Of a DNA stretch of 50,207 nt, positions 1 through 50,207 are shown in pieces. Position numbers and translations under genes: made by a program. The notes beneath the pieces were generated by a model, which had not been told where the DNA came from, did not search any database, and saw only the letters and a list, made by a program, of their open reading frames with translations. Numbering within the stretch: position 1 is the stretch's first letter; every line of letters starts with the position of its first letter. This DNA comes from Anaerolineae bacterium. GTDB taxonomy: Bacteria; Chloroflexota; Anaerolineae; Aggregatilineales; Phototrophicaceae. The stretch spans positions 288,044 through 338,250 of the forward strand of contig JALHNB010000002.1 of NCBI GenBank assembly GCA_022843745.1. The letters are read 5' to 3'.

Positions 1-857
1 CAGTAAACCCCGCCGCGTTTTAGCATTCGCATCGGCTTGTCACAAATATACCCCGGTGGCACATTCCGCTGAAAATCTGGGTCATCGAAATCAGGGAAGT
101 GTGGTCCATTCTCATACACATGGGCAAGAGTTTTGCGAAGATTGCCGCCAAAGCTAACGAAGGTGTTGAATAGTTCAACGACCACTTTTGCACACGGTTC
201 AAACGGCTCAAATTTGCGCCAATTGGGATTGGGAATTCCGCTCGGCAGATACTTTCGGTTGTCTACCATAAAACCAAGATTGATGTTCCCACCCATCCAC
301 ATACCGAGCAGCATCATACGCTCTTTGGCAGCAACTAAACGTCCACGCACATACGAGTTTAAGAAATCTGCCGCTTGCTCGGCTCTCATGCGAAACAATA
401 AACGATGATAAGGACCTTCGTGTTTGTCGGCAAAGTTGTATTTGAAAAAAGGTGTGATTACACGGACATTGTTTTTTACGCAGGCATCAATAAACACATT
501 GACCTGAATCTGGGTTTCATCGCGGAAAAGACGATCCTCCGCTTGCGCCACGACAGATCCTATTCTCCCCGTGATAATCAGGTCGAACAAACGACTCATG
601 CCTTTACGCTCATCAATCCGCTTTGCTCCACTAACGCCCTCATCTTCATCAATGAGGATGATTTCATCTTTGCTCCAGCCAAGAGATGCCACATAGCGAG
701 GAAGGTCAATCTGCTGCATGTCCGTTGAAATATTGCCAACCTGCTTCATAGAGGATTGACGATAATATACTGCTACTGCGCGATCTACAGGCAGCATCCC
801 CGACATTATCGGATGTTCAACTTGCGCTTGAGATTGATACTTTCTCTTGGCGGGCAT
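1..857 (-). CDS. large serine recombinase (site-specific integrase), C-terminus cut by window edge
   Basis: The first 285 codons of a serine recombinase read leftwards off the window. The resolvase catalytic domain is recognisable: an AVYYRQSS-like strand near residues 29-36 with Ser35 as the expected nucleophile, then DEGVSG followed by an R..GM.RL stretch, then QAEDRLFRD. The recombinase domain follows, with F..NSYVRGRL and a GG-N-LG-MV segment. Its size and layout fit integrases of phages and integrative elements and not small resolvases. The start is ATG at 857, preceded by GAGGAAG at a normal distance. It lies 18 bases after the helix-turn-helix gene, so the two are probably cotranscribed. 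The likely role is insertion and excision of the element. Ends and specificity cannot be judged because the coiled-coil and zinc-ribbon part is missing. Confidence 0.9.
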   Translation of the reverse strand, partial: MPAKRKYQSQAQVEHPIMSGMLPVDRAVAVYYRQSSMKQVGNISTDMQQIDLPRYVASLGWSKDEIILIDEDEGVSGAKRIDERKGMSRLFDLIITGRIGSVVAQAEDRLFRDETQIQVNVFIDACVKNNVRVITPFFKYNFADKHEGPYHRLLFRMRAEQAADFLNSYVRGRLVAAKERMMLLGMWMGGNINLGFMVDNRKYLPSGIPNPNWRKFEPFEPCAKVVVELFNTFVSFGGNLRKTLAHVYENGPHFPDFDDPDFQRNVPPGYICDKPMRMLKRGGVY

Positions 858-875
858 CAGCCTACTTCCTCACGT

Positions 876-1124
876 TTATGGTTCTTCACTGCTTTCTTTG
901 TCGCTCAGTGATTGTTCTTCGATTTTCACTTTGCGTGTTGATTTACGCCGATGATTCGGCATTCCGGCTGCGATCCATGCTTGAAGATCCTCAATATCGA
1001 GAACCCACATATGTCCGATTTTCTGTGCTTTGAGTAATTCAAATTGAATCGCCCGTCTAATCGTGTCGTTGTGACACCCTGCAATTTCTGCCGCTTGCGC
1101 TGGTGATAGTAGCTTGTTAGCCAT
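876..1124 (-). CDS. excisionase-like helix-turn-helix DNA-binding protein
   Basis: A protein of about 82 residues starts MANKLLSPAQAAEIAG and continues with D.IRRAI....L.A.KIG..WV....DL..W. This is the pattern of the MerR-like HTH_17 (excisionase) fold: recognition helix, wing, then a charged tail (RRKSTRKVK). Such proteins act as recombination directionality factors or as small repressors. ATG at 1124 is chosen because AAGG lies about six bases upstream. Upstream in-frame ATG and TTG codons at 1136-1142 are alternatives but have poorer ribosome sites. It precedes the recombinase in the same direction, which supports a role in excision control. The inverted repeats just upstream are plausible binding sites. 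Confidence 0.75.
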   Translation of the reverse strand: MANKLLSPAQAAEIAGCHNDTIRRAIQFELLKAQKIGHMWVLDIEDLQAWIAAGMPNHRRKSTRKVKIEEQSLSDKESSEEP

Positions 1125-1147
1125 AAAGACCTTCATCATCAATCTAT

Positions 1148-1228
1148 TGTACGTAAAAGTACGTACATCTGCAAGTTGTTGATAAAGAGTCTACAACGTG
1201 TACGACAATCTCACGAGTTGTCGTACAC
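1148..1228. promoter_or_regulatory. paired TGTACG inverted repeats upstream of the excisionase-like gene
   Basis: Two dyads lie close together. The first has arms tgtacgt (1148-1154) and acgtaca (1161-1167). The second has perfect 11-base arms gtgtacgacaa (1198-1208) and ttgtcgtacac (1218-1228) separated by nine bases. Both contain the half-site TGTACG. The first lies 24-43 bases upstream of the chosen start of the helix-turn-helix gene. The second overlaps the stop codon of the small upstream ORF. Operator function for the excisionase-like protein is inferred. A hairpin terminator is possible for + strand transcripts, because four T follow the second dyad. Confidence 0.5.
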
Positions 1229-1426
1229 TTTTTCATCCTGCTTCTCGGTTTCTCCCTCAGAGATGGTTATCTCGTCTGATTGAACAAAGGACTGGATCAA
1301 AGCCCGATACGCTATGGTCAAATCCAATTGTTTAAAACCGGTCTGCTTTTGTGCTGATGTATCCTCGATCTTTTTCTCAATCTGCGGACTTGGCGTATAA
1401 TCGTTCAAAGTACATCCTCGCATCAT
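1211..1426 (-). CDS. small hypothetical protein, 71 residues
   Basis: The product is not recognised. The predicted peptide is acidic and Glu/Gln-rich with no membrane segment, cysteine pair or obvious motif. A short amphipathic stretch (LDLTIAYRALIQSFV) in the middle could form a helix. The ATG at 1426 has a weak ribosome site. A TTG further in (about 1411) has GAGG at good spacing and may be the true start. It precedes the excisionase-like and recombinase genes in the same direction, and its stop lies inside a perfect inverted repeat. It could be a small regulator of the element or not a gene at all. Confidence 0.35.
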   Translation of the reverse strand: MMRGCTLNDYTPSPQIEKKIEDTSAQKQTGFKQLDLTIAYRALIQSFVQSDEITISEGETEKQDEKVYDNS

Positions 1427-2000
1427 ACTGACGTTCTCAGCCTAGCACGCCTACTCTGCTCAAAAGGTGTAATTTTATAGTTTTGCCCCGTCAAATTTGA
1501 CAAAACGCGAGTCAAAATTACACGTCCAATGGCTGGCAATGAAAAACGCTGATTGGTCATTGGGTGATCCTCGTTGTCGTACCGATGCAAACAGCGTATC
1601 AAACTGCGATCATCAGACCTGCCTAATTTTACAGTTTTCGATTAGTAATTTTGGGAAGGAGTGTGAAATTTTTCAGTAGTTGCGAGGAAAGGAATATGGA
1701 ATGATACGTTTAATCGCTACCATCGCGGATTTCGCCGCAGTATTGTCCACTCTGGCATCCAATATGCCCGCCAGGTCAGTCGCGCCGATTGAGTAATTGC
1801 TACTTCAAAAAACTCGGGGTAGACAACTCACCGAACTATACGTGAAGTTGTAGCTACAGATGGCTCTGAAGAATACCTTGATATATTGATTTTCTAACTA
1901 AATCACTTAATTTTCACGTTTCTTTAGGCGCAGAACTCTGAAAGTGTGACTATACTTAATAGAGATGTGCTGAAGAATCACTAATATCACGAGTTGTTCA
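1427..2000. other. 574-base intergenic region before defence operon A
   Basis: Besides the nested repeat at 1468-1522, this gap holds a 31-codon ORF (1701-1796, + strand, preceded by GAGGAAAGGAAT) that may be a gene remnant. It also holds a third copy of the sequence gttgtcgtac (1573-1582), and TATACT at 1951-1956 as a possible -10 without a convincing -35. The last bases before the first operon A start repeat TCACGAGTTGT (1987-1997), which also occurs at 1211-1221. No RNA gene was recognised. Confidence 0.4.
1468..1522. promoter_or_regulatory. nested inverted repeat, operator- or attachment-site-like
   Basis: The centre is a perfect 12-base palindrome gtcaaatttgac (1490-1501). Outside it, tgtaatttt (1468-1476) pairs with aaaattaca (1514-1522), and gttttg (1480-1485) pairs with caaaac (1501-1506). 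The three layers share nearly, but not exactly, the same axis. It lies in the gap between the leftward recombinase group and the rightward defence operon. It could bind a dimeric regulator controlling both. Function is inferred. Confidence 0.35.
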
Positions 2001-4946
2001 ATGCCCGACGTTCAAATAGAAAACCCCATATTAAACTCACCCTATCATGAACCAAGTTATCATTATCGGTTTTCCGATGACGGAATTACTGATGATATCG
2101 TTGATGGTCGACGCAAAAGCACCTATATTGCTCCTATTCCTGCTCCACGTGGACGAGGAAGGCAGTTAACACTGCCAACTTTCCATGAAATTCCCCGTGA
2201 AAACCCCTTTGTAGATCAACTTCGTGCCAGTGTCAAAGCCTGGCGACATGCAAAGTATCCCTATATAACTGCGACAACACAGCGTTTATTAGAATATTGG
2301 ACAGACCCGGAGCGTGAAAATCTCTTCTTTTTCTGTCAGATCGAGGCACTAGAGACCGCTATATACCTCACCGAGGTGGCGCGTCATGCAAATGACGATG
2401 TAGAGAAGAAACTGCGCGAAGAAAATAGTCAGTACAATGCTGATCTATTTCGTGTCGCCTTCAAGATGGCAACAGGCAGCGGCAAAACTGTGGTAATGGC
2501 TATGCTTATTGCCTGGCAGGTACTGAATAAGCGTGCCAATGCTCGTGATGTTCGTTTTACAAATCGCTTTTTGATTGTCACCCCCGGTAACACGATCAAA
2601 GATCGTCTTCGTGTATTGCAGCCCAACGATCCTGAAAGTTACTATCGTCAACGCGATATTGTGCCACCTGACCTAATTGCCCAGCTTAATACTGCGCGTA
2701 TTGTCATTTCCAACTTTCACCAATTCCAACGGCGTGAACGAATTGAAGCCAGTAAGACAACAAAACAAATTTTGTTGCAAGGGCGTGAAGATGAAGATAG
2801 CCCGTTTAGAGAAACGTTTGACCAAATGGTTTTGCGGGTATGCGCGTCAATGGGCGGTCCGGGCGAGATAATAGTGATCAATGACGAAGCACATCATTGT
2901 TATCAAACACGGACTGAAGAAAAGCAGGAAAAAATTGAAAGGGAGGAAAAAGAAGAAGCCAAACAGCGTCGTGAGGATGCACGCCTCTGGTTTGAAGGTC
3001 TGACCCATGTGAAGCGCAAGCTCGGCATCAAGGTTATATATGATCTCTCCGCCACACCTTTTTTTCTCAAAGGCTCAGGCTATGGTGAAGGTACAATTTT
3101 TCCTTGGGTAGTGTCTGATTTTTCCCTAGTTGATGCCATTGAGTCAGGCATAGTCAAAATTCCCCGCGTTCCAGTAACAGACAATACACAAGACCCTGAG
3201 GGACCTGTTAATCGTTTGATCTGGGCGAATGTACGTGAGAAATTACCAACTCACAGCAAGGTCAAACTTGAAGATCTTGTCGGTGAGCCAACACTACCCC
3301 AAGAACTCGAACAAGCCTTATGGAGTTTGTATAACGATTATGAGGCACGCTATCTGGCGTGGGAAAAACATAAAGCGACCATGCCACCCGTGATGATTGT
3401 GGTTTGTAGCAATACGCTGGTGTCGAGTCTGGTTTATCGCTATATCGCCGGATGGGAACGGCAACTGCCAGACGAAAGCGTAGCATATGAAGAAGGACGG
3501 TTGTCACTTTTTAACAATGTTGAGAAAGCAGAATGGCTGCCGCGCCCTAACACGATCCTTGTAGACAGCCGCCAGCTTGAAAGTGGCGAAAATATGAGCG
3601 ACGATTTTAAGCGAGTAGCTTCAGGTGAAATCGAAGCTTTTATCGAAGAATACCGTCGACGTTATCCAGAGCGCTCAACTGAAGACATTAGTGAGAGTGA
3701 TTTGCTGCGCGAGGTACTCAACACCGTTGGTAAACGGGGAAAACTGGGTGAAAACATTCGCTGTGTTGTATCGGTTTCGATGCTCACCGAAGGATGGGAC
3801 GCGAACAATGTGACCCATATTCTGGGAATTAGGGCTTTCAGCACCCAGCTCATCTGTGAACAGGTGGTCGGACGTGGCTTGCGCCGCATGAGCTATGAGA
3901 TCAATGACGACGGCAAGTTCAACCCGGAATATGCTGAGGTCTATGGTGTACCGTTTGCCTTTATCCCGACTTCAGGCAGAAAACTTACTGATACGCCGGG
4001 TAAACCGACATATCATGTACAGACGAAAGATGCCCAATCTGACAGCCACATTTCATTTCCTCGGGTGGTGGGTTATCGCTATGAAGCCCCGGACGGCGAG
4101 TTAGTCGCAAAATTCACTTCTACATCGCGGGTTGTGCTATCACCGGAAGAATTCCCAACACGAACGGTTGTCGCAGGCGTAACCGGTATCGAAAGTGAAC
4201 ATATGCTGCGTTTGGAACAGAAACGGTTTCAGCGCATTCAGTATGAAATTGCCCAAAAAGTAGTAGAAACTGCCTTCACAGATGAAGATGGGGCTGTATT
4301 AGTCTGGCGTTTCCCAGAAGTTCTGAGGGTTGTACGCCAATGGTTCGACGGTGGCTACCTCATCATGAAAGACTCAACCTCTCTCGATATGTTACAAATC
4401 GGTGAAAAGCGCGATCAAGTTGTTCACGCTGTAATTGAAGCGATTCGACGTGGCGAAGTAGGCGAACGTCAGGAGAGCATTATTCCTATTCTCGCAACCG
4501 ACATGCCCGAAGGTTCTACACGGGATATTGCCTTCGATACTATTCGCCCAGTGTACCAGACGGGTGACAGATGCCCGCTGAATTTCGCTGTGCTGGATAC
4601 CCAGCGCTGGGAACAGGTAGTGGTCGAGACACTGGAACACATGCCGGAAGTCGTGCGCTACGTCAAAAATTATCGCTTAGGCTTCACCATTCCCTACACA
4701 TATCGCGCAATGGGACGCAGTTATGTACCGGATTTCATCGCTGTGCTGAACAACGGATTAAACCTAATTATCGAAGTGAGCGGTGAAGACCGCGATAACA
4801 AACGTGCCAAAGTCGATACTGCGCGCGAGTTGTGGGTTCCTGCGGTGAACCAGCATGGCGGGTTCGGCATGTGGCAGGTGGTCGAGATTACAGACCCATA
4901 TCTTACCGAGCAAACAATCCGCAACGTAGTTCATCAAAATATCTAG
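2001..4946 (+). CDS. type III-like restriction helicase-nuclease (BPTD_3080 type)
   Basis: This 981-residue protein is predicted to translocate on DNA using ATP and to cut it. The N-terminus (IENPILNSP..EP..HYRF, then GRRKSTYI) matches the BPTD_3080 restriction family as I know it. Superfamily 2 helicase motifs follow: Walker A ATGSGKT at 157-163, DEAH at 295-298, SATPFF after it, and a VVGRGLRR motif VI near 620-630. The last 80 residues resemble the PD-(D/E)XK nuclease of Res subunits: VPDF with Asp911, then IIEVSG with Glu925, then a Lys-rich stretch and AVNQHGGFG. The position expected to be Lys in ExK is Ser. No clear Shine-Dalgarno precedes the ATG, yet the family N-terminus supports this start. 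It is the first gene of the five-gene operon and ends 11 bases before the next gene. The methyltransferase two genes on is the expected modification partner. Confidence 0.85.
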   Translation: MPDVQIENPILNSPYHEPSYHYRFSDDGITDDIVDGRRKSTYIAPIPAPRGRGRQLTLPTFHEIPRENPFVDQLRASVKAWRHAKYPYITATTQRLLEYWTDPERENLFFFCQIEALETAIYLTEVARHANDDVEKKLREENSQYNADLFRVAFKMATGSGKTVVMAMLIAWQVLNKRANARDVRFTNRFLIVTPGNTIKDRLRVLQPNDPESYYRQRDIVPPDLIAQLNTARIVISNFHQFQRRERIEASKTTKQILLQGREDEDSPFRETFDQMVLRVCASMGGPGEIIVINDEAHHCYQTRTEEKQEKIEREEKEEAKQRREDARLWFEGLTHVKRKLGIKVIYDLSATPFFLKGSGYGEGTIFPWVVSDFSLVDAIESGIVKIPRVPVTDNTQDPEGPVNRLIWANVREKLPTHSKVKLEDLVGEPTLPQELEQALWSLYNDYEARYLAWEKHKATMPPVMIVVCSNTLVSSLVYRYIAGWERQLPDESVAYEEGRLSLFNNVEKAEWLPRPNTILVDSRQLESGENMSDDFKRVASGEIEAFIEEYRRRYPERSTEDISESDLLREVLNTVGKRGKLGENIRCVVSVSMLTEGWDANNVTHILGIRAFSTQLICEQVVGRGLRRMSYEINDDGKFNPEYAEVYGVPFAFIPTSGRKLTDTPGKPTYHVQTKDAQSDSHISFPRVVGYRYEAPDGELVAKFTSTSRVVLSPEEFPTRTVVAGVTGIESEHMLRLEQKRFQRIQYEIAQKVVETAFTDEDGAVLVWRFPEVLRVVRQWFDGGYLIMKDSTSLDMLQIGEKRDQVVHAVIEAIRRGEVGERQESIIPILATDMPEGSTRDIAFDTIRPVYQTGDRCPLNFAVLDTQRWEQVVVETLEHMPEVVRYVKNYRLGFTIPYTYRAMGRSYVPDFIAVLNNGLNLIIEVSGEDRDNKRAKVDTARELWVPAVNQHGGFGMWQVVEITDPYLTEQTIRNVVHQNI

Positions 4947-4957
4947 GAGACAGTGCA

Positions 4958-6730
4958 ATGGGTTATCAGGCAACAAGTATTGCTAAGATGATGAGAAAGC
5001 TTAATGGGACACATTTTCTGCCTGCCATCCAACGAGAATTTGTCTGGAAGCCAGAACAGATCGTCCAAGTATTCGACTCTATCATGCGTGGTTATCCGAT
5101 TAGTACCTTCCTTTTCTGGCAGGTACAGCCCCAGAATGTTGACAAGTGGGATTTTTATCGATTTATTCATGATTTCAATCCGCGCGATTCACACAATCAA
5201 ATTGTTTCGAATAAATCCTCCCTCCCCGAAGTTGTATTAGTGCTTGATGGGCAGCAGCGCCTGACTTCTCTTTTTATCGGCTGTATGGGATCGTATGACA
5301 TTAAAAAGAAGTATGCCGCTGCGAATAAAGCAAATGCGTGGGTTAATAATCATCTGTGTATTGATCTTTTTCAGGATGCCAGCGAACAGTCCGAAGCGGC
5401 TGATGCGGTTGAAATTGAAATTCGATATGGCTTTGCCTTCCGTCCTAAAGATGAGGCACTTGTCACGGATGATGGTGTGCATTACTGGTATAAAGTCGGC
5501 AGCATCCTGAAATTCGAGACGGAGAAGGAATTTCAGACCTTTTATAGAGGCGAAGCCGCGCGCCTGCGGGAAACTGTACCTCAAGAGAAAATTTATATCT
5601 TTGAGGACAATATCAAACGTCTTTACGACACTATCGTCCAGAAAGACGATACTATCACCTACTTTACGGAAGATGACCAGGATTATGACCGCGTTCTAGA
5701 CATCTTCGCGCGTACCAACATGGGCGGCACCAAACTAAGCAAATCCGATCTGCTGCTATCGATGGTGACGGCAAAATGGGAAGGCATGAATGCCCGTGAA
5801 GCTATTCATGAATTTGTAGATACACTCAACAATGACCTGAGCCGTCGCAACGATTTCAGTAAAGACTTTATCCTCAAAACCGCTCTGGCTCTTGCTGATC
5901 TGCCTGTGCAGTACCAGATTGAAAACTTCAATAATCAAAATCTGCTGCTCATTCAAAAAGCATGGGATCAAATTAAGAAAGCGATCACTGATTCCGTAGA
6001 ACTGGTCAATTCTTTTGGAATTGACCGCGAGAATCTAACCAGCGCTAATGCCCTCATTCCCATTATCTATTTTGCCTATCGGCATCCCAAGTTGAATTTG
6101 CGTGGAACTACACCTGTTGAACATACCAATGCGCTGAATATACAGCGTTGGCTGATTATGGTGCTTTTCAATAAGGTGTTCAGCGGTTCGTCAGATACGA
6201 TTCTGGCAGGTGTCCGGCGTGTATTGCAGGAAAGCGCTGATCAACCGCAATTCCCAATGGATACCTTAAATACTGAGATTCGTCGTCAGGGACGCATTGC
6301 GGACTTTAATCAGGCAATTGGGGAATTCCTCGGCATTGAGTACAGTGACTCAGAAGCCTTCCTTGCCCTATCGCTGCTCTACGACGAAAAGGGTTGGGGT
6401 GTGATGCAGCATCACAAAGATCATATTTTCCCAAAATCCCTGTTCCGGGTAGACCGTTTGCAGGCATCGGGACTTCCCTCTGATAAGCAAAAACGTTATG
6501 CAGAACTCTACAACAACATTGGCAATCTGCAATTGCTCATGTCGCAAGAAAATACCCAGAAAAAGGCAACCCCATTCGAGAAATGGATCACCACTCGTGA
6601 TGTCGATTTCAAACGCCGTCATTTGATCCCGGATGACTCGAATTTGCTGCGATTTGAATGCTTTGAAGAATTTGTCGCCGAGCGTGAACGACTCATTCAG
6701 GAACGACTCAACACGTTGTTTTCTGTTTAA
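4958..6730 (+). CDS. GmrSD-like DUF262/DUF1524 HNH protein
   Basis: A 590-residue protein starts at ATG 4958, preceded by TAGGAGAC. The N-terminal DUF262 (ParB/Srx-like nucleotide-binding) domain shows IQREFVWKPEQI near residues 25-36 and DGQQRLTSL from Asp97, followed by a RTNMGGTKLSKSDLL motif. The C-terminus has an HNH-type site (H485-H-K-D-H489-IFPKS) and then a NIGNLQLL stretch, as in the DUF1524 half of GmrSD. GmrSD-family enzymes cut modified phage DNA in an NTP-dependent way. Here the gene sits between a Res-like gene and a methyltransferase, so it may act against DNA the pair cannot restrict, or be a subunit of one complex. All key DUF262 and HNH residues look intact. An in-frame upstream extension from 4832 overlaps the previous gene and is unlikely. 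Confidence 0.85.
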   Translation: MGYQATSIAKMMRKLNGTHFLPAIQREFVWKPEQIVQVFDSIMRGYPISTFLFWQVQPQNVDKWDFYRFIHDFNPRDSHNQIVSNKSSLPEVVLVLDGQQRLTSLFIGCMGSYDIKKKYAAANKANAWVNNHLCIDLFQDASEQSEAADAVEIEIRYGFAFRPKDEALVTDDGVHYWYKVGSILKFETEKEFQTFYRGEAARLRETVPQEKIYIFEDNIKRLYDTIVQKDDTITYFTEDDQDYDRVLDIFARTNMGGTKLSKSDLLLSMVTAKWEGMNAREAIHEFVDTLNNDLSRRNDFSKDFILKTALALADLPVQYQIENFNNQNLLLIQKAWDQIKKAITDSVELVNSFGIDRENLTSANALIPIIYFAYRHPKLNLRGTTPVEHTNALNIQRWLIMVLFNKVFSGSSDTILAGVRRVLQESADQPQFPMDTLNTEIRRQGRIADFNQAIGEFLGIEYSDSEAFLALSLLYDEKGWGVMQHHKDHIFPKSLFRVDRLQASGLPSDKQKRYAELYNNIGNLQLLMSQENTQKKATPFEKWITTRDVDFKRRHLIPDDSNLLRFECFEEFVAERERLIQERLNTLFSV

Positions 6731-6779
6731 TTGCAATGGAATATTCCAAAGCTGCCCTTCGAATAAGGATTTGTGATTT

Positions 6780-9497
6780 ATGGCAAAAACTAACCGTAAT
6801 CGGGTCGAAATCGAGAACCTAAAACATGATGAAACACGGGTGAACATCCCGACAGCTGAAACCAGCGATTTCATGACTGACGAGCAGAAAGCAGGCGAGG
6901 AAGTTGCCTATCAGCGCTATCGCCGCGACCCCGCACTTGATCCGCAGTTGGTCTGGCAGGGCAAGGATGAGGAAGATGCTGACGACCTGCGCGTGTTCGT
7001 GCGTCCTATCTATGTCAATGAGAAGATTCAGCCTAAAGCGGTGATAGAGAATGTGCGGGCGCTGGCGGCAGAGGGGATGCCGTTCCAGATGTCGCTTTTT
7101 GACGATTTCAACGGCATCAACTTTGAAGATGCGGTGGATTTTTACCAGCATGAGCAGCACTGGACCAACCGCATGATTCTGGGGGATGCATTGGCGGTGA
7201 TGGGCAGCCTTGCCGAAAAAGAAGGACTGCGCGGCAAGGTGCAGATGATTTACATCGATCCACCTTATGGCATCAAATTCAATTCCAACTGGCAGCCCAG
7301 CACAGTCAAACGGGATGTGAAAGATGGCAAGGATGTGAGCTACGAGCCGGAACAGATTCAGGCATTCCGGGATACATGGGAGCGCGGCATTCACAGCTAC
7401 TTGGGCTACCTGCGTGACCGGCTGCGCCTCGCCCGCGAATTGCTGACCGAGAGCGGCAGTGTTTTTGTTCAGATTGGCGATGAGAATGTGCATTTAGTGC
7501 GTAATTTGATGGATGAAGTTTTTGGAACAGAAAACTTCGTTTCTCAAATTACATATGCAAAAACCACTGGCGCAACCCAAGTTCTATTGTCGGGAACAAC
7601 GGATTATATCCTTTGGTATTGTCGAGACAAAGATAAAGTAAAGTATCGCCAATTATTTTATAGAAAATCAGTTGGCGGCGAAGGTGCGGCAAAGTACGAT
7701 CAGGTGGAGTTGTCAGATGGTTCAAGGCGGTCAATGACAGGGGAAGAAAAGGAAAATCCGAACCTGCTCGTGGATGACGCAAGAGTTTACAGATTAGACA
7801 ATCTGACAAGCCAAAGCCAAGGCAGAGAAAAAGGTGAAGGTGCAGCGTCTTGGTTCCCTGTGTTAATACAACATGGAGAATTTCGCCCGACTCTTCAGAC
7901 GCGATGGAAAACAAATCAGGAAGGCATGTTACGGCTTATTTATTCACATAGAATTCAAATTACGGGAAGTACCCTTGCTTATGTTCGTTTTATAGATGAT
8001 TTTCCCGCTTACTCGATTTCCAATCTTTGGACAGATATCGGTGGAATTCAAAGCCGTGCGGATCCAAAGGTATATGTTGTTCAAACTGCTACACCAGCTA
8101 TCGAACGCTGTATGCTGATGACCACTGATCCCGGCGATCTGGTGCTTGATCCGACCTGCGGCAGTGGCACAACTGCTTACGTAGCGGAGCAGTGGGGGCG
8201 GCGCTGGATCACGATAGATACCTCACGGGTTGCGCTAACACTGGCACGTACCCGCCTGATGGCTGCTCGCTTCCCTTCCTACAAACTCAGAACTGACAAC
8301 GTGCGCGACGGCTTCATCTATAAGACCGTGCCGCATATCACGCTGAAAAGCATCGCTAACAACGAACAGATTGATGTGATTCACGCTAAATACCAGCCAT
8401 ATCTGGATGAACTGCGCGAACGGGTTAACGCGCTGGTGCATAAGCCCTTTGAGGAATGGGAAATCCCTCGCCCTAATCCCGATGCCGAACCCTCACAACT
8501 TCAGGATTTGCTGTCGGAATGGTGGCAGGTGCGGCGCGAACGCCAACTTGAGATGGATGCAGCGATTCAGGCGGCAGCAGATCAGGAAACACTCTACGAT
8601 CAGCCTGAAACCAAGCCCAAAACCATCCGTGTGACAGGTCCGTTCACCGTCGAAAGTTTGCAACCTCACCGGGCGCTGGAGTCTGGCGGGCACAGCGCCG
8701 AAGCCGACAATGCCGGACGCTTCGCGCTGGATATGCTGGAACAACTGCGCGAGTCTGGTGTCACCAATACGCGCCGGGGTGAAAAAATCATGTTCACCAC
8801 GCTTGACCTGTATCCGGGCAAATATATCACGGCTGCTGGTACATATGAGCAGGCAGGGCAAACTGGGCGGGCAGCGGTATTCATCGGTCCGCAGTATGGC
8901 ACCGTTAGCCGCGAGATGATTGAGCAGGCGGCGCGGGAAGCAGTTAAAGAGAAGCTCAACAGCTTTGATATGTTAATTGTCTGTGGCTTCGCTTTTGACC
9001 CACTGGTCGGCGAAGAAACGAAGAATTACGGGCGGCTTATTGTCCAAACCGCACGTATCAACCCCGATTTGCTGCTGATGGGCAAGGACTTGAAGAAAGA
9101 TGGCAAAGTTAACCTGTTCACGGTGTTTGGTGAGCCAGACATCCAGATTGAGCAGTTGAATGATGGTCGTCTGGTTGTGCATTTGCTGGGGGTGGATGTG
9201 TATGATCCGAACAATGGCAGCATCCGCAGTAGTTCGACGGACGAAATCGCCTGCTGGTTCATTGATACAGATTACAACGACACCAGTTTCTTCGTGCGTC
9301 ATGCCTATTTTACTGGCGCTGACAGACCCTATGATCGTCTCAAAAATGCGCTGAAGTCAGAAATTAACCCCGAAGCGTGGGAAGCTTTGTATCGTACCGA
9401 AAGCATTCCTCTTGATCTACCGCAGTCGGGCAAGATTGCCGTTAAAGTCATCAATCACTACGGGGATGAAGTGATGAAGGTATGTGAAATCAGCTAG
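6780..9497 (+). CDS. beta-class DNA methyltransferase, type III Mod-like
   Basis: This 905-residue amino-methyltransferase has motif IV DPPY at 160-163 followed about 300 residues later by the AdoMet-binding DPTCGSGTT from Asp457. That order (IV, target recognition, I) defines the beta class, which makes N6-methyladenine or N4-methylcytosine. Residues about 240-437 lie where the target-recognition domain should be. The DNA for that stretch (7500-8090) is clearly richer in A+T than the flanks, which suggests exchange of the specificity region. Beyond residue 480 there is a long extension with a GFAFDP segment that I do not recognise as a named domain but which is common in methyltransferases paired with BPTD_3080 helicases. 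It probably protects host DNA against the first gene of the operon. It starts 49 bases after the HNH protein, and its stop is 12 bases before the next start. Confidence 0.88.
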   Translation: MAKTNRNRVEIENLKHDETRVNIPTAETSDFMTDEQKAGEEVAYQRYRRDPALDPQLVWQGKDEEDADDLRVFVRPIYVNEKIQPKAVIENVRALAAEGMPFQMSLFDDFNGINFEDAVDFYQHEQHWTNRMILGDALAVMGSLAEKEGLRGKVQMIYIDPPYGIKFNSNWQPSTVKRDVKDGKDVSYEPEQIQAFRDTWERGIHSYLGYLRDRLRLARELLTESGSVFVQIGDENVHLVRNLMDEVFGTENFVSQITYAKTTGATQVLLSGTTDYILWYCRDKDKVKYRQLFYRKSVGGEGAAKYDQVELSDGSRRSMTGEEKENPNLLVDDARVYRLDNLTSQSQGREKGEGAASWFPVLIQHGEFRPTLQTRWKTNQEGMLRLIYSHRIQITGSTLAYVRFIDDFPAYSISNLWTDIGGIQSRADPKVYVVQTATPAIERCMLMTTDPGDLVLDPTCGSGTTAYVAEQWGRRWITIDTSRVALTLARTRLMAARFPSYKLRTDNVRDGFIYKTVPHITLKSIANNEQIDVIHAKYQPYLDELRERVNALVHKPFEEWEIPRPNPDAEPSQLQDLLSEWWQVRRERQLEMDAAIQAAADQETLYDQPETKPKTIRVTGPFTVESLQPHRALESGGHSAEADNAGRFALDMLEQLRESGVTNTRRGEKIMFTTLDLYPGKYITAAGTYEQAGQTGRAAVFIGPQYGTVSREMIEQAAREAVKEKLNSFDMLIVCGFAFDPLVGEETKNYGRLIVQTARINPDLLLMGKDLKKDGKVNLFTVFGEPDIQIEQLNDGRLVVHLLGVDVYDPNNGSIRSSSTDEIACWFIDTDYNDTSFFVRHAYFTGADRPYDRLKNALKSEINPEAWEALYRTESIPLDLPQSGKIAVKVINHYGDEVMKVCEIS

Positions 9498-9509
9498 TCA
9501 GGAAAACTG

Positions 9510-12500
9510 ATGCCTTTCAAAATCGAACCACTGGATCAACTTCTCAAACAATTTATCCAACTGGTAAAGCATGTGTTTGTCAGAGGGGAACCCGAACGCA
9601 TCCCAGTTAGTGTGGAACTCACGGACGATGAGCCTGTTGTGGCTGGGCTGGTCGAGGTAGCTGATGCTCAAAACGATTCGCCAGTGTCCAATGCAACGGC
9701 TTCAGTTGAATCTGTAGCCGAGATTGACGACGAAGCTGCTTACGCAAGCAGTGTGACTGAAACCAGCGCACCGCTCACGTCTCCTCAAGAACTTCCTCAA
9801 AGTCTAGCTGATGACTCTAACTCGGTGGCGGACACTGTGCTTTCATTGGAAACTCCTGCCACCACACCTAAACCATCCAAGAAAACTCAACAACCACGTC
9901 CCAGAATTGATCGCACTATTTTAGCGAATGCCATGCAAAAACCTCAAAGCGTAACCGAAAAACCTTCTACTTCCTTTCAATTGCTGACCACAGAACTTCG
10001 TCATCTGTTAAGTCAGTTTGATAAATCGCTCGATCCCCTGAAATTAGAAAAAATTCTGCGCGAAGCCATGTGGTATACCGATTTCATTGGTGAATTGCCA
10101 ATTGAACACAGCATGTTTGATGTCCTGACAACATGGTTGCAGCATCGCTATGTTCAGGACAACAATGGTAGACGTAAAGTGCTTATTGATCGCGTTCAGC
10201 CAGCAACCCTGGTTACTTCAATGGTGTTTTCCGCCCGTTATTCCAATGATGAGAAACGCCAGTTCTGGGATTCTTATTCACGGCAGGTTTGGGGGACAGA
10301 ACCTTCCCAGATGCTATCTAATCGAGGACGTGAGAGTTTTCGCTCGGCGGTTGAAAAACTTGAAAATGTCACCCGCATGGCATTTCCCATCATGGCTGGT
10401 GTTTTTGTGGATTATCATGTTCACCGTCATGTGCTGCTTCCGGCTTACCTGCACGATGATGTCGCCAACTGGCTAAAAAAGCATCTCCGCACGCTGGTTC
10501 AGGTTGAGCCTCGTCAGGCAGTCGCTGATTTATTGAGTGATTCCAGCATTCAGTATCTTGCGCCGCGCGTACAGGCATTTCTCAACAGTGAAACTACCCG
10601 CGACATCGCCGTGAACCTGCTCGAGCAAATGGTCGTGGCGGTGCAGCGTTTTCATGATGGAGAAACAGCGGAAGCTATTGCTGATTTGCTGATTAACCCG
10701 ATTGAACGCAGTCTGTGGAATGAACTCGCAGAATCGTTGAACCAGCAGCCGACGGTACGCCGAAATGTGCGCCGCGCCGATATACAGTGGGTATGGGCGC
10801 GGCTCGAAGATGATTGGCAGCTTCGTATTCGCAATTTCTATTCCGATCAACGTCCCGTAGAAGCGGTCTGGCGCTCATCGGAAAAAGCAACCTCTACCCT
10901 TGAAATCGTTGCCGATATTGAACCGTGGAAACGGGATGATGGTGTCTGGTACGTTGATGAAGTGTTGCTGGCTGATGGGGCACTCAAAGGTCAAGTGAGT
11001 CTGTATGCTGCTCAGAACCGAGAACTACTAACTTTGACCACTCCGCCCTTGCCCGCTGGCGATTTCATCATTTATCGCCCGACGCAACAGGAACAGTTCG
11101 CCATTCCGGTGGAATCATCGCTCGGTCTCAGTAATGGACACTGGCTTATTAGCAGCACAAGCACCGTTGAAGTTCGTGATACCAATGATCGAATTGTGAT
11201 GCCTATTCAAAGTGATATTTACATCCCTCAGCCGCTTCGTGTTGCCACAGGGCATAAACAGGCTGCCTCGTATCGTCTCGATTTCCCCGCGAAAATTCTG
11301 GTTAACGGTCAAACGTTTACTATTCCTCGACGTACTGACAGCATTGGACAACCATGGCTCACGCGTGAAAATCAAATTCAGGTGTCTCCTTCTGTGCCAC
11401 CGGCTTTCACAGATAACCGCATCATGCTCTGTTTCCCTGATCGTGCTGATGACCTGATACGATTATCACTTGTGATTCAAACCGCGGGCTTCCAACGTCG
11501 CTGGGCAATAGACGAATTGACAACCTATTTGCAAACTGTGGAGGATGGTTGTCAATTAGATTTGAGCCATGTACTACCGTTTCAAGGTGGGATTTTCACC
11601 ATAGATGTTCAGCGGGGGTTGCGTTCAGTATTGCCCGCTCCGCTTCAATGCACACTCCTACCAGACGTATCAATTATCCCACCAGACGAGTCGCGTGTTT
11701 ATTGGCAAAACGAACTGCCAACAGTCTGGATTGGGGGTATCAGTCGGGAGCAAATAGGCGACAGCCACCTTAAAGTTCTATCAGATGATGAGGGTTGGCG
11801 TATTACTTGGGATGATTTGCGGCAGTCGGATTTTCGTCTCCCTATCCGCTTCGGTGAGCAGCAAATTACGCTTGCCTGGAGGCTTAAGCGCCACTATGCC
11901 TTTCTTGATAAACTGCAAAGTGATCAGACAATCCCTGTAGAGAATTTGCCAGAGGCGACACTCACAATTTATGGTATATCTGGCGAAACGGTGGTCTTGA
12001 ATGTCAATGGAGCCATCTATACTGATCAAATTAAAGGGTATCGGCGTAATGAAGACCGTTTAATAATGCCTCTCATGCGCCATCGCTTACTTGATTTGAT
12101 CCATGAACAAAAAGTGGAAAACATCGAGCTCAGTATTCAGATGAGCGAGCATTCGTGGCAAATAGGGAGCATTTTACGTGAGAAACAGGCTACACCGTCT
12201 CTTCCAAAGCAGCAGCCTACCCGTCAACCACTTCAAATTCAGATTCAGTCTGATGAGGAAAAGATTTTCTTAAATCAACTCAATGAGCGACTCAGTGCTA
12301 TTCATCGAAGTGATGAGTGGATTTCGCAGTATGATTTACTTCCAGGCTGGGCAGTCACAGGGACCGGCTTATTGTTCTGTTATACCAGAGGCAATTACAT
12401 CTACAAACTTCCCGTCACTCCCGAGGTCTTATCACATCGTGGGCAAGAAGGTTGCGGGCATGTTTTGCTGAAGTTAGACGGATTTCGATTTGAACGTAAT

Positions 12501-13301
12501 TACGGAAAATGGGGGCGCAATATCCGCGATAAAACGGAGTTGCGCATCAAAATACCCCTTCAAGAACCCAATTCTGATAGTTCAATGGCTCAGTTGACAG
12601 ACGACGATTTAGACGAAATGTGGTGTGCTTATCAGTGCCATTATTGTGGCGAAGTTATTGGTAATCGTCTGAGCAGTCTGGCAACCTACCGTCATCAGCA
12701 ACTGCACGCGCATGAGCAATCCAACGGAGCGCAATTTAACGACCTATTTTATGGTCAACCTCTACGTGGTGACATCACTATTGAGAAGTGGAACACAATA
12801 GATAAGCCTATTATTCCATACAGCCTCTATTTTGATCCTGAATGGCATTCAGTTTGTGAACAGGCTCCAACACCTAATAAATTTCCTGAACATCCGTTGA
12901 AACTTGAAGCTTATCAGTTTGCCACACTGCGTCATGTGGTAAGACGTACCAAGTATGTTGATGAATACAACATTCTCGCGGGGCATATTGCGCTCGCCCA
13001 AGTTAGGGCAAAGATTAAATCTCACCTGAAACAGTACCCTCTGCCCATGCTATCAGCGGTTGTGCGTTTCTTGGACGCTTTATCACAAGAAACAAGTATT
13101 GATACCCAAATCGTTTCTCTTGCAGTTATTCACCGATTACACGATCTTCGAGATCCTGGCTCTCGTGATTTGGAAGAGAGCATTGGCGTTGACAAAAGAC
13201 AGAACCAGCAATTTATGCAGATGGCTATGCGGGTATGCCCTGAACTTCTACTTTGGGCATTTTCTTGGGTTGAATTGTTCTATGTTCATGCCATTGGATA
13301 G
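9510..13301 (+). CDS. large protein of unknown function, possible DruH analogue
   Basis: I do not recognise this 1263-residue protein. About 45 residues at the start look helical. They are followed by a Ser/Thr/Glu/Pro-rich linker to about residue 150 that is probably disordered. Residues 150-430 are predicted helical with many Trp and Arg. Residues 430-900 alternate hydrophobic and polar residues in a way that suggests repeated beta domains. A zinc-finger-like site C1043-x2-C1046-x15-H1062-x3-H1066 follows. There is no ATPase, nuclease or methyltransferase motif. It lies 8 bases before the giant DUF1998 helicase, which is where type III Druantia places DruH beside DruE. Similarity to DruH cannot be tested here. 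It may be a DNA-binding or scaffold subunit that works with the helicase. Confidence 0.6.
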   Translation: MPFKIEPLDQLLKQFIQLVKHVFVRGEPERIPVSVELTDDEPVVAGLVEVADAQNDSPVSNATASVESVAEIDDEAAYASSVTETSAPLTSPQELPQSLADDSNSVADTVLSLETPATTPKPSKKTQQPRPRIDRTILANAMQKPQSVTEKPSTSFQLLTTELRHLLSQFDKSLDPLKLEKILREAMWYTDFIGELPIEHSMFDVLTTWLQHRYVQDNNGRRKVLIDRVQPATLVTSMVFSARYSNDEKRQFWDSYSRQVWGTEPSQMLSNRGRESFRSAVEKLENVTRMAFPIMAGVFVDYHVHRHVLLPAYLHDDVANWLKKHLRTLVQVEPRQAVADLLSDSSIQYLAPRVQAFLNSETTRDIAVNLLEQMVVAVQRFHDGETAEAIADLLINPIERSLWNELAESLNQQPTVRRNVRRADIQWVWARLEDDWQLRIRNFYSDQRPVEAVWRSSEKATSTLEIVADIEPWKRDDGVWYVDEVLLADGALKGQVSLYAAQNRELLTLTTPPLPAGDFIIYRPTQQEQFAIPVESSLGLSNGHWLISSTSTVEVRDTNDRIVMPIQSDIYIPQPLRVATGHKQAASYRLDFPAKILVNGQTFTIPRRTDSIGQPWLTRENQIQVSPSVPPAFTDNRIMLCFPDRADDLIRLSLVIQTAGFQRRWAIDELTTYLQTVEDGCQLDLSHVLPFQGGIFTIDVQRGLRSVLPAPLQCTLLPDVSIIPPDESRVYWQNELPTVWIGGISREQIGDSHLKVLSDDEGWRITWDDLRQSDFRLPIRFGEQQITLAWRLKRHYAFLDKLQSDQTIPVENLPEATLTIYGISGETVVLNVNGAIYTDQIKGYRRNEDRLIMPLMRHRLLDLIHEQKVENIELSIQMSEHSWQIGSILREKQATPSLPKQQPTRQPLQIQIQSDEEKIFLNQLNERLSAIHRSDEWISQYDLLPGWAVTGTGLLFCYTRGNYIYKLPVTPEVLSHRGQEGCGHVLLKLDGFRFERNYGKWGRNIRDKTELRIKIPLQEPNSDSSMAQLTDDDLDEMWCAYQCHYCGEVIGNRLSSLATYRHQQLHAHEQSNGAQFNDLFYGQPLRGDITIEKWNTIDKPIIPYSLYFDPEWHSVCEQAPTPNKFPEHPLKLEAYQFATLRHVVRRTKYVDEYNILAGHIALAQVRAKIKSHLKQYPLPMLSAVVRFLDALSQETSIDTQIVSLAVIHRLHDLRDPGSRDLEESIGVDKRQNQQFMQMAMRVCPELLLWAFSWVELFYVHAIG

Positions 13302-13309
13302 GAGTAAAC

Positions 13310-16300
13310 ATGAATCCTGTTGAACTCACGTACAACTTACAAAATGCTCTAATCAATTATTTAACGACTACCTTCAATGTGAATCGAGATGGTTCAGAAG
13401 CTGAACTGGCCAGTGCCATTGAGGCTGGTTTTCGCATACCTGGCGCTCTATTTAATGGTCCACATCTCGAAATTGCGCCGCCATACAAATTAGGCGAAAC
13501 CTTGGAAAAACTCGTAGAAGAAAAAGTGCTTTCTCCAAAATTGCTTAAACTCGACTGCTTTAAGGAACGTAAACCTATCCCCATTGATGTGCCGTTATAT
13601 GCCCATCAAGAACGTGCGATCCGCAACTTGTGTGTCGAAAACCGAAGTACGGTGATTTCATCAGGCACAGGAAGTGGCAAAACTGAATGCTTCCTGATTC
13701 CAATTTTGAATGATCTCTTGATTGATCCAACACCTGGAGTACGAGCGCTCCTTATCTATCCTATGAATGCTCTTGTTAACGATCAGCTAGATCGTTTACG
13801 TGGGTTGCTAAAAGGTACAAGTATCACCTTTGGAAGATATACGAGTGAATTGGCAGAAACCCGTAAACAAGCGCTGGAGACGAATCGAAATCCATTACCA
13901 AATGAAGTTATTGCAAGAGAAGAAATCCGCAGTGGTGAAAAACTGCCGCAAATTCTGATTACCAATTATGCTATGTTGGAATATCTTCTGCTTCGGCCCG
14001 AAGATTCGAGGCTGTTTCAAAGTGGAAAATGGCGGTTCATCATCTTAGATGAGGCTCACACCTATATGGGTGCACAGGGTATTGAAGTTTCATTTTTGCT
14101 GCGCCGGCTCAAACACAGGCTGAACCGCCAATCAGGAGACACTCTCTGTATAGCAACTAGTGCAACGCTCACTACCGATGATGCAAATAAGGCAGCCGAG
14201 TTCGCACAACATCTGTTTGATGAATCCTTTTCACCCAACGATGTTATATTCGGGGAAAGTGACAATGAGTATGCCGCTAGCGGCGAAGTACAAGAGGAGC
14301 TGTCTGTAGAAGCATACGTTAATCCTGGTTTCAATGAACTCTTGTCAATGTTGCGAAGTGAAAAGCCGCTAGATACCGATGTCCTTGCTTTGAAACTTGT
14401 CGAACTAAGATTGTTGAGGGATTCGGATCTACAAGTTACTGATACCTACTCAGGGAAACCTCTACAATTTCTGTGGCATATCCTCAGTCAAAACCCACGT
14501 TTAAAAAGATTGCGTGAGTGGATGCTCGAACGTGCCGATAACCCTGCTACATTAGAGGAAGCTGCGGCTGAGATTTTTCCTGACTTGGATGAAGATGCTC
14601 GTTTGCAGGCAATCTATCATTTAACAGAACTTGGTTTTTTGACTCGCGAAGCTCCAGATAAACACTCGTTACTTCCAGCTCGCTATCATCTTTTTGCACG
14701 CCCGCCTCAAGGCGTGTGGGTATGTCTCAATGCGAACTGTTCTGGAAGACAAAGTAGTAGCCAAGAATATTGGTCCCGCTTATTTAGCACCCGCCGTGAC
14801 ACATGCGATGCGTGTGGTTGTGCTGTTTATCCTTTGTATATATGCCGTGCTTGTGGTCAGGCATATGTTCAGATGGTTAAACTCGAACGAGAGTATCTTT
14901 CCGAAGCGACTGCTTTCATGGGCGATATCGAAAAAAATTACTTTACTTGGAAACCGCTTCATCAAAAAGATGAATTATTTGAGGATTCCGACGAATTTGA
15001 ACCTATTCCGGACGATAGTAGACAAACCCCATCCTCGAATCTACATGAAAAGTTTACACTGTGTTTAAACTGCCGACATCGGCAAGATCACTGTAAGTGT
15101 AATCAACCCAGTTTTGTGGTTCTCTACCAGATGCGGGAAGAAGAGAAAACGAAAAAAGGCCAGAAAACGTTTGCAAAGTTTGTGCCCATAACGCACATGA
15201 ATCAATGTTGTCGATGCCATTCTAGCGCCCTCAAAGACACTGAAATCGTTACCCCAATCAGCCTGGCAGGTATGACACCCCTATCACTTTTGACCAATGA
15301 ACTCTATCGTCGCCTTCCTCCCTCGCCTCGTTCCGAGATGAGTAATGTCCCCGGCAATGGACGGAAACTACTAACTTTTTACGATAGTCGTCAAGGAGCT
15401 GCTCGCTTTGCCGCATTTCTCCAGGACATTGTGAATCAACAAACTTATCGGCACATTATGCCTCAGGCAGTTGAGGAGCTTCAAAAACGAAAAAGCTACT
15501 TTCCAGATTTGGAAATGCTGGCAAAACGCTGCATGGAACTAGGTGTTGAAAACGAAGTGTTTCATAATGACGCATATGATATTCGACGTGGGGCAAGGCT
15601 CACACAGTCCGAACGTGAAAGACTTACAACATCCATGTCGACACAACTCTTGGCAGAGTTTACGACACAGCGACGAGATCGCAATTCCTTAGAGAATCTT
15701 GGATTGATTGCTGTGGAGTATTTTGAGTCTGACGAAACACCTGATTTCGGAATTTTGGCGAATCAAATCGGATTTTCCGAATCTCAAACCCGGATGCTGG
15801 TTGAATACTTGCTGGACGATCTTCGCAAAGAGAAGGTTGTTATGCTACCTGAGGGTGTTGAGGCGGATAACCCAATCTTTGGGCGAAATAAGTTTTCACC
15901 GCGTGTGGTGCGGGGTAAAGCTCATGAGCATGAAGTAGCATGGATAGGCGAAACCGAACGCCACAACCGTCGCTTAAAAGTACGCGCTATTTTGCAACAC
16001 TACAAAATGCCTGCTGACGACAAAACTATTGAGCAAGTGTTGGGGGCATTATGGGACTGGCTGACCCAATCCGACATTCTTGAGGGAAACCCTACAGATG
16101 GTTATCAAATCGCTCACCAACGTTTGTTTTTCCATATAGATGCCCAATGGTACAGATGCCAAAAATGCCAGCGGCTTTCGTATAGGGGAGATTCACTACC
16201 GTGCTCTAACATCTCTTGCTTAGGAGAACTTATACCGATTGAAATCGCTTCATTGCAGGAAAATAACTTCTATTATCAAGCTCTGAACCAACCCCTCATC

Positions 16301-19141
16301 CCAATGCGGGTCGAAGAGCATACTGCTCAACTTGACTCGATCAAAGGACGTGAATATCAAGATCAGTTTCGAGATGGCAGGATTAATGTTTTAAGTTGTT
16401 CAACCACCTTCGAAATGGGAATTGACCTGGGGGACTTACAGGCAGTGGTTATGAGTAATGTGCCTCCCACTGTCGCTAATTATCGTCAGCGTGCAGGACG
16501 AGCGGGACGACGAGCCAGTGGGATAGCCTTTATATTGACCTGGGCTTCTGAGCGACCACATGATCAGACGTATTTCCGCGAACCAAGTGAAATTATCCGC
16601 GGACATATGCCAGTTCCACACATTGCGCTTGAGAATCCATTTATCTTGAAGCGTCATGTAAACGCAATCTTGATAAGTGCTTATTTACGTTACCGTTTGG
16701 AAGCAGGCCATACAAATCTCTCAAAAGTCGGAGATTTCTTTGACGCACAATCCTCACAACAACCTCACTACAGTGGAATTGAGAATTGGTTGGAGCTACG
16801 CTCAGACTACATTCGGCAGTTATTATCACAATTTGCTCAAGCCATTAACCAAGAGATGGACATCAATGAATGGTTAACAGGTTTTTGGGGCGATATGCAG
16901 CGTGTCAAGAATGATGACTACGATAAGGTTGCCAATTACTATCGACAAGAGCGCATTTCGGCTTCACATGTGAGCGCAACTTCGAATCAGGCGAGTGAAC
17001 AGCATGACGCAAGTCAAGACATTCAACGTTATATACAACTTCTGGAGCGTCTGAATAAGGAGACCTTAATCAACTACCTTAGTGATAAAGGTGTTTTGCC
17101 ATCGTATTCGTTCCCCCTCTACACAGTAGAGCTTATTCTGCCGCCAAAGAAAGATACTGAACACCTTCGTTTACAACGTGACTTACGGCAGGCGATTCGA
17201 GAATATGCACCTGGCTCAGAAGTAGTGGCTGATAAGCGAATTTGGCGAAGTGATGGGTTAATTTTCTATCGGGATACGCCCGTAATGCGAGAATATCGTA
17301 TCTGTGAACATTGCAATCATCTTCGCATCACGCTAGAAGGAATGTCCTTTGTAAACGATCAAGTAGAATGCCCAATTTGTCGGCAGCCACCAAGTAAGAA
17401 ACGCGCAAAAGCATTCAAATTTGTGACTCCTGACGGATTTCGAGCAGATTATCACAGTGGGCAGGCAGCGCGCCAATTTGTAAATATTGAACCTTCAGCG
17501 ATGCGTTCCGCATTAATCCCGCCTCAGATTCAGGAAGAGTTTCGTGTGGGGAATTTAGTTCGATACGCTTACGATCACGATGGTCAGTTATTGTACGTCA
17601 ACGAAGGAGAGTCAAGTTTCCGTTTCAAGATCTGTATGGTTTGTGGCAAACGTATCAAGAACAAGGATGGTAAATGTACAGGACGTTTTCGGGGAGAAAA
17701 GTGTCCGGGTGGACATCTTGAAGAAGTGGCATTAGGGCATGTCCAGAAAACAGACACGCTCCATTTGAGCTTTGAATCCACCGCCCATTTCTCTGTTCCC
17801 GCTGCTGACAACCAATCTTTTTGGCTGTCATTGATGTATGCATTATTGCAGGGCGCAAGCCGTGCTTTGCAGATAGAGCGTAGAGACATTGATGGAGTGT
17901 TATTGCCTAGAAGTCGCGGAACACAAACCTGGGAACAGACTATCGTGTTGTATGACAATGTTCCTGGAGGAGCTGGTCATGTTAAACGCATTCATGACCA
18001 TTTTGCTGAGGTCGTTCAAGAAGCCTTGAGAATCGTCAACTGCCTCGACTGCGCTCCAGAAACAAGCTGCTATCACTGTTTACGAGATTACAGTAATCAA
18101 CTTTACCATCATTTACTCAAGAGGGGTGATGTAGTACGTTTCTTGGAAACTATACACAAAGATTTAACGCCCTTCACCCAGTTGGATACTGTTGGTGAGG
18201 GATTTGTAATTGCTATGAATCCGCCATATTGGCTTATGCAGCAGGTAATTGCAACCCACTCCCTTATTTCATTGGCGGTTGACAGGTTAACCTTGGATCA
18301 ACCTGTTTCTTCAGGACAGACCTGGATTGATGTAATTGGAGATCTGGTAAGGCGCGGGATAGAAGTGAATCTGTTTGTACGCGAGTTAGGAAAAGATACT
18401 CCTGACGATCTGAGTATGAACCTTCAGTTACAAGTTCTGATGGATCGTGGTTTAAATCTCTGGCAAATAGAGAATTTGCCTACTTGGCAGGTAATCATAG
18501 ATGAAAAGCTACCAGAGCAACGAGCAATTCGTGTTCCATCAGGTTCACCATTTGTGTTGGCTACTGTATTAGGGGATGGTAAATTGCTATCTACCATTCA
18601 TCCAGATGGAGTAGCTAGCGCTGCTTTAGCATTTCACAAGATACCTAATCACCAAATAAAACGTGATTGGTTAAATCCACCGAAGGATACATCAGTCATC
18701 ACTGTCCAACCGCAGATACATCGCAACTATATTGAAAGGGATTTCTTTGCTGCCGTTTTTTCAAAACCAGTGGTTAGTCTACACGTAAATGATCCTTATC
18801 TGCTAACCAATGAGCAAATTGTCAATAGATTGGGTGCCTACATTAGGCTTGCTAGCGAACAAGGTAATCTCAAAAGAGTTGTGGTGGTTACTAAACGTGC
18901 GGGAGAAGCGGGCATACAAGGGGATCGAGCCGAGCAAGATCGCGCAAAACAGACTCTTATCAAACAATTCTCAAATGTAGAAGTCACCTTCAAGTATGAT
19001 CGCCCCGAACATGATCGGTACATAATTTTATATCGTGAAGACAAGAGTCGGGCACGAATATTAATCGGTAGAGGGTTGGATTTTATAAAACCGAATGGAG
19101 ATGTGCTGCCCACTTTCATTGTGGTGCAGGATCCATTTTAA
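13310..19141 (+). CDS. giant DUF1998 superfamily 2 helicase with C-terminal PLD-like domain (DruE-like)
   Basis: The 1943-residue protein has a helicase core: Walker A GTGSGKT at 119-125, DEAH at 247-250, SATLTT after it, and motif VI YRQRAGRAGRR at 1058-1068. At least six cysteine clusters (about 470-520, 585-640, 950-970, 1334-1357, 1442-1465) look like zinc ribbons. DUF1998 occupies about 1545-1610 with LYDNVPGGAGH and CLDCAPETSCYHC. The last 110 residues contain HDRYI and an IGRGLDFI motif, resembling the PLD-like C-terminal domain of MITD1 (MIT_C). Helicase plus DUF1998 at this size is the hallmark of Druantia DruE. In DISARM the same functions are split between DrmA, DrmB and the PLD protein DrmC. 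The likely role is ATP-driven engagement of foreign DNA, with the tail as a possible effector. It is the last gene of the operon. Confidence 0.85.
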   Translation: MNPVELTYNLQNALINYLTTTFNVNRDGSEAELASAIEAGFRIPGALFNGPHLEIAPPYKLGETLEKLVEEKVLSPKLLKLDCFKERKPIPIDVPLYAHQERAIRNLCVENRSTVISSGTGSGKTECFLIPILNDLLIDPTPGVRALLIYPMNALVNDQLDRLRGLLKGTSITFGRYTSELAETRKQALETNRNPLPNEVIAREEIRSGEKLPQILITNYAMLEYLLLRPEDSRLFQSGKWRFIILDEAHTYMGAQGIEVSFLLRRLKHRLNRQSGDTLCIATSATLTTDDANKAAEFAQHLFDESFSPNDVIFGESDNEYAASGEVQEELSVEAYVNPGFNELLSMLRSEKPLDTDVLALKLVELRLLRDSDLQVTDTYSGKPLQFLWHILSQNPRLKRLREWMLERADNPATLEEAAAEIFPDLDEDARLQAIYHLTELGFLTREAPDKHSLLPARYHLFARPPQGVWVCLNANCSGRQSSSQEYWSRLFSTRRDTCDACGCAVYPLYICRACGQAYVQMVKLEREYLSEATAFMGDIEKNYFTWKPLHQKDELFEDSDEFEPIPDDSRQTPSSNLHEKFTLCLNCRHRQDHCKCNQPSFVVLYQMREEEKTKKGQKTFAKFVPITHMNQCCRCHSSALKDTEIVTPISLAGMTPLSLLTNELYRRLPPSPRSEMSNVPGNGRKLLTFYDSRQGAARFAAFLQDIVNQQTYRHIMPQAVEELQKRKSYFPDLEMLAKRCMELGVENEVFHNDAYDIRRGARLTQSERERLTTSMSTQLLAEFTTQRRDRNSLENLGLIAVEYFESDETPDFGILANQIGFSESQTRMLVEYLLDDLRKEKVVMLPEGVEADNPIFGRNKFSPRVVRGKAHEHEVAWIGETERHNRRLKVRAILQHYKMPADDKTIEQVLGALWDWLTQSDILEGNPTDGYQIAHQRLFFHIDAQWYRCQKCQRLSYRGDSLPCSNISCLGELIPIEIASLQENNFYYQALNQPLIPMRVEEHTAQLDSIKGREYQDQFRDGRINVLSCSTTFEMGIDLGDLQAVVMSNVPPTVANYRQRAGRAGRRASGIAFILTWASERPHDQTYFREPSEIIRGHMPVPHIALENPFILKRHVNAILISAYLRYRLEAGHTNLSKVGDFFDAQSSQQPHYSGIENWLELRSDYIRQLLSQFAQAINQEMDINEWLTGFWGDMQRVKNDDYDKVANYYRQERISASHVSATSNQASEQHDASQDIQRYIQLLERLNKETLINYLSDKGVLPSYSFPLYTVELILPPKKDTEHLRLQRDLRQAIREYAPGSEVVADKRIWRSDGLIFYRDTPVMREYRICEHCNHLRITLEGMSFVNDQVECPICRQPPSKKRAKAFKFVTPDGFRADYHSGQAARQFVNIEPSAMRSALIPPQIQEEFRVGNLVRYAYDHDGQLLYVNEGESSFRFKICMVCGKRIKNKDGKCTGRFRGEKCPGGHLEEVALGHVQKTDTLHLSFESTAHFSVPAADNQSFWLSLMYALLQGASRALQIERRDIDGVLLPRSRGTQTWEQTIVLYDNVPGGAGHVKRIHDHFAEVVQEALRIVNCLDCAPETSCYHCLRDYSNQLYHHLLKRGDVVRFLETIHKDLTPFTQLDTVGEGFVIAMNPPYWLMQQVIATHSLISLAVDRLTLDQPVSSGQTWIDVIGDLVRRGIEVNLFVRELGKDTPDDLSMNLQLQVLMDRGLNLWQIENLPTWQVIIDEKLPEQRAIRVPSGSPFVLATVLGDGKLLSTIHPDGVASAALAFHKIPNHQIKRDWLNPPKDTSVITVQPQIHRNYIERDFFAAVFSKPVVSLHVNDPYLLTNEQIVNRLGAYIRLASEQGNLKRVVVVTKRAGEAGIQGDRAEQDRAKQTLIKQFSNVEVTFKYDRPEHDRYIILYREDKSRARILIGRGLDFIKPNGDVLPTFIVVQDPF

Positions 19142-19373
19142 CGTTTTATGACATCTCGCTTAGGAAAGATTGATTCTGATGAACCCTGCAAATCGGCGCA
19201 TTTGGAGTGATTCGCCGTTATTTTGAAGAGGACAAGTCTCTTATCCACATTGCAGCTGATTTCTTTATCATTCGAGGCTAACCTTATTTGCAGTGCAGAA
19301 TGTGGCAAACAAATGCGGGTTTTGGTCGGCATTGAAGAACCTGGTGAGTTACGTGCCCGAAAATGATGGTCGA
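19142..19373. other. gap between the converging defence operons with possible gene remnant
   Basis: No convincing terminator hairpin was found in these 232 bases. On the + strand two short open stretches read like real protein: one ending GVIRRYFEEDKSLIHIAADF...stop, the other containing ECGKQMRVLVGIEEPGELR. They are in different frames and lack starts, so they may be the debris of a deleted gene. A - strand ORF over the same bases has no ribosome site and no recognisable motif. Confidence 0.3.
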
Positions 19374-20042
19374 TCAATAAAGTTCAATCATTTTTGTGAT
19401 TGTTTCAAGGGTTAATTGCATTGTCTTTAGCTGAATGAGTTTCTTTCTTGTTTTCTTTGCTTTTGCATTATCATTAGTCAAGAGACGAATCTCAGCCTCT
19501 ACTGAGATAATTTCAGCTTGAAAGTATGATTCCAATGCAGCCAAATTTTCATGTAGTTGTATGCGTCGGGATCTAATCTTTTTCATTGCCGGACGATTAA
19601 GTAATAGGACACGAATCATATAATTGGCAGGCGGCTTCAGGGATTTCAGGGTTCCGTCAAAAATAATTTCAAAATATTCTAGTCTATTATCTAAAAATGG
19701 ATCAATGTAACCGACATTACCATCAATTGATCCACCATGTGGTTGTCCATATGCGGGCCAATCATCTGCTTTTTTATTGTTGCAAACAGGGCAACAGAGA
19801 ACTAAGTTGTTAGGATCACTTGAAAGAGTTTTGTATAGAGACTGGGGGCGAAAATGATCTAGAGTCATCCTTTGATCACGGGTTTCAGGATGATAGGACA
19901 TTTCTATTTCATGGATATCACAGTAAACACATCTATATTGCGAATCTTCTCGAATTTCGTTGCGATATTTATTGTATGATTTTTTGCGTGGATAATTGTT
20001 TCTTCTTTTGAGTTGAGGAAAGAAAACCAAGTGTGAGGGCAT
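19374..20042 (-). CDS. HNH endonuclease, candidate effector of the kinase-receiver system
   Basis: This 222-residue protein has a complete HNH nuclease signature: C38-x2-C41, then L-D62-H63-FRPQS, N79, and C84-x2-C87 with CNNKK after it. The two Cys pairs would bind the structural zinc, and Asp62-His63 is the catalytic pair. The C-terminal 80 residues are helical and Lys/Glu-rich. It is the last gene of the four-gene leftward operon, 7 bases after the receiver gene. The likely function is DNA cleavage. Because it follows a kinase-like and a receiver gene with no transcription factor, I infer that its activity or access to DNA is controlled by the phosphorelay. It is not the PtuB partner of Septu, because no PtuA-type ATPase is adjacent. 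Confidence 0.82.
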   Translation of the reverse strand: MPSHLVFFPQLKRRNNYPRKKSYNKYRNEIREDSQYRCVYCDIHEIEMSYHPETRDQRMTLDHFRPQSLYKTLSSDPNNLVLCCPVCNNKKADDWPAYGQPHGGSIDGNVGYIDPFLDNRLEYFEIIFDGTLKSLKPPANYMIRVLLLNRPAMKKIRSRRIQLHENLAALESYFQAEIISVEAEIRLLTNDNAKAKKTRKKLIQLKTMQLTLETITKMIELY

Positions 20043-20049
20043 ATTTTAT

Positions 20050-20724
20050 TCAATCCTCATCTTCATCATTTAGGGTTTGTACCATTGCTTTCAACTCCTG
20101 CAATTGCTGCAAAATTTCGTCCATTCGATCTGGTTTAGTCTCTTGTAGATGCTCGTGAGCTAATGTTGAAGCAGCTCGAGAAAACTCTAGACGATCTAAC
20201 TCTTCTTGTTCTTCGCTTGAAAGTTCTTCTTTAAAGCTTTTTTTAAGTAAGTCTCTAAATCGTGTTTCTCTTTCTCCGTAAATCTTTTGATGAACATTTA
20301 TGCGTCGCAAAATTCTACTGATTATAGCCTTGCGTTTTTCATTAGTGGACAAACTGCTTTTGCTAATAATATCTTCGACGCTCCACTCGCCTTCACTATA
20401 CTCATCCATAGACGGATAATTTGTCAGTATATATATCGGAATAATTTCATCTACGGTTCGGAGGTATTGAGCCAATTCAATGCCTGTATGATCCACCCCT
20501 CCTTTATCTTCAAGTTTCTGATCAATCAAAATCGCTGCCGTTCTAGCATCTTCAAGCAGTTCTAAATAATCTTCTTTATGAGGTTTTGCAAATACATCCA
20601 CAATAGTTACACCATCGTGTTCGATAACAGCATCTAGCCCGCGCTCAAGTTGGCGGTGATACCTGTCCAATTGCGATTTGTCATTATCTATAAACCAGAT
20701 TACTTTATCCTCTTGCTCTGGCAT
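20050..20724 (-). CDS. stand-alone response-regulator receiver protein
   Basis: A 224-residue protein has a receiver-like fold over residues 1-130: acidic pair IDNDK (Asp13, Asp15), an ILIDQK strand with Asp68 as the expected phosphoacceptor, ILTNYP with Thr101, and ISKSS with Lys122. All five conserved receiver positions are filled, so phosphorylation is plausible. There is no helix-turn-helix output domain. The remainder is a charged helical region with a Glu-rich segment and a final predicted coiled coil (DEILQQLQELKAMVQ). It lies 12 bases after the kinase-like gene and 7 before the HNH gene. I infer that it carries a signal from the GHKL protein to the nuclease through protein contact. 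The start is ATG at 20724. Confidence 0.75.
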   Translation of the reverse strand: MPEQEDKVIWFIDNDKSQLDRYHRQLERGLDAVIEHDGVTIVDVFAKPHKEDYLELLEDARTAAILIDQKLEDKGGVDHTGIELAQYLRTVDEIIPIYILTNYPSMDEYSEGEWSVEDIISKSSLSTNEKRKAIISRILRRINVHQKIYGERETRFRDLLKKSFKEELSSEEQEELDRLEFSRAASTLAHEHLQETKPDRMDEILQQLQELKAMVQTLNDEDED

Positions 20725-20736
20725 ATTTTAGACATC

Positions 20737-23055
20737 CTATCTCTTAGCTTGTTTGGAAAGGATCAGGGGTATTTCGATTGTAAATTCTGCTCCTCCAAGT
20801 TCTGACTGCGATTTTACATTAATGTTGCCTTTATAAGATTCAACCACGAAATTTTGAACAATTGCTAGTCCCATGCCTGTGCCAATAACATCACCTTTTT
20901 GATTACGTTTGGTTGAGAATCCAGGCTCAAAAATCCGTTCTATTTCATAGTTTGACATGCCACAACCACTGTCCGAAAACTGAATACATATGGTCTCATC
21001 AGTTTGATATCCTATAACACGTATCCGACGCTCACGGTTGGGAATTCGCACATTATCTATTGCCCATTTTGCATTTGTAATGAGATTTATAAATATACTT
21101 TCCCAATCAATTTGAAAGACGCTCACCTTAGGTAAAGTTGATGGAAAATCCATTTCGACATCTATATTGTATATTCTTGTCAGATCCAATGCTTTAAAAA
21201 CATCGCGGGCTACTTGTTCCAAGCTCAACTCCCGACGTTTACGTTTATCGCGTTGGACACTAGCTAAGGTAAAGGACGCAAAAGTATTAATTCTTTGAGC
21301 AGATTGATCAATAGACTCTATATCTCTCAATAAAGCGTGATGCGTCTCCTGATACAAGATTGGGAACAACTCTAGTATATCGTGCTGTAATAGATCAATA
21401 CTAGTTACCACTTCATTTGCATAACCGACTGTCTCATGCCCAAATGCAGCAGCAAGAATACCTAAGGATGCTAAATTTCCCAGAGTATTTTTTTGTTCCT
21501 CATAATCTTGCTCTTGCTGCTCTGACTCTCTTATCAATTGCTCTTGGGTTTTATCTGAATGTTCCGCTACTTCCTCTAATTGTTGAATAGACTGAGTAAG
21601 CTGCTTTTGAATATCAGCTAAATTGGGTGGATTACCTGTCTTTTCACCTTCTTCAATTCGCTTGAGAACCTGTCCCCAGGTTTCTTTGACTTGGGTTGTT
21701 GCTCCGATAACGGCTTTGGAGTTGTTTTGTGCTTGTTCGCGTGTATCGTCTATTTGCCGTCTTTTCTTTTGAGAGCGCTCATAATTCTGTCTCTCGGTTT
21801 CAAAGAACTCTACAGCATTCAAAACATATCTACGCAGATCATAATACGCAGGTCCCTCCACAATACCTTCGCGATTGGTTTGATCCAATAGGTCGTCATT
21901 GCTTTCTCGAGTAATGAAAGTTGCCCCGACTACTTGGTTATAAGCGACATTCCATTTCTTAGTCATATCCCCCACACCAGCAGGGTTGGCAATGCGTCGG
22001 GCATTGAGATTTAACCAGTCACCCTCTCCTGCACCTGAAGGATCACCGTATGGTTTCACCCTGAAATCATCACGATAGATACGGATGCCCTGGTTTGAGT
22101 TCAAAAATCTTTTCACCTGACCCGTTGTGAGATCCACATTAGTTCGATCAAAGAAATACATCTGGAACTTAACAGAACCACATCGAGGTCTATCTTCGAC
22201 TTGCCTATCCCTAATAGTCTCTGACCATAGCTGATTAAAGTAAAATTCCAAACCGTTAAATGAGTTCAATTGATGGTTAATCTGTCCATCCTCAGTGAGG
22301 CTTGAGATTAGCGTCCACTCAGCAGCATCTAGATATTGGCTTGAATCGATACGCCCATCATACTCTTTCCAATCGTGAACTCCTGTAATTAACCAAATGG
22401 CAAAATCATTTATGCCGCCAAATGGAGATACCAGTAAAGACAATTCTTCAAAGAGCTTTTCGATATCGCCCTTTGTCCAGCGATCCTTTAATTGATGAAG
22501 CTCAAGTCTTGTTCCATGCTTCAAATCTATATTTATATTATTCGTTGAATCTTCTGACTGTTTTGGTATTTTGTAGATGCTGTGTTTTATTGTTTCGAGT
22601 CGTTCAGTTGCTTTATCTTCGTATTTTGTCCAATCGATATCCACCTCAACCCCAAAATCCTCATTCTCGACGAATGTCATTACCTTTGTCTGTTGAGCTA
22701 AACGATCAAGCCCTAAACGACCGAGTCCCTTTTCGCCAACTAATACTCTACTTTTGTTCTGAGATGATTTGGTCATAACCTTATTGTTTGTGCCAATAAC
22801 CATCCAGTTGTCTTGAACTTGATTAAGCGTCATTCCGATCCCATCATCTTGGATAAGCAATGATGGTTGAAATCCTTCAAGGTCAATAAATCTGATTACA
22901 ACATTTTCTGCATCAGCGTCATAAGCATTTTTTACCAGCTCAAGGATCGCCACAATAGAACTTGAAATACTCTCTCTTCCCAGTTGCATGGCAACACGAG
23001 CACTTACTGAAAAAGATGCTTCCCCCAGAATTTCGCGTTCGTGAGATTCACTCAT
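20737..23055 (-). CDS. dual GHKL ATPase: MORC/Hsp90-like N-domain plus histidine-kinase-like C-domain
   Basis: This 772-residue protein contains two separate GHKL ATP-binding domains. The first shows ELVKNAYDADA (Glu39, Asn43, Asp46), DDGIGM (70-75) and GEKGLGRLG (107-115), as in Hsp90, MutL and MORC proteins. A long middle region follows, ending in a Gln/Glu-rich coiled coil at about 440-520. The second is kinase-like: a possible dimerisation helix with LAAAFGHETVGYANE, where His540 is the candidate phosphorylated residue, then NLITNAKWAI, FSDSGCGMS and GTGMGLAIV. No signal peptide or membrane segment is seen, so it is cytoplasmic. It overlaps the methyltransferase stop by four bases and precedes a receiver gene. 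Prokaryotic MORC-like ATPases are known near restriction-modification genes. A sensor clamp that phosphorylates the receiver is my inference. Confidence 0.8.
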   Translation of the reverse strand: MSESHEREILGEASFSVSARVAMQLGRESISSSIVAILELVKNAYDADAENVVIRFIDLEGFQPSLLIQDDGIGMTLNQVQDNWMVIGTNNKVMTKSSQNKSRVLVGEKGLGRLGLDRLAQQTKVMTFVENEDFGVEVDIDWTKYEDKATERLETIKHSIYKIPKQSEDSTNNINIDLKHGTRLELHQLKDRWTKGDIEKLFEELSLLVSPFGGINDFAIWLITGVHDWKEYDGRIDSSQYLDAAEWTLISSLTEDGQINHQLNSFNGLEFYFNQLWSETIRDRQVEDRPRCGSVKFQMYFFDRTNVDLTTGQVKRFLNSNQGIRIYRDDFRVKPYGDPSGAGEGDWLNLNARRIANPAGVGDMTKKWNVAYNQVVGATFITRESNDDLLDQTNREGIVEGPAYYDLRRYVLNAVEFFETERQNYERSQKKRRQIDDTREQAQNNSKAVIGATTQVKETWGQVLKRIEEGEKTGNPPNLADIQKQLTQSIQQLEEVAEHSDKTQEQLIRESEQQEQDYEEQKNTLGNLASLGILAAAFGHETVGYANEVVTSIDLLQHDILELFPILYQETHHALLRDIESIDQSAQRINTFASFTLASVQRDKRKRRELSLEQVARDVFKALDLTRIYNIDVEMDFPSTLPKVSVFQIDWESIFINLITNAKWAIDNVRIPNRERRIRVIGYQTDETICIQFSDSGCGMSNYEIERIFEPGFSTKRNQKGDVIGTGMGLAIVQNFVVESYKGNINVKSQSELGGAEFTIEIPLILSKQAKR

Positions 23056-25058
23056 AGGTATCCATTTTCTTTCCGCTGGAGAACTTCTTTTACCCTATGT
23101 AGGTGTTTCACGCTTAGACCTAGAGCTTGAAAAATATATTCATTCATCTCTTGAATTATCTTCTCGCGTGGACCTGATGGTATCGAAGCTTCTTGAGCAA
23201 AATGAGATATCAAGGGAAGTAAATCTTCCCGTAGCGGAAGTAGCTTTAATTCATAAATTGAAACCTGTGTTGTGCCGTTTCTCAACTGGAATATAAAATT
23301 AATCAAATCGCTATTGAGCCAAGCAAGAAGCCCATACAGGCTCGTAGACAAACTATCTGATTGCGAAATATAGTTTACATGGTTCTCTAAAAAAACCCGG
23401 GGATACTTGGTCAAAAACGTTTCATCAGGTATGGCACAAACTAATCTACGCCCTACTTTTCGGGGAGTGGTTCGTTGTATAAGGATCATAGTCCCTGTTT
23501 TAATTAACGGGGATACTTTTTGTGTAATCAGGGAAAAGGGTCGTTCCTTCGATGAATGAGACCCTCGATAGGGAAATTCAAAATCAAAAGATGAAATTGA
23601 AGCAGCAGATACTAGTGGAATGTGGTCTACTTGCTCATTGAAAGAGAGCAATTCCTTATTCTGATTCCAAACATACCCCCCGTTGCCCAGATGAAAGCAG
23701 TTTAAATCCCCAAGGTATTTTGTGTTTTGTTGTAGTGCTTCTTCTATTTCGTAATCTATTTTGCTTTCGGAAACTACCCAGATAATAGATGAATCCAGCT
23801 TTCGGACAATCTTCTCAGGAGATACTGTAAAGGGTATTGCCTCACGAATATCAGTTCCGTTTCGTGTTACACGAAGTACAACATTATTCCCTTTATTCTG
23901 TTTTGTTCCTACACGTAGACACACAGTCATCATTTGTTGATCGGCAGTTCCGACAACCCCTTTTCGATCAATTAGACGTGTTATGTCAACGAGAGTAGTA
24001 GTTTCATTTAGGTGATATCTCAGCCGTTGAAAGTAATTTCCGATCAGCATTGACTGAGGCAGTAGTAGAGAAATGATGCCACCTTTTTTCGAAGCTTTAA
24101 CAGCCCACCATAAAAACAATATGTATAGATTAGGGTGTCCATAAATTACTTCATCATATGCTTCAATAAAATCCAGCGAAACTCGCTTAACCGACATGAA
24201 AGGTGGGTTGCCGATTACATAGGAGTATATTGGTTTAGTCCAGAATCGATCAAAATTCTTCAACGGATCAATTAGCTCAATATTTGAAAGCAATTCACTT
24301 GCATCATCAGATGCATGTATATAAGGTGAAATTATAGATAGGAGTATTGTCCTGCACAGCGTAATTGCAAATGGCTGAATATCGAAGCCATGCAGCTGAT
24401 GATTTATTGCATTTATAATTGACTGATTAGTATAACTACTTTGGATCGCATATTGGATAACCTTGCTGGCTATAGAGGCGAGAATCATCCCACCTCCGCA
24501 GGCAGGATCAACTATATGATTGCCTTGAAGAAACTTTTCCGGGCTAAATTTGGCTGATTTGATCAGGTGATTTACGATACTGGGCGGCGTATAAAATTCA
24601 CCAATATATCGTTTTTCGGTTTTTGTTAACAATTGATCGCAAAGATCAATAAGTGTGATTTGTGGGGAGTTGAGAGTCCCTAATTGGTTTGCAATTTCAC
24701 AAATCGCGTTGTGTTCTTCTGCTGAGATGTCATACCATGAATACAGAGAATCTTCCGATTCGACAGGCCAACAGAAAGAACGGTGTATATTTTGATCCAC
24801 TATCGTTCTAAGAATTTCTGTCGCAACATGAAGAATCGCGGTTTCTTTAAGAAAACGTATGGTTAAGTCATCTTCAGAGATCTGAGTACCTTGGTGATGA
24901 TCATATCGCCTGAGATAGGAATGCTGTGTCTCTATATATTGCGCCAGATTTTTCTTTGCCAATGTGCTGGTATTGTACTGTGTGCTGGTATCGATTAGAA
25001 CACGCGCTACAATCTTATCAAGATAATCCATCAAATCGCTAAAGTTCCTGTTTATCAT
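23052..25058 (-). CDS. Eco57I-like adenine-specific DNA methyltransferase
   Basis: This 668-residue protein has gamma-class motif order: GEFYTP (about 155), AdoMet-binding DPACGGG at 184-190, and catalytic NPPF at 284-287. A GGIISLLLPQSML segment follows, and a C-terminal half is likely to carry target recognition. This resembles Eco57I and other type IIG/BREX-like N6-adenine methyltransferases. I see no PD-(D/E)XK nuclease motif in the N-terminal 150 residues, so it is probably a methylase only. It opens the leftward operon and overlaps the kinase-like gene by four bases. It probably marks host DNA so that the nuclease or sensor downstream can tell self from foreign. Its DNA, like the rest of this operon, is richer in A+T than the plasmid-like block next to it. 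Confidence 0.85.
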   Translation of the reverse strand: MINRNFSDLMDYLDKIVARVLIDTSTQYNTSTLAKKNLAQYIETQHSYLRRYDHHQGTQISEDDLTIRFLKETAILHVATEILRTIVDQNIHRSFCWPVESEDSLYSWYDISAEEHNAICEIANQLGTLNSPQITLIDLCDQLLTKTEKRYIGEFYTPPSIVNHLIKSAKFSPEKFLQGNHIVDPACGGGMILASIASKVIQYAIQSSYTNQSIINAINHQLHGFDIQPFAITLCRTILLSIISPYIHASDDASELLSNIELIDPLKNFDRFWTKPIYSYVIGNPPFMSVKRVSLDFIEAYDEVIYGHPNLYILFLWWAVKASKKGGIISLLLPQSMLIGNYFQRLRYHLNETTTLVDITRLIDRKGVVGTADQQMMTVCLRVGTKQNKGNNVVLRVTRNGTDIREAIPFTVSPEKIVRKLDSSIIWVVSESKIDYEIEEALQQNTKYLGDLNCFHLGNGGYVWNQNKELLSFNEQVDHIPLVSAASISSFDFEFPYRGSHSSKERPFSLITQKVSPLIKTGTMILIQRTTPRKVGRRLVCAIPDETFLTKYPRVFLENHVNYISQSDSLSTSLYGLLAWLNSDLINFIFQLRNGTTQVSIYELKLLPLREDLLPLISHFAQEASIPSGPREKIIQEMNEYIFQALGLSVKHLHRVKEVLQRKENGYL

Positions 25059-25092
25059 AGATTCAATACCAGTGGTTAGAACATATTTTCAC

Positions 25093-25121
25093 ATGTTACA
25101 ATAAATAAACTTAACTGACAA
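25093..25121 (-). promoter_or_regulatory. candidate sigma-70-type promoter of defence operon B
   Basis: On the - strand, TTGTCA (complement of 25116-25121) is followed after exactly 17 bases by TAACAT (complement of 25093-25098), about 35 bases before the methyltransferase ATG. Five of six -35 bases and four of six -10 bases match consensus. It is the only good pair seen in this gap. Confidence 0.45.
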
Positions 25122-25241
25122 GCAGCAGGGACCAATGTTTCCATCCAAGAACACCTTAGCTACCGCGAAGTATCTAACATTTTCGGGTTTTATACAACGA
25201 GCTACCATCCAATCAAAATGAGGTTATAAACTGCTACGAAA

Positions 25242-25263
25242 GGCTGGTGAATCTTCACCAGCC
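25242..25263 (-). terminator. hairpin after the sigma-like gene
   Basis: Perfect 10-base arms ggctggtgaa and ttcaccagcc are separated by two bases. The hairpin starts about 22 bases after the stop of the gene at 25286-26176. On the - strand only a short T run (TTTCGT) follows, so termination strength is uncertain. It could also be a protein-binding palindrome. Confidence 0.45.
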
Positions 25264-25285
25264 GGGGAAATAAAAACGGCTGCCC

Positions 25286-26176
25286 TCATGCGGTACAGCC
25301 ATAGACTTTGTTCAGTTCCTTGTGCGCGTTTCGCCGCAGCATATGGATGGTATATTTCGATAACCCCAGCCGGTCAACCAGCGTCTTGCAGCTTTCGTAG
25401 GCTCCCATGCTCTGCACCGTCGCTGCCATGCGGAGATTGCCTTCCGCCTCGTATCGGGCGACCAGGCGCAGCAGCGGTGCTTCCACTCCGATAAGATGCC
25501 GATCCCGCCATGTTTGTTGGCGCGGTTTGAACAGTTCCAGTTTCTCGCATAACTCCTCCCGCATCGGTTTGACCACACTCGTCAGCCACCAGCACTTCTT
25601 CGTGCCACTGCGTCCGGCGATGGCTGCCGCGTCGTCCGGTCCGACTTCGGTGATGATGTAGTATAACGCTGCCAGGTGAGGCAGGCTGTCCATGTACTTC
25701 TTCGCCATCTCAGTAATGACCTTCTCAATGTCAATGCGGAGTTCAATGGCTTCGGCGTAGGTCGCGTGACCAATGATGTGAGAATGATCGAAACCGTCGA
25801 TGATGAAGTCGTCAGGATCACCACTGCGCGTAGCGATGTCTTCCAGATACATCTCGCGGCGGTAGAACTTGCGGTAAAGCTGGGGATTCGTACGGTTCAG
25901 CAGCAGCTTGAGCGCTCCACCTTTGTCCACTGCTGCCAGCATGGATATATCGGCGCTGATGTCCATCCACAGCCGCATGAAAGCGTGAGCAATCAAGTCG
26001 GGGATGTCCAATTCATGGTTGCGATAGTAGCGCAGTAGCCGGTTAAAGCTGGGGATCAGATCATAGTAAATCTGCTCAAAAGTGCGCTGACCTGCCCACC
26101 CTGTCGGATAGGTTGCAACACGTGGAAAAGGACGAATCTTGGCGCGAATAGTGGAACGAACATTATTGTCGATCAT
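25286..26176 (-). CDS. sigma-70-like DNA-binding protein, element-encoded
   Basis: This 296-residue protein has an N-terminal helix pattern (F..IYYDLIPSFNRLLRYYR, then DIPDLIAHAFMRLW) like sigma region 2, and a C-terminal VDRLGLSKYTIHMLRR..HKEL helix-turn-helix like region 4. The middle (about 90-240) is not recognised. The start is ATG at 26176, after AGGAGGGA. The likely role is control of transfer or replication genes of the element, or a phage-type accessory sigma factor. It sits alone at the junction between the A+T-rich defence operon and the plasmid block and has a hairpin after its stop. An unrelated DNA-binding protein remains possible because the region 2 match is partial. Confidence 0.5.
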   Translation of the reverse strand: MIDNNVRSTIRAKIRPFPRVATYPTGWAGQRTFEQIYYDLIPSFNRLLRYYRNHELDIPDLIAHAFMRLWMDISADISMLAAVDKGGALKLLLNRTNPQLYRKFYRREMYLEDIATRSGDPDDFIIDGFDHSHIIGHATYAEAIELRIDIEKVITEMAKKYMDSLPHLAALYYIITEVGPDDAAAIAGRSGTKKCWWLTSVVKPMREELCEKLELFKPRQQTWRDRHLIGVEAPLLRLVARYEAEGNLRMAATVQSMGAYESCKTLVDRLGLSKYTIHMLRRNAHKELNKVYGCTA

Positions 26177-26466
26177 GGGGACTATCCCTCCTCAATCTCA
26201 CTGGAACGCCAGCACGTTGAGCGCTACCGCTCGAACATGCGGGGACAGCGCAGAGGGAGGAACCTGACCAGCATCCCACCGGGAAAGCGGTGGTTCGGCA
26301 GTCCCGCCCAAAGGGTGGTACTGGCGTACCGCCGCTGGTGCTGGTTAGGAGGGAACCCCGTGCTGTAAGATCGCCGCGCGGCGGTAGTGCGAGGAGAAAA
26401 TACGTCGAACGGTCAGAACAGGGGATGTACTACGCTGGTGAAGGGGACAAGCTATTGAGGTGGGTC

Positions 26467-26493
26467 TGTCTCAGGTGTCTCAAGTGGTTCAAC
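26467..26493 (+). repeat. iteron-like 9-base repeats, cluster 1
   Basis: Three consecutive 9-base units, tgtctcagg, tgtctcaag and tggttcaac, are followed by cttgttt. The same unit and nearly the same following bases occur in the cluster at 27267-27302. Confidence 0.6.
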
Positions 26494-26569
26494 CTTGTTT
26501 TTCGTACTCGCGTATCACTTTGTATGGGGGTGCGATTTTTTTGAAATTCAGTAAAAATCATTGTTTCAG

Positions 26570-26596
26570 CCTGTGCCACCTGAGCCACTTGAGACA
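26570..26596 (-). repeat. iteron-like 9-base repeats, cluster 2 (inverted)
   Basis: On the - strand the units are tgtctcaag, tggctcagg and tggcacagg. The cluster faces cluster 1 across about 75 bases and ends 14 bases before the start of the gene at 26611, so it may also affect that gene's expression. Confidence 0.55.
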
Positions 26597-26610
26597 AACG
26601 AGGATGAACT

Positions 26611-27219
26611 ATGGAATTGGATGCCCATCTCGCCGCAATCCGCCCTGCCTCGGATGCTGCGAAGGTACACATTATCGAACGTCGTTATCTTGAGTCATCA
26701 ACCACCACCGGGCGATATGCCACCATAAAAACCTACTGCGGGATCGAACTGGCTGCTCCGTTTGACGAATGCCAGCAGGAGGATATAAATTGCGAAACTT
26801 GTGTAACGAAGGTTGAGGAGCAGCAGGCATACTGGAAGAAATTCTGGGCTGGACCGCAAGGAACAAAGATGTACCGTATCCTCTCCGGTATGGATAAGCG
26901 AGAAAAAGAATGGCGGGAAAGTGCCCAAAGAACCGAAGCTGTTATCCGTGAGGCGCGAGCCTTCAATGATTTGATTCAAGACTGCCTGAAACACCATCAG
27001 CCTGTATTTACTTTAGAGTTGCCTGATGAAGTCTTACTCAAGTTATTGGATTATGGAAGCGTTGGTGAAATTCTGTTAGGTTTCAAAATGAGTGAAGAAA
27101 CTCGTCAGGCACTACAGACCAAATTGGGAAAAGAAGGTTTTGCCTTGCTGGGTTCTCGCCTTATCACCAAAGGATTGCTGAAAGCCAATGACCCCATATT
27201 CAACCGCAAGTGGACATGA
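26611..27219 (+). CDS. hypothetical zinc-binding protein of the element
   Basis: This 202-residue protein has four N-terminal cysteines, C43-G, C54, C61 and C64 (spacing 10, 6, 2), in a TYCG....C......CETC pattern that resembles small zinc-binding proteins of phages and plasmids. Residues 70-125 are charged and helical. The last 80 residues have a repeated Leu pattern and no known motif. The start is ATG at 26611 with GAGG eight bases before it. It is the only + strand gene in the plasmid block, and iteron-like clusters lie on both sides. A role as an iteron-binding or replication-control protein is possible but unsupported by homology. Confidence 0.55.
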   Translation: MELDAHLAAIRPASDAAKVHIIERRYLESSTTTGRYATIKTYCGIELAAPFDECQQEDINCETCVTKVEEQQAYWKKFWAGPQGTKMYRILSGMDKREKEWRESAQRTEAVIREARAFNDLIQDCLKHHQPVFTLELPDEVLLKLLDYGSVGEILLGFKMSEETRQALQTKLGKEGFALLGSRLITKGLLKANDPIFNRKWT

Positions 27220-27266
27220 GTATCCGTGCTTTTGAATTTGACCTCTGTGAATAAAAGGAGACTCTA

Positions 27267-27302
27267 TGTCTCAAGAGTCTCAACTGTCTCAACTGTCTCA
27301 CC
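27267..27302 (+). repeat. iteron-like 9-base repeats, cluster 3
   Basis: Four tandem units: tgtctcaag, agtctcaac, tgtctcaac and tgtctcacc, followed by ttgtttac. The cluster lies in the 118-base gap between the zinc-binding gene and the 3' end of the primase gene. Confidence 0.65.
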
Positions 27303-27337
27303 TTGTTTACAGGCGCTCATGCCGTTACATTTGCGGG

Positions 27338-30280
27338 TTATCTGCTTCCCGTCTCAGGTGGCTCACCTGTCTCAACAAAGGATTCGGAGGTCAACTGCCA
27401 GAATCGCACTCTACTGCCCCGGACGCGCTTCTGGGTGCTAAGGTTGTTCGGTCCCGGTATCAGGATGCCATCCTCGCGTAACTGCATCCCAATGGCGGTC
27501 ACGGTGAAGCGCAGCGGCTGCACCCGGTTGACTTCCCGGTGGGCAATCTCCGGCAGCAGGTAGACAAACCCCTCATCCTTGTAGCCTACAACGGTCACAC
27601 CTGGCGGATATTCACGCGGGTTCTTCATGTCGTCGTCAATCACTGCCTGTCCACCAGCGATAAGCTGCCCCAGAATATCGAGGAAGACCTCGCTGGCACG
27701 TTCCTGTCGCAATGTGCGGACACTCTCGACAATCGCATCCCGCCAGGCAGGTATCAGATAGTCTTCATCCATCTCGGCGAGGAAGCGTGAAAGCATCTGG
27801 TAGACCGTGACCAGTACCGCCCAGTTCTGGATCACCCGCCCGGTATTCGACTGCACGCCCGTTTCGTTAGCAAGTTTTTCGCGGTAGCCGCGCATGTTAT
27901 GACTGAAGCGGTTAGCAATGTCGGATTTCAGATCGCCCTGCTCAAGCTGCTTCGCTATCCATGAGGCGAAATGCGCGGTGAAACCCGGCAGGCGTTCACG
28001 TAAGTGTTCCGCCTGAACCAGCGTCTGCCCACCCGGATCGCGCTTCTCCCAGGGTGGTATTTCCAATACCAGCATTCGTGCCACGACGGACATTTCACCC
28101 TCAATCGTGGTTTCCCCTGTCGAGAGGATGAGTCCACGACAGGGTTTCTCATGCCGCACCTTCGCTTCGCGGGTCAGCCGTCCACGCCCCATACCACGCG
28201 AATAACTTTGCAAAAAGCGGGTGAAGGTTTTCTCGTCGGCATAGATGCTTTTGTAGTCGTCCACCCAGAACAGGCTGTCTGCGAGGGGATAACCGAGTGT
28301 TTCCACCGTATTGATCGTATCACCCCACTGAGCGGGTGGTGTGTCGCGGCTGAACTGTCCGTAGAAACTGCTCAGGAGTGACGCAATCTCCGACTTGCCG
28401 CTGCCGGATGTGCCGACCAGATGCACAGCTGGACGCGGCGCTGCCGTCGGAAAGAAGCGCTGAAGCACGGGCAGGAGCGCGAAGGCGATGAGCGACGATG
28501 CCAGTTTAGGTGGCAGCACCTTCGTAACCGCATCGAACGCCGCGAGACTTTCGTTCCAGCCAGTTGCCTGCAAGCCGTAATCACGCAACCGGTGGTCAAG
28601 TTCAACCGATGGCGGTTCGCTCAACTTACCCTTTGCCGTGATGCAATCCTGCGGAGAGACATACACCCATCTGCCATCCAGTTCCATCCAGCCCATGAAG
28701 TTGTAATGACGGTGGGTGGGAAACTCCCCGGATAACTGCACAATCGCCGGAACCAGATGTTTCGACATGCCCGCTCGCACGACGTACTGTGATCCGGCGT
28801 TTGCCCCGATGAAGCGGCGCAGAGCCACATCATCCACAAACACATCCCCTGGGACATCGAACTTTTTCACGAAGTCGCCGCGTCGGAGTTCAAGCGCGGT
28901 CGTGTGCGCCTCCTTACCATCATCATCGACCTGGCAGGTCTGGTAGAGCGCAGTCGCTGTCCAGTCCACCACCGTCTTTTCCAGCGTGCCGCGATAAGTT
29001 TCCTTGCGATAGATGATCCTCCCATCGCGCAGCAGGTAGCTCTCGTTATCGAGATATTCATGCTCCTGCCGCTGGAAGCTGGCACGTTTTCTTTCCTTAT
29101 AGAGACGATCAATATCACCGATTTTCAAGCCGTCGCCACACACGGCTTTGAGGCGCTGGCGTTCTTCCGCCCATTCCACCGGATTGAGGTGGATACAGGC
29201 TTCGACAGTGGCGACGATCTGCTCGGTGGTAGGTCGTTCGGCTTTTTGCTCAACCGTAAACTGACTTACGAGCTGGCTGACCTGCTGGCGTGCCTGTTCG
29301 CGCGGTGCAGGGATACCTTCGGTGAGCTTCGCTATAGGATCACGCGCCGGGTGGCTGTAGGCACTCTGGATGGTCGCCAGTGCCTCGCGTTCGCTGCTGC
29401 CGTTGGCAAGGTGACGCGGAATGAGTTCCCGTTCCGTGTCGGATTGGCTGTAGCCCGCATCACGCAGTTGGCAGGCTGCCGCGAACAGTTCAGTGTTGCG
29501 ACTGCCGTCCGCCGCACCCGATGCCAGATAGCTTTCAGTACGCGGCGGCAGTGGGTGGTGTCCATTTAGCGTTACCACTTTCAGCCCATCGAAGCTCGAT
29601 TGTTGGGGCTGGCTTTCCAACCAGGCGAAGGTATCCAGCGGATAACGCCGTTCCGGGCAGCTCCCGACCACAGTGACCACAACGCCGCCGCGTTCGGGTT
29701 TGGTGTTCACCGAATCGGGGAGGCGCATAATCCCCGCCACCGTTTTCACATATTCGGGATCACCGCCTAATGCCGCGAACAGCCCACGCAGGACACCCGC
29801 GATTTTCTGACGGTCAGCCTCACTCTGAAGCAGGAACGGTTCATCCAGTAGCCAATACCCATGCCAGCCGCCCCCACTGTCGAGGATGAAGGACGGCGCG
29901 GGGTCGAAAGTGCTGAGTCGCGATAGGTTCTGGTCGCGCTCATGGGCATCCCCATCGCAGTCAATATCGACCCATAATGCCGGAACGAGCGCGGCAGCTT
30001 CCGCTTTGCCCTGTTTTCCTTTACGCAGACAAGGTGCGAAGTACATCCCATAGCCCTCACGATTCAATGCCTCTGCCTGCATGAGTGCGGTTGCCAGTTC
30101 GCTTTTATTGCCCAACTGTCCCCAGAGTGAACGTGCCGCGCCAGTGGTCGGGTGGATGCAGCGCAGTTCGAGGTAGAGTTTGTCCGGGCTTCCTTTATAG
30201 AGCGCATTCAGGAAATCGCGTCGTCCGGTGCTGGACGCGCCGAATGTGTCCGTCTTGTTCACAACGTCGTTCTGTGTCAT
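27338..30280 (-). CDS. RepB-like primase fused to a plasmid/phage-type helicase ATPase
   Basis: The product has about 980 residues when read from ATG 30280 (AGGAAT lies upstream; a GTG at 30310 would add ten). The N-terminal part fits an archaeo-eukaryotic-type primase as in RepB-like proteins: LWVDIDCDGD with D105-x-D107, then FILDSGGGWHGYWLL. The C-terminal part contains a P-loop LVGTSGSGKSE with Lys629 and a SLFWVDDYKS acidic motif, as in D5/DUF927-type helicases. Such fusions start replication of plasmids and integrative elements. The Walker A and primase acidic residues look intact. The extreme C-terminus is encoded by 9-base repeats. It lies at the end of the leftward backbone operon, 93 bases after the relaxase. 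Confidence 0.8.
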   Translation of the reverse strand: MTQNDVVNKTDTFGASSTGRRDFLNALYKGSPDKLYLELRCIHPTTGAARSLWGQLGNKSELATALMQAEALNREGYGMYFAPCLRKGKQGKAEAAALVPALWVDIDCDGDAHERDQNLSRLSTFDPAPSFILDSGGGWHGYWLLDEPFLLQSEADRQKIAGVLRGLFAALGGDPEYVKTVAGIMRLPDSVNTKPERGGVVVTVVGSCPERRYPLDTFAWLESQPQQSSFDGLKVVTLNGHHPLPPRTESYLASGAADGSRNTELFAAACQLRDAGYSQSDTERELIPRHLANGSSEREALATIQSAYSHPARDPIAKLTEGIPAPREQARQQVSQLVSQFTVEQKAERPTTEQIVATVEACIHLNPVEWAEERQRLKAVCGDGLKIGDIDRLYKERKRASFQRQEHEYLDNESYLLRDGRIIYRKETYRGTLEKTVVDWTATALYQTCQVDDDGKEAHTTALELRRGDFVKKFDVPGDVFVDDVALRRFIGANAGSQYVVRAGMSKHLVPAIVQLSGEFPTHRHYNFMGWMELDGRWVYVSPQDCITAKGKLSEPPSVELDHRLRDYGLQATGWNESLAAFDAVTKVLPPKLASSLIAFALLPVLQRFFPTAAPRPAVHLVGTSGSGKSEIASLLSSFYGQFSRDTPPAQWGDTINTVETLGYPLADSLFWVDDYKSIYADEKTFTRFLQSYSRGMGRGRLTREAKVRHEKPCRGLILSTGETTIEGEMSVVARMLVLEIPPWEKRDPGGQTLVQAEHLRERLPGFTAHFASWIAKQLEQGDLKSDIANRFSHNMRGYREKLANETGVQSNTGRVIQNWAVLVTVYQMLSRFLAEMDEDYLIPAWRDAIVESVRTLRQERASEVFLDILGQLIAGGQAVIDDDMKNPREYPPGVTVVGYKDEGFVYLLPEIAHREVNRVQPLRFTVTAIGMQLREDGILIPGPNNLSTQKRVRGSRVRFWQLTSESFVETGEPPETGSR
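27350..27376 (+). repeat. iteron-like 9-base repeats, cluster 4 inside the primase 3' end
   Basis: Units cgtctcagg, tggctcacc and tgtctcaac encode, on the - strand, the last residues of the primase (VETGEPPETG). A coding tail made of origin-like repeats suggests that the gene end and the repeat array expanded together. Confidence 0.55.
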
Positions 30281-30373
30281 ACTCGATATATTCCTATCTG
30301 AATGGTACACAGGGGTTTGGAGCGCTTGCGTTTGCCGACGGTGGGCGCTCTTCTCCTCTGTGTGCTTTCTCGG

Positions 30374-31387
30374 CTAAAGTTCAAAATCGGGTGATATATC
30401 CTGTGTTGGCTGCTCATATCCCCCTATTTCCTCGATCAATGCCGTGCGTTGTTCAGCATTCATCCCATTAAGCAATCCTGCCAGTTCTTTGAGTTTGTCC
30501 ATGTCGCCGTTCATCTCCCGTGCCAGCACCTGCATAAAAAAGGCTGCCTGTTCATGCGGCAGTCCCGCCACCAGTGGACGAAATTCCAATCGGAGCGCAT
30601 CCGGGTCATCCTCAGTCCTGGCTGCATACCACCGATAAAACCCAAGGGCGGTTTGCTGCTCATCCGTCCGCCGCGTGCCACACCAGACATTCCAGTTTTC
30701 ACCCTTGTCGTCGAGCATCACACCATGCGACTCGTTGTCAATGATCTGGCGCTCTTGCTCACGCACTTCAGCCAGTTCGTCGTAGCGCTGCTCCCAGTCG
30801 GGACCGACGTAGCGTTCCATCTGCTCCACCATCGTGCGCTCGGTTATATCATGCAGCAGGTCGATGTGGTTCACCTTGCGGTTACGGCTGAAGAACAGCA
30901 GCACACGCTGCCCATGTTCCTCGTCATACACCGTTCCCGGCAGCACAATATGGGTGTGCGGATCATGCAGCCCCGGTGACTGCGGGTCATCCGTCAATCG
31001 GTGGTGGAAAACGTAACTGTATTCGATACCTGTATCCAGACCGCGCTCGTCGAAGAACCCATTGACCACGCTTTCGCTCAAATCGCGGACGAACTGCTCA
31101 CGCTCCTCCGGCGCGACCATCGCCATCAAATCCGGGTTGGGATTGCAGACCAGGCTGAAGGTCAGCACATGTTCACTTTTCAGGTCGTCGCAGCGATGGG
31201 CGATTTCAGCCACCGAACCACCCATGCCGTGATCGACCCAGCGTTCGCGTCCGGCAACATGCCGCGCTTTCTCATCATGGCTTTCGCGGTAAGTCAGATA
31301 GCGCAGCAGATTCTTGGACTGCTTCGCGCCGTCAGCAGAGGGTTTTTTATACTGCACGTTGGCGACACACATCTGCTTTCTGTCCAT
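30374..31387 (-). CDS. HUH relaxase, mobilisation protein
   Basis: A 337-residue protein contains the metal-binding triad H141-D-P-H144-T-H146 in a LHDPHTHIVLPG segment, the standard HUH motif of conjugative relaxases. N-terminal aromatic residues, including the Tyr pair in GIEYSYVFHHRL just before it, are candidates for nicking, but the catalytic Tyr cannot be assigned. The C-terminal 120 residues are helical and acidic. It should nick one strand at oriT to start transfer. It is preceded six bases upstream by a ribbon-helix-helix gene, the usual MobC-like partner, and is followed by the primase. No coupling protein or secretion genes are seen, so transfer would need a helper. Confidence 0.8.
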   Translation of the reverse strand: MDRKQMCVANVQYKKPSADGAKQSKNLLRYLTYRESHDEKARHVAGRERWVDHGMGGSVAEIAHRCDDLKSEHVLTFSLVCNPNPDLMAMVAPEEREQFVRDLSESVVNGFFDERGLDTGIEYSYVFHHRLTDDPQSPGLHDPHTHIVLPGTVYDEEHGQRVLLFFSRNRKVNHIDLLHDITERTMVEQMERYVGPDWEQRYDELAEVREQERQIIDNESHGVMLDDKGENWNVWCGTRRTDEQQTALGFYRWYAARTEDDPDALRLEFRPLVAGLPHEQAAFFMQVLAREMNGDMDKLKELAGLLNGMNAEQRTALIEEIGGYEQPTQDISPDFEL

Positions 31388-31392
31388 CTGGA

Positions 31393-31695
31393 CTACCCCT
31401 CGCGTTTGCGCGTCACCCGCTCGATGAAGCCACTGAGCATGGTCGTCAGCGTTTCGACTTTGGTATCCAGCGCGTCCACTTTCGATTCGATCCCTTTAGC
31501 GATGGCGCGGCGCGACCCCGGCAGATCTTCCTGCGATGCGAGATAGTAGTTCACAGCATCCCGCAGCAGGTCGTTCTTGCTGACGAAATTCCCGACGCGG
31601 CTGCGGACGTTCCGCAGTTCTTCCAACCGCCGCATCTGGTCGGGAGTCAGATTGACGGTCATGCGTTCACTGTAGGGATTGGGTTTCTTCTTCAC
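31393..31695 (-). CDS. ribbon-helix-helix protein, MobC-like relaxase accessory
   Basis: The 100-residue product opens with a basic region and the beta strand RMTVNLTP, then DQMRRLEELRNVR and SKNDLLRDAVNYYL. This is a standard ribbon-helix-helix DNA-binding fold. The C-terminal 40 residues (VDALDTKVETLTTMLSGFI) look like a coiled coil. The start is GTG at 31695 and overlaps the stop of the HU-like gene (GTGA), so translation is probably coupled. Its place directly before the relaxase suggests that it binds oriT and loads the relaxase. Confidence 0.75.
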   Translation of the reverse strand: MKKKPNPYSERMTVNLTPDQMRRLEELRNVRSRVGNFVSKNDLLRDAVNYYLASQEDLPGSRRAIAKGIESKVDALDTKVETLTTMLSGFIERVTRKREG

Positions 31696-31988
31696 TCCAA
31701 TGCTCCTTCCTTGATATAGGCATTCAATACGAACTGACGAAACTTCCCGGTAGGACGAAAACGCACATAGACCCGCTTGACGGTTCGCTGTCCTACCGCG
31801 CCGCCGCTGCGAAAGGTCTGTACCTCGACCAGCAGCTTACCCAGATCGGCTACGGTGACTGTCTGACCGGGCTGTGCCAGTTTCTCAAGCCATAGTTCCG
31901 TCATCACTTCCAATACCTCCGCCACATCGCGTCGTTTCAGGCGCGGCAGGCGTTTGCTTATTGCGGTGATTGTTTGACGGTGATTCAT
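31692..31988 (-). CDS. HU/IHF-like DNA-bending protein
   Basis: From ATG 31988, preceded by AGGAGAAGG, the protein has 98 residues. It has the HU/IHF pattern: ITAISKRLPRLKRRDVAEVLEVM, then VTVADLGKLLVEVQTF, then VRFRPTGKFR at the C-terminal strand. An upstream in-frame extension to 32084 is unlikely, given the strong ribosome site. HU-like proteins bend DNA at origins and oriT. Its place between a hairpin cluster and the MobC-like gene supports a role in the relaxosome or in replication start. It is somewhat diverged from chromosomal HU. Confidence 0.7.
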   Translation of the reverse strand: MNHRQTITAISKRLPRLKRRDVAEVLEVMTELWLEKLAQPGQTVTVADLGKLLVEVQTFRSGGAVGQRTVKRVYVRFRPTGKFRQFVLNAYIKEGALE

Positions 31989-32379
31989 CTTTACCCTTCT
32001 CCTGTCTTGCATTCGTTCCCATCCGGCTGTAAAGTGCGAATGGAGACTAAAATCGGCTGAACGGACGTGATGCAGATGAGGCACGCATCCCGGTCACGGG
32101 TGCGTTCGGTGGGCGCGGCGAACCGCGTCCACGAGTGCGGCGGCATCTCTGCACCGCCGCGCTCATGCAGGGGCGACAGCCGCTGCATCAGCCCCCACGG
32201 CGCATGAGTGGCGAGCGGATTTAGCTCGCTCCAGACCCCGTGAGAACCCTTCTGATTACTCACAACCGTTACACGGGGTCTGGCGAAGTCGCTGCGCCTC
32301 GACGCAGCGACCTGCATGGCACAGCCATGCACTGCTTTGCTGTGTCTGTAGGACACGTCTGGTTGTCGTCGATCCATCG
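31989..32379. other. 391-base gap holding an oriT-like hairpin region
   Basis: A long - strand ORF crosses this gap, but it runs through three hairpins and has no recognised fold, so it is not annotated. The stretch at 32110-32240 is G+C-rich with several CCGCC/GGCGG repeats. The relaxase group starts directly after it in the leftward direction, and the partition genes lie on the other side. A nick site could not be assigned. Confidence 0.4.
32288..32356. repeat. three consecutive hairpins, candidate oriT
   Basis: Hairpin 1: gtcgctgcg (32288-32296) with cgcagcgac (32303-32311), 6-base loop. Hairpin 2: tgcatggc (32313-32320) with gccatgca (32324-32331), 3-base loop. Hairpin 3: gtgtc (32342-32346) with gacac (32352-32356). 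All three have perfect arms and lie within 70 bases, upstream of the HU-like, MobC-like and relaxase genes. Stacked inverted repeats beside mobilisation genes are the usual sign of an oriT. The region could instead be the centromere of the ParMR system. Confidence 0.5.
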
Positions 32380-32796
32380 TTACCACTTCGCTTTCTTCAT
32401 GCGACTTTCGCGCCGCATGGCATCCTCAGGGGACACATCCTCAGTCTGTAAGACACCAATCCCATTGGGCGAACGAATGTTGGGCTGCACACCACCCACA
32501 GCAGCAACATGCTGGATGACCCGTTCCACATAGCCCGGCAAGTCCATCAGTGCTGTCCGTATCCATGCCGCATCGTCACACACCTGCGTAAAGCGCCCCG
32601 GATCAAACGGCTGCGGCACATTTCTGGGCATAATTGGGCGATACCCACCCCGGTTGTGTTCGATGTAATCGCGCATCATATCCTTCATGACCGCGTTGCG
32701 GCTCCCACGCGGGATGCTGTTCCACCATGCAATCAGGTCAGTATCCTCGCTGTAAGTCATTTTTACCGTCGCTGTCGCTCGTTTTTGCTTCGCCAT
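32380..32796 (-). CDS. ParR-like ribbon-helix-helix partition adaptor
   Basis: A 138-residue protein begins with a basic segment and TATVKMTYSE, followed by LIAWWNSIPRGSRNAVMKDMMRDYIEHN, which fits a ribbon-helix-helix DNA-binding domain. The rest is Pro-rich and ends in a basic helix. It directly follows an actin-like ATPase gene (80-base gap). ParM-ParR is the normal order, in which ParR binds the centromere and caps the ParM filament. The start is ATG at 32796 with AAGGAG ten bases upstream. The assignment rests on fold and neighbour. Another ribbon-helix-helix regulator is possible. Confidence 0.6.
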   Translation of the reverse strand: MAKQKRATATVKMTYSEDTDLIAWWNSIPRGSRNAVMKDMMRDYIEHNRGGYRPIMPRNVPQPFDPGRFTQVCDDAAWIRTALMDLPGYVERVIQHVAAVGGVQPNIRSPNGIGVLQTEDVSPEDAMRRESRMKKAKW

Positions 32797-32876
32797 GCTG
32801 GTTGCTCCTTTAGAGGGTGTCCGAATCAGTCCGAATCGCGTCCGAAGCTGACCGACACCCCATCACGCCTACACCG

Positions 32877-33929
32877 CTATGATTGACGGGCGATAAACCG
32901 GGCGTAGTTCAGATACCCGCGTGCGTTGGCAAGCTGCGCGTCCCGCACCAGTGCAATCTGGGGATAGGCTTCACGCACGTCCGTGACCACCAGTTCCGCG
33001 CCACCGCCTGACAGGTAAATCACATCCACCGTCGTCCCACGCTGCCACTTCTCGCTCATCAGATTCAATGTCGCGCTGCGAAGTGGGGCGAGAGCTTCTT
33101 CCACAATTTCGCTGTAGTCCACCGGCTGCCCGTTGGCGTAGAAAATACCGGTCCTTAAAACTTCCTCGACAATCTTGAAGGGCATCTTCTCGCGGTAATC
33201 TCGTTCCAGTGCCGCTGAAATGCGCTCCTGCGCCGTATACACCCCGCTTTCCACGCTGCCACTTTCCGCGTCCACAAACTCGCCTTCGTCATCGAATGCC
33301 AGGTCAACGGTATAGGTCCCCACATCACAGACCCCGGTGCGGCGATAGGTGTGCTGGCGGTTGATTTCCCCGGTTTCGGTCAGCGTGTTGGCATAAATCG
33401 TGCCATACGGCTGGGGCATGACCATCACCTCCGAAACGTGGGCTATGAGTTCGGCGGTGTCCGTCTTGATGAGATGCTGCCCAAGCAGCGAAGCCTTCAA
33501 CTCAGCAGCATCCCGCATATGATCCGTCGGCAACCCGGTGGCGATACGGATATGCACGATGTCGCGGTTCCACATCCCCTGCATGACTTTACCGATAGCG
33601 ACCTTCGCCAGTCGGAGGCGGAACGCATTGCCCATCGTGGATTCATTGGCAGTGCGTCCCCGCAGTCGCAGCAGTTCGCCGGGCGGAAGCTGTGCCAGCG
33701 CCAGATCGCCCACGAACCAATCCCCTTCATCGTCCGTCATCTGGTCGCCCGGATGCCGCCGCGCCATATCCTCCTGCTGAAACTTAATCTCACGGGCATG
33801 ACCCATGACCGATGGAAACATCACCACCTGATCGGCGGTGACTGCCTTCACAACGCCGTAGCCGATGTCCAAACCCATCGTCACAGTGCTGCCCGGTAAA
33901 GCTGGTTTCTTGGAATTCTGCTTGCTCAT
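32877..33929 (-). CDS. ParM/StbA-like actin-fold partition ATPase
   Basis: This 350-residue protein has all three actin-fold nucleotide motifs: phosphate-1 MGLDIGYGVVKAV with Asp21, phosphate-2 CDVGTYTVDLAF near residue 205, and the adenosine motif IYLSGGGAEL near 310. This matches plasmid segregation ATPases (ParM, StbA, Alp-type) that push replicated plasmid copies apart by filament growth. It starts at ATG 33929 after GGAGACAAATA and is the first gene of the leftward plasmid block. Its presence suggests that the element spends time as a replicating circle, as does the primase. Confidence 0.82.
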   Translation of the reverse strand: MSKQNSKKPALPGSTVTMGLDIGYGVVKAVTADQVVMFPSVMGHAREIKFQQEDMARRHPGDQMTDDEGDWFVGDLALAQLPPGELLRLRGRTANESTMGNAFRLRLAKVAIGKVMQGMWNRDIVHIRIATGLPTDHMRDAAELKASLLGQHLIKTDTAELIAHVSEVMVMPQPYGTIYANTLTETGEINRQHTYRRTGVCDVGTYTVDLAFDDEGEFVDAESGSVESGVYTAQERISAALERDYREKMPFKIVEEVLRTGIFYANGQPVDYSEIVEEALAPLRSATLNLMSEKWQRGTTVDVIYLSGGGAELVVTDVREAYPQIALVRDAQLANARGYLNYARFIARQS

Positions 33930-34424
33930 TATTTGTCTCCGTCATTTGGGGGAATGCCAAAAGACCGCGCATTAGTGTGCGGTTCGTCAGCATTCTCATG
34001 TTCTGTATGTTGTGAAGAATTACTCGCCGCTGCGGGAACTGTTATGGTGAAATTAATGTGTGGCAGTAGCGCGAGATTGAAACGACGAAGACGAGGACTT
34101 TCTTTGCTGAAGGGGATTGATCGTGAGCAATAGTCTTCGGCTACGGGGAGAGCGGCTGGGGGCAGAGGGAAGAACCCTAGCCCGAATCGTGTGAATGCCC
34201 CTGAGTTGTCAACGGCAGGCGACTAACCAATATCCAAATCGCGTTGACCTCAGCTCCACCGAGCGAAGTCAACGCACATTCCAAACTTGGCACTCGTGGA
34301 AAATGATCGGTACGTTCCTGCTGATACCGTCAACCACCACGACCGTGCTGCGAAACTGCACATTGGCATATGCGGCGCTTGCTGACAGAGCCTTCACCCG
34401 CTTAAAAACATGCGGCAAGAGGAC
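33930..34424. other. 495-base gap at the probable right boundary of the element
   Basis: A hairpin with arms gaccgcgca (33963-33971) and tgtgcggtt (33976-33984), containing two G-T pairs, lies just upstream of the partition operon and could be its operator. Past about 34 kb no gene is supported. The sequence resembles neither the plasmid block nor the metabolic genes in any recognisable way. The right attachment site is expected somewhere here. No candidate core was identified. Confidence 0.35.
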
Positions 34425-34906
34425 TTATTCATTGGTGACAGGGGTCAAAACGATGACAGGGATTTGACGGGTCGTTCGTGCTTCATAGTCGGCAAAATAA
34501 GGATACATTTGGGAGAGGCTTTGCCACAGCGTCTCGCGCTCATCTGGCAGTGCTTTCTCCGCCCGAACCTTAATACGCTTATTCATCACCTGTAGTTCAG
34601 CCTCTGGATTTGACTGCAAATTACGCCACCAGAATGGATCCTTGTCGCTTCCCGAATAGGCAGCAGCGATGACATAGCGGTCTTTGTCCTTGATGTAAAT
34701 CAGGGGCGTCGTGTATGATTTACCTGTTTTCCGTCCTCGAACTGTCAGTAGCATGGTTGGATATTTTGCGATCTGCGCTTTTCCCCCCCCGTAATTTGGT
34801 ACAAGAACACATGCAGCCACGATCCAAAACGTACGATCGGCCGCATGGACGGGTACCGCAGTAAACCAGATAACGAGAGGAATAGTTTGGATTTCTTCTG
34901 TGCCAT
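34425..34906 (-). pseudogene. deazaflavin-dependent nitroreductase-family gene with a frameshift
   Basis: Read from ATG 34906 the product begins MAQKKSKLFLSLSG and reaches SWLHVFLYQITGG. After a run of eight G (34783-34790 on the + strand as C) the matching continuation, KYPTMLLTVRGRKTGK..TTPLIYIKD..YV, lies in another frame. Adding one base at that run joins both halves into about 160 residues with the layout of the DUF385/Ddn-type F420(deazaflavin)-dependent nitroreductase family. The downstream half also contains DPFWWRNLQSNPEAEL, typical of the family. Either the gene is inactivated, or the homopolymer length is a sequencing error. Read as a single unshifted frame, the N-terminus makes no sense. 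Confidence 0.7.
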
Positions 34907-35497
34907 ATCTGTATATAGTATCCATAGTCTGATCTTGTTGATCGCAATTTATTTTAGCGTGGATTCGCTATAATTTGATTTTTTTCACTTGAACTTCACT
35001 TTTTGAGCACTGACTGATTTCTACACTCACTGAGATGCTTGATTTTGTGTTTACTCAGATTTTGACTCCGTTGAATTCAGGTGGAACGCTAACTTTACGA
35101 GTCATCATTGTAGTAGAGTAAACAAGTTTACTGAGCGGTCAATGTATTCACAGCGTGAGAACCATTTTGAATACGGCTTTCTTCATGTGGAAAAATGCGA
35201 AGAGTGGAAGTTGGGTTTGAGCCGAAGCTAACTCTATGAAGACGTCTAATCTTTGCTAAGTTAAACGGTTTCAGATTGCTACTGCAATGGCATTGCCCAT
35301 TCTGCGGCTTCAGTGGTTTCGAATTCGTTAAGGCTTCGCAAGAAACATACCTGATGATCACATCTCACAGTAGGAGGATTGTAGCACAATCAGGTTAAAG
35401 TTGATCAGAAACGATTATGCTTGTGTCAGCCCAGATGGAATTAAGGGGGCATCCCATTGAATGCCCCACAAACATTATCCACCGGGTAAGTCCCAGA
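34907..35497. other. 591-base intergenic region
   Basis: No supportable gene is seen. Near 35278-35397 the + strand reads HCPFCGFSGFEFVKASQE before a stop, which looks like a zinc-knuckle fragment without a start and may be a gene remnant. The part next to 34907 is A+T-rich and would hold the promoter of the nitroreductase gene, but no clear -35/-10 pair stands out. Confidence 0.3.
35446..35467 (-). terminator. hairpin after the malic enzyme gene
   Basis: Arms ggggcat (35446-35452) and atgcccc (35461-35467) enclose an eight-base loop and start about 30 bases after the malic enzyme stop. Only a weak T run follows on the - strand (TTAATT). Confidence 0.4.
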
Positions 35498-37711
<2,214 letters not shown>

Positions 37712-38656
37712 TCAGCCGGGGAAAGTATTAGCAGCTTCCCGCTGACGCTGTACATCGCGCATCGGTGGGACACCAAAGACGCTTTTGTACTCCCGATTGA
37801 AGTGGGAAGCATCGTTGTACCCCACGCGATAAGCAGCACTGGTCGCGTCAAAGTCCTCACTCAGCATCAAACGGCGGGCTTCCTGTAGCCGCATCTGCTT
37901 CTGGAATTGCAAAGGACTCATCGCTGTGACCGCTTTGAAATGGTGATGAAAACCCGAAACGCTCATGCCCAGTTCACCCGCAAGCTGCTCGATGCGAAGG
38001 GGCTGGTCAAAATCCTGACGGAGTCGCTGGATCGCTCTGGCAATGTCGGGCGTATAGCCCGTCGGGATCGCCAGATGACGAAGTCGTCCACCCTGATCGC
38101 CCATCAGGAGACGATAGATAATTTCCCGCGTGATGAGTGGCATGATTATCCGCGCTTCAGCAGGGGAATCCAAAAGTCTGATAAGCCGCACGACAGCGTC
38201 CAGCAGATTTACATCCAATGGACTGACATCAATGGCTCTAGAATCACCAGCGCTCGGAGGCGAAGCGTGACCGATTTCCACCATGACCGAGCCAACGAGG
38301 GAGGGCGGAAGTTCCAGGCGGAGGCTGAGGTAGGGACATTCCTTCGATGCTTCCAGGACACGGCTGATGCTGGGCAGCTCAATGGTAGCGAGAAGGTAAT
38401 TGAAAGGGTCGTACTGATAACGACTGTCGCTCAGGAGAACTTCTTTGCTTCCCTGAGCAATCACGCAAAAGGATGCTTTGGTCACGCCATGAACTGGCCC
38501 CAGAGGTGCGGACACGCGCGCTAGATGAAACCCCTGAAGCGGTTCCATGACTCCATCTTCGCGAATTGCCCGCCCAACTCGCTCCACTAGTTCCTTACGG
38601 CTGGTCTGCATCCGTTGTGCTGCATGTTCTGCCTGCTGATGGTTGATCTCATCCAT
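37712..38656 (-). CDS. AraC-family transcriptional regulator
   Basis: This 314-residue protein has the AraC N-terminal (cupin-like) domain, residues about 30-190, with FCVIAQGSKEVLLSD and the Y.YDPFNYLLATIELP segment typical of the AraC_N family. Two helix-turn-helix motifs lie in the last 100 residues: LRIEQLAGELGMSVSGFHHHFKAVT and ATSAAYRVGYNDASHFNREYK. AraC_N members often control a divergent oxidoreductase gene and sense small carbonyl compounds. Here an aldo/keto reductase starts 187 bases away in the opposite direction, so it is the likely target. The start is ATG at 38656 with GGAGAAAGAG upstream. Confidence 0.9.
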   Translation of the reverse strand: MDEINHQQAEHAAQRMQTSRKELVERVGRAIREDGVMEPLQGFHLARVSAPLGPVHGVTKASFCVIAQGSKEVLLSDSRYQYDPFNYLLATIELPSISRVLEASKECPYLSLRLELPPSLVGSVMVEIGHASPPSAGDSRAIDVSPLDVNLLDAVVRLIRLLDSPAEARIIMPLITREIIYRLLMGDQGGRLRHLAIPTGYTPDIARAIQRLRQDFDQPLRIEQLAGELGMSVSGFHHHFKAVTAMSPLQFQKQMRLQEARRLMLSEDFDATSAAYRVGYNDASHFNREYKSVFGVPPMRDVQRQREAANTFPG

Positions 38657-38749
38657 CGGGATCTCTTTCTCCGGAACTCATTCTGAATCTTTGCAGAATT
38701 ATACAATCATCTTCGACAATTATTCTACCGTCCTGTGCTTCAAAGTCTC

Positions 38750-38755
38750 TATAAT
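38750..38755 (+). promoter_or_regulatory. candidate -10 box of the aldo/keto reductase gene
   Basis: A perfect TATAAT lies 88 bases before the ATG in the AraC/reductase divergent gap. No good -35 stands at 16-18 bases, which fits a promoter that needs an AraC-type activator. This is inference. Confidence 0.35.
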
Positions 38756-38843
38756 GACCACATAGATAGAGAACATTCCCCCTCGGCTTTTGTAAGCAGG
38801 CTGGAATTTTCTTCAAGAGAGTTGCTATCAGAGGAACAATTAC

Positions 38844-39827
38844 ATGGAATATGCAAAACTCGGAAATACCGGAATGGATGTATCACGGATTTGCCTCGGC
38901 TGTATGAGCTTTGGCAGTGCGGAGGGATGGTCTCACAACACATGGGCGCTTGACGAAGAAAACAGCCGCACGATCATCAAAAAAGCGCTTGATCTGGGTA
39001 TCAATTTTTTCGATACAGCCAATGTGTATTCAAAGGGCAGCAGCGAGGAAATTCTGGGACGCGCGTTGAAGGATTACGCCAAGCGTGATGAAGTCGTTAT
39101 TGCAACAAAGGTACGCGGAAAAATGCGCGAAGGTGCAAACGGCGAGGGGCTTTCCAGAAAAGCCATCCTGTGTGAAATTGATAACAGCCTTAAACGCCTC
39201 AACACCGATTATGTCGATCTCTACATTATCCATCGTTGGGACTATAACACCCCGATAGAAGAGACAATGAACGTTTTGCATGACATTGTAAAAGCAGGTA
39301 AAGCCAGATATATAGGCGCTTCGGCAATGTACGCATGGCAGTTCCAGAAAGCACTTCATGTGGCTGAAAAAAACGGGTGGAAACGGTTTGTGTCGATGCA
39401 GAATCACTACAACCTCATCTATCGTGAAGAGGAAAGGGAAATGATGCCGCTGTGTCGCGAAGAAAAAATCGCTTCTACGCCCTACAGTCCGCTGGCATCG
39501 GGGCGATTGGCGCGGGATTGGTCGGAGACAACAACACGTTTAGAAACGGATCAGATCGCGAAGGGTAAATATGACTCTACTGCCGAGGCTGACAAACTGG
39601 TTGTTGAGCGACTCACTGAAATCGCAGAAAAGCGTGGAATATCTCGTGCTCAGATCGCGCTGGCATGGTTGCTCCATAAACAACCCGTCGTCGCTCCGGT
39701 CATTGGCGCAACGAAGCTCTCTCAGCTTGATAGTCCGGTTGAGTCGGTGTCGATCAAATTAACCTCTGAAGAAATTTCGTACATGGAAGAACCCTATGTG
39801 CCGCATGGAATTGTTGGTCACACTTAA
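38844..39827 (+). CDS. aldo/keto reductase
   Basis: This 327-residue TIM-barrel oxidoreductase is predicted to reduce aldehydes or ketones with NADPH. The catalytic tetrad is present: Asp57 in FFDTANVY, Tyr62, Lys89 in VIATKV and His130 in YIIHRWD. The N-terminal MEYAKLGNTG and the late cofactor-binding PVIGATKLSQLD motif match the AKR family close to YajO/YghZ-type members. ATG 38844 has AGAGGAAC upstream. The gene is divergent from an AraC-type regulator that probably controls it. Substrate is unknown. Confidence 0.92.
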   Translation: MEYAKLGNTGMDVSRICLGCMSFGSAEGWSHNTWALDEENSRTIIKKALDLGINFFDTANVYSKGSSEEILGRALKDYAKRDEVVIATKVRGKMREGANGEGLSRKAILCEIDNSLKRLNTDYVDLYIIHRWDYNTPIEETMNVLHDIVKAGKARYIGASAMYAWQFQKALHVAEKNGWKRFVSMQNHYNLIYREEEREMMPLCREEKIASTPYSPLASGRLARDWSETTTRLETDQIAKGKYDSTAEADKLVVERLTEIAEKRGISRAQIALAWLLHKQPVVAPVIGATKLSQLDSPVESVSIKLTSEEISYMEEPYVPHGIVGHT

Positions 39828-39947
39828 TCAGGGAACAAAAGCGAGGCGTTCAGAAAATGCAGAAACGCAAACTTGGAAGCACTAAGGGGATCGCTACTGA
39901 GAACCTGCGCCAGATGACAAATCACTGAACGAAAAGGAGATACACCC

Positions 39948-40346
39948 ATGACCGCGTTCGCATGGACAAGTGACGAACTAAACAAAATTGGAACAGCGGA
40001 AGAACTGGAGATTGCGTCGCTGCGACTCGACGGTACGCTGCGGAAGTCGAGAACGATCTGGGTCGTCCGCCAAGGGGATGACCTCTACGTTCGATCTGTT
40101 AATGGACGTGAATCTGACTGGTTCAGTGGCATTCTGACGCGCCATGAAGGTCATATCCAGGCTGGCGGGGTTGATAAAGATGTCACATTCGTGGAAGTGG
40201 ATGTCGCCGACGACATCAACAACCAAATTGATGCCGCCTACCGTGCGAAGTACCGCCGCTATGCCGCCAGCATCATCAACAGTACCCTGAGTCCAAAGGC
40301 ACTTTCCGCGACTATCAAACTGGTGCCACGCCCAACAAGCGCTTAA
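39948..40346 (+). CDS. DUF2255 family protein
   Basis: This 132-residue protein matches the DUF2255 pattern: an N-terminal FAWTSDELNKIG, then L..DGTLRKSRTIWVVR..DDLYVRSVNG, and VDVADDINNQIDAAYRAKYRRY near the C-terminus. The family is thought to have a fold related to flavin/pyridoxamine-oxidase-like or nitroreductase-like proteins and often sits near oxidoreductases. No function is established. The start is ATG at 39948 after AAGGAGA. It lies 120 bases after the aldo/keto reductase and is probably cotranscribed. It is closed by a strong terminator. Confidence 0.8.
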   Translation: MTAFAWTSDELNKIGTAEELEIASLRLDGTLRKSRTIWVVRQGDDLYVRSVNGRESDWFSGILTRHEGHIQAGGVDKDVTFVEVDVADDINNQIDAAYRAKYRRYAASIINSTLSPKALSATIKLVPRPTSA

Positions 40347-40404
40347 TTCTTGCATGTTGGCGCAGCGCAATCCATATAAATGCTGCACCGTGCATCAGTA
40401 AATA

Positions 40405-40438
40405 AAAAACTGCCTGGCAAATTGTTGAGGCAGTTTTT
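40405..40438. terminator. bidirectional Rho-independent terminator
   Basis: A perfect 11-base stem aaaaactgcct (40405-40415) and aggcagttttt (40428-40438) with a 12-base loop. The A and T runs make it work in both directions. It separates the converging DUF2255 gene and the hydrolase/NRPS operon. Confidence 0.85.
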
Positions 40439-40474
40439 ATTTAACAGTGATTGAAGGCTAAATTCGTATCTTAA

Positions 40475-41410
40475 TTACGGCGCGGTAACGCGAGACGGTG
40501 TCGGCATATTGGCAGTACACCAGTCCGCGATGGTGTTATACAACCGTTGTTGGCTTTCGAGCAGCGTAAACGTGTGATCGCAGCGCGGCATGATTTCGAT
40601 TTTGAGTTTGGTCGAGCTGCCGATTTTCTTTTTCGCATCACGCAGCAAGAACTGTGTGCGCTCTAAACCTGAACTGCCCTGAGAGTAGATAATGAAAATC
40701 GGTACTTTGCGTTCAACCAATGCTGGAATAGTCGAATAGAGGGCAGCGATTTCTGGACTGGTGCCAGCTTCTTGATCGGGGGACAACCGTTTCTTGAGTT
40801 TGAATGCTGCTGTTGATACTCGATGCCACAGGATGTTCACGAAAATGTTGCGGAGGATGCTGCCGTAGGCTGCCTTGCCCGTCAGGAGTTTTTTCCACTT
40901 TTCCGAGCTTGTTATGGCATCCCGGCTGTAATAATTTTCATAGTATTGAGAAGTTTTACGCTTTCGGTCATATTCGCTCCATTGGGTATCGCCACCTTCG
41001 GCGTTAATCATGACGATCCCAATCGCGCGTGGATCCACACTAGCGATCCCCAACGAGATTAAAGCGCCACCACAGTGTCCCATCAGAAAAAAGTGCTTGC
41101 TGCCGCGCGTTTGGCTGACGTAATCCATCACCTGGCGTGCATCATCAGCAACGCCAGCTTCAAACGATACGCCGTCTAAGCGCACCGTGCTATCGCCGAC
41201 ACCCGATAAATCAAATCGCACGACGATCATCCCCATCTCAGTCAACTGACGTGCCAGTTTTACGTAGATGCGATTGGGGCCGACGCGGTGCGTGAGGCCC
41301 GCATTAAACAGGATAACCGCCGGGAGATCACTATTGGGTTTTTGCTCTGGCTCGGTGACAACTGCAACGAGCGTTTTGTTAGTGCCTAAGAGTAAGACTT
41401 CTTCTTTCAT
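40475..41410 (-). CDS. alpha/beta hydrolase with Cys at the nucleophile position
   Basis: This 311-residue alpha/beta-hydrolase fold protein has FNAGLTHRVGPNR, RFDLSGVGDS and the elbow GHCGG, in which Cys113 replaces the usual Ser. A late CDHTF supplies the probable catalytic His. The overall look is that of the exosortase-A-associated hydrolases, where Cys at this site is common, so a thiol esterase or transferase reaction is plausible. It is the last gene of the leftward NRPS operon and overlaps the previous hydrolase by four bases (ATGA). Because the NRPS lacks a thioesterase domain, this protein could help release or trim the peptide. A strong terminator follows. Confidence 0.8.
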   Translation of the reverse strand: MKEEVLLLGTNKTLVAVVTEPEQKPNSDLPAVILFNAGLTHRVGPNRIYVKLARQLTEMGMIVVRFDLSGVGDSTVRLDGVSFEAGVADDARQVMDYVSQTRGSKHFFLMGHCGGALISLGIASVDPRAIGIVMINAEGGDTQWSEYDRKRKTSQYYENYYSRDAITSSEKWKKLLTGKAAYGSILRNIFVNILWHRVSTAAFKLKKRLSPDQEAGTSPEIAALYSTIPALVERKVPIFIIYSQGSSGLERTQFLLRDAKKKIGSSTKLKIEIMPRCDHTFTLLESQQRLYNTIADWCTANMPTPSRVTAP

Positions 41411-42225
41411 TTGTATTCTTCCGAAAACCAGGTAACAAGGGTTTGTAAAATCTGATTGGGTACGAGCGCCTTATCCGGGTCATCTGTCCAGACACGGGGA
41501 TCGTCCACTGTTTTGTGCTGAACATCAATGCCCAGTTGTTGAAGATGCGTTTTGAACGCAGCCACTTCATCCTGGGGCTGATGCTCAACAATCATCATAT
41601 GTTTTGCGGGAGGCTGCTTGATCGCCATCAAGTCGATGTTTATCATGTCGTCCAAAAAGGCGTTGTTGATTGCCAGGCCGAGTAATTCCGCTGGTCGATC
41701 ATCAACGGCCAGGGACGGCATATCAGCCAGGAAATAGCGCAGTTTATCCCTTTGCCACTCAAGTAGCACGTCAACATAAGTATCACCCTTGATGACAGGC
41801 TCCCAGAGTGCGATCCCCTCAACGGCTGTCGAACCTGCTGCCAGGGTCGCCAACGCGCCACCCAGCCGTAGCCCAGCCAGGCAGATACGATCCAGCTTAC
41901 TCCGACTTTTCAATTCATTCATCGCCGACGAAATGTTATCCTGCCATCCCGACAGGCGATCTGGTGCGCGATCCCCTTTTGAATCGCCTGTTCCCCAGTA
42001 GTCAAAGCGCATGACCGGGAAGCCAAGCCGCGAAAGCCGAACGGCAAGCTGACGGTAGGCGCGATGTCCCCGGATCGCTTCCTGCTCAATCGAGGGGCAC
42101 AGAAGGACGGAATGATTTCGAGCGACACCCTTTGGAGGGATATGATAAATCCCAAATAACGACTTCTCATTTTCGCCAAAGTAGAAGGCTTCAATGTTTT
42201 CACCCGGTAATGAATGTTGATTCAA
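41407..42225 (-). CDS. alpha/beta hydrolase-fold protein without a nucleophile, probably not catalytic
   Basis: A 272-residue protein has the fold markers RFDYWGTGDSKGD and the elbow GLRLGG, but Arg120 stands where Ser or Cys is needed. This matches the second type of exosortase-A-associated hydrolase, usually found beside the Cys type. A carrier or partner role with its neighbour is therefore more likely than hydrolysis. The start is TTG at 42225 with AAGGGA upstream, two bases after the NRPS stop. An ATGA overlap joins it to the next gene. The pair following an NRPS suggests handling of the carrier-bound product. Confidence 0.75.
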   Translation of the reverse strand: MNQHSLPGENIEAFYFGENEKSLFGIYHIPPKGVARNHSVLLCPSIEQEAIRGHRAYRQLAVRLSRLGFPVMRFDYWGTGDSKGDRAPDRLSGWQDNISSAMNELKSRSKLDRICLAGLRLGGALATLAAGSTAVEGIALWEPVIKGDTYVDVLLEWQRDKLRYFLADMPSLAVDDRPAELLGLAINNAFLDDMINIDLMAIKQPPAKHMMIVEHQPQDEVAAFKTHLQQLGIDVQHKTVDDPRVWTDDPDKALVPNQILQTLVTWFSEEYK

Positions 42226-42227
42226 GT

Positions 42228-45200
42228 TTATCCCTTATCGTTCTTTCCTGTGACAAAACGCCGGAGTGAGTCTAACAGATTTTGTGGTCGTTTGGTTTCA
42301 GCCGGGGTGGCTGTCGGCATAGCAAGCGGTTCGGCAGCCTGCGATTCAAAGGTGAGCGCGATCTGACCGAGCGTTTGCATCCGCATGATTACAGGATTTA
42401 TTTTAAGGCCTGTTTTGGTTTCCAGGCGTGTTACAACTTGCATAACCTGAAGCGAATGCCCACCCAGATCGAAAAAGTTGTCGTAGATACTGATGTTGTT
42501 GACTTCCAGAACTTCCCGCCAGATGTCGGCAATGAGAATTTCCATCGGTCTTGTCGGGACATTTTGCACATCAATTTCAGGACGTGCCTCGCGCTGGGGT
42601 GCAGGGAGTGCTTTACGATCCACTTTCCCGTTAGGTGAGAGTGGCAGCATTTCCAGTATCACGAATGCCGATGGAATCATGTACTCCGGCAGCGATTCCT
42701 GTAGGTGGTCACGGAGTTCCTGCGAAGAAACTGTCGCTTCGTTGGCGTTTAGCACAATATACGCGACGATGCGTTTATCGCCTTCGGTATCTTCTCGCAC
42801 GATGACCGTCGATTCGCGCACTGACCCATGCTCATTAAGAGTAGCTTCGATTTCGCCGAGTTCAATACGAAAGCCGCGAATTTTGACCTGATGGTCGATG
42901 CGCCCCAGATATTCGATGTTACCATCCGGCAGCCAGCGCACCAGATCGCCCGTTTTATACAGCCGCGATCCACTCTCAAATGGATTCGGGATGAATTTTT
43001 CGGCAGTCAATTCGGGGCGGTTGTGATAACCACGCGCCAGATTCACGCCGCCGATGTGCAGTTCACCCGGTATGCCGATTGGAACAGGCTGAAGCTGAGG
43101 ATCGAGCAGGTAGATTTGCGTGTTGGCGATGGCGCGACCAATCGGTACGGTACGCAGTGACGTATTGGGGTCGCACGCCCAATAGGTAACATCAATGGCG
43201 GCCTCGGTGGGGCCATAGAGATTATGCAGTTCGGTTGAGGGTAATCGAGCAAAAAAGCGTGTTTGCAGATCTAGCGGAAGCGCTTCACCGCTGCAAATCA
43301 CCCGTCGCAGGCTGACGCACGATTCGACATCGCGCTGGTTGACAAACTGCGCCAGCATTGACGGGACAAAGTGCAGCGTCGTGATTTTCTGCTGGTTAAT
43401 CAGCCCGATGAGATAAGCCGGGTCACGATGTCCGCCGGGTTGTGCCACAACGAGCCGCGCACCAAACATCAGCGGCCAGAAACATTCCCATACCGACACG
43501 TCAAAGCTGAACGGGGTTTTTTGCATCACCGCGTCGTCGGTTGTGAGTCCATAAGCATCCTGCATCCACATCAGGCGGTTATAAACGCCCTTGTGGGTAT
43601 TCAACGTGCCTTTGGGTTTGCCTGTTGAGCCGGAGGTGTAAATCATGTAGGCTAGGTTATCGCCCGTCAGCGTGACATTCAGATTTTCGGTGCTTTCCTG
43701 GGCAATTGTCGGCCATTCGGAATCGACGCGGATCACACGGGCGCGGTGTTCCGGCAGTTTGTCAGCGGTATGAGTCTGGGTCAGCAGTAAACCGACACCG
43801 GAATCGCTCAACATATGCGAGAGGCGATCCGGCGGATATTCAGGATCCATCGGCACATAAGCGCCGCCTGCCTTCAGCACCGCGTACAGGCTGACGACCA
43901 TTTCGAGCGAACGTTCCATACACACGCCGATCAGCGTATCTTTTTCAATCTTCCCCAAATAATGGGCAAGCTGATTCGCGCGCTGATTGAGTTGGGCATA
44001 GGTCAGCGTTTGACCTTCGAATATCACTGCGGGCGCATCCGGTGTCTTTTCAACCTGACGCTCGAATAACTGGTGAATCCAGACATCTTGCGGGTAATCG
44101 ACGCGCGTATCATTCCAGTTTACCAATATCTGATGACGTTCGGCTTCTGGCAGTAGGGTAAGTTGTGAGATCGTTAGAGTAGGATGGCTCGCCGCACTTG
44201 CCAGCAAGGTGAGAAAGTGATTTTCCAGATGCTGGATGGTGGCAGCATCAAATAAATCAGCGTTGTACTCAAATTGGGCGACTAATTCGTCCATATCTTC
44301 GCGCATATAAAGCGTAAGATCGTATTTGGATGCTTGCGGGTCAACATTAAGCGGTTCGATTGTCAAATTAGGAAGCTCTATAGCCTCCCAGGGTGCATTC
44401 TGAAGTACAAACATGACCTGAAAAATGGGAGAGAAGCTAAGGTCGCGGTCAACTGCGGAAATTTCAATCAGCTTCTCAAAAGGCATGTCTTGATGAGCAT
44501 AAGCACCTAATGCCACTTCGCGTACTCGTCGTACTAACTCAACAAAGGTCGGATCGCCCGATAGATCGATTCGCAAGGCCAGGGTATTGACGAAGAAACC
44601 GATCAGGCCTTCGACTTCAGGATGACGACGATTAGCAATCGGTGTTCCGATAATGACATCATCCTGATGGGTATACCGCCATAGAAGGGCGTTAAAAGCC
44701 GCTAATAGGCTCATGAACAGGGTGCTTTTTTCCTGGCGGCTTATAGTCTGTAATTGGCTTGTGACCGTTTTGGATACCCGAAAATTATGAGTTGCCCCTG
44801 CAAATGACTGGATAGCAGGACGTGGGCGATCCGTTGGGAGAGAGAGGATCGGCAGCGTTCCTGCTAAGTTGTTTTTCCAATAGGAGATAGTGTCCGAGAG
44901 CGCCTCTTCAGTGATATGCTGACGCTGCCAGAGGGCAAAGTCGGCATACTGAATGGGCAAGGCCTCAAGGGGTGATGGTTGACCATTTTCAAAAGCCCGA
45001 TACAGGCTTGTGAATTCGCGTAACAGGACACCTAAGGACCAGCCATCCGATACAATGTGATGAATATTAAGAGCCAAAATGAAATCGTCATCGCTCATTC
45101 GCAGCAAGCTGGCTTGCAGCAGCGGCCCATTTTTCAAATCAAAAACGACATTCATTTCGTTGCGTATCCACGCCTCGATCTGTTCACTGCGCTCAGATGG

Positions 45201-48200
45201 AGAGATGGCATCAGGATCGGAATAGGCAATAGAGATGGCCTCAAGATCGGAATAAGCGATATGGAAGGGACGGGTTTCCAGAATATGCTGACTGAGTTGA
45301 TCGTCAACATAGGAAAAGGTTGTGCGTAACACCTCATGGCGATTCACGATTTCGGTTAGGGCAGCTTGTAGAACATCAAGCTTCAATATCCCTCGGAGAC
45401 GAATGTTTATAGTGATGTTGTAGGCAGTGCCTATGTCCATCATTTGCGCGATAACCCAGAGGCGTTCCTGAGAAAAAGTAGGCGGGATGGCATCGTTGTG
45501 AGGTCGTGGGATTATCCGATTGGCAGCAGATACAGGAGATGAGCTTTGCAACTGCGCTTCAACTATCTGTGATACCTCAGCAACAGTGGGATAATCCAAA
45601 AGAAGCCGGATGGAAAGATCAACGCCAAATGTATCGCGGATACGCCCTGCAACTTGAGTAGCTTTCAGGGAATGACCCCCAAGCTCGAAGAAATCATCAT
45701 AAATGCTGATCTGTTTAACATCCAGAATATCTGACCAGATGGCAAGAACATCTTTTTCGAGCAAAGTGCGAGGCTCGACAAAAGGGTGTTGGCTGGTGCG
45801 ATATTCTTGCTGAGGAATAGGTAAACCTTTACGATCGACCTTGCGATTGGGTGTAAGTGGAAAAGCATCCAGGATCACAAACGCGGATGGGATCATGTAC
45901 TCCGGCAGGGTATCGCGCAGGTAAGCTCGGAAGTCGGATGAAGTTGGCGCTTGGGTGTTTTGGAGAATGATATAGGCGACAAGCTGTTTGTCGCCGGGTG
46001 TATCCTCACGGGCGATGACGACGCTTTTCTGAATGGTCGGATGCTGATCGAGCAAGGTTTCAATTTCACCGAGTTCGATGCGATGGCCGCGAATTTTGAC
46101 CTGAAAGTCGTTGCGACCCAGGAAATCAATATTGCCGTCAGGAAGATAGCGAGCCAGATCACCCGTTTTGTAGAGCCTTGCCCCTGGTTGATCGCTGAAC
46201 GGATCGGGAATGAAGCGTTCGGCTGTTAGGTCAGGGCGATTCCAGTAGCCACGCACGACACCCGCGCCACCGATGTAGAGTTCGCCCGCAACGCCAATGG
46301 GAACGGGTCGCAGATGATTGTCCAGGATGTACAAAGTTGTGTTGGCAATCGGCTTACCAATCGGAATGGTTTGCGCAACCGTGTCAACGCGAAAGGTGGA
46401 TGACCAGATGGTCGTCTCCGTCGGGCCATACACATTGAGTAAGGTGTGACGTACCCGTTGGCGCAGTTGACTCGCCAGCGTGACCGAGAGCGCTTCGCCG
46501 CCCACCAGCATGGTTTCTAATAATGCTAACGCCGACGCGGAATCAGCGGCGATCAGTAACATATCCGCCATCGCTGGCGTACATTGCATGTGCGTGACGT
46601 GATGCCGGGAAATTAAGGCTGGAATAGAGTAATCCGCCGCACCAGATCGATCTGAAAATGATTCCTGGGTCGGATTATCCGCATAGAGGATGACGGTAAA
46701 TCCCCGTGCCAGGGTCCAGAATAATTCCAGCACGGAAATATCGAAGGAGGTACTGGTCACAGCCAGCCACACGCCGGGAGGATCATGTGGGATATGGGCA
46801 TCCATGCCGGTGAAGAAATTGACGACATTGCGATGCTCAATCATCACGCCTTTGGGTTTCCCGGTTGAACCGGACGTGTAGATCATGTAACACAGGTTGG
46901 CTGGACTGGTGGTGTTAACTGGATTTTCAGCCGATTCCTGAGCAATTGTCATCCAGTTTCGCGCTATACAAATGACCGGAGACAGACTCTGGGGTAATCG
47001 TTGAAGGAGATTTTCCTGGGTTAACAGCGCGGCGATTTGTGCGTCTTGGAGCATAAAAGCGACGCGATCATCCGGGTAGGCCGGGTCAAGCGGGACATAA
47101 GCGCCGCCTGCCTTGTGGATGGCGTACATCGCCACCAGCAGGTCGAGAGATCGTTCGATATAAACCCCAACCTTCTGATCGGGGCCAATCCCCAATCGCC
47201 GCAGATAGTGGGCAAGCTGGTTGGCGCGGCGATTGAGTTGGTCATAGGTCAGGGTTTGGTCTTCAAAGCGGACAGCCACCGCATGAGGCGTTCGATTGAC
47301 CTGCTGCTCAAACAATTGGTGAACACACTGATCGAGGGGATAATCGACGTGGGTATCGTTCCACTTAACCAATATCTGATGGCGCTCGGCTTCTGGCAGC
47401 AAAGCCATTTCAGAGATGGGTGCTTCTGGGTTGGCTAAGATGCTTTCGATAAGCGTTTGAAAATGTCCAGCCATGCGGGTAATGGTGGATTGCTCATAGA
47501 GATCGGTGTTGTATTTCAGCGAACACCACAATGTACCAGCCACCTCGACCACATCCAGATTAAGGTCGAATTGACCTTCTTCATAAGACATGATGAAGGG
47601 TTCCAGCAGGAGCGTGTTGGGGTTCGTTTGATCTTTCTGGAAGAGTGGCGAGGTTGTCTCAATGCGCTGCAAGCTTTGCAGGTTGAACATCACCTGGAAC
47701 AGGGGGGATCGGCTGGGGTCATTCAACGAGACCAACTGCTCCACCAGCAGCATAAATGGGTAGCCCTGATGGGCGACGGCATCAATAACCGTTTTGCGGG
47801 TCTGACTCAGTAAGCTTTTAAATGTTGTGCCGGCTTCGATGGTTGATCGCAGCACGACAGGGTCTACAAAGTACCCTACTGTTCCACTGAACTCCGTCAT
47901 ATCGCGATTGGAATTCGGCGATCCGATCAATAAATCGTTTTGGCCGGAATAGCGATGCAGCAGCGTTTGGAAGATGGACAGCAGCAGGACATATAACGTC
48001 ACACCCTCAGACATGGCAAATTCTTTGAGGCGAGTAGTGCCCTCAGAGTCAACTGTAAACTTAATCGAGTCACCGTTATACGTTTGGGCGAGAGGACGCG
48101 GGAAATCCAGCGGTAAATTGAGAATGGGAAGTTCACCGGAGAGCTGGTTCAACCAATACGCTTTAAGCTGATTGCCTTTTTCCGATGCCAGCAGGCTCAT

Positions 48201-48836
48201 CTGGCGGTCAACGTAATCCGTATAGGTTGCCTTGAGTGGAGGCAAAGCGGGTTTTTGTCCAGCTATTTCAGCATCGTAAGCCAATTTCAGGTCATAGAGG
48301 AGCGCGAAGGTCGAATAACCATCAGAAGCGATGTGATGGACGGTGATCAGGAAAACATGATCGGTAGGCGACTTGGTAAAGAGCTGCCAACGGATGACTG
48401 GCCCGTTGGCCAGATCAATCGGTTGTTTATGCGCTCTGACCACTTGCTCATAGAGTTCATCTTCATTCCAGGCTGAGGCATCAATCTGCTCAAAGGCCAC
48501 ATCCTCATGAGCGTGGATCACCTGCACTAACTGATCGTCGCGCTGTTCATAGGTCGTCCGCAGGGCAGGATGACGATCAAGCAGGTATTGCAGCGCTCGT
48601 TTGAACGCATCAATATCGATCAATGAGCGAACGCGGGAGGTGGAAGCGATATGATAAGCCGAGCTTTCCGGCGCGAGTTGGTGGATGAACCACAAGGCGC
48701 GCTGACCGTAGGCAAGTGCGTATTCAGACTTGGTTTGTGTTTGGCTGGCTTTATTCCTCAGAAGCTGCGCTAAAAGTGCACGTTTTTCTTCTGGCGATAA
48801 ATCCTTAATCTCGCGTGGCAATAAATGTAGATTCAA
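42228..48836 (-). CDS. dimodular nonribosomal peptide synthetase, C-A-T-C-A-T
   Basis: This protein of about 2202 residues has two complete modules (numbering from 48842). C1 shows HHIASDG near 170. A1 has YTSGSTGKPKG near 654. T1 has GGHS with Ser1058. C2 has HHIVSDG near 1261. A2 has YTSGSTGKPKG near 1732. T2 has GGHS with Ser2130. A1 specificity residues read DILQLGVIWK, close to the published glycine code. A2 reads DVWHISLIDK, close to the serine code. No epimerase, methyltransferase or thioesterase domain is seen. The protein ends in a basic FVTGKNDK tail. TTG 48836 is preferred because AAGG lies at the right distance and because the downstream hydrolase starts in the same way. GTG 48842 is the alternative. 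It follows the upstream NRPS stop by two bases. Confidence 0.9.
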   Translation of the reverse strand: MNLHLLPREIKDLSPEEKRALLAQLLRNKASQTQTKSEYALAYGQRALWFIHQLAPESSAYHIASTSRVRSLIDIDAFKRALQYLLDRHPALRTTYEQRDDQLVQVIHAHEDVAFEQIDASAWNEDELYEQVVRAHKQPIDLANGPVIRWQLFTKSPTDHVFLITVHHIASDGYSTFALLYDLKLAYDAEIAGQKPALPPLKATYTDYVDRQMSLLASEKGNQLKAYWLNQLSGELPILNLPLDFPRPLAQTYNGDSIKFTVDSEGTTRLKEFAMSEGVTLYVLLLSIFQTLLHRYSGQNDLLIGSPNSNRDMTEFSGTVGYFVDPVVLRSTIEAGTTFKSLLSQTRKTVIDAVAHQGYPFMLLVEQLVSLNDPSRSPLFQVMFNLQSLQRIETTSPLFQKDQTNPNTLLLEPFIMSYEEGQFDLNLDVVEVAGTLWCSLKYNTDLYEQSTITRMAGHFQTLIESILANPEAPISEMALLPEAERHQILVKWNDTHVDYPLDQCVHQLFEQQVNRTPHAVAVRFEDQTLTYDQLNRRANQLAHYLRRLGIGPDQKVGVYIERSLDLLVAMYAIHKAGGAYVPLDPAYPDDRVAFMLQDAQIAALLTQENLLQRLPQSLSPVICIARNWMTIAQESAENPVNTTSPANLCYMIYTSGSTGKPKGVMIEHRNVVNFFTGMDAHIPHDPPGVWLAVTSTSFDISVLELFWTLARGFTVILYADNPTQESFSDRSGAADYSIPALISRHHVTHMQCTPAMADMLLIAADSASALALLETMLVGGEALSVTLASQLRQRVRHTLLNVYGPTETTIWSSTFRVDTVAQTIPIGKPIANTTLYILDNHLRPVPIGVAGELYIGGAGVVRGYWNRPDLTAERFIPDPFSDQPGARLYKTGDLARYLPDGNIDFLGRNDFQVKIRGHRIELGEIETLLDQHPTIQKSVVIAREDTPGDKQLVAYIILQNTQAPTSSDFRAYLRDTLPEYMIPSAFVILDAFPLTPNRKVDRKGLPIPQQEYRTSQHPFVEPRTLLEKDVLAIWSDILDVKQISIYDDFFELGGHSLKATQVAGRIRDTFGVDLSIRLLLDYPTVAEVSQIVEAQLQSSSPVSAANRIIPRPHNDAIPPTFSQERLWVIAQMMDIGTAYNITINIRLRGILKLDVLQAALTEIVNRHEVLRTTFSYVDDQLSQHILETRPFHIAYSDLEAISIAYSDPDAISPSERSEQIEAWIRNEMNVVFDLKNGPLLQASLLRMSDDDFILALNIHHIVSDGWSLGVLLREFTSLYRAFENGQPSPLEALPIQYADFALWQRQHITEEALSDTISYWKNNLAGTLPILSLPTDRPRPAIQSFAGATHNFRVSKTVTSQLQTISRQEKSTLFMSLLAAFNALLWRYTHQDDVIIGTPIANRRHPEVEGLIGFFVNTLALRIDLSGDPTFVELVRRVREVALGAYAHQDMPFEKLIEISAVDRDLSFSPIFQVMFVLQNAPWEAIELPNLTIEPLNVDPQASKYDLTLYMREDMDELVAQFEYNADLFDAATIQHLENHFLTLLASAASHPTLTISQLTLLPEAERHQILVNWNDTRVDYPQDVWIHQLFERQVEKTPDAPAVIFEGQTLTYAQLNQRANQLAHYLGKIEKDTLIGVCMERSLEMVVSLYAVLKAGGAYVPMDPEYPPDRLSHMLSDSGVGLLLTQTHTADKLPEHRARVIRVDSEWPTIAQESTENLNVTLTGDNLAYMIYTSGSTGKPKGTLNTHKGVYNRLMWMQDAYGLTTDDAVMQKTPFSFDVSVWECFWPLMFGARLVVAQPGGHRDPAYLIGLINQQKITTLHFVPSMLAQFVNQRDVESCVSLRRVICSGEALPLDLQTRFFARLPSTELHNLYGPTEAAIDVTYWACDPNTSLRTVPIGRAIANTQIYLLDPQLQPVPIGIPGELHIGGVNLARGYHNRPELTAEKFIPNPFESGSRLYKTGDLVRWLPDGNIEYLGRIDHQVKIRGFRIELGEIEATLNEHGSVRESTVIVREDTEGDKRIVAYIVLNANEATVSSQELRDHLQESLPEYMIPSAFVILEMLPLSPNGKVDRKALPAPQREARPEIDVQNVPTRPMEILIADIWREVLEVNNISIYDNFFDLGGHSLQVMQVVTRLETKTGLKINPVIMRMQTLGQIALTFESQAAEPLAMPTATPAETKRPQNLLDSLRRFVTGKNDKG
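45828..46824 (-). repeat. copy 1 of a near-identical adenylation-domain segment
   Basis: This stretch encodes the central and C-terminal part of A1 and is nearly identical, base for base, to 49211-50207 at a constant offset of 3383. Substitutions are mostly silent third positions. The similarity falls sharply past the NRKVDRK motif. Confidence 0.85.
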
Positions 48837-48838
48837 GA

Positions 48839-50207
48839 TCACACCTTATCATTTTTTCCGGTGACAAAACGCTTGATTGAGGTTAACAGTTTTTGTGACC
48901 GTGTATTTTCGACAGGTGGGATAGATGGATTAGTGGCCTGTAATTCACAGGCGAGGGCAAGTTGACCGAGTGTTTGCAATCTCATGGTCGCCGGATTTAT
49001 CTTGAGTCCTGTTTTGTTTTCTAAACGCTTTACGACTTGTGTGACCTGAAGCGAGTGTCCACCCAGATCGAAAAAATTGTCATAGACACTTATGGCGTTC
49101 ACCTCTAGAACTTCCCGCCAGAGATCAGCGATGAGGACTTCCATTGGTTTGGTTGGGATATTTTGTAAATCAATTTCGGAACGTGCCTGACGCTGAGGTG
49201 GAAGAAGTGCTTTACGATCGACTTTGCGATTGGGTGTAAGCGGAAAGGCATCGAGGATCGCAAACGCGGATGGGATCATGTACTCCGGCAGGGTATCGCG
49301 CAGGTAAGCCCGGAAGTCGGAAGAAGTTGGCGTTTGGGTGTTTTGGAGAATGATATAGGCGACAAGCTGTTTATCGCCGGGTGTATCTTCACGGGCGATG
49401 ACGACGCTTTTCTGGATGGTCGGATGCTGATCGAGCAAGGTTTCAATTTCACCGAGTTCGATGCGATGACCGCGAATTTTGACCTGAAAGTCGTTACGAC
49501 CCAGGAAATCAATATTGCCGTCGGGAAGATAGCGCGCCAGATCGCCTGTCTTGTAGAGCCTTGCCCCTGGTTGATCGCTGAACGGATCGGGAATGAAGCG
49601 TTCCGCCGTCAGGTCAGGGCGATTCCAGTAGCCGCGCACGACACCTGCACCGCCGATGTAGAGTTCACCCGCAATTCCTATCGGAACGGGTCGCAGATGG
49701 TTGTCCAGGATGTACAAAGTGGTGTTGGCAATCGGCTTGCCAATCGGAATAGTTTGGGCAACCGTGTCAACGCGAAAGGTGGATGACCAGATGGTCGTCT
49801 CAGTCGGGCCATACATATTCAGCAAATGATGGCGCACTCGTTCGCGCAGTTGACTCGCCAGCGTGACCGAGAGCGCTTCGCCGCCAACCAGCATCGTATC
49901 TAATAATGCTAACGCCGACGCGGAATCAGCAGCGATCAGTAACATATCCGCCATCGCTGGCGTACATTGCATGTGCGTGACGTGATGACGAGCAATTAAT
50001 GCCGGAATGGAATAATCCGCCGCACCAGATTGATCCGAAAATGATTCCTGAGTCGGATTATCTGCATAGAGAATGACGGTAAATCCTCGTGTCAGCGTCC
50101 AGAATAATTCCAGCACGGAAATATCGAAGGAGGTACTGGTCACAGCCAGCCACACGCCGGGAGGATCATGTGGGATATGGGCATCCATGCCGGTGAAGAA
50201 AATGACG
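48839..50207 (-). CDS. nonribosomal peptide synthetase fragment, A-T end, N-terminus outside window
   Basis: Only the last 455 residues or so are in the window: most of an adenylation domain from the core behind motif A3 through NRKVDRK, and a thiolation domain with GGHS (Ser codon at 49052-49054). The tail is FVTGKNDK. The specificity residues that can be read give DILQLG.IWK with Met at the variable place, again pointing to glycine. The A domain is almost identical to A1 of the next protein, whereas the T domain and tail resemble the last T domain of that protein. This looks like a product of recombination between modules. No thioesterase is present, so the chain passes on to the next protein. 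Confidence 0.88.
   Translation of the reverse strand, partial: VIFFTGMDAHIPHDPPGVWLAVTSTSFDISVLELFWTLTRGFTVILYADNPTQESFSDQSGAADYSIPALIARHHVTHMQCTPAMADMLLIAADSASALALLDTMLVGGEALSVTLASQLRERVRHHLLNMYGPTETTIWSSTFRVDTVAQTIPIGKPIANTTLYILDNHLRPVPIGIAGELYIGGAGVVRGYWNRPDLTAERFIPDPFSDQPGARLYKTGDLARYLPDGNIDFLGRNDFQVKIRGHRIELGEIETLLDQHPTIQKSVVIAREDTPGDKQLVAYIILQNTQTPTSSDFRAYLRDTLPEYMIPSAFAILDAFPLTPNRKVDRKALLPPQRQARSEIDLQNIPTKPMEVLIADLWREVLEVNAISVYDNFFDLGGHSLQVTQVVKRLENKTGLKINPATMRLQTLGQLALACELQATNPSIPPVENTRSQKLLTSIKRFVTGKNDKV
49211..50207 (-). repeat. copy 2 of the near-identical adenylation-domain segment
   Basis: Partner of 45828-46824. It runs to the window edge, so the true length of the duplication is unknown. 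Bases 3' of it (48839-49210) are only loosely similar to 42228-42640. Confidence 0.85.

Follow-up and report, generated by a model that had tools for sequence, protein, structure and literature searches.

The window (the whole stretch of 50,207 nucleotides analysed here) carries on its minus strand a compact operon of four genes encoding, in this order, an N6-adenine-type DNA methylase, a dual-GHKL sensor kinase, a receiver protein and a PtuB-like HNH nuclease. The methylase and kinase genes overlap by 4 bp, the methylase stop running into the kinase start, and gaps of 12 bp (kinase/receiver) and 7 bp (receiver/HNH) separate the other genes. According to Pfam and PADLOC, the window copy of the operon is located within a defence island. 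Promoter-like sites were at chance level (19 found and 17.3 expected), and terminator-like sites (11 found and 6.1 expected) were not used as evidence. The receiver, methylase and HNH genes were absent from the first-pass annotation of this DNA, and the methylase and HNH genes provide the best functional clue.

The methylase (668 amino acids, positions 23,052–25,058, minus strand) is the first gene of the operon and was assigned by Pfam (Eco57I, 1.9e-13; N6_Mtase, 6e-11), by the PADLOC model MTase_II (2.4e-72) and by the catalytic motifs DPACGGG (residues 184–190) and NPPF (residues 284–287). A TaqI_C-like specificity region at residues 555–609 was only weakly recognized (Pfam, 0.005, below the cut-off). 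The locus thus shows a trait of type II restriction-modification (R-M): its methylase has the catalytic motifs and is encoded together with a nuclease.

The receiver protein (224 amino acids, positions 20,050–20,724, minus strand) consists of a REC domain followed by about 95 residues of helices, as indicated by Pfam, profile comparison and AlphaFold. The Pfam match to Response_reg (PF00072) was 1.4e-4, below the cut-off, and the family profile found PhoP in the PDB (3.9e-7). The AlphaFold model (pLDDT 79.8) presents a REC fold and then helices 128–165, 170–194 and 199–223; its Foldseek similarity to response regulators was modest (best E 1.4e-4), with poor rmsd over the tail. No output or DNA-binding domain was recognized in this protein by Pfam or in its AlphaFold model. 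The predicted phospho-acceptor Asp68 (positions 20,521–20,523, minus strand) is present in 20/20 sequences of set A6, and the receiver Lys is kept in 16 of these 20, with Ala in three rows of the metallo-beta-lactamase branch and Phe in locus L156.

The last gene encodes the HNH nuclease (222 amino acids, positions 19,374–20,042, minus strand), the candidate effector, which was identified as PtuB-like by Pfam (HNH, 2.2e-7), PADLOC (PtuB1, 2.6e-15) and a profile searched against the PDB. This profile of 21 rows, three of them later found not to be HNH proteins, gave the PtuB of retron I-A/Ec78 as the closest solved chains (6e-6). The HNH motif is intact, the residues His63, Asn79 and Asn88 being found in 18/18 sequences. 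Pfam found no recognition domain in the 222 residues of the window protein.

Two different GHKL domains in the sensor kinase

The open reading frame at positions 20,737–23,055 of the minus strand encodes 772 amino acids, and the coordinates and residue numbers given in the first-pass annotation (Asn43, DDGIGM at 70–75, GEKGLGRLG at 107–115 and His540) are correct. Its proposal of two different GHKL ATPase domains in one chain, MORC/Hsp90-type in the N-terminal half and histidine-kinase-type in the C-terminal half, was borne out by profile searches, which recovered both domains, and by structure comparison and conservation. The N-terminal domain (HATPase_c_3, residues 33–162, positions 22,570–22,959, minus strand) scored 74.4 bits in Pfam (E 1.2e-20; cut-off 25) and the C-terminal domain (HATPase_c, residues 652–764, positions 20,764–21,102, minus strand) 81.2 bits (E 9.3e-23; cut-off 26.4). 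The latter carries NLITNA as N box and DSGCG and GTGMG as G boxes. Neither HisKA nor HEF_HK gave a Pfam match in the window kinase, even at E 10, and no membrane-like stretch was found in it (19-residue Kyte-Doolittle mean at most 1.49).

BbrUII and HgiDII are active enzymes, and the NCBIfam model of these restriction enzymes matches the N-terminal module of the kinase at residues 15–201 (1.8e-24), far below the model's cut-off, so that a shared domain only is indicated. Both the N-terminal GHKL motifs and the S5-like domain typical of MORC and paraMORC proteins were found. This middle S5/transducer-like domain (residues 181–400, positions 21,856–22,515, minus strand), recognized by its structural match to MORC3 and Hsp90, includes Arg395 within the sequence TNREG. 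It is followed by a long helix predicted by AlphaFold (residues 402–473, positions 21,637–21,852, minus strand), a putative connector between clamp and kinase, and by DHp-like helices (residues 479–563 and 569–599, positions 21,259–21,621, minus strand), which were assigned from the AlphaFold model and from a profile alignment to the DHp of solved kinases. His540 (positions 21,436–21,438, minus strand), the predicted phospho-acceptor, is located within the long helix 479–563. A helix that could serve for dimerization and phosphate acceptance and ATP-binding residues in the N-terminal domain are therefore both present.

The AlphaFold model of the kinase is a monomer (mean pLDDT 86.9, pTM 0.78) built on the 64 sequences of set A7, which comprises 63 of the 70 non-redundant kinases from viral contigs and the window kinase. 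Residues 16–426 of this model match MORC3 with Z 22.9 and rmsd 3.8 over 311 aligned residues (VIA-align), and the N-terminal half also matches Hsp90 (Hsc82, Z 21.0) and SMCHD1 (Z 20.0). The MORC3/Hsp90 match extends to about residues 426–431, and residues 16–426 also resemble topoisomerase VI-B. As Hsp90 scores only slightly below MORC3 against the N-terminal half, the ligand of this half may be a protein. Residues 521–768 match ZraS, FixL chimeras and HK853 (Z 19.3–21.2, VIA-align). In the family profile, the His540 column coincides with the His-Glu motif of three solved kinases (ThkA, ZraS and FixL), whereas the structural alignments to HK853 place His540 three to four residues away from the HK853 phospho-His.

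Conservation of catalytic residues

Relatives came from three sources: plasmids, viral contigs and genomes of the same phylum as the window. The scan of 123 loci yielded a full-length dual protein in 106, a partial one in 15 and none in 2; with the window, the resulting 107 sequences were reduced to 100 at <90% identity, 99 without the window. The first conservation count left out L010 (a kinase split into three annotated CDS), the fragments L051 and L054, L074 (a protein identical to that of L059) and nine loci with a MORC-type N-domain but without a kinase half, and the matches G094 and G371 were not among the loci taken with flanks. A scan of genome contigs with the window protein gave a single locus, L001, with the kinase half only, which was not used.

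His540 is conserved in 100/100 non-redundant dual-GHKL proteins, the window included, and is directly followed by Glu or Asp in 94 of them. In the N-domain, D70, G72, G74, G107, K109, G110, G112 and R113 are each found in 100/100. The pair Glu39-x3-Asn43 (positions 22,927–22,941, minus strand) comprises the putative general base and the Mg/ATP-binding Asn; Glu39 is present in 99/100 and Asn43 also in 99/100, a count biased in the 67 sequences fetched with a pattern covering K42–A49, which does not include Glu39, His540 or Asn657. One row is gapped at each of the two positions; this is presumably L014, which lacks its normal start next to an IS66 element. Arg395 of the middle domain (100/100) is a candidate ATP-sensor residue, and its spacing to His540, 145 residues in the window, ranges from 100 to 309 (median 112) among the 100 sequences.

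In the C-domain, Asn657, Asn661, Gly727 and Gly729 are each conserved in 100/100, Gly725 in 98 and Asp695 in 94. Asn657 occupies the position held by Glu39 in the N-domain, and in both domains the next Asn follows after three intervening residues (x3). In GHKL proteins, Glu at that position is characteristic of ATP-hydrolysing proteins and Asn of kinases, and the role of Glu39 as general base is assumed here by analogy with GyrB, MutL and Hsp90. The N-terminal half therefore resembles a hydrolysing switch and the C-terminal half a kinase. Profile, structure and conservation support a single chain that unites a clamp module of MORC/Hsp90 type with a complete histidine-kinase core.

Receiver, methylase and effector genes in the relatives

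An adjacent downstream gene on the same strand was found in 94 of the 99 non-redundant relatives. With starts set by the longest open reading frame, 54 of these 94 genes overlap the kinase gene. The apparent lack of a downstream gene in L069 was an artefact of the open reading frame rule, as the record annotates one. Across 95 downstream proteins, conservation of the Asp68 column reaches at least 90%. Pfam recognized Response_reg in 18 of these 95 and Response_reg_2 in 2, so that a receiver is detected in this way in at most 20, and a branch-derived receiver profile matched 45/94 after iteration. A motif (regular expression) scan scored 91/94 as REC-like; having no null, it was not taken as proof.

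A DNA methylase gene, of N6, N4/N6 or C5 type, is located near the kinase gene in 87 of the 99 relatives (78 by profile and 9 by Pfam). The methylase profiles, like the HNH profile, were built partly from the loci counted: their seeds within the 99 were 19 N6 and 6 C5 loci, and the other 74 gave 53 profile matches. An initial count of 78/99 was too low, because nine of ten further nearby genes matched methylase models in Pfam; the match in L136 is weak, and the tenth gene encodes a phage portal. The control consisted of the 20 best-scoring loci among 61 further kinase matches in the genome of the window, and one of these 20 had a methylase nearby. No methylase was found in 12 of the 99 relatives (L016, L047, L059, L064, L070, L072, L085, L086, L094, L095, L104 and L123); among these, L085 and L094 are cut just after the kinase gene, and L059 and L070 have SspABCD.

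The effectors of the 100 sequences were classified as HNH (18), metallo-beta-lactamase (9), caspase-like candidate (3), longer receiver, that is, 300 amino acids or more (64), and unassigned (6). In a quick maximum-likelihood tree of the kinases, the HNH rows fall in one set of 19 (support 97), of which 18 are HNH loci, the window among them, and the remaining one is truncated by the end of its contig. The nine metallo-beta-lactamase rows form one clade (support 100) and so do the three caspase-like candidates (support 99), whose assignment comes from an HG...SC motif only, as Pfam found nothing useful. The effector class follows the kinase clade. The rows nearest to the window are the viral-contig relatives L077–L083, among them the prophage relative L078, each with methylase, kinase, receiver and HNH genes where counted.

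In one sub-branch of nine loci, from which record H85 (with the same length and match as H84) was left out, the marking chemistry changes and the pairing with DNA marking stays. A full SspABCD cassette is found beside the kinase-receiver pair in four of the nine: L059 (a Candidatus Chlorohelix plasmid), L070/L178 (Rhizorhabdus wittichii pSWIT01), L184 (Ensifer adhaerens pC) and L187 (another genome of the window's phylum). The four Ssp proteins of L059 were assigned by PADLOC (E 9e-107 to 0), as were SspA and SspB of L070; SspC and SspD of L178 were assigned by similarity to L059 and annotation, and the Ssp genes of L184 and L187 by similarity to L059. Two of the cassettes, those of L059 and L187, are interrupted by the kinase and receiver genes, which separate sspC from sspD. 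SspABCD was not found in the stretch fetched for the other five loci (L072, L182, L183, L185 and L186), four of which have an FtsK/SpoIIIE-domain gene in that stretch. The retention of the pair alongside either chemistry, methylation or phosphorothioation, is the strongest indirect reason to suppose that it may read a DNA mark.

Comparison with known systems

Detocs is composed of DtcA, DtcB and DtcC, with a kinase/receiver pair driving a defence effector, and to our knowledge it has neither a MORC module nor a methylase. Its gene set is not matched by the window, which has a methylase, a MORC-kinase, a receiver and an HNH protein. The best-described effector of this three-gene defensive two-component system is an ATP-cleaving PNP (PMC11249213). 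The window HNH protein is close to the PtuB of Septu and retron I-A PtuAB, but the place of PtuA is taken in the window operon by the kinase and the receiver. Pfam found no AAA ATPase in the window methylase, kinase or receiver. The PtuA1 models of PADLOC matched only the HNH protein (residues 15–204 and 25–192); for the methylase, this refers to the best 25 of 45 matches.

Pairs of HEF_HK and Response_reg_2 proteins (PF19191 and PF19192) were described by Bellieny-Rabelo et al. in 2021 (PMC8011034), with the three-part architecture in 174 of 222 sequences of that work, so that the two-GHKL architecture is not new. The linkage to receiver and R-M genes is also described there, and the authors suggest signalling that controls R-M. 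Like those pairs, the window combines HATPase_c_3, a DHp-like region and HATPase_c in a soluble protein, with an adjoining receiver and R-M genes around. Membership of the window in PF19191/PF19192 was rejected, as these Pfam models match neither its kinase nor its receiver, and HEF_HK matches 1 of the 64 kinases of set A7 at 0.01. The text of PMC8011034 on HEF_HK neighbourhoods stresses C5 methylase and Vsr, whereas the window combines an N6 methylase with a PtuB-like HNH protein.

The window also resembles paraMORC proteins and BbrUII/HgiDII (PMC2292703; NCBIfam NF050001) in its N-terminal GHKL and S5-like domains and its R-M neighbourhood. The extensions in cis mentioned for paraMORC in Iyer et al. 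2008 (PMC2292703) are a nuclease, TIR or unassigned, whereas the window has a histidine kinase in cis and a nuclease in trans; paraMORC1 may co-occur with HNH according to the same source. Unlike the Ssp systems covered in PMC8092258, the window has a methylase beside the kinase, not Ssp genes. The literature search found no published description of a methylase/kinase/receiver/HNH system, although a figure legend of DefensePredictor (PMC13092281) includes HATPase and REC among predicted systems and an overlap with the window system is possible. The window branch differs from the published pairs in that their Pfam models do not recognize it and in its N6 methylase and PtuB-like HNH protein. No published description of the exchange of effector and of DNA mark among relatives was found.

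Discussion

On balance, it is probable that a phosphorelay gates this four-gene system of restriction (or abortive infection) and that the dual-GHKL protein is its sensor. The methylase would mark host DNA, and the N-terminal MORC/Hsp90-type module would act as an ATP-driven dimer clamp on DNA, most likely on DNA without the mark. The signal would run from clamp to kinase, closure being relayed through the long helices (residues 402–563) to the DHp region and His540 there being phosphorylated by the C-terminal kinase domain. The phosphate would pass from His540 to Asp68 of the receiver, which would activate or free the product of the adjoining gene, the PtuB-like HNH nuclease. Once freed, the nuclease may cut nucleic acid, either phage DNA, giving the operon an anti-phage function, or host RNA as proposed for some PtuAB. 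Its target could be DNA or RNA, since retron-Eco7 PtuAB is associated with a direct or indirect loss of tRNA-Tyr, whereas Septu PtuAB is known for DNA degradation (PMC11555353). The first-pass annotation had suggested that clamping could be reported as phosphorylation; this idea gains partial support, as a receiver with a predicted phospho-Asp adjoins the kinase and offers a plausible recipient.

An ordinary two-component regulator of the R-M locus, sensing nucleotides or stress and altering the expression of methylase and nuclease through the receiver, would also be expected to have a complete kinase core and a receiver, and control of R-M by signalling has been proposed (PMC8011034). This explanation is quite unlikely, because the window receiver is only a REC domain with helices, without a recognized output domain, and shares its operon with one nuclease gene, and because effector classes follow kinase clades. 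The relay could also be dispensable: the protein may work as a clamp-alone restriction machine whose C-terminal half provides dimerization or a second ATP switch, with no phosphotransfer and with the receiver as a phosphorylation-independent nuclease adaptor. The BbrUII/HgiDII match of the N-module and the lack of a Pfam HisKA match in the window kinase agree with such a machine, as does the direct fusion of a GHKL module to a nuclease in VcSduA/paraMORC3 (PMC12137116). The conservation of His540 (100/100), its acidic neighbour (94/100), the kinase-type Asn657 (100/100) and the receiver Asp68 (20/20) makes it improbable.

Another explanation, which we consider unlikely, takes up the near tie between Hsp90 and MORC3 in the structure comparison. 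The N-terminal half would work in the manner of Hsp90 and sense either a phage protein or the nucleotide level. The methylase would be an independent neighbour, and kinase, receiver and nuclease would form a module for abortive infection resembling Detocs, a known three-gene defensive two-component system (PMC11249213). An independent methylase is hard to reconcile with its presence beside the pair in 87/99 loci, with SspABCD in 2 of the other 12, and with the 4-bp overlap of the window methylase with the kinase gene.

Returning to the phosphorelay-gated system, its fullest form is more tentative and is given somewhat less than an even chance: restriction in which a His-Asp phosphorelay stands between the reading of the mark and the cutting, unmarked DNA is sensed by a MORC clamp, the receiver passes the signal on to the effector, and both the effector and the marking chemistry are swappable. 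The exchangeable effectors would be HNH, metallo-beta-lactamase fold, caspase-like and longer receiver proteins, and the exchangeable marks N6, N4 or C5 methylation and SspABCD phosphorothioation. Most sspBCD cassettes (2,211 of 2,678) are without a known restriction partner (PMC8092258). As the pair stands beside SspABCD in 4/9 loci of its sub-branch, it could serve as a restriction partner replacing SspE or SspFGH, and could be among the partners that orphan SspBCD cassettes are lacking. If this reading is true, MORC clamps, two-component signalling and restriction would be linked, with one sensor operating with unlike marks and unlike effectors, and MORC-type mark reading and its output would become testable in a bacterium by a phosphorylation readout.

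Genes adjacent to the kinase operon

The four-gene operon that encodes the dual-GHKL kinase is faced by a convergent plus-strand defence operon (2001-19141, +), whose members include genes coding for a ResIII helicase, GmrSD, a type III-like methylase and a 1263-aa protein without clear family. A DruE-like helicase with MZB and C-terminal PLD-like (MIT_C) domains is also encoded in this operon, and DruH was absent among the PADLOC matches listed for it in a scan that covered the operon from its third protein onward. Upstream of the kinase operon, a 296-aa protein (25286-26176, minus strand) gave a very weak match to sigma-70 region 2 (E 0.08) and is a possible regulator.

Effector slot, long receivers and broken kinases

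Proteins with an HG...SC motif are encoded in the effector slot, the place of the window's HNH nuclease gene, in the related loci L066 (9785-10465), L142 (8906-9559) and L155 (8688-9293). Their motif is reminiscent of caspase-like peptidases, and a Pfam search of the three proteins retrieved nothing useful. In the HNH relative encoded in L154 (9367-9981), each CxxC pair is altered at one Cys, with His and Asn retained.

Long receivers (about 340-470 aa), exemplified by L017 (10174-11196) and L090 (8120-9469), have a C-terminal region of unknown family, in which a CD motif (xPxCD or AxCDxAQ) was conserved.

Broken kinases were observed in L010, a Klebsiella variicola plasmid where the annotation splits the copy into three CDS, and in L014 (Salipiger), where the gene is without a normal start and adjoined by an IS66 element.

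Association with phosphorothioation genes

In one kinase sub-branch, Ssp genes were not found in the retrieved stretch of L182, L183, L185 and L186, where an FtsK/SpoIIIE-domain gene and hypothetical genes are located near the kinase. A full SspABCD phosphorothioation cassette adjoins the kinase and receiver genes in L059, L070/L178, L184 and L187, which belong to the same sub-branch. The pair sits inside the cassette in two of these latter loci. For orphan Ssp systems, kinase and receiver together are a candidate for the restriction partner.
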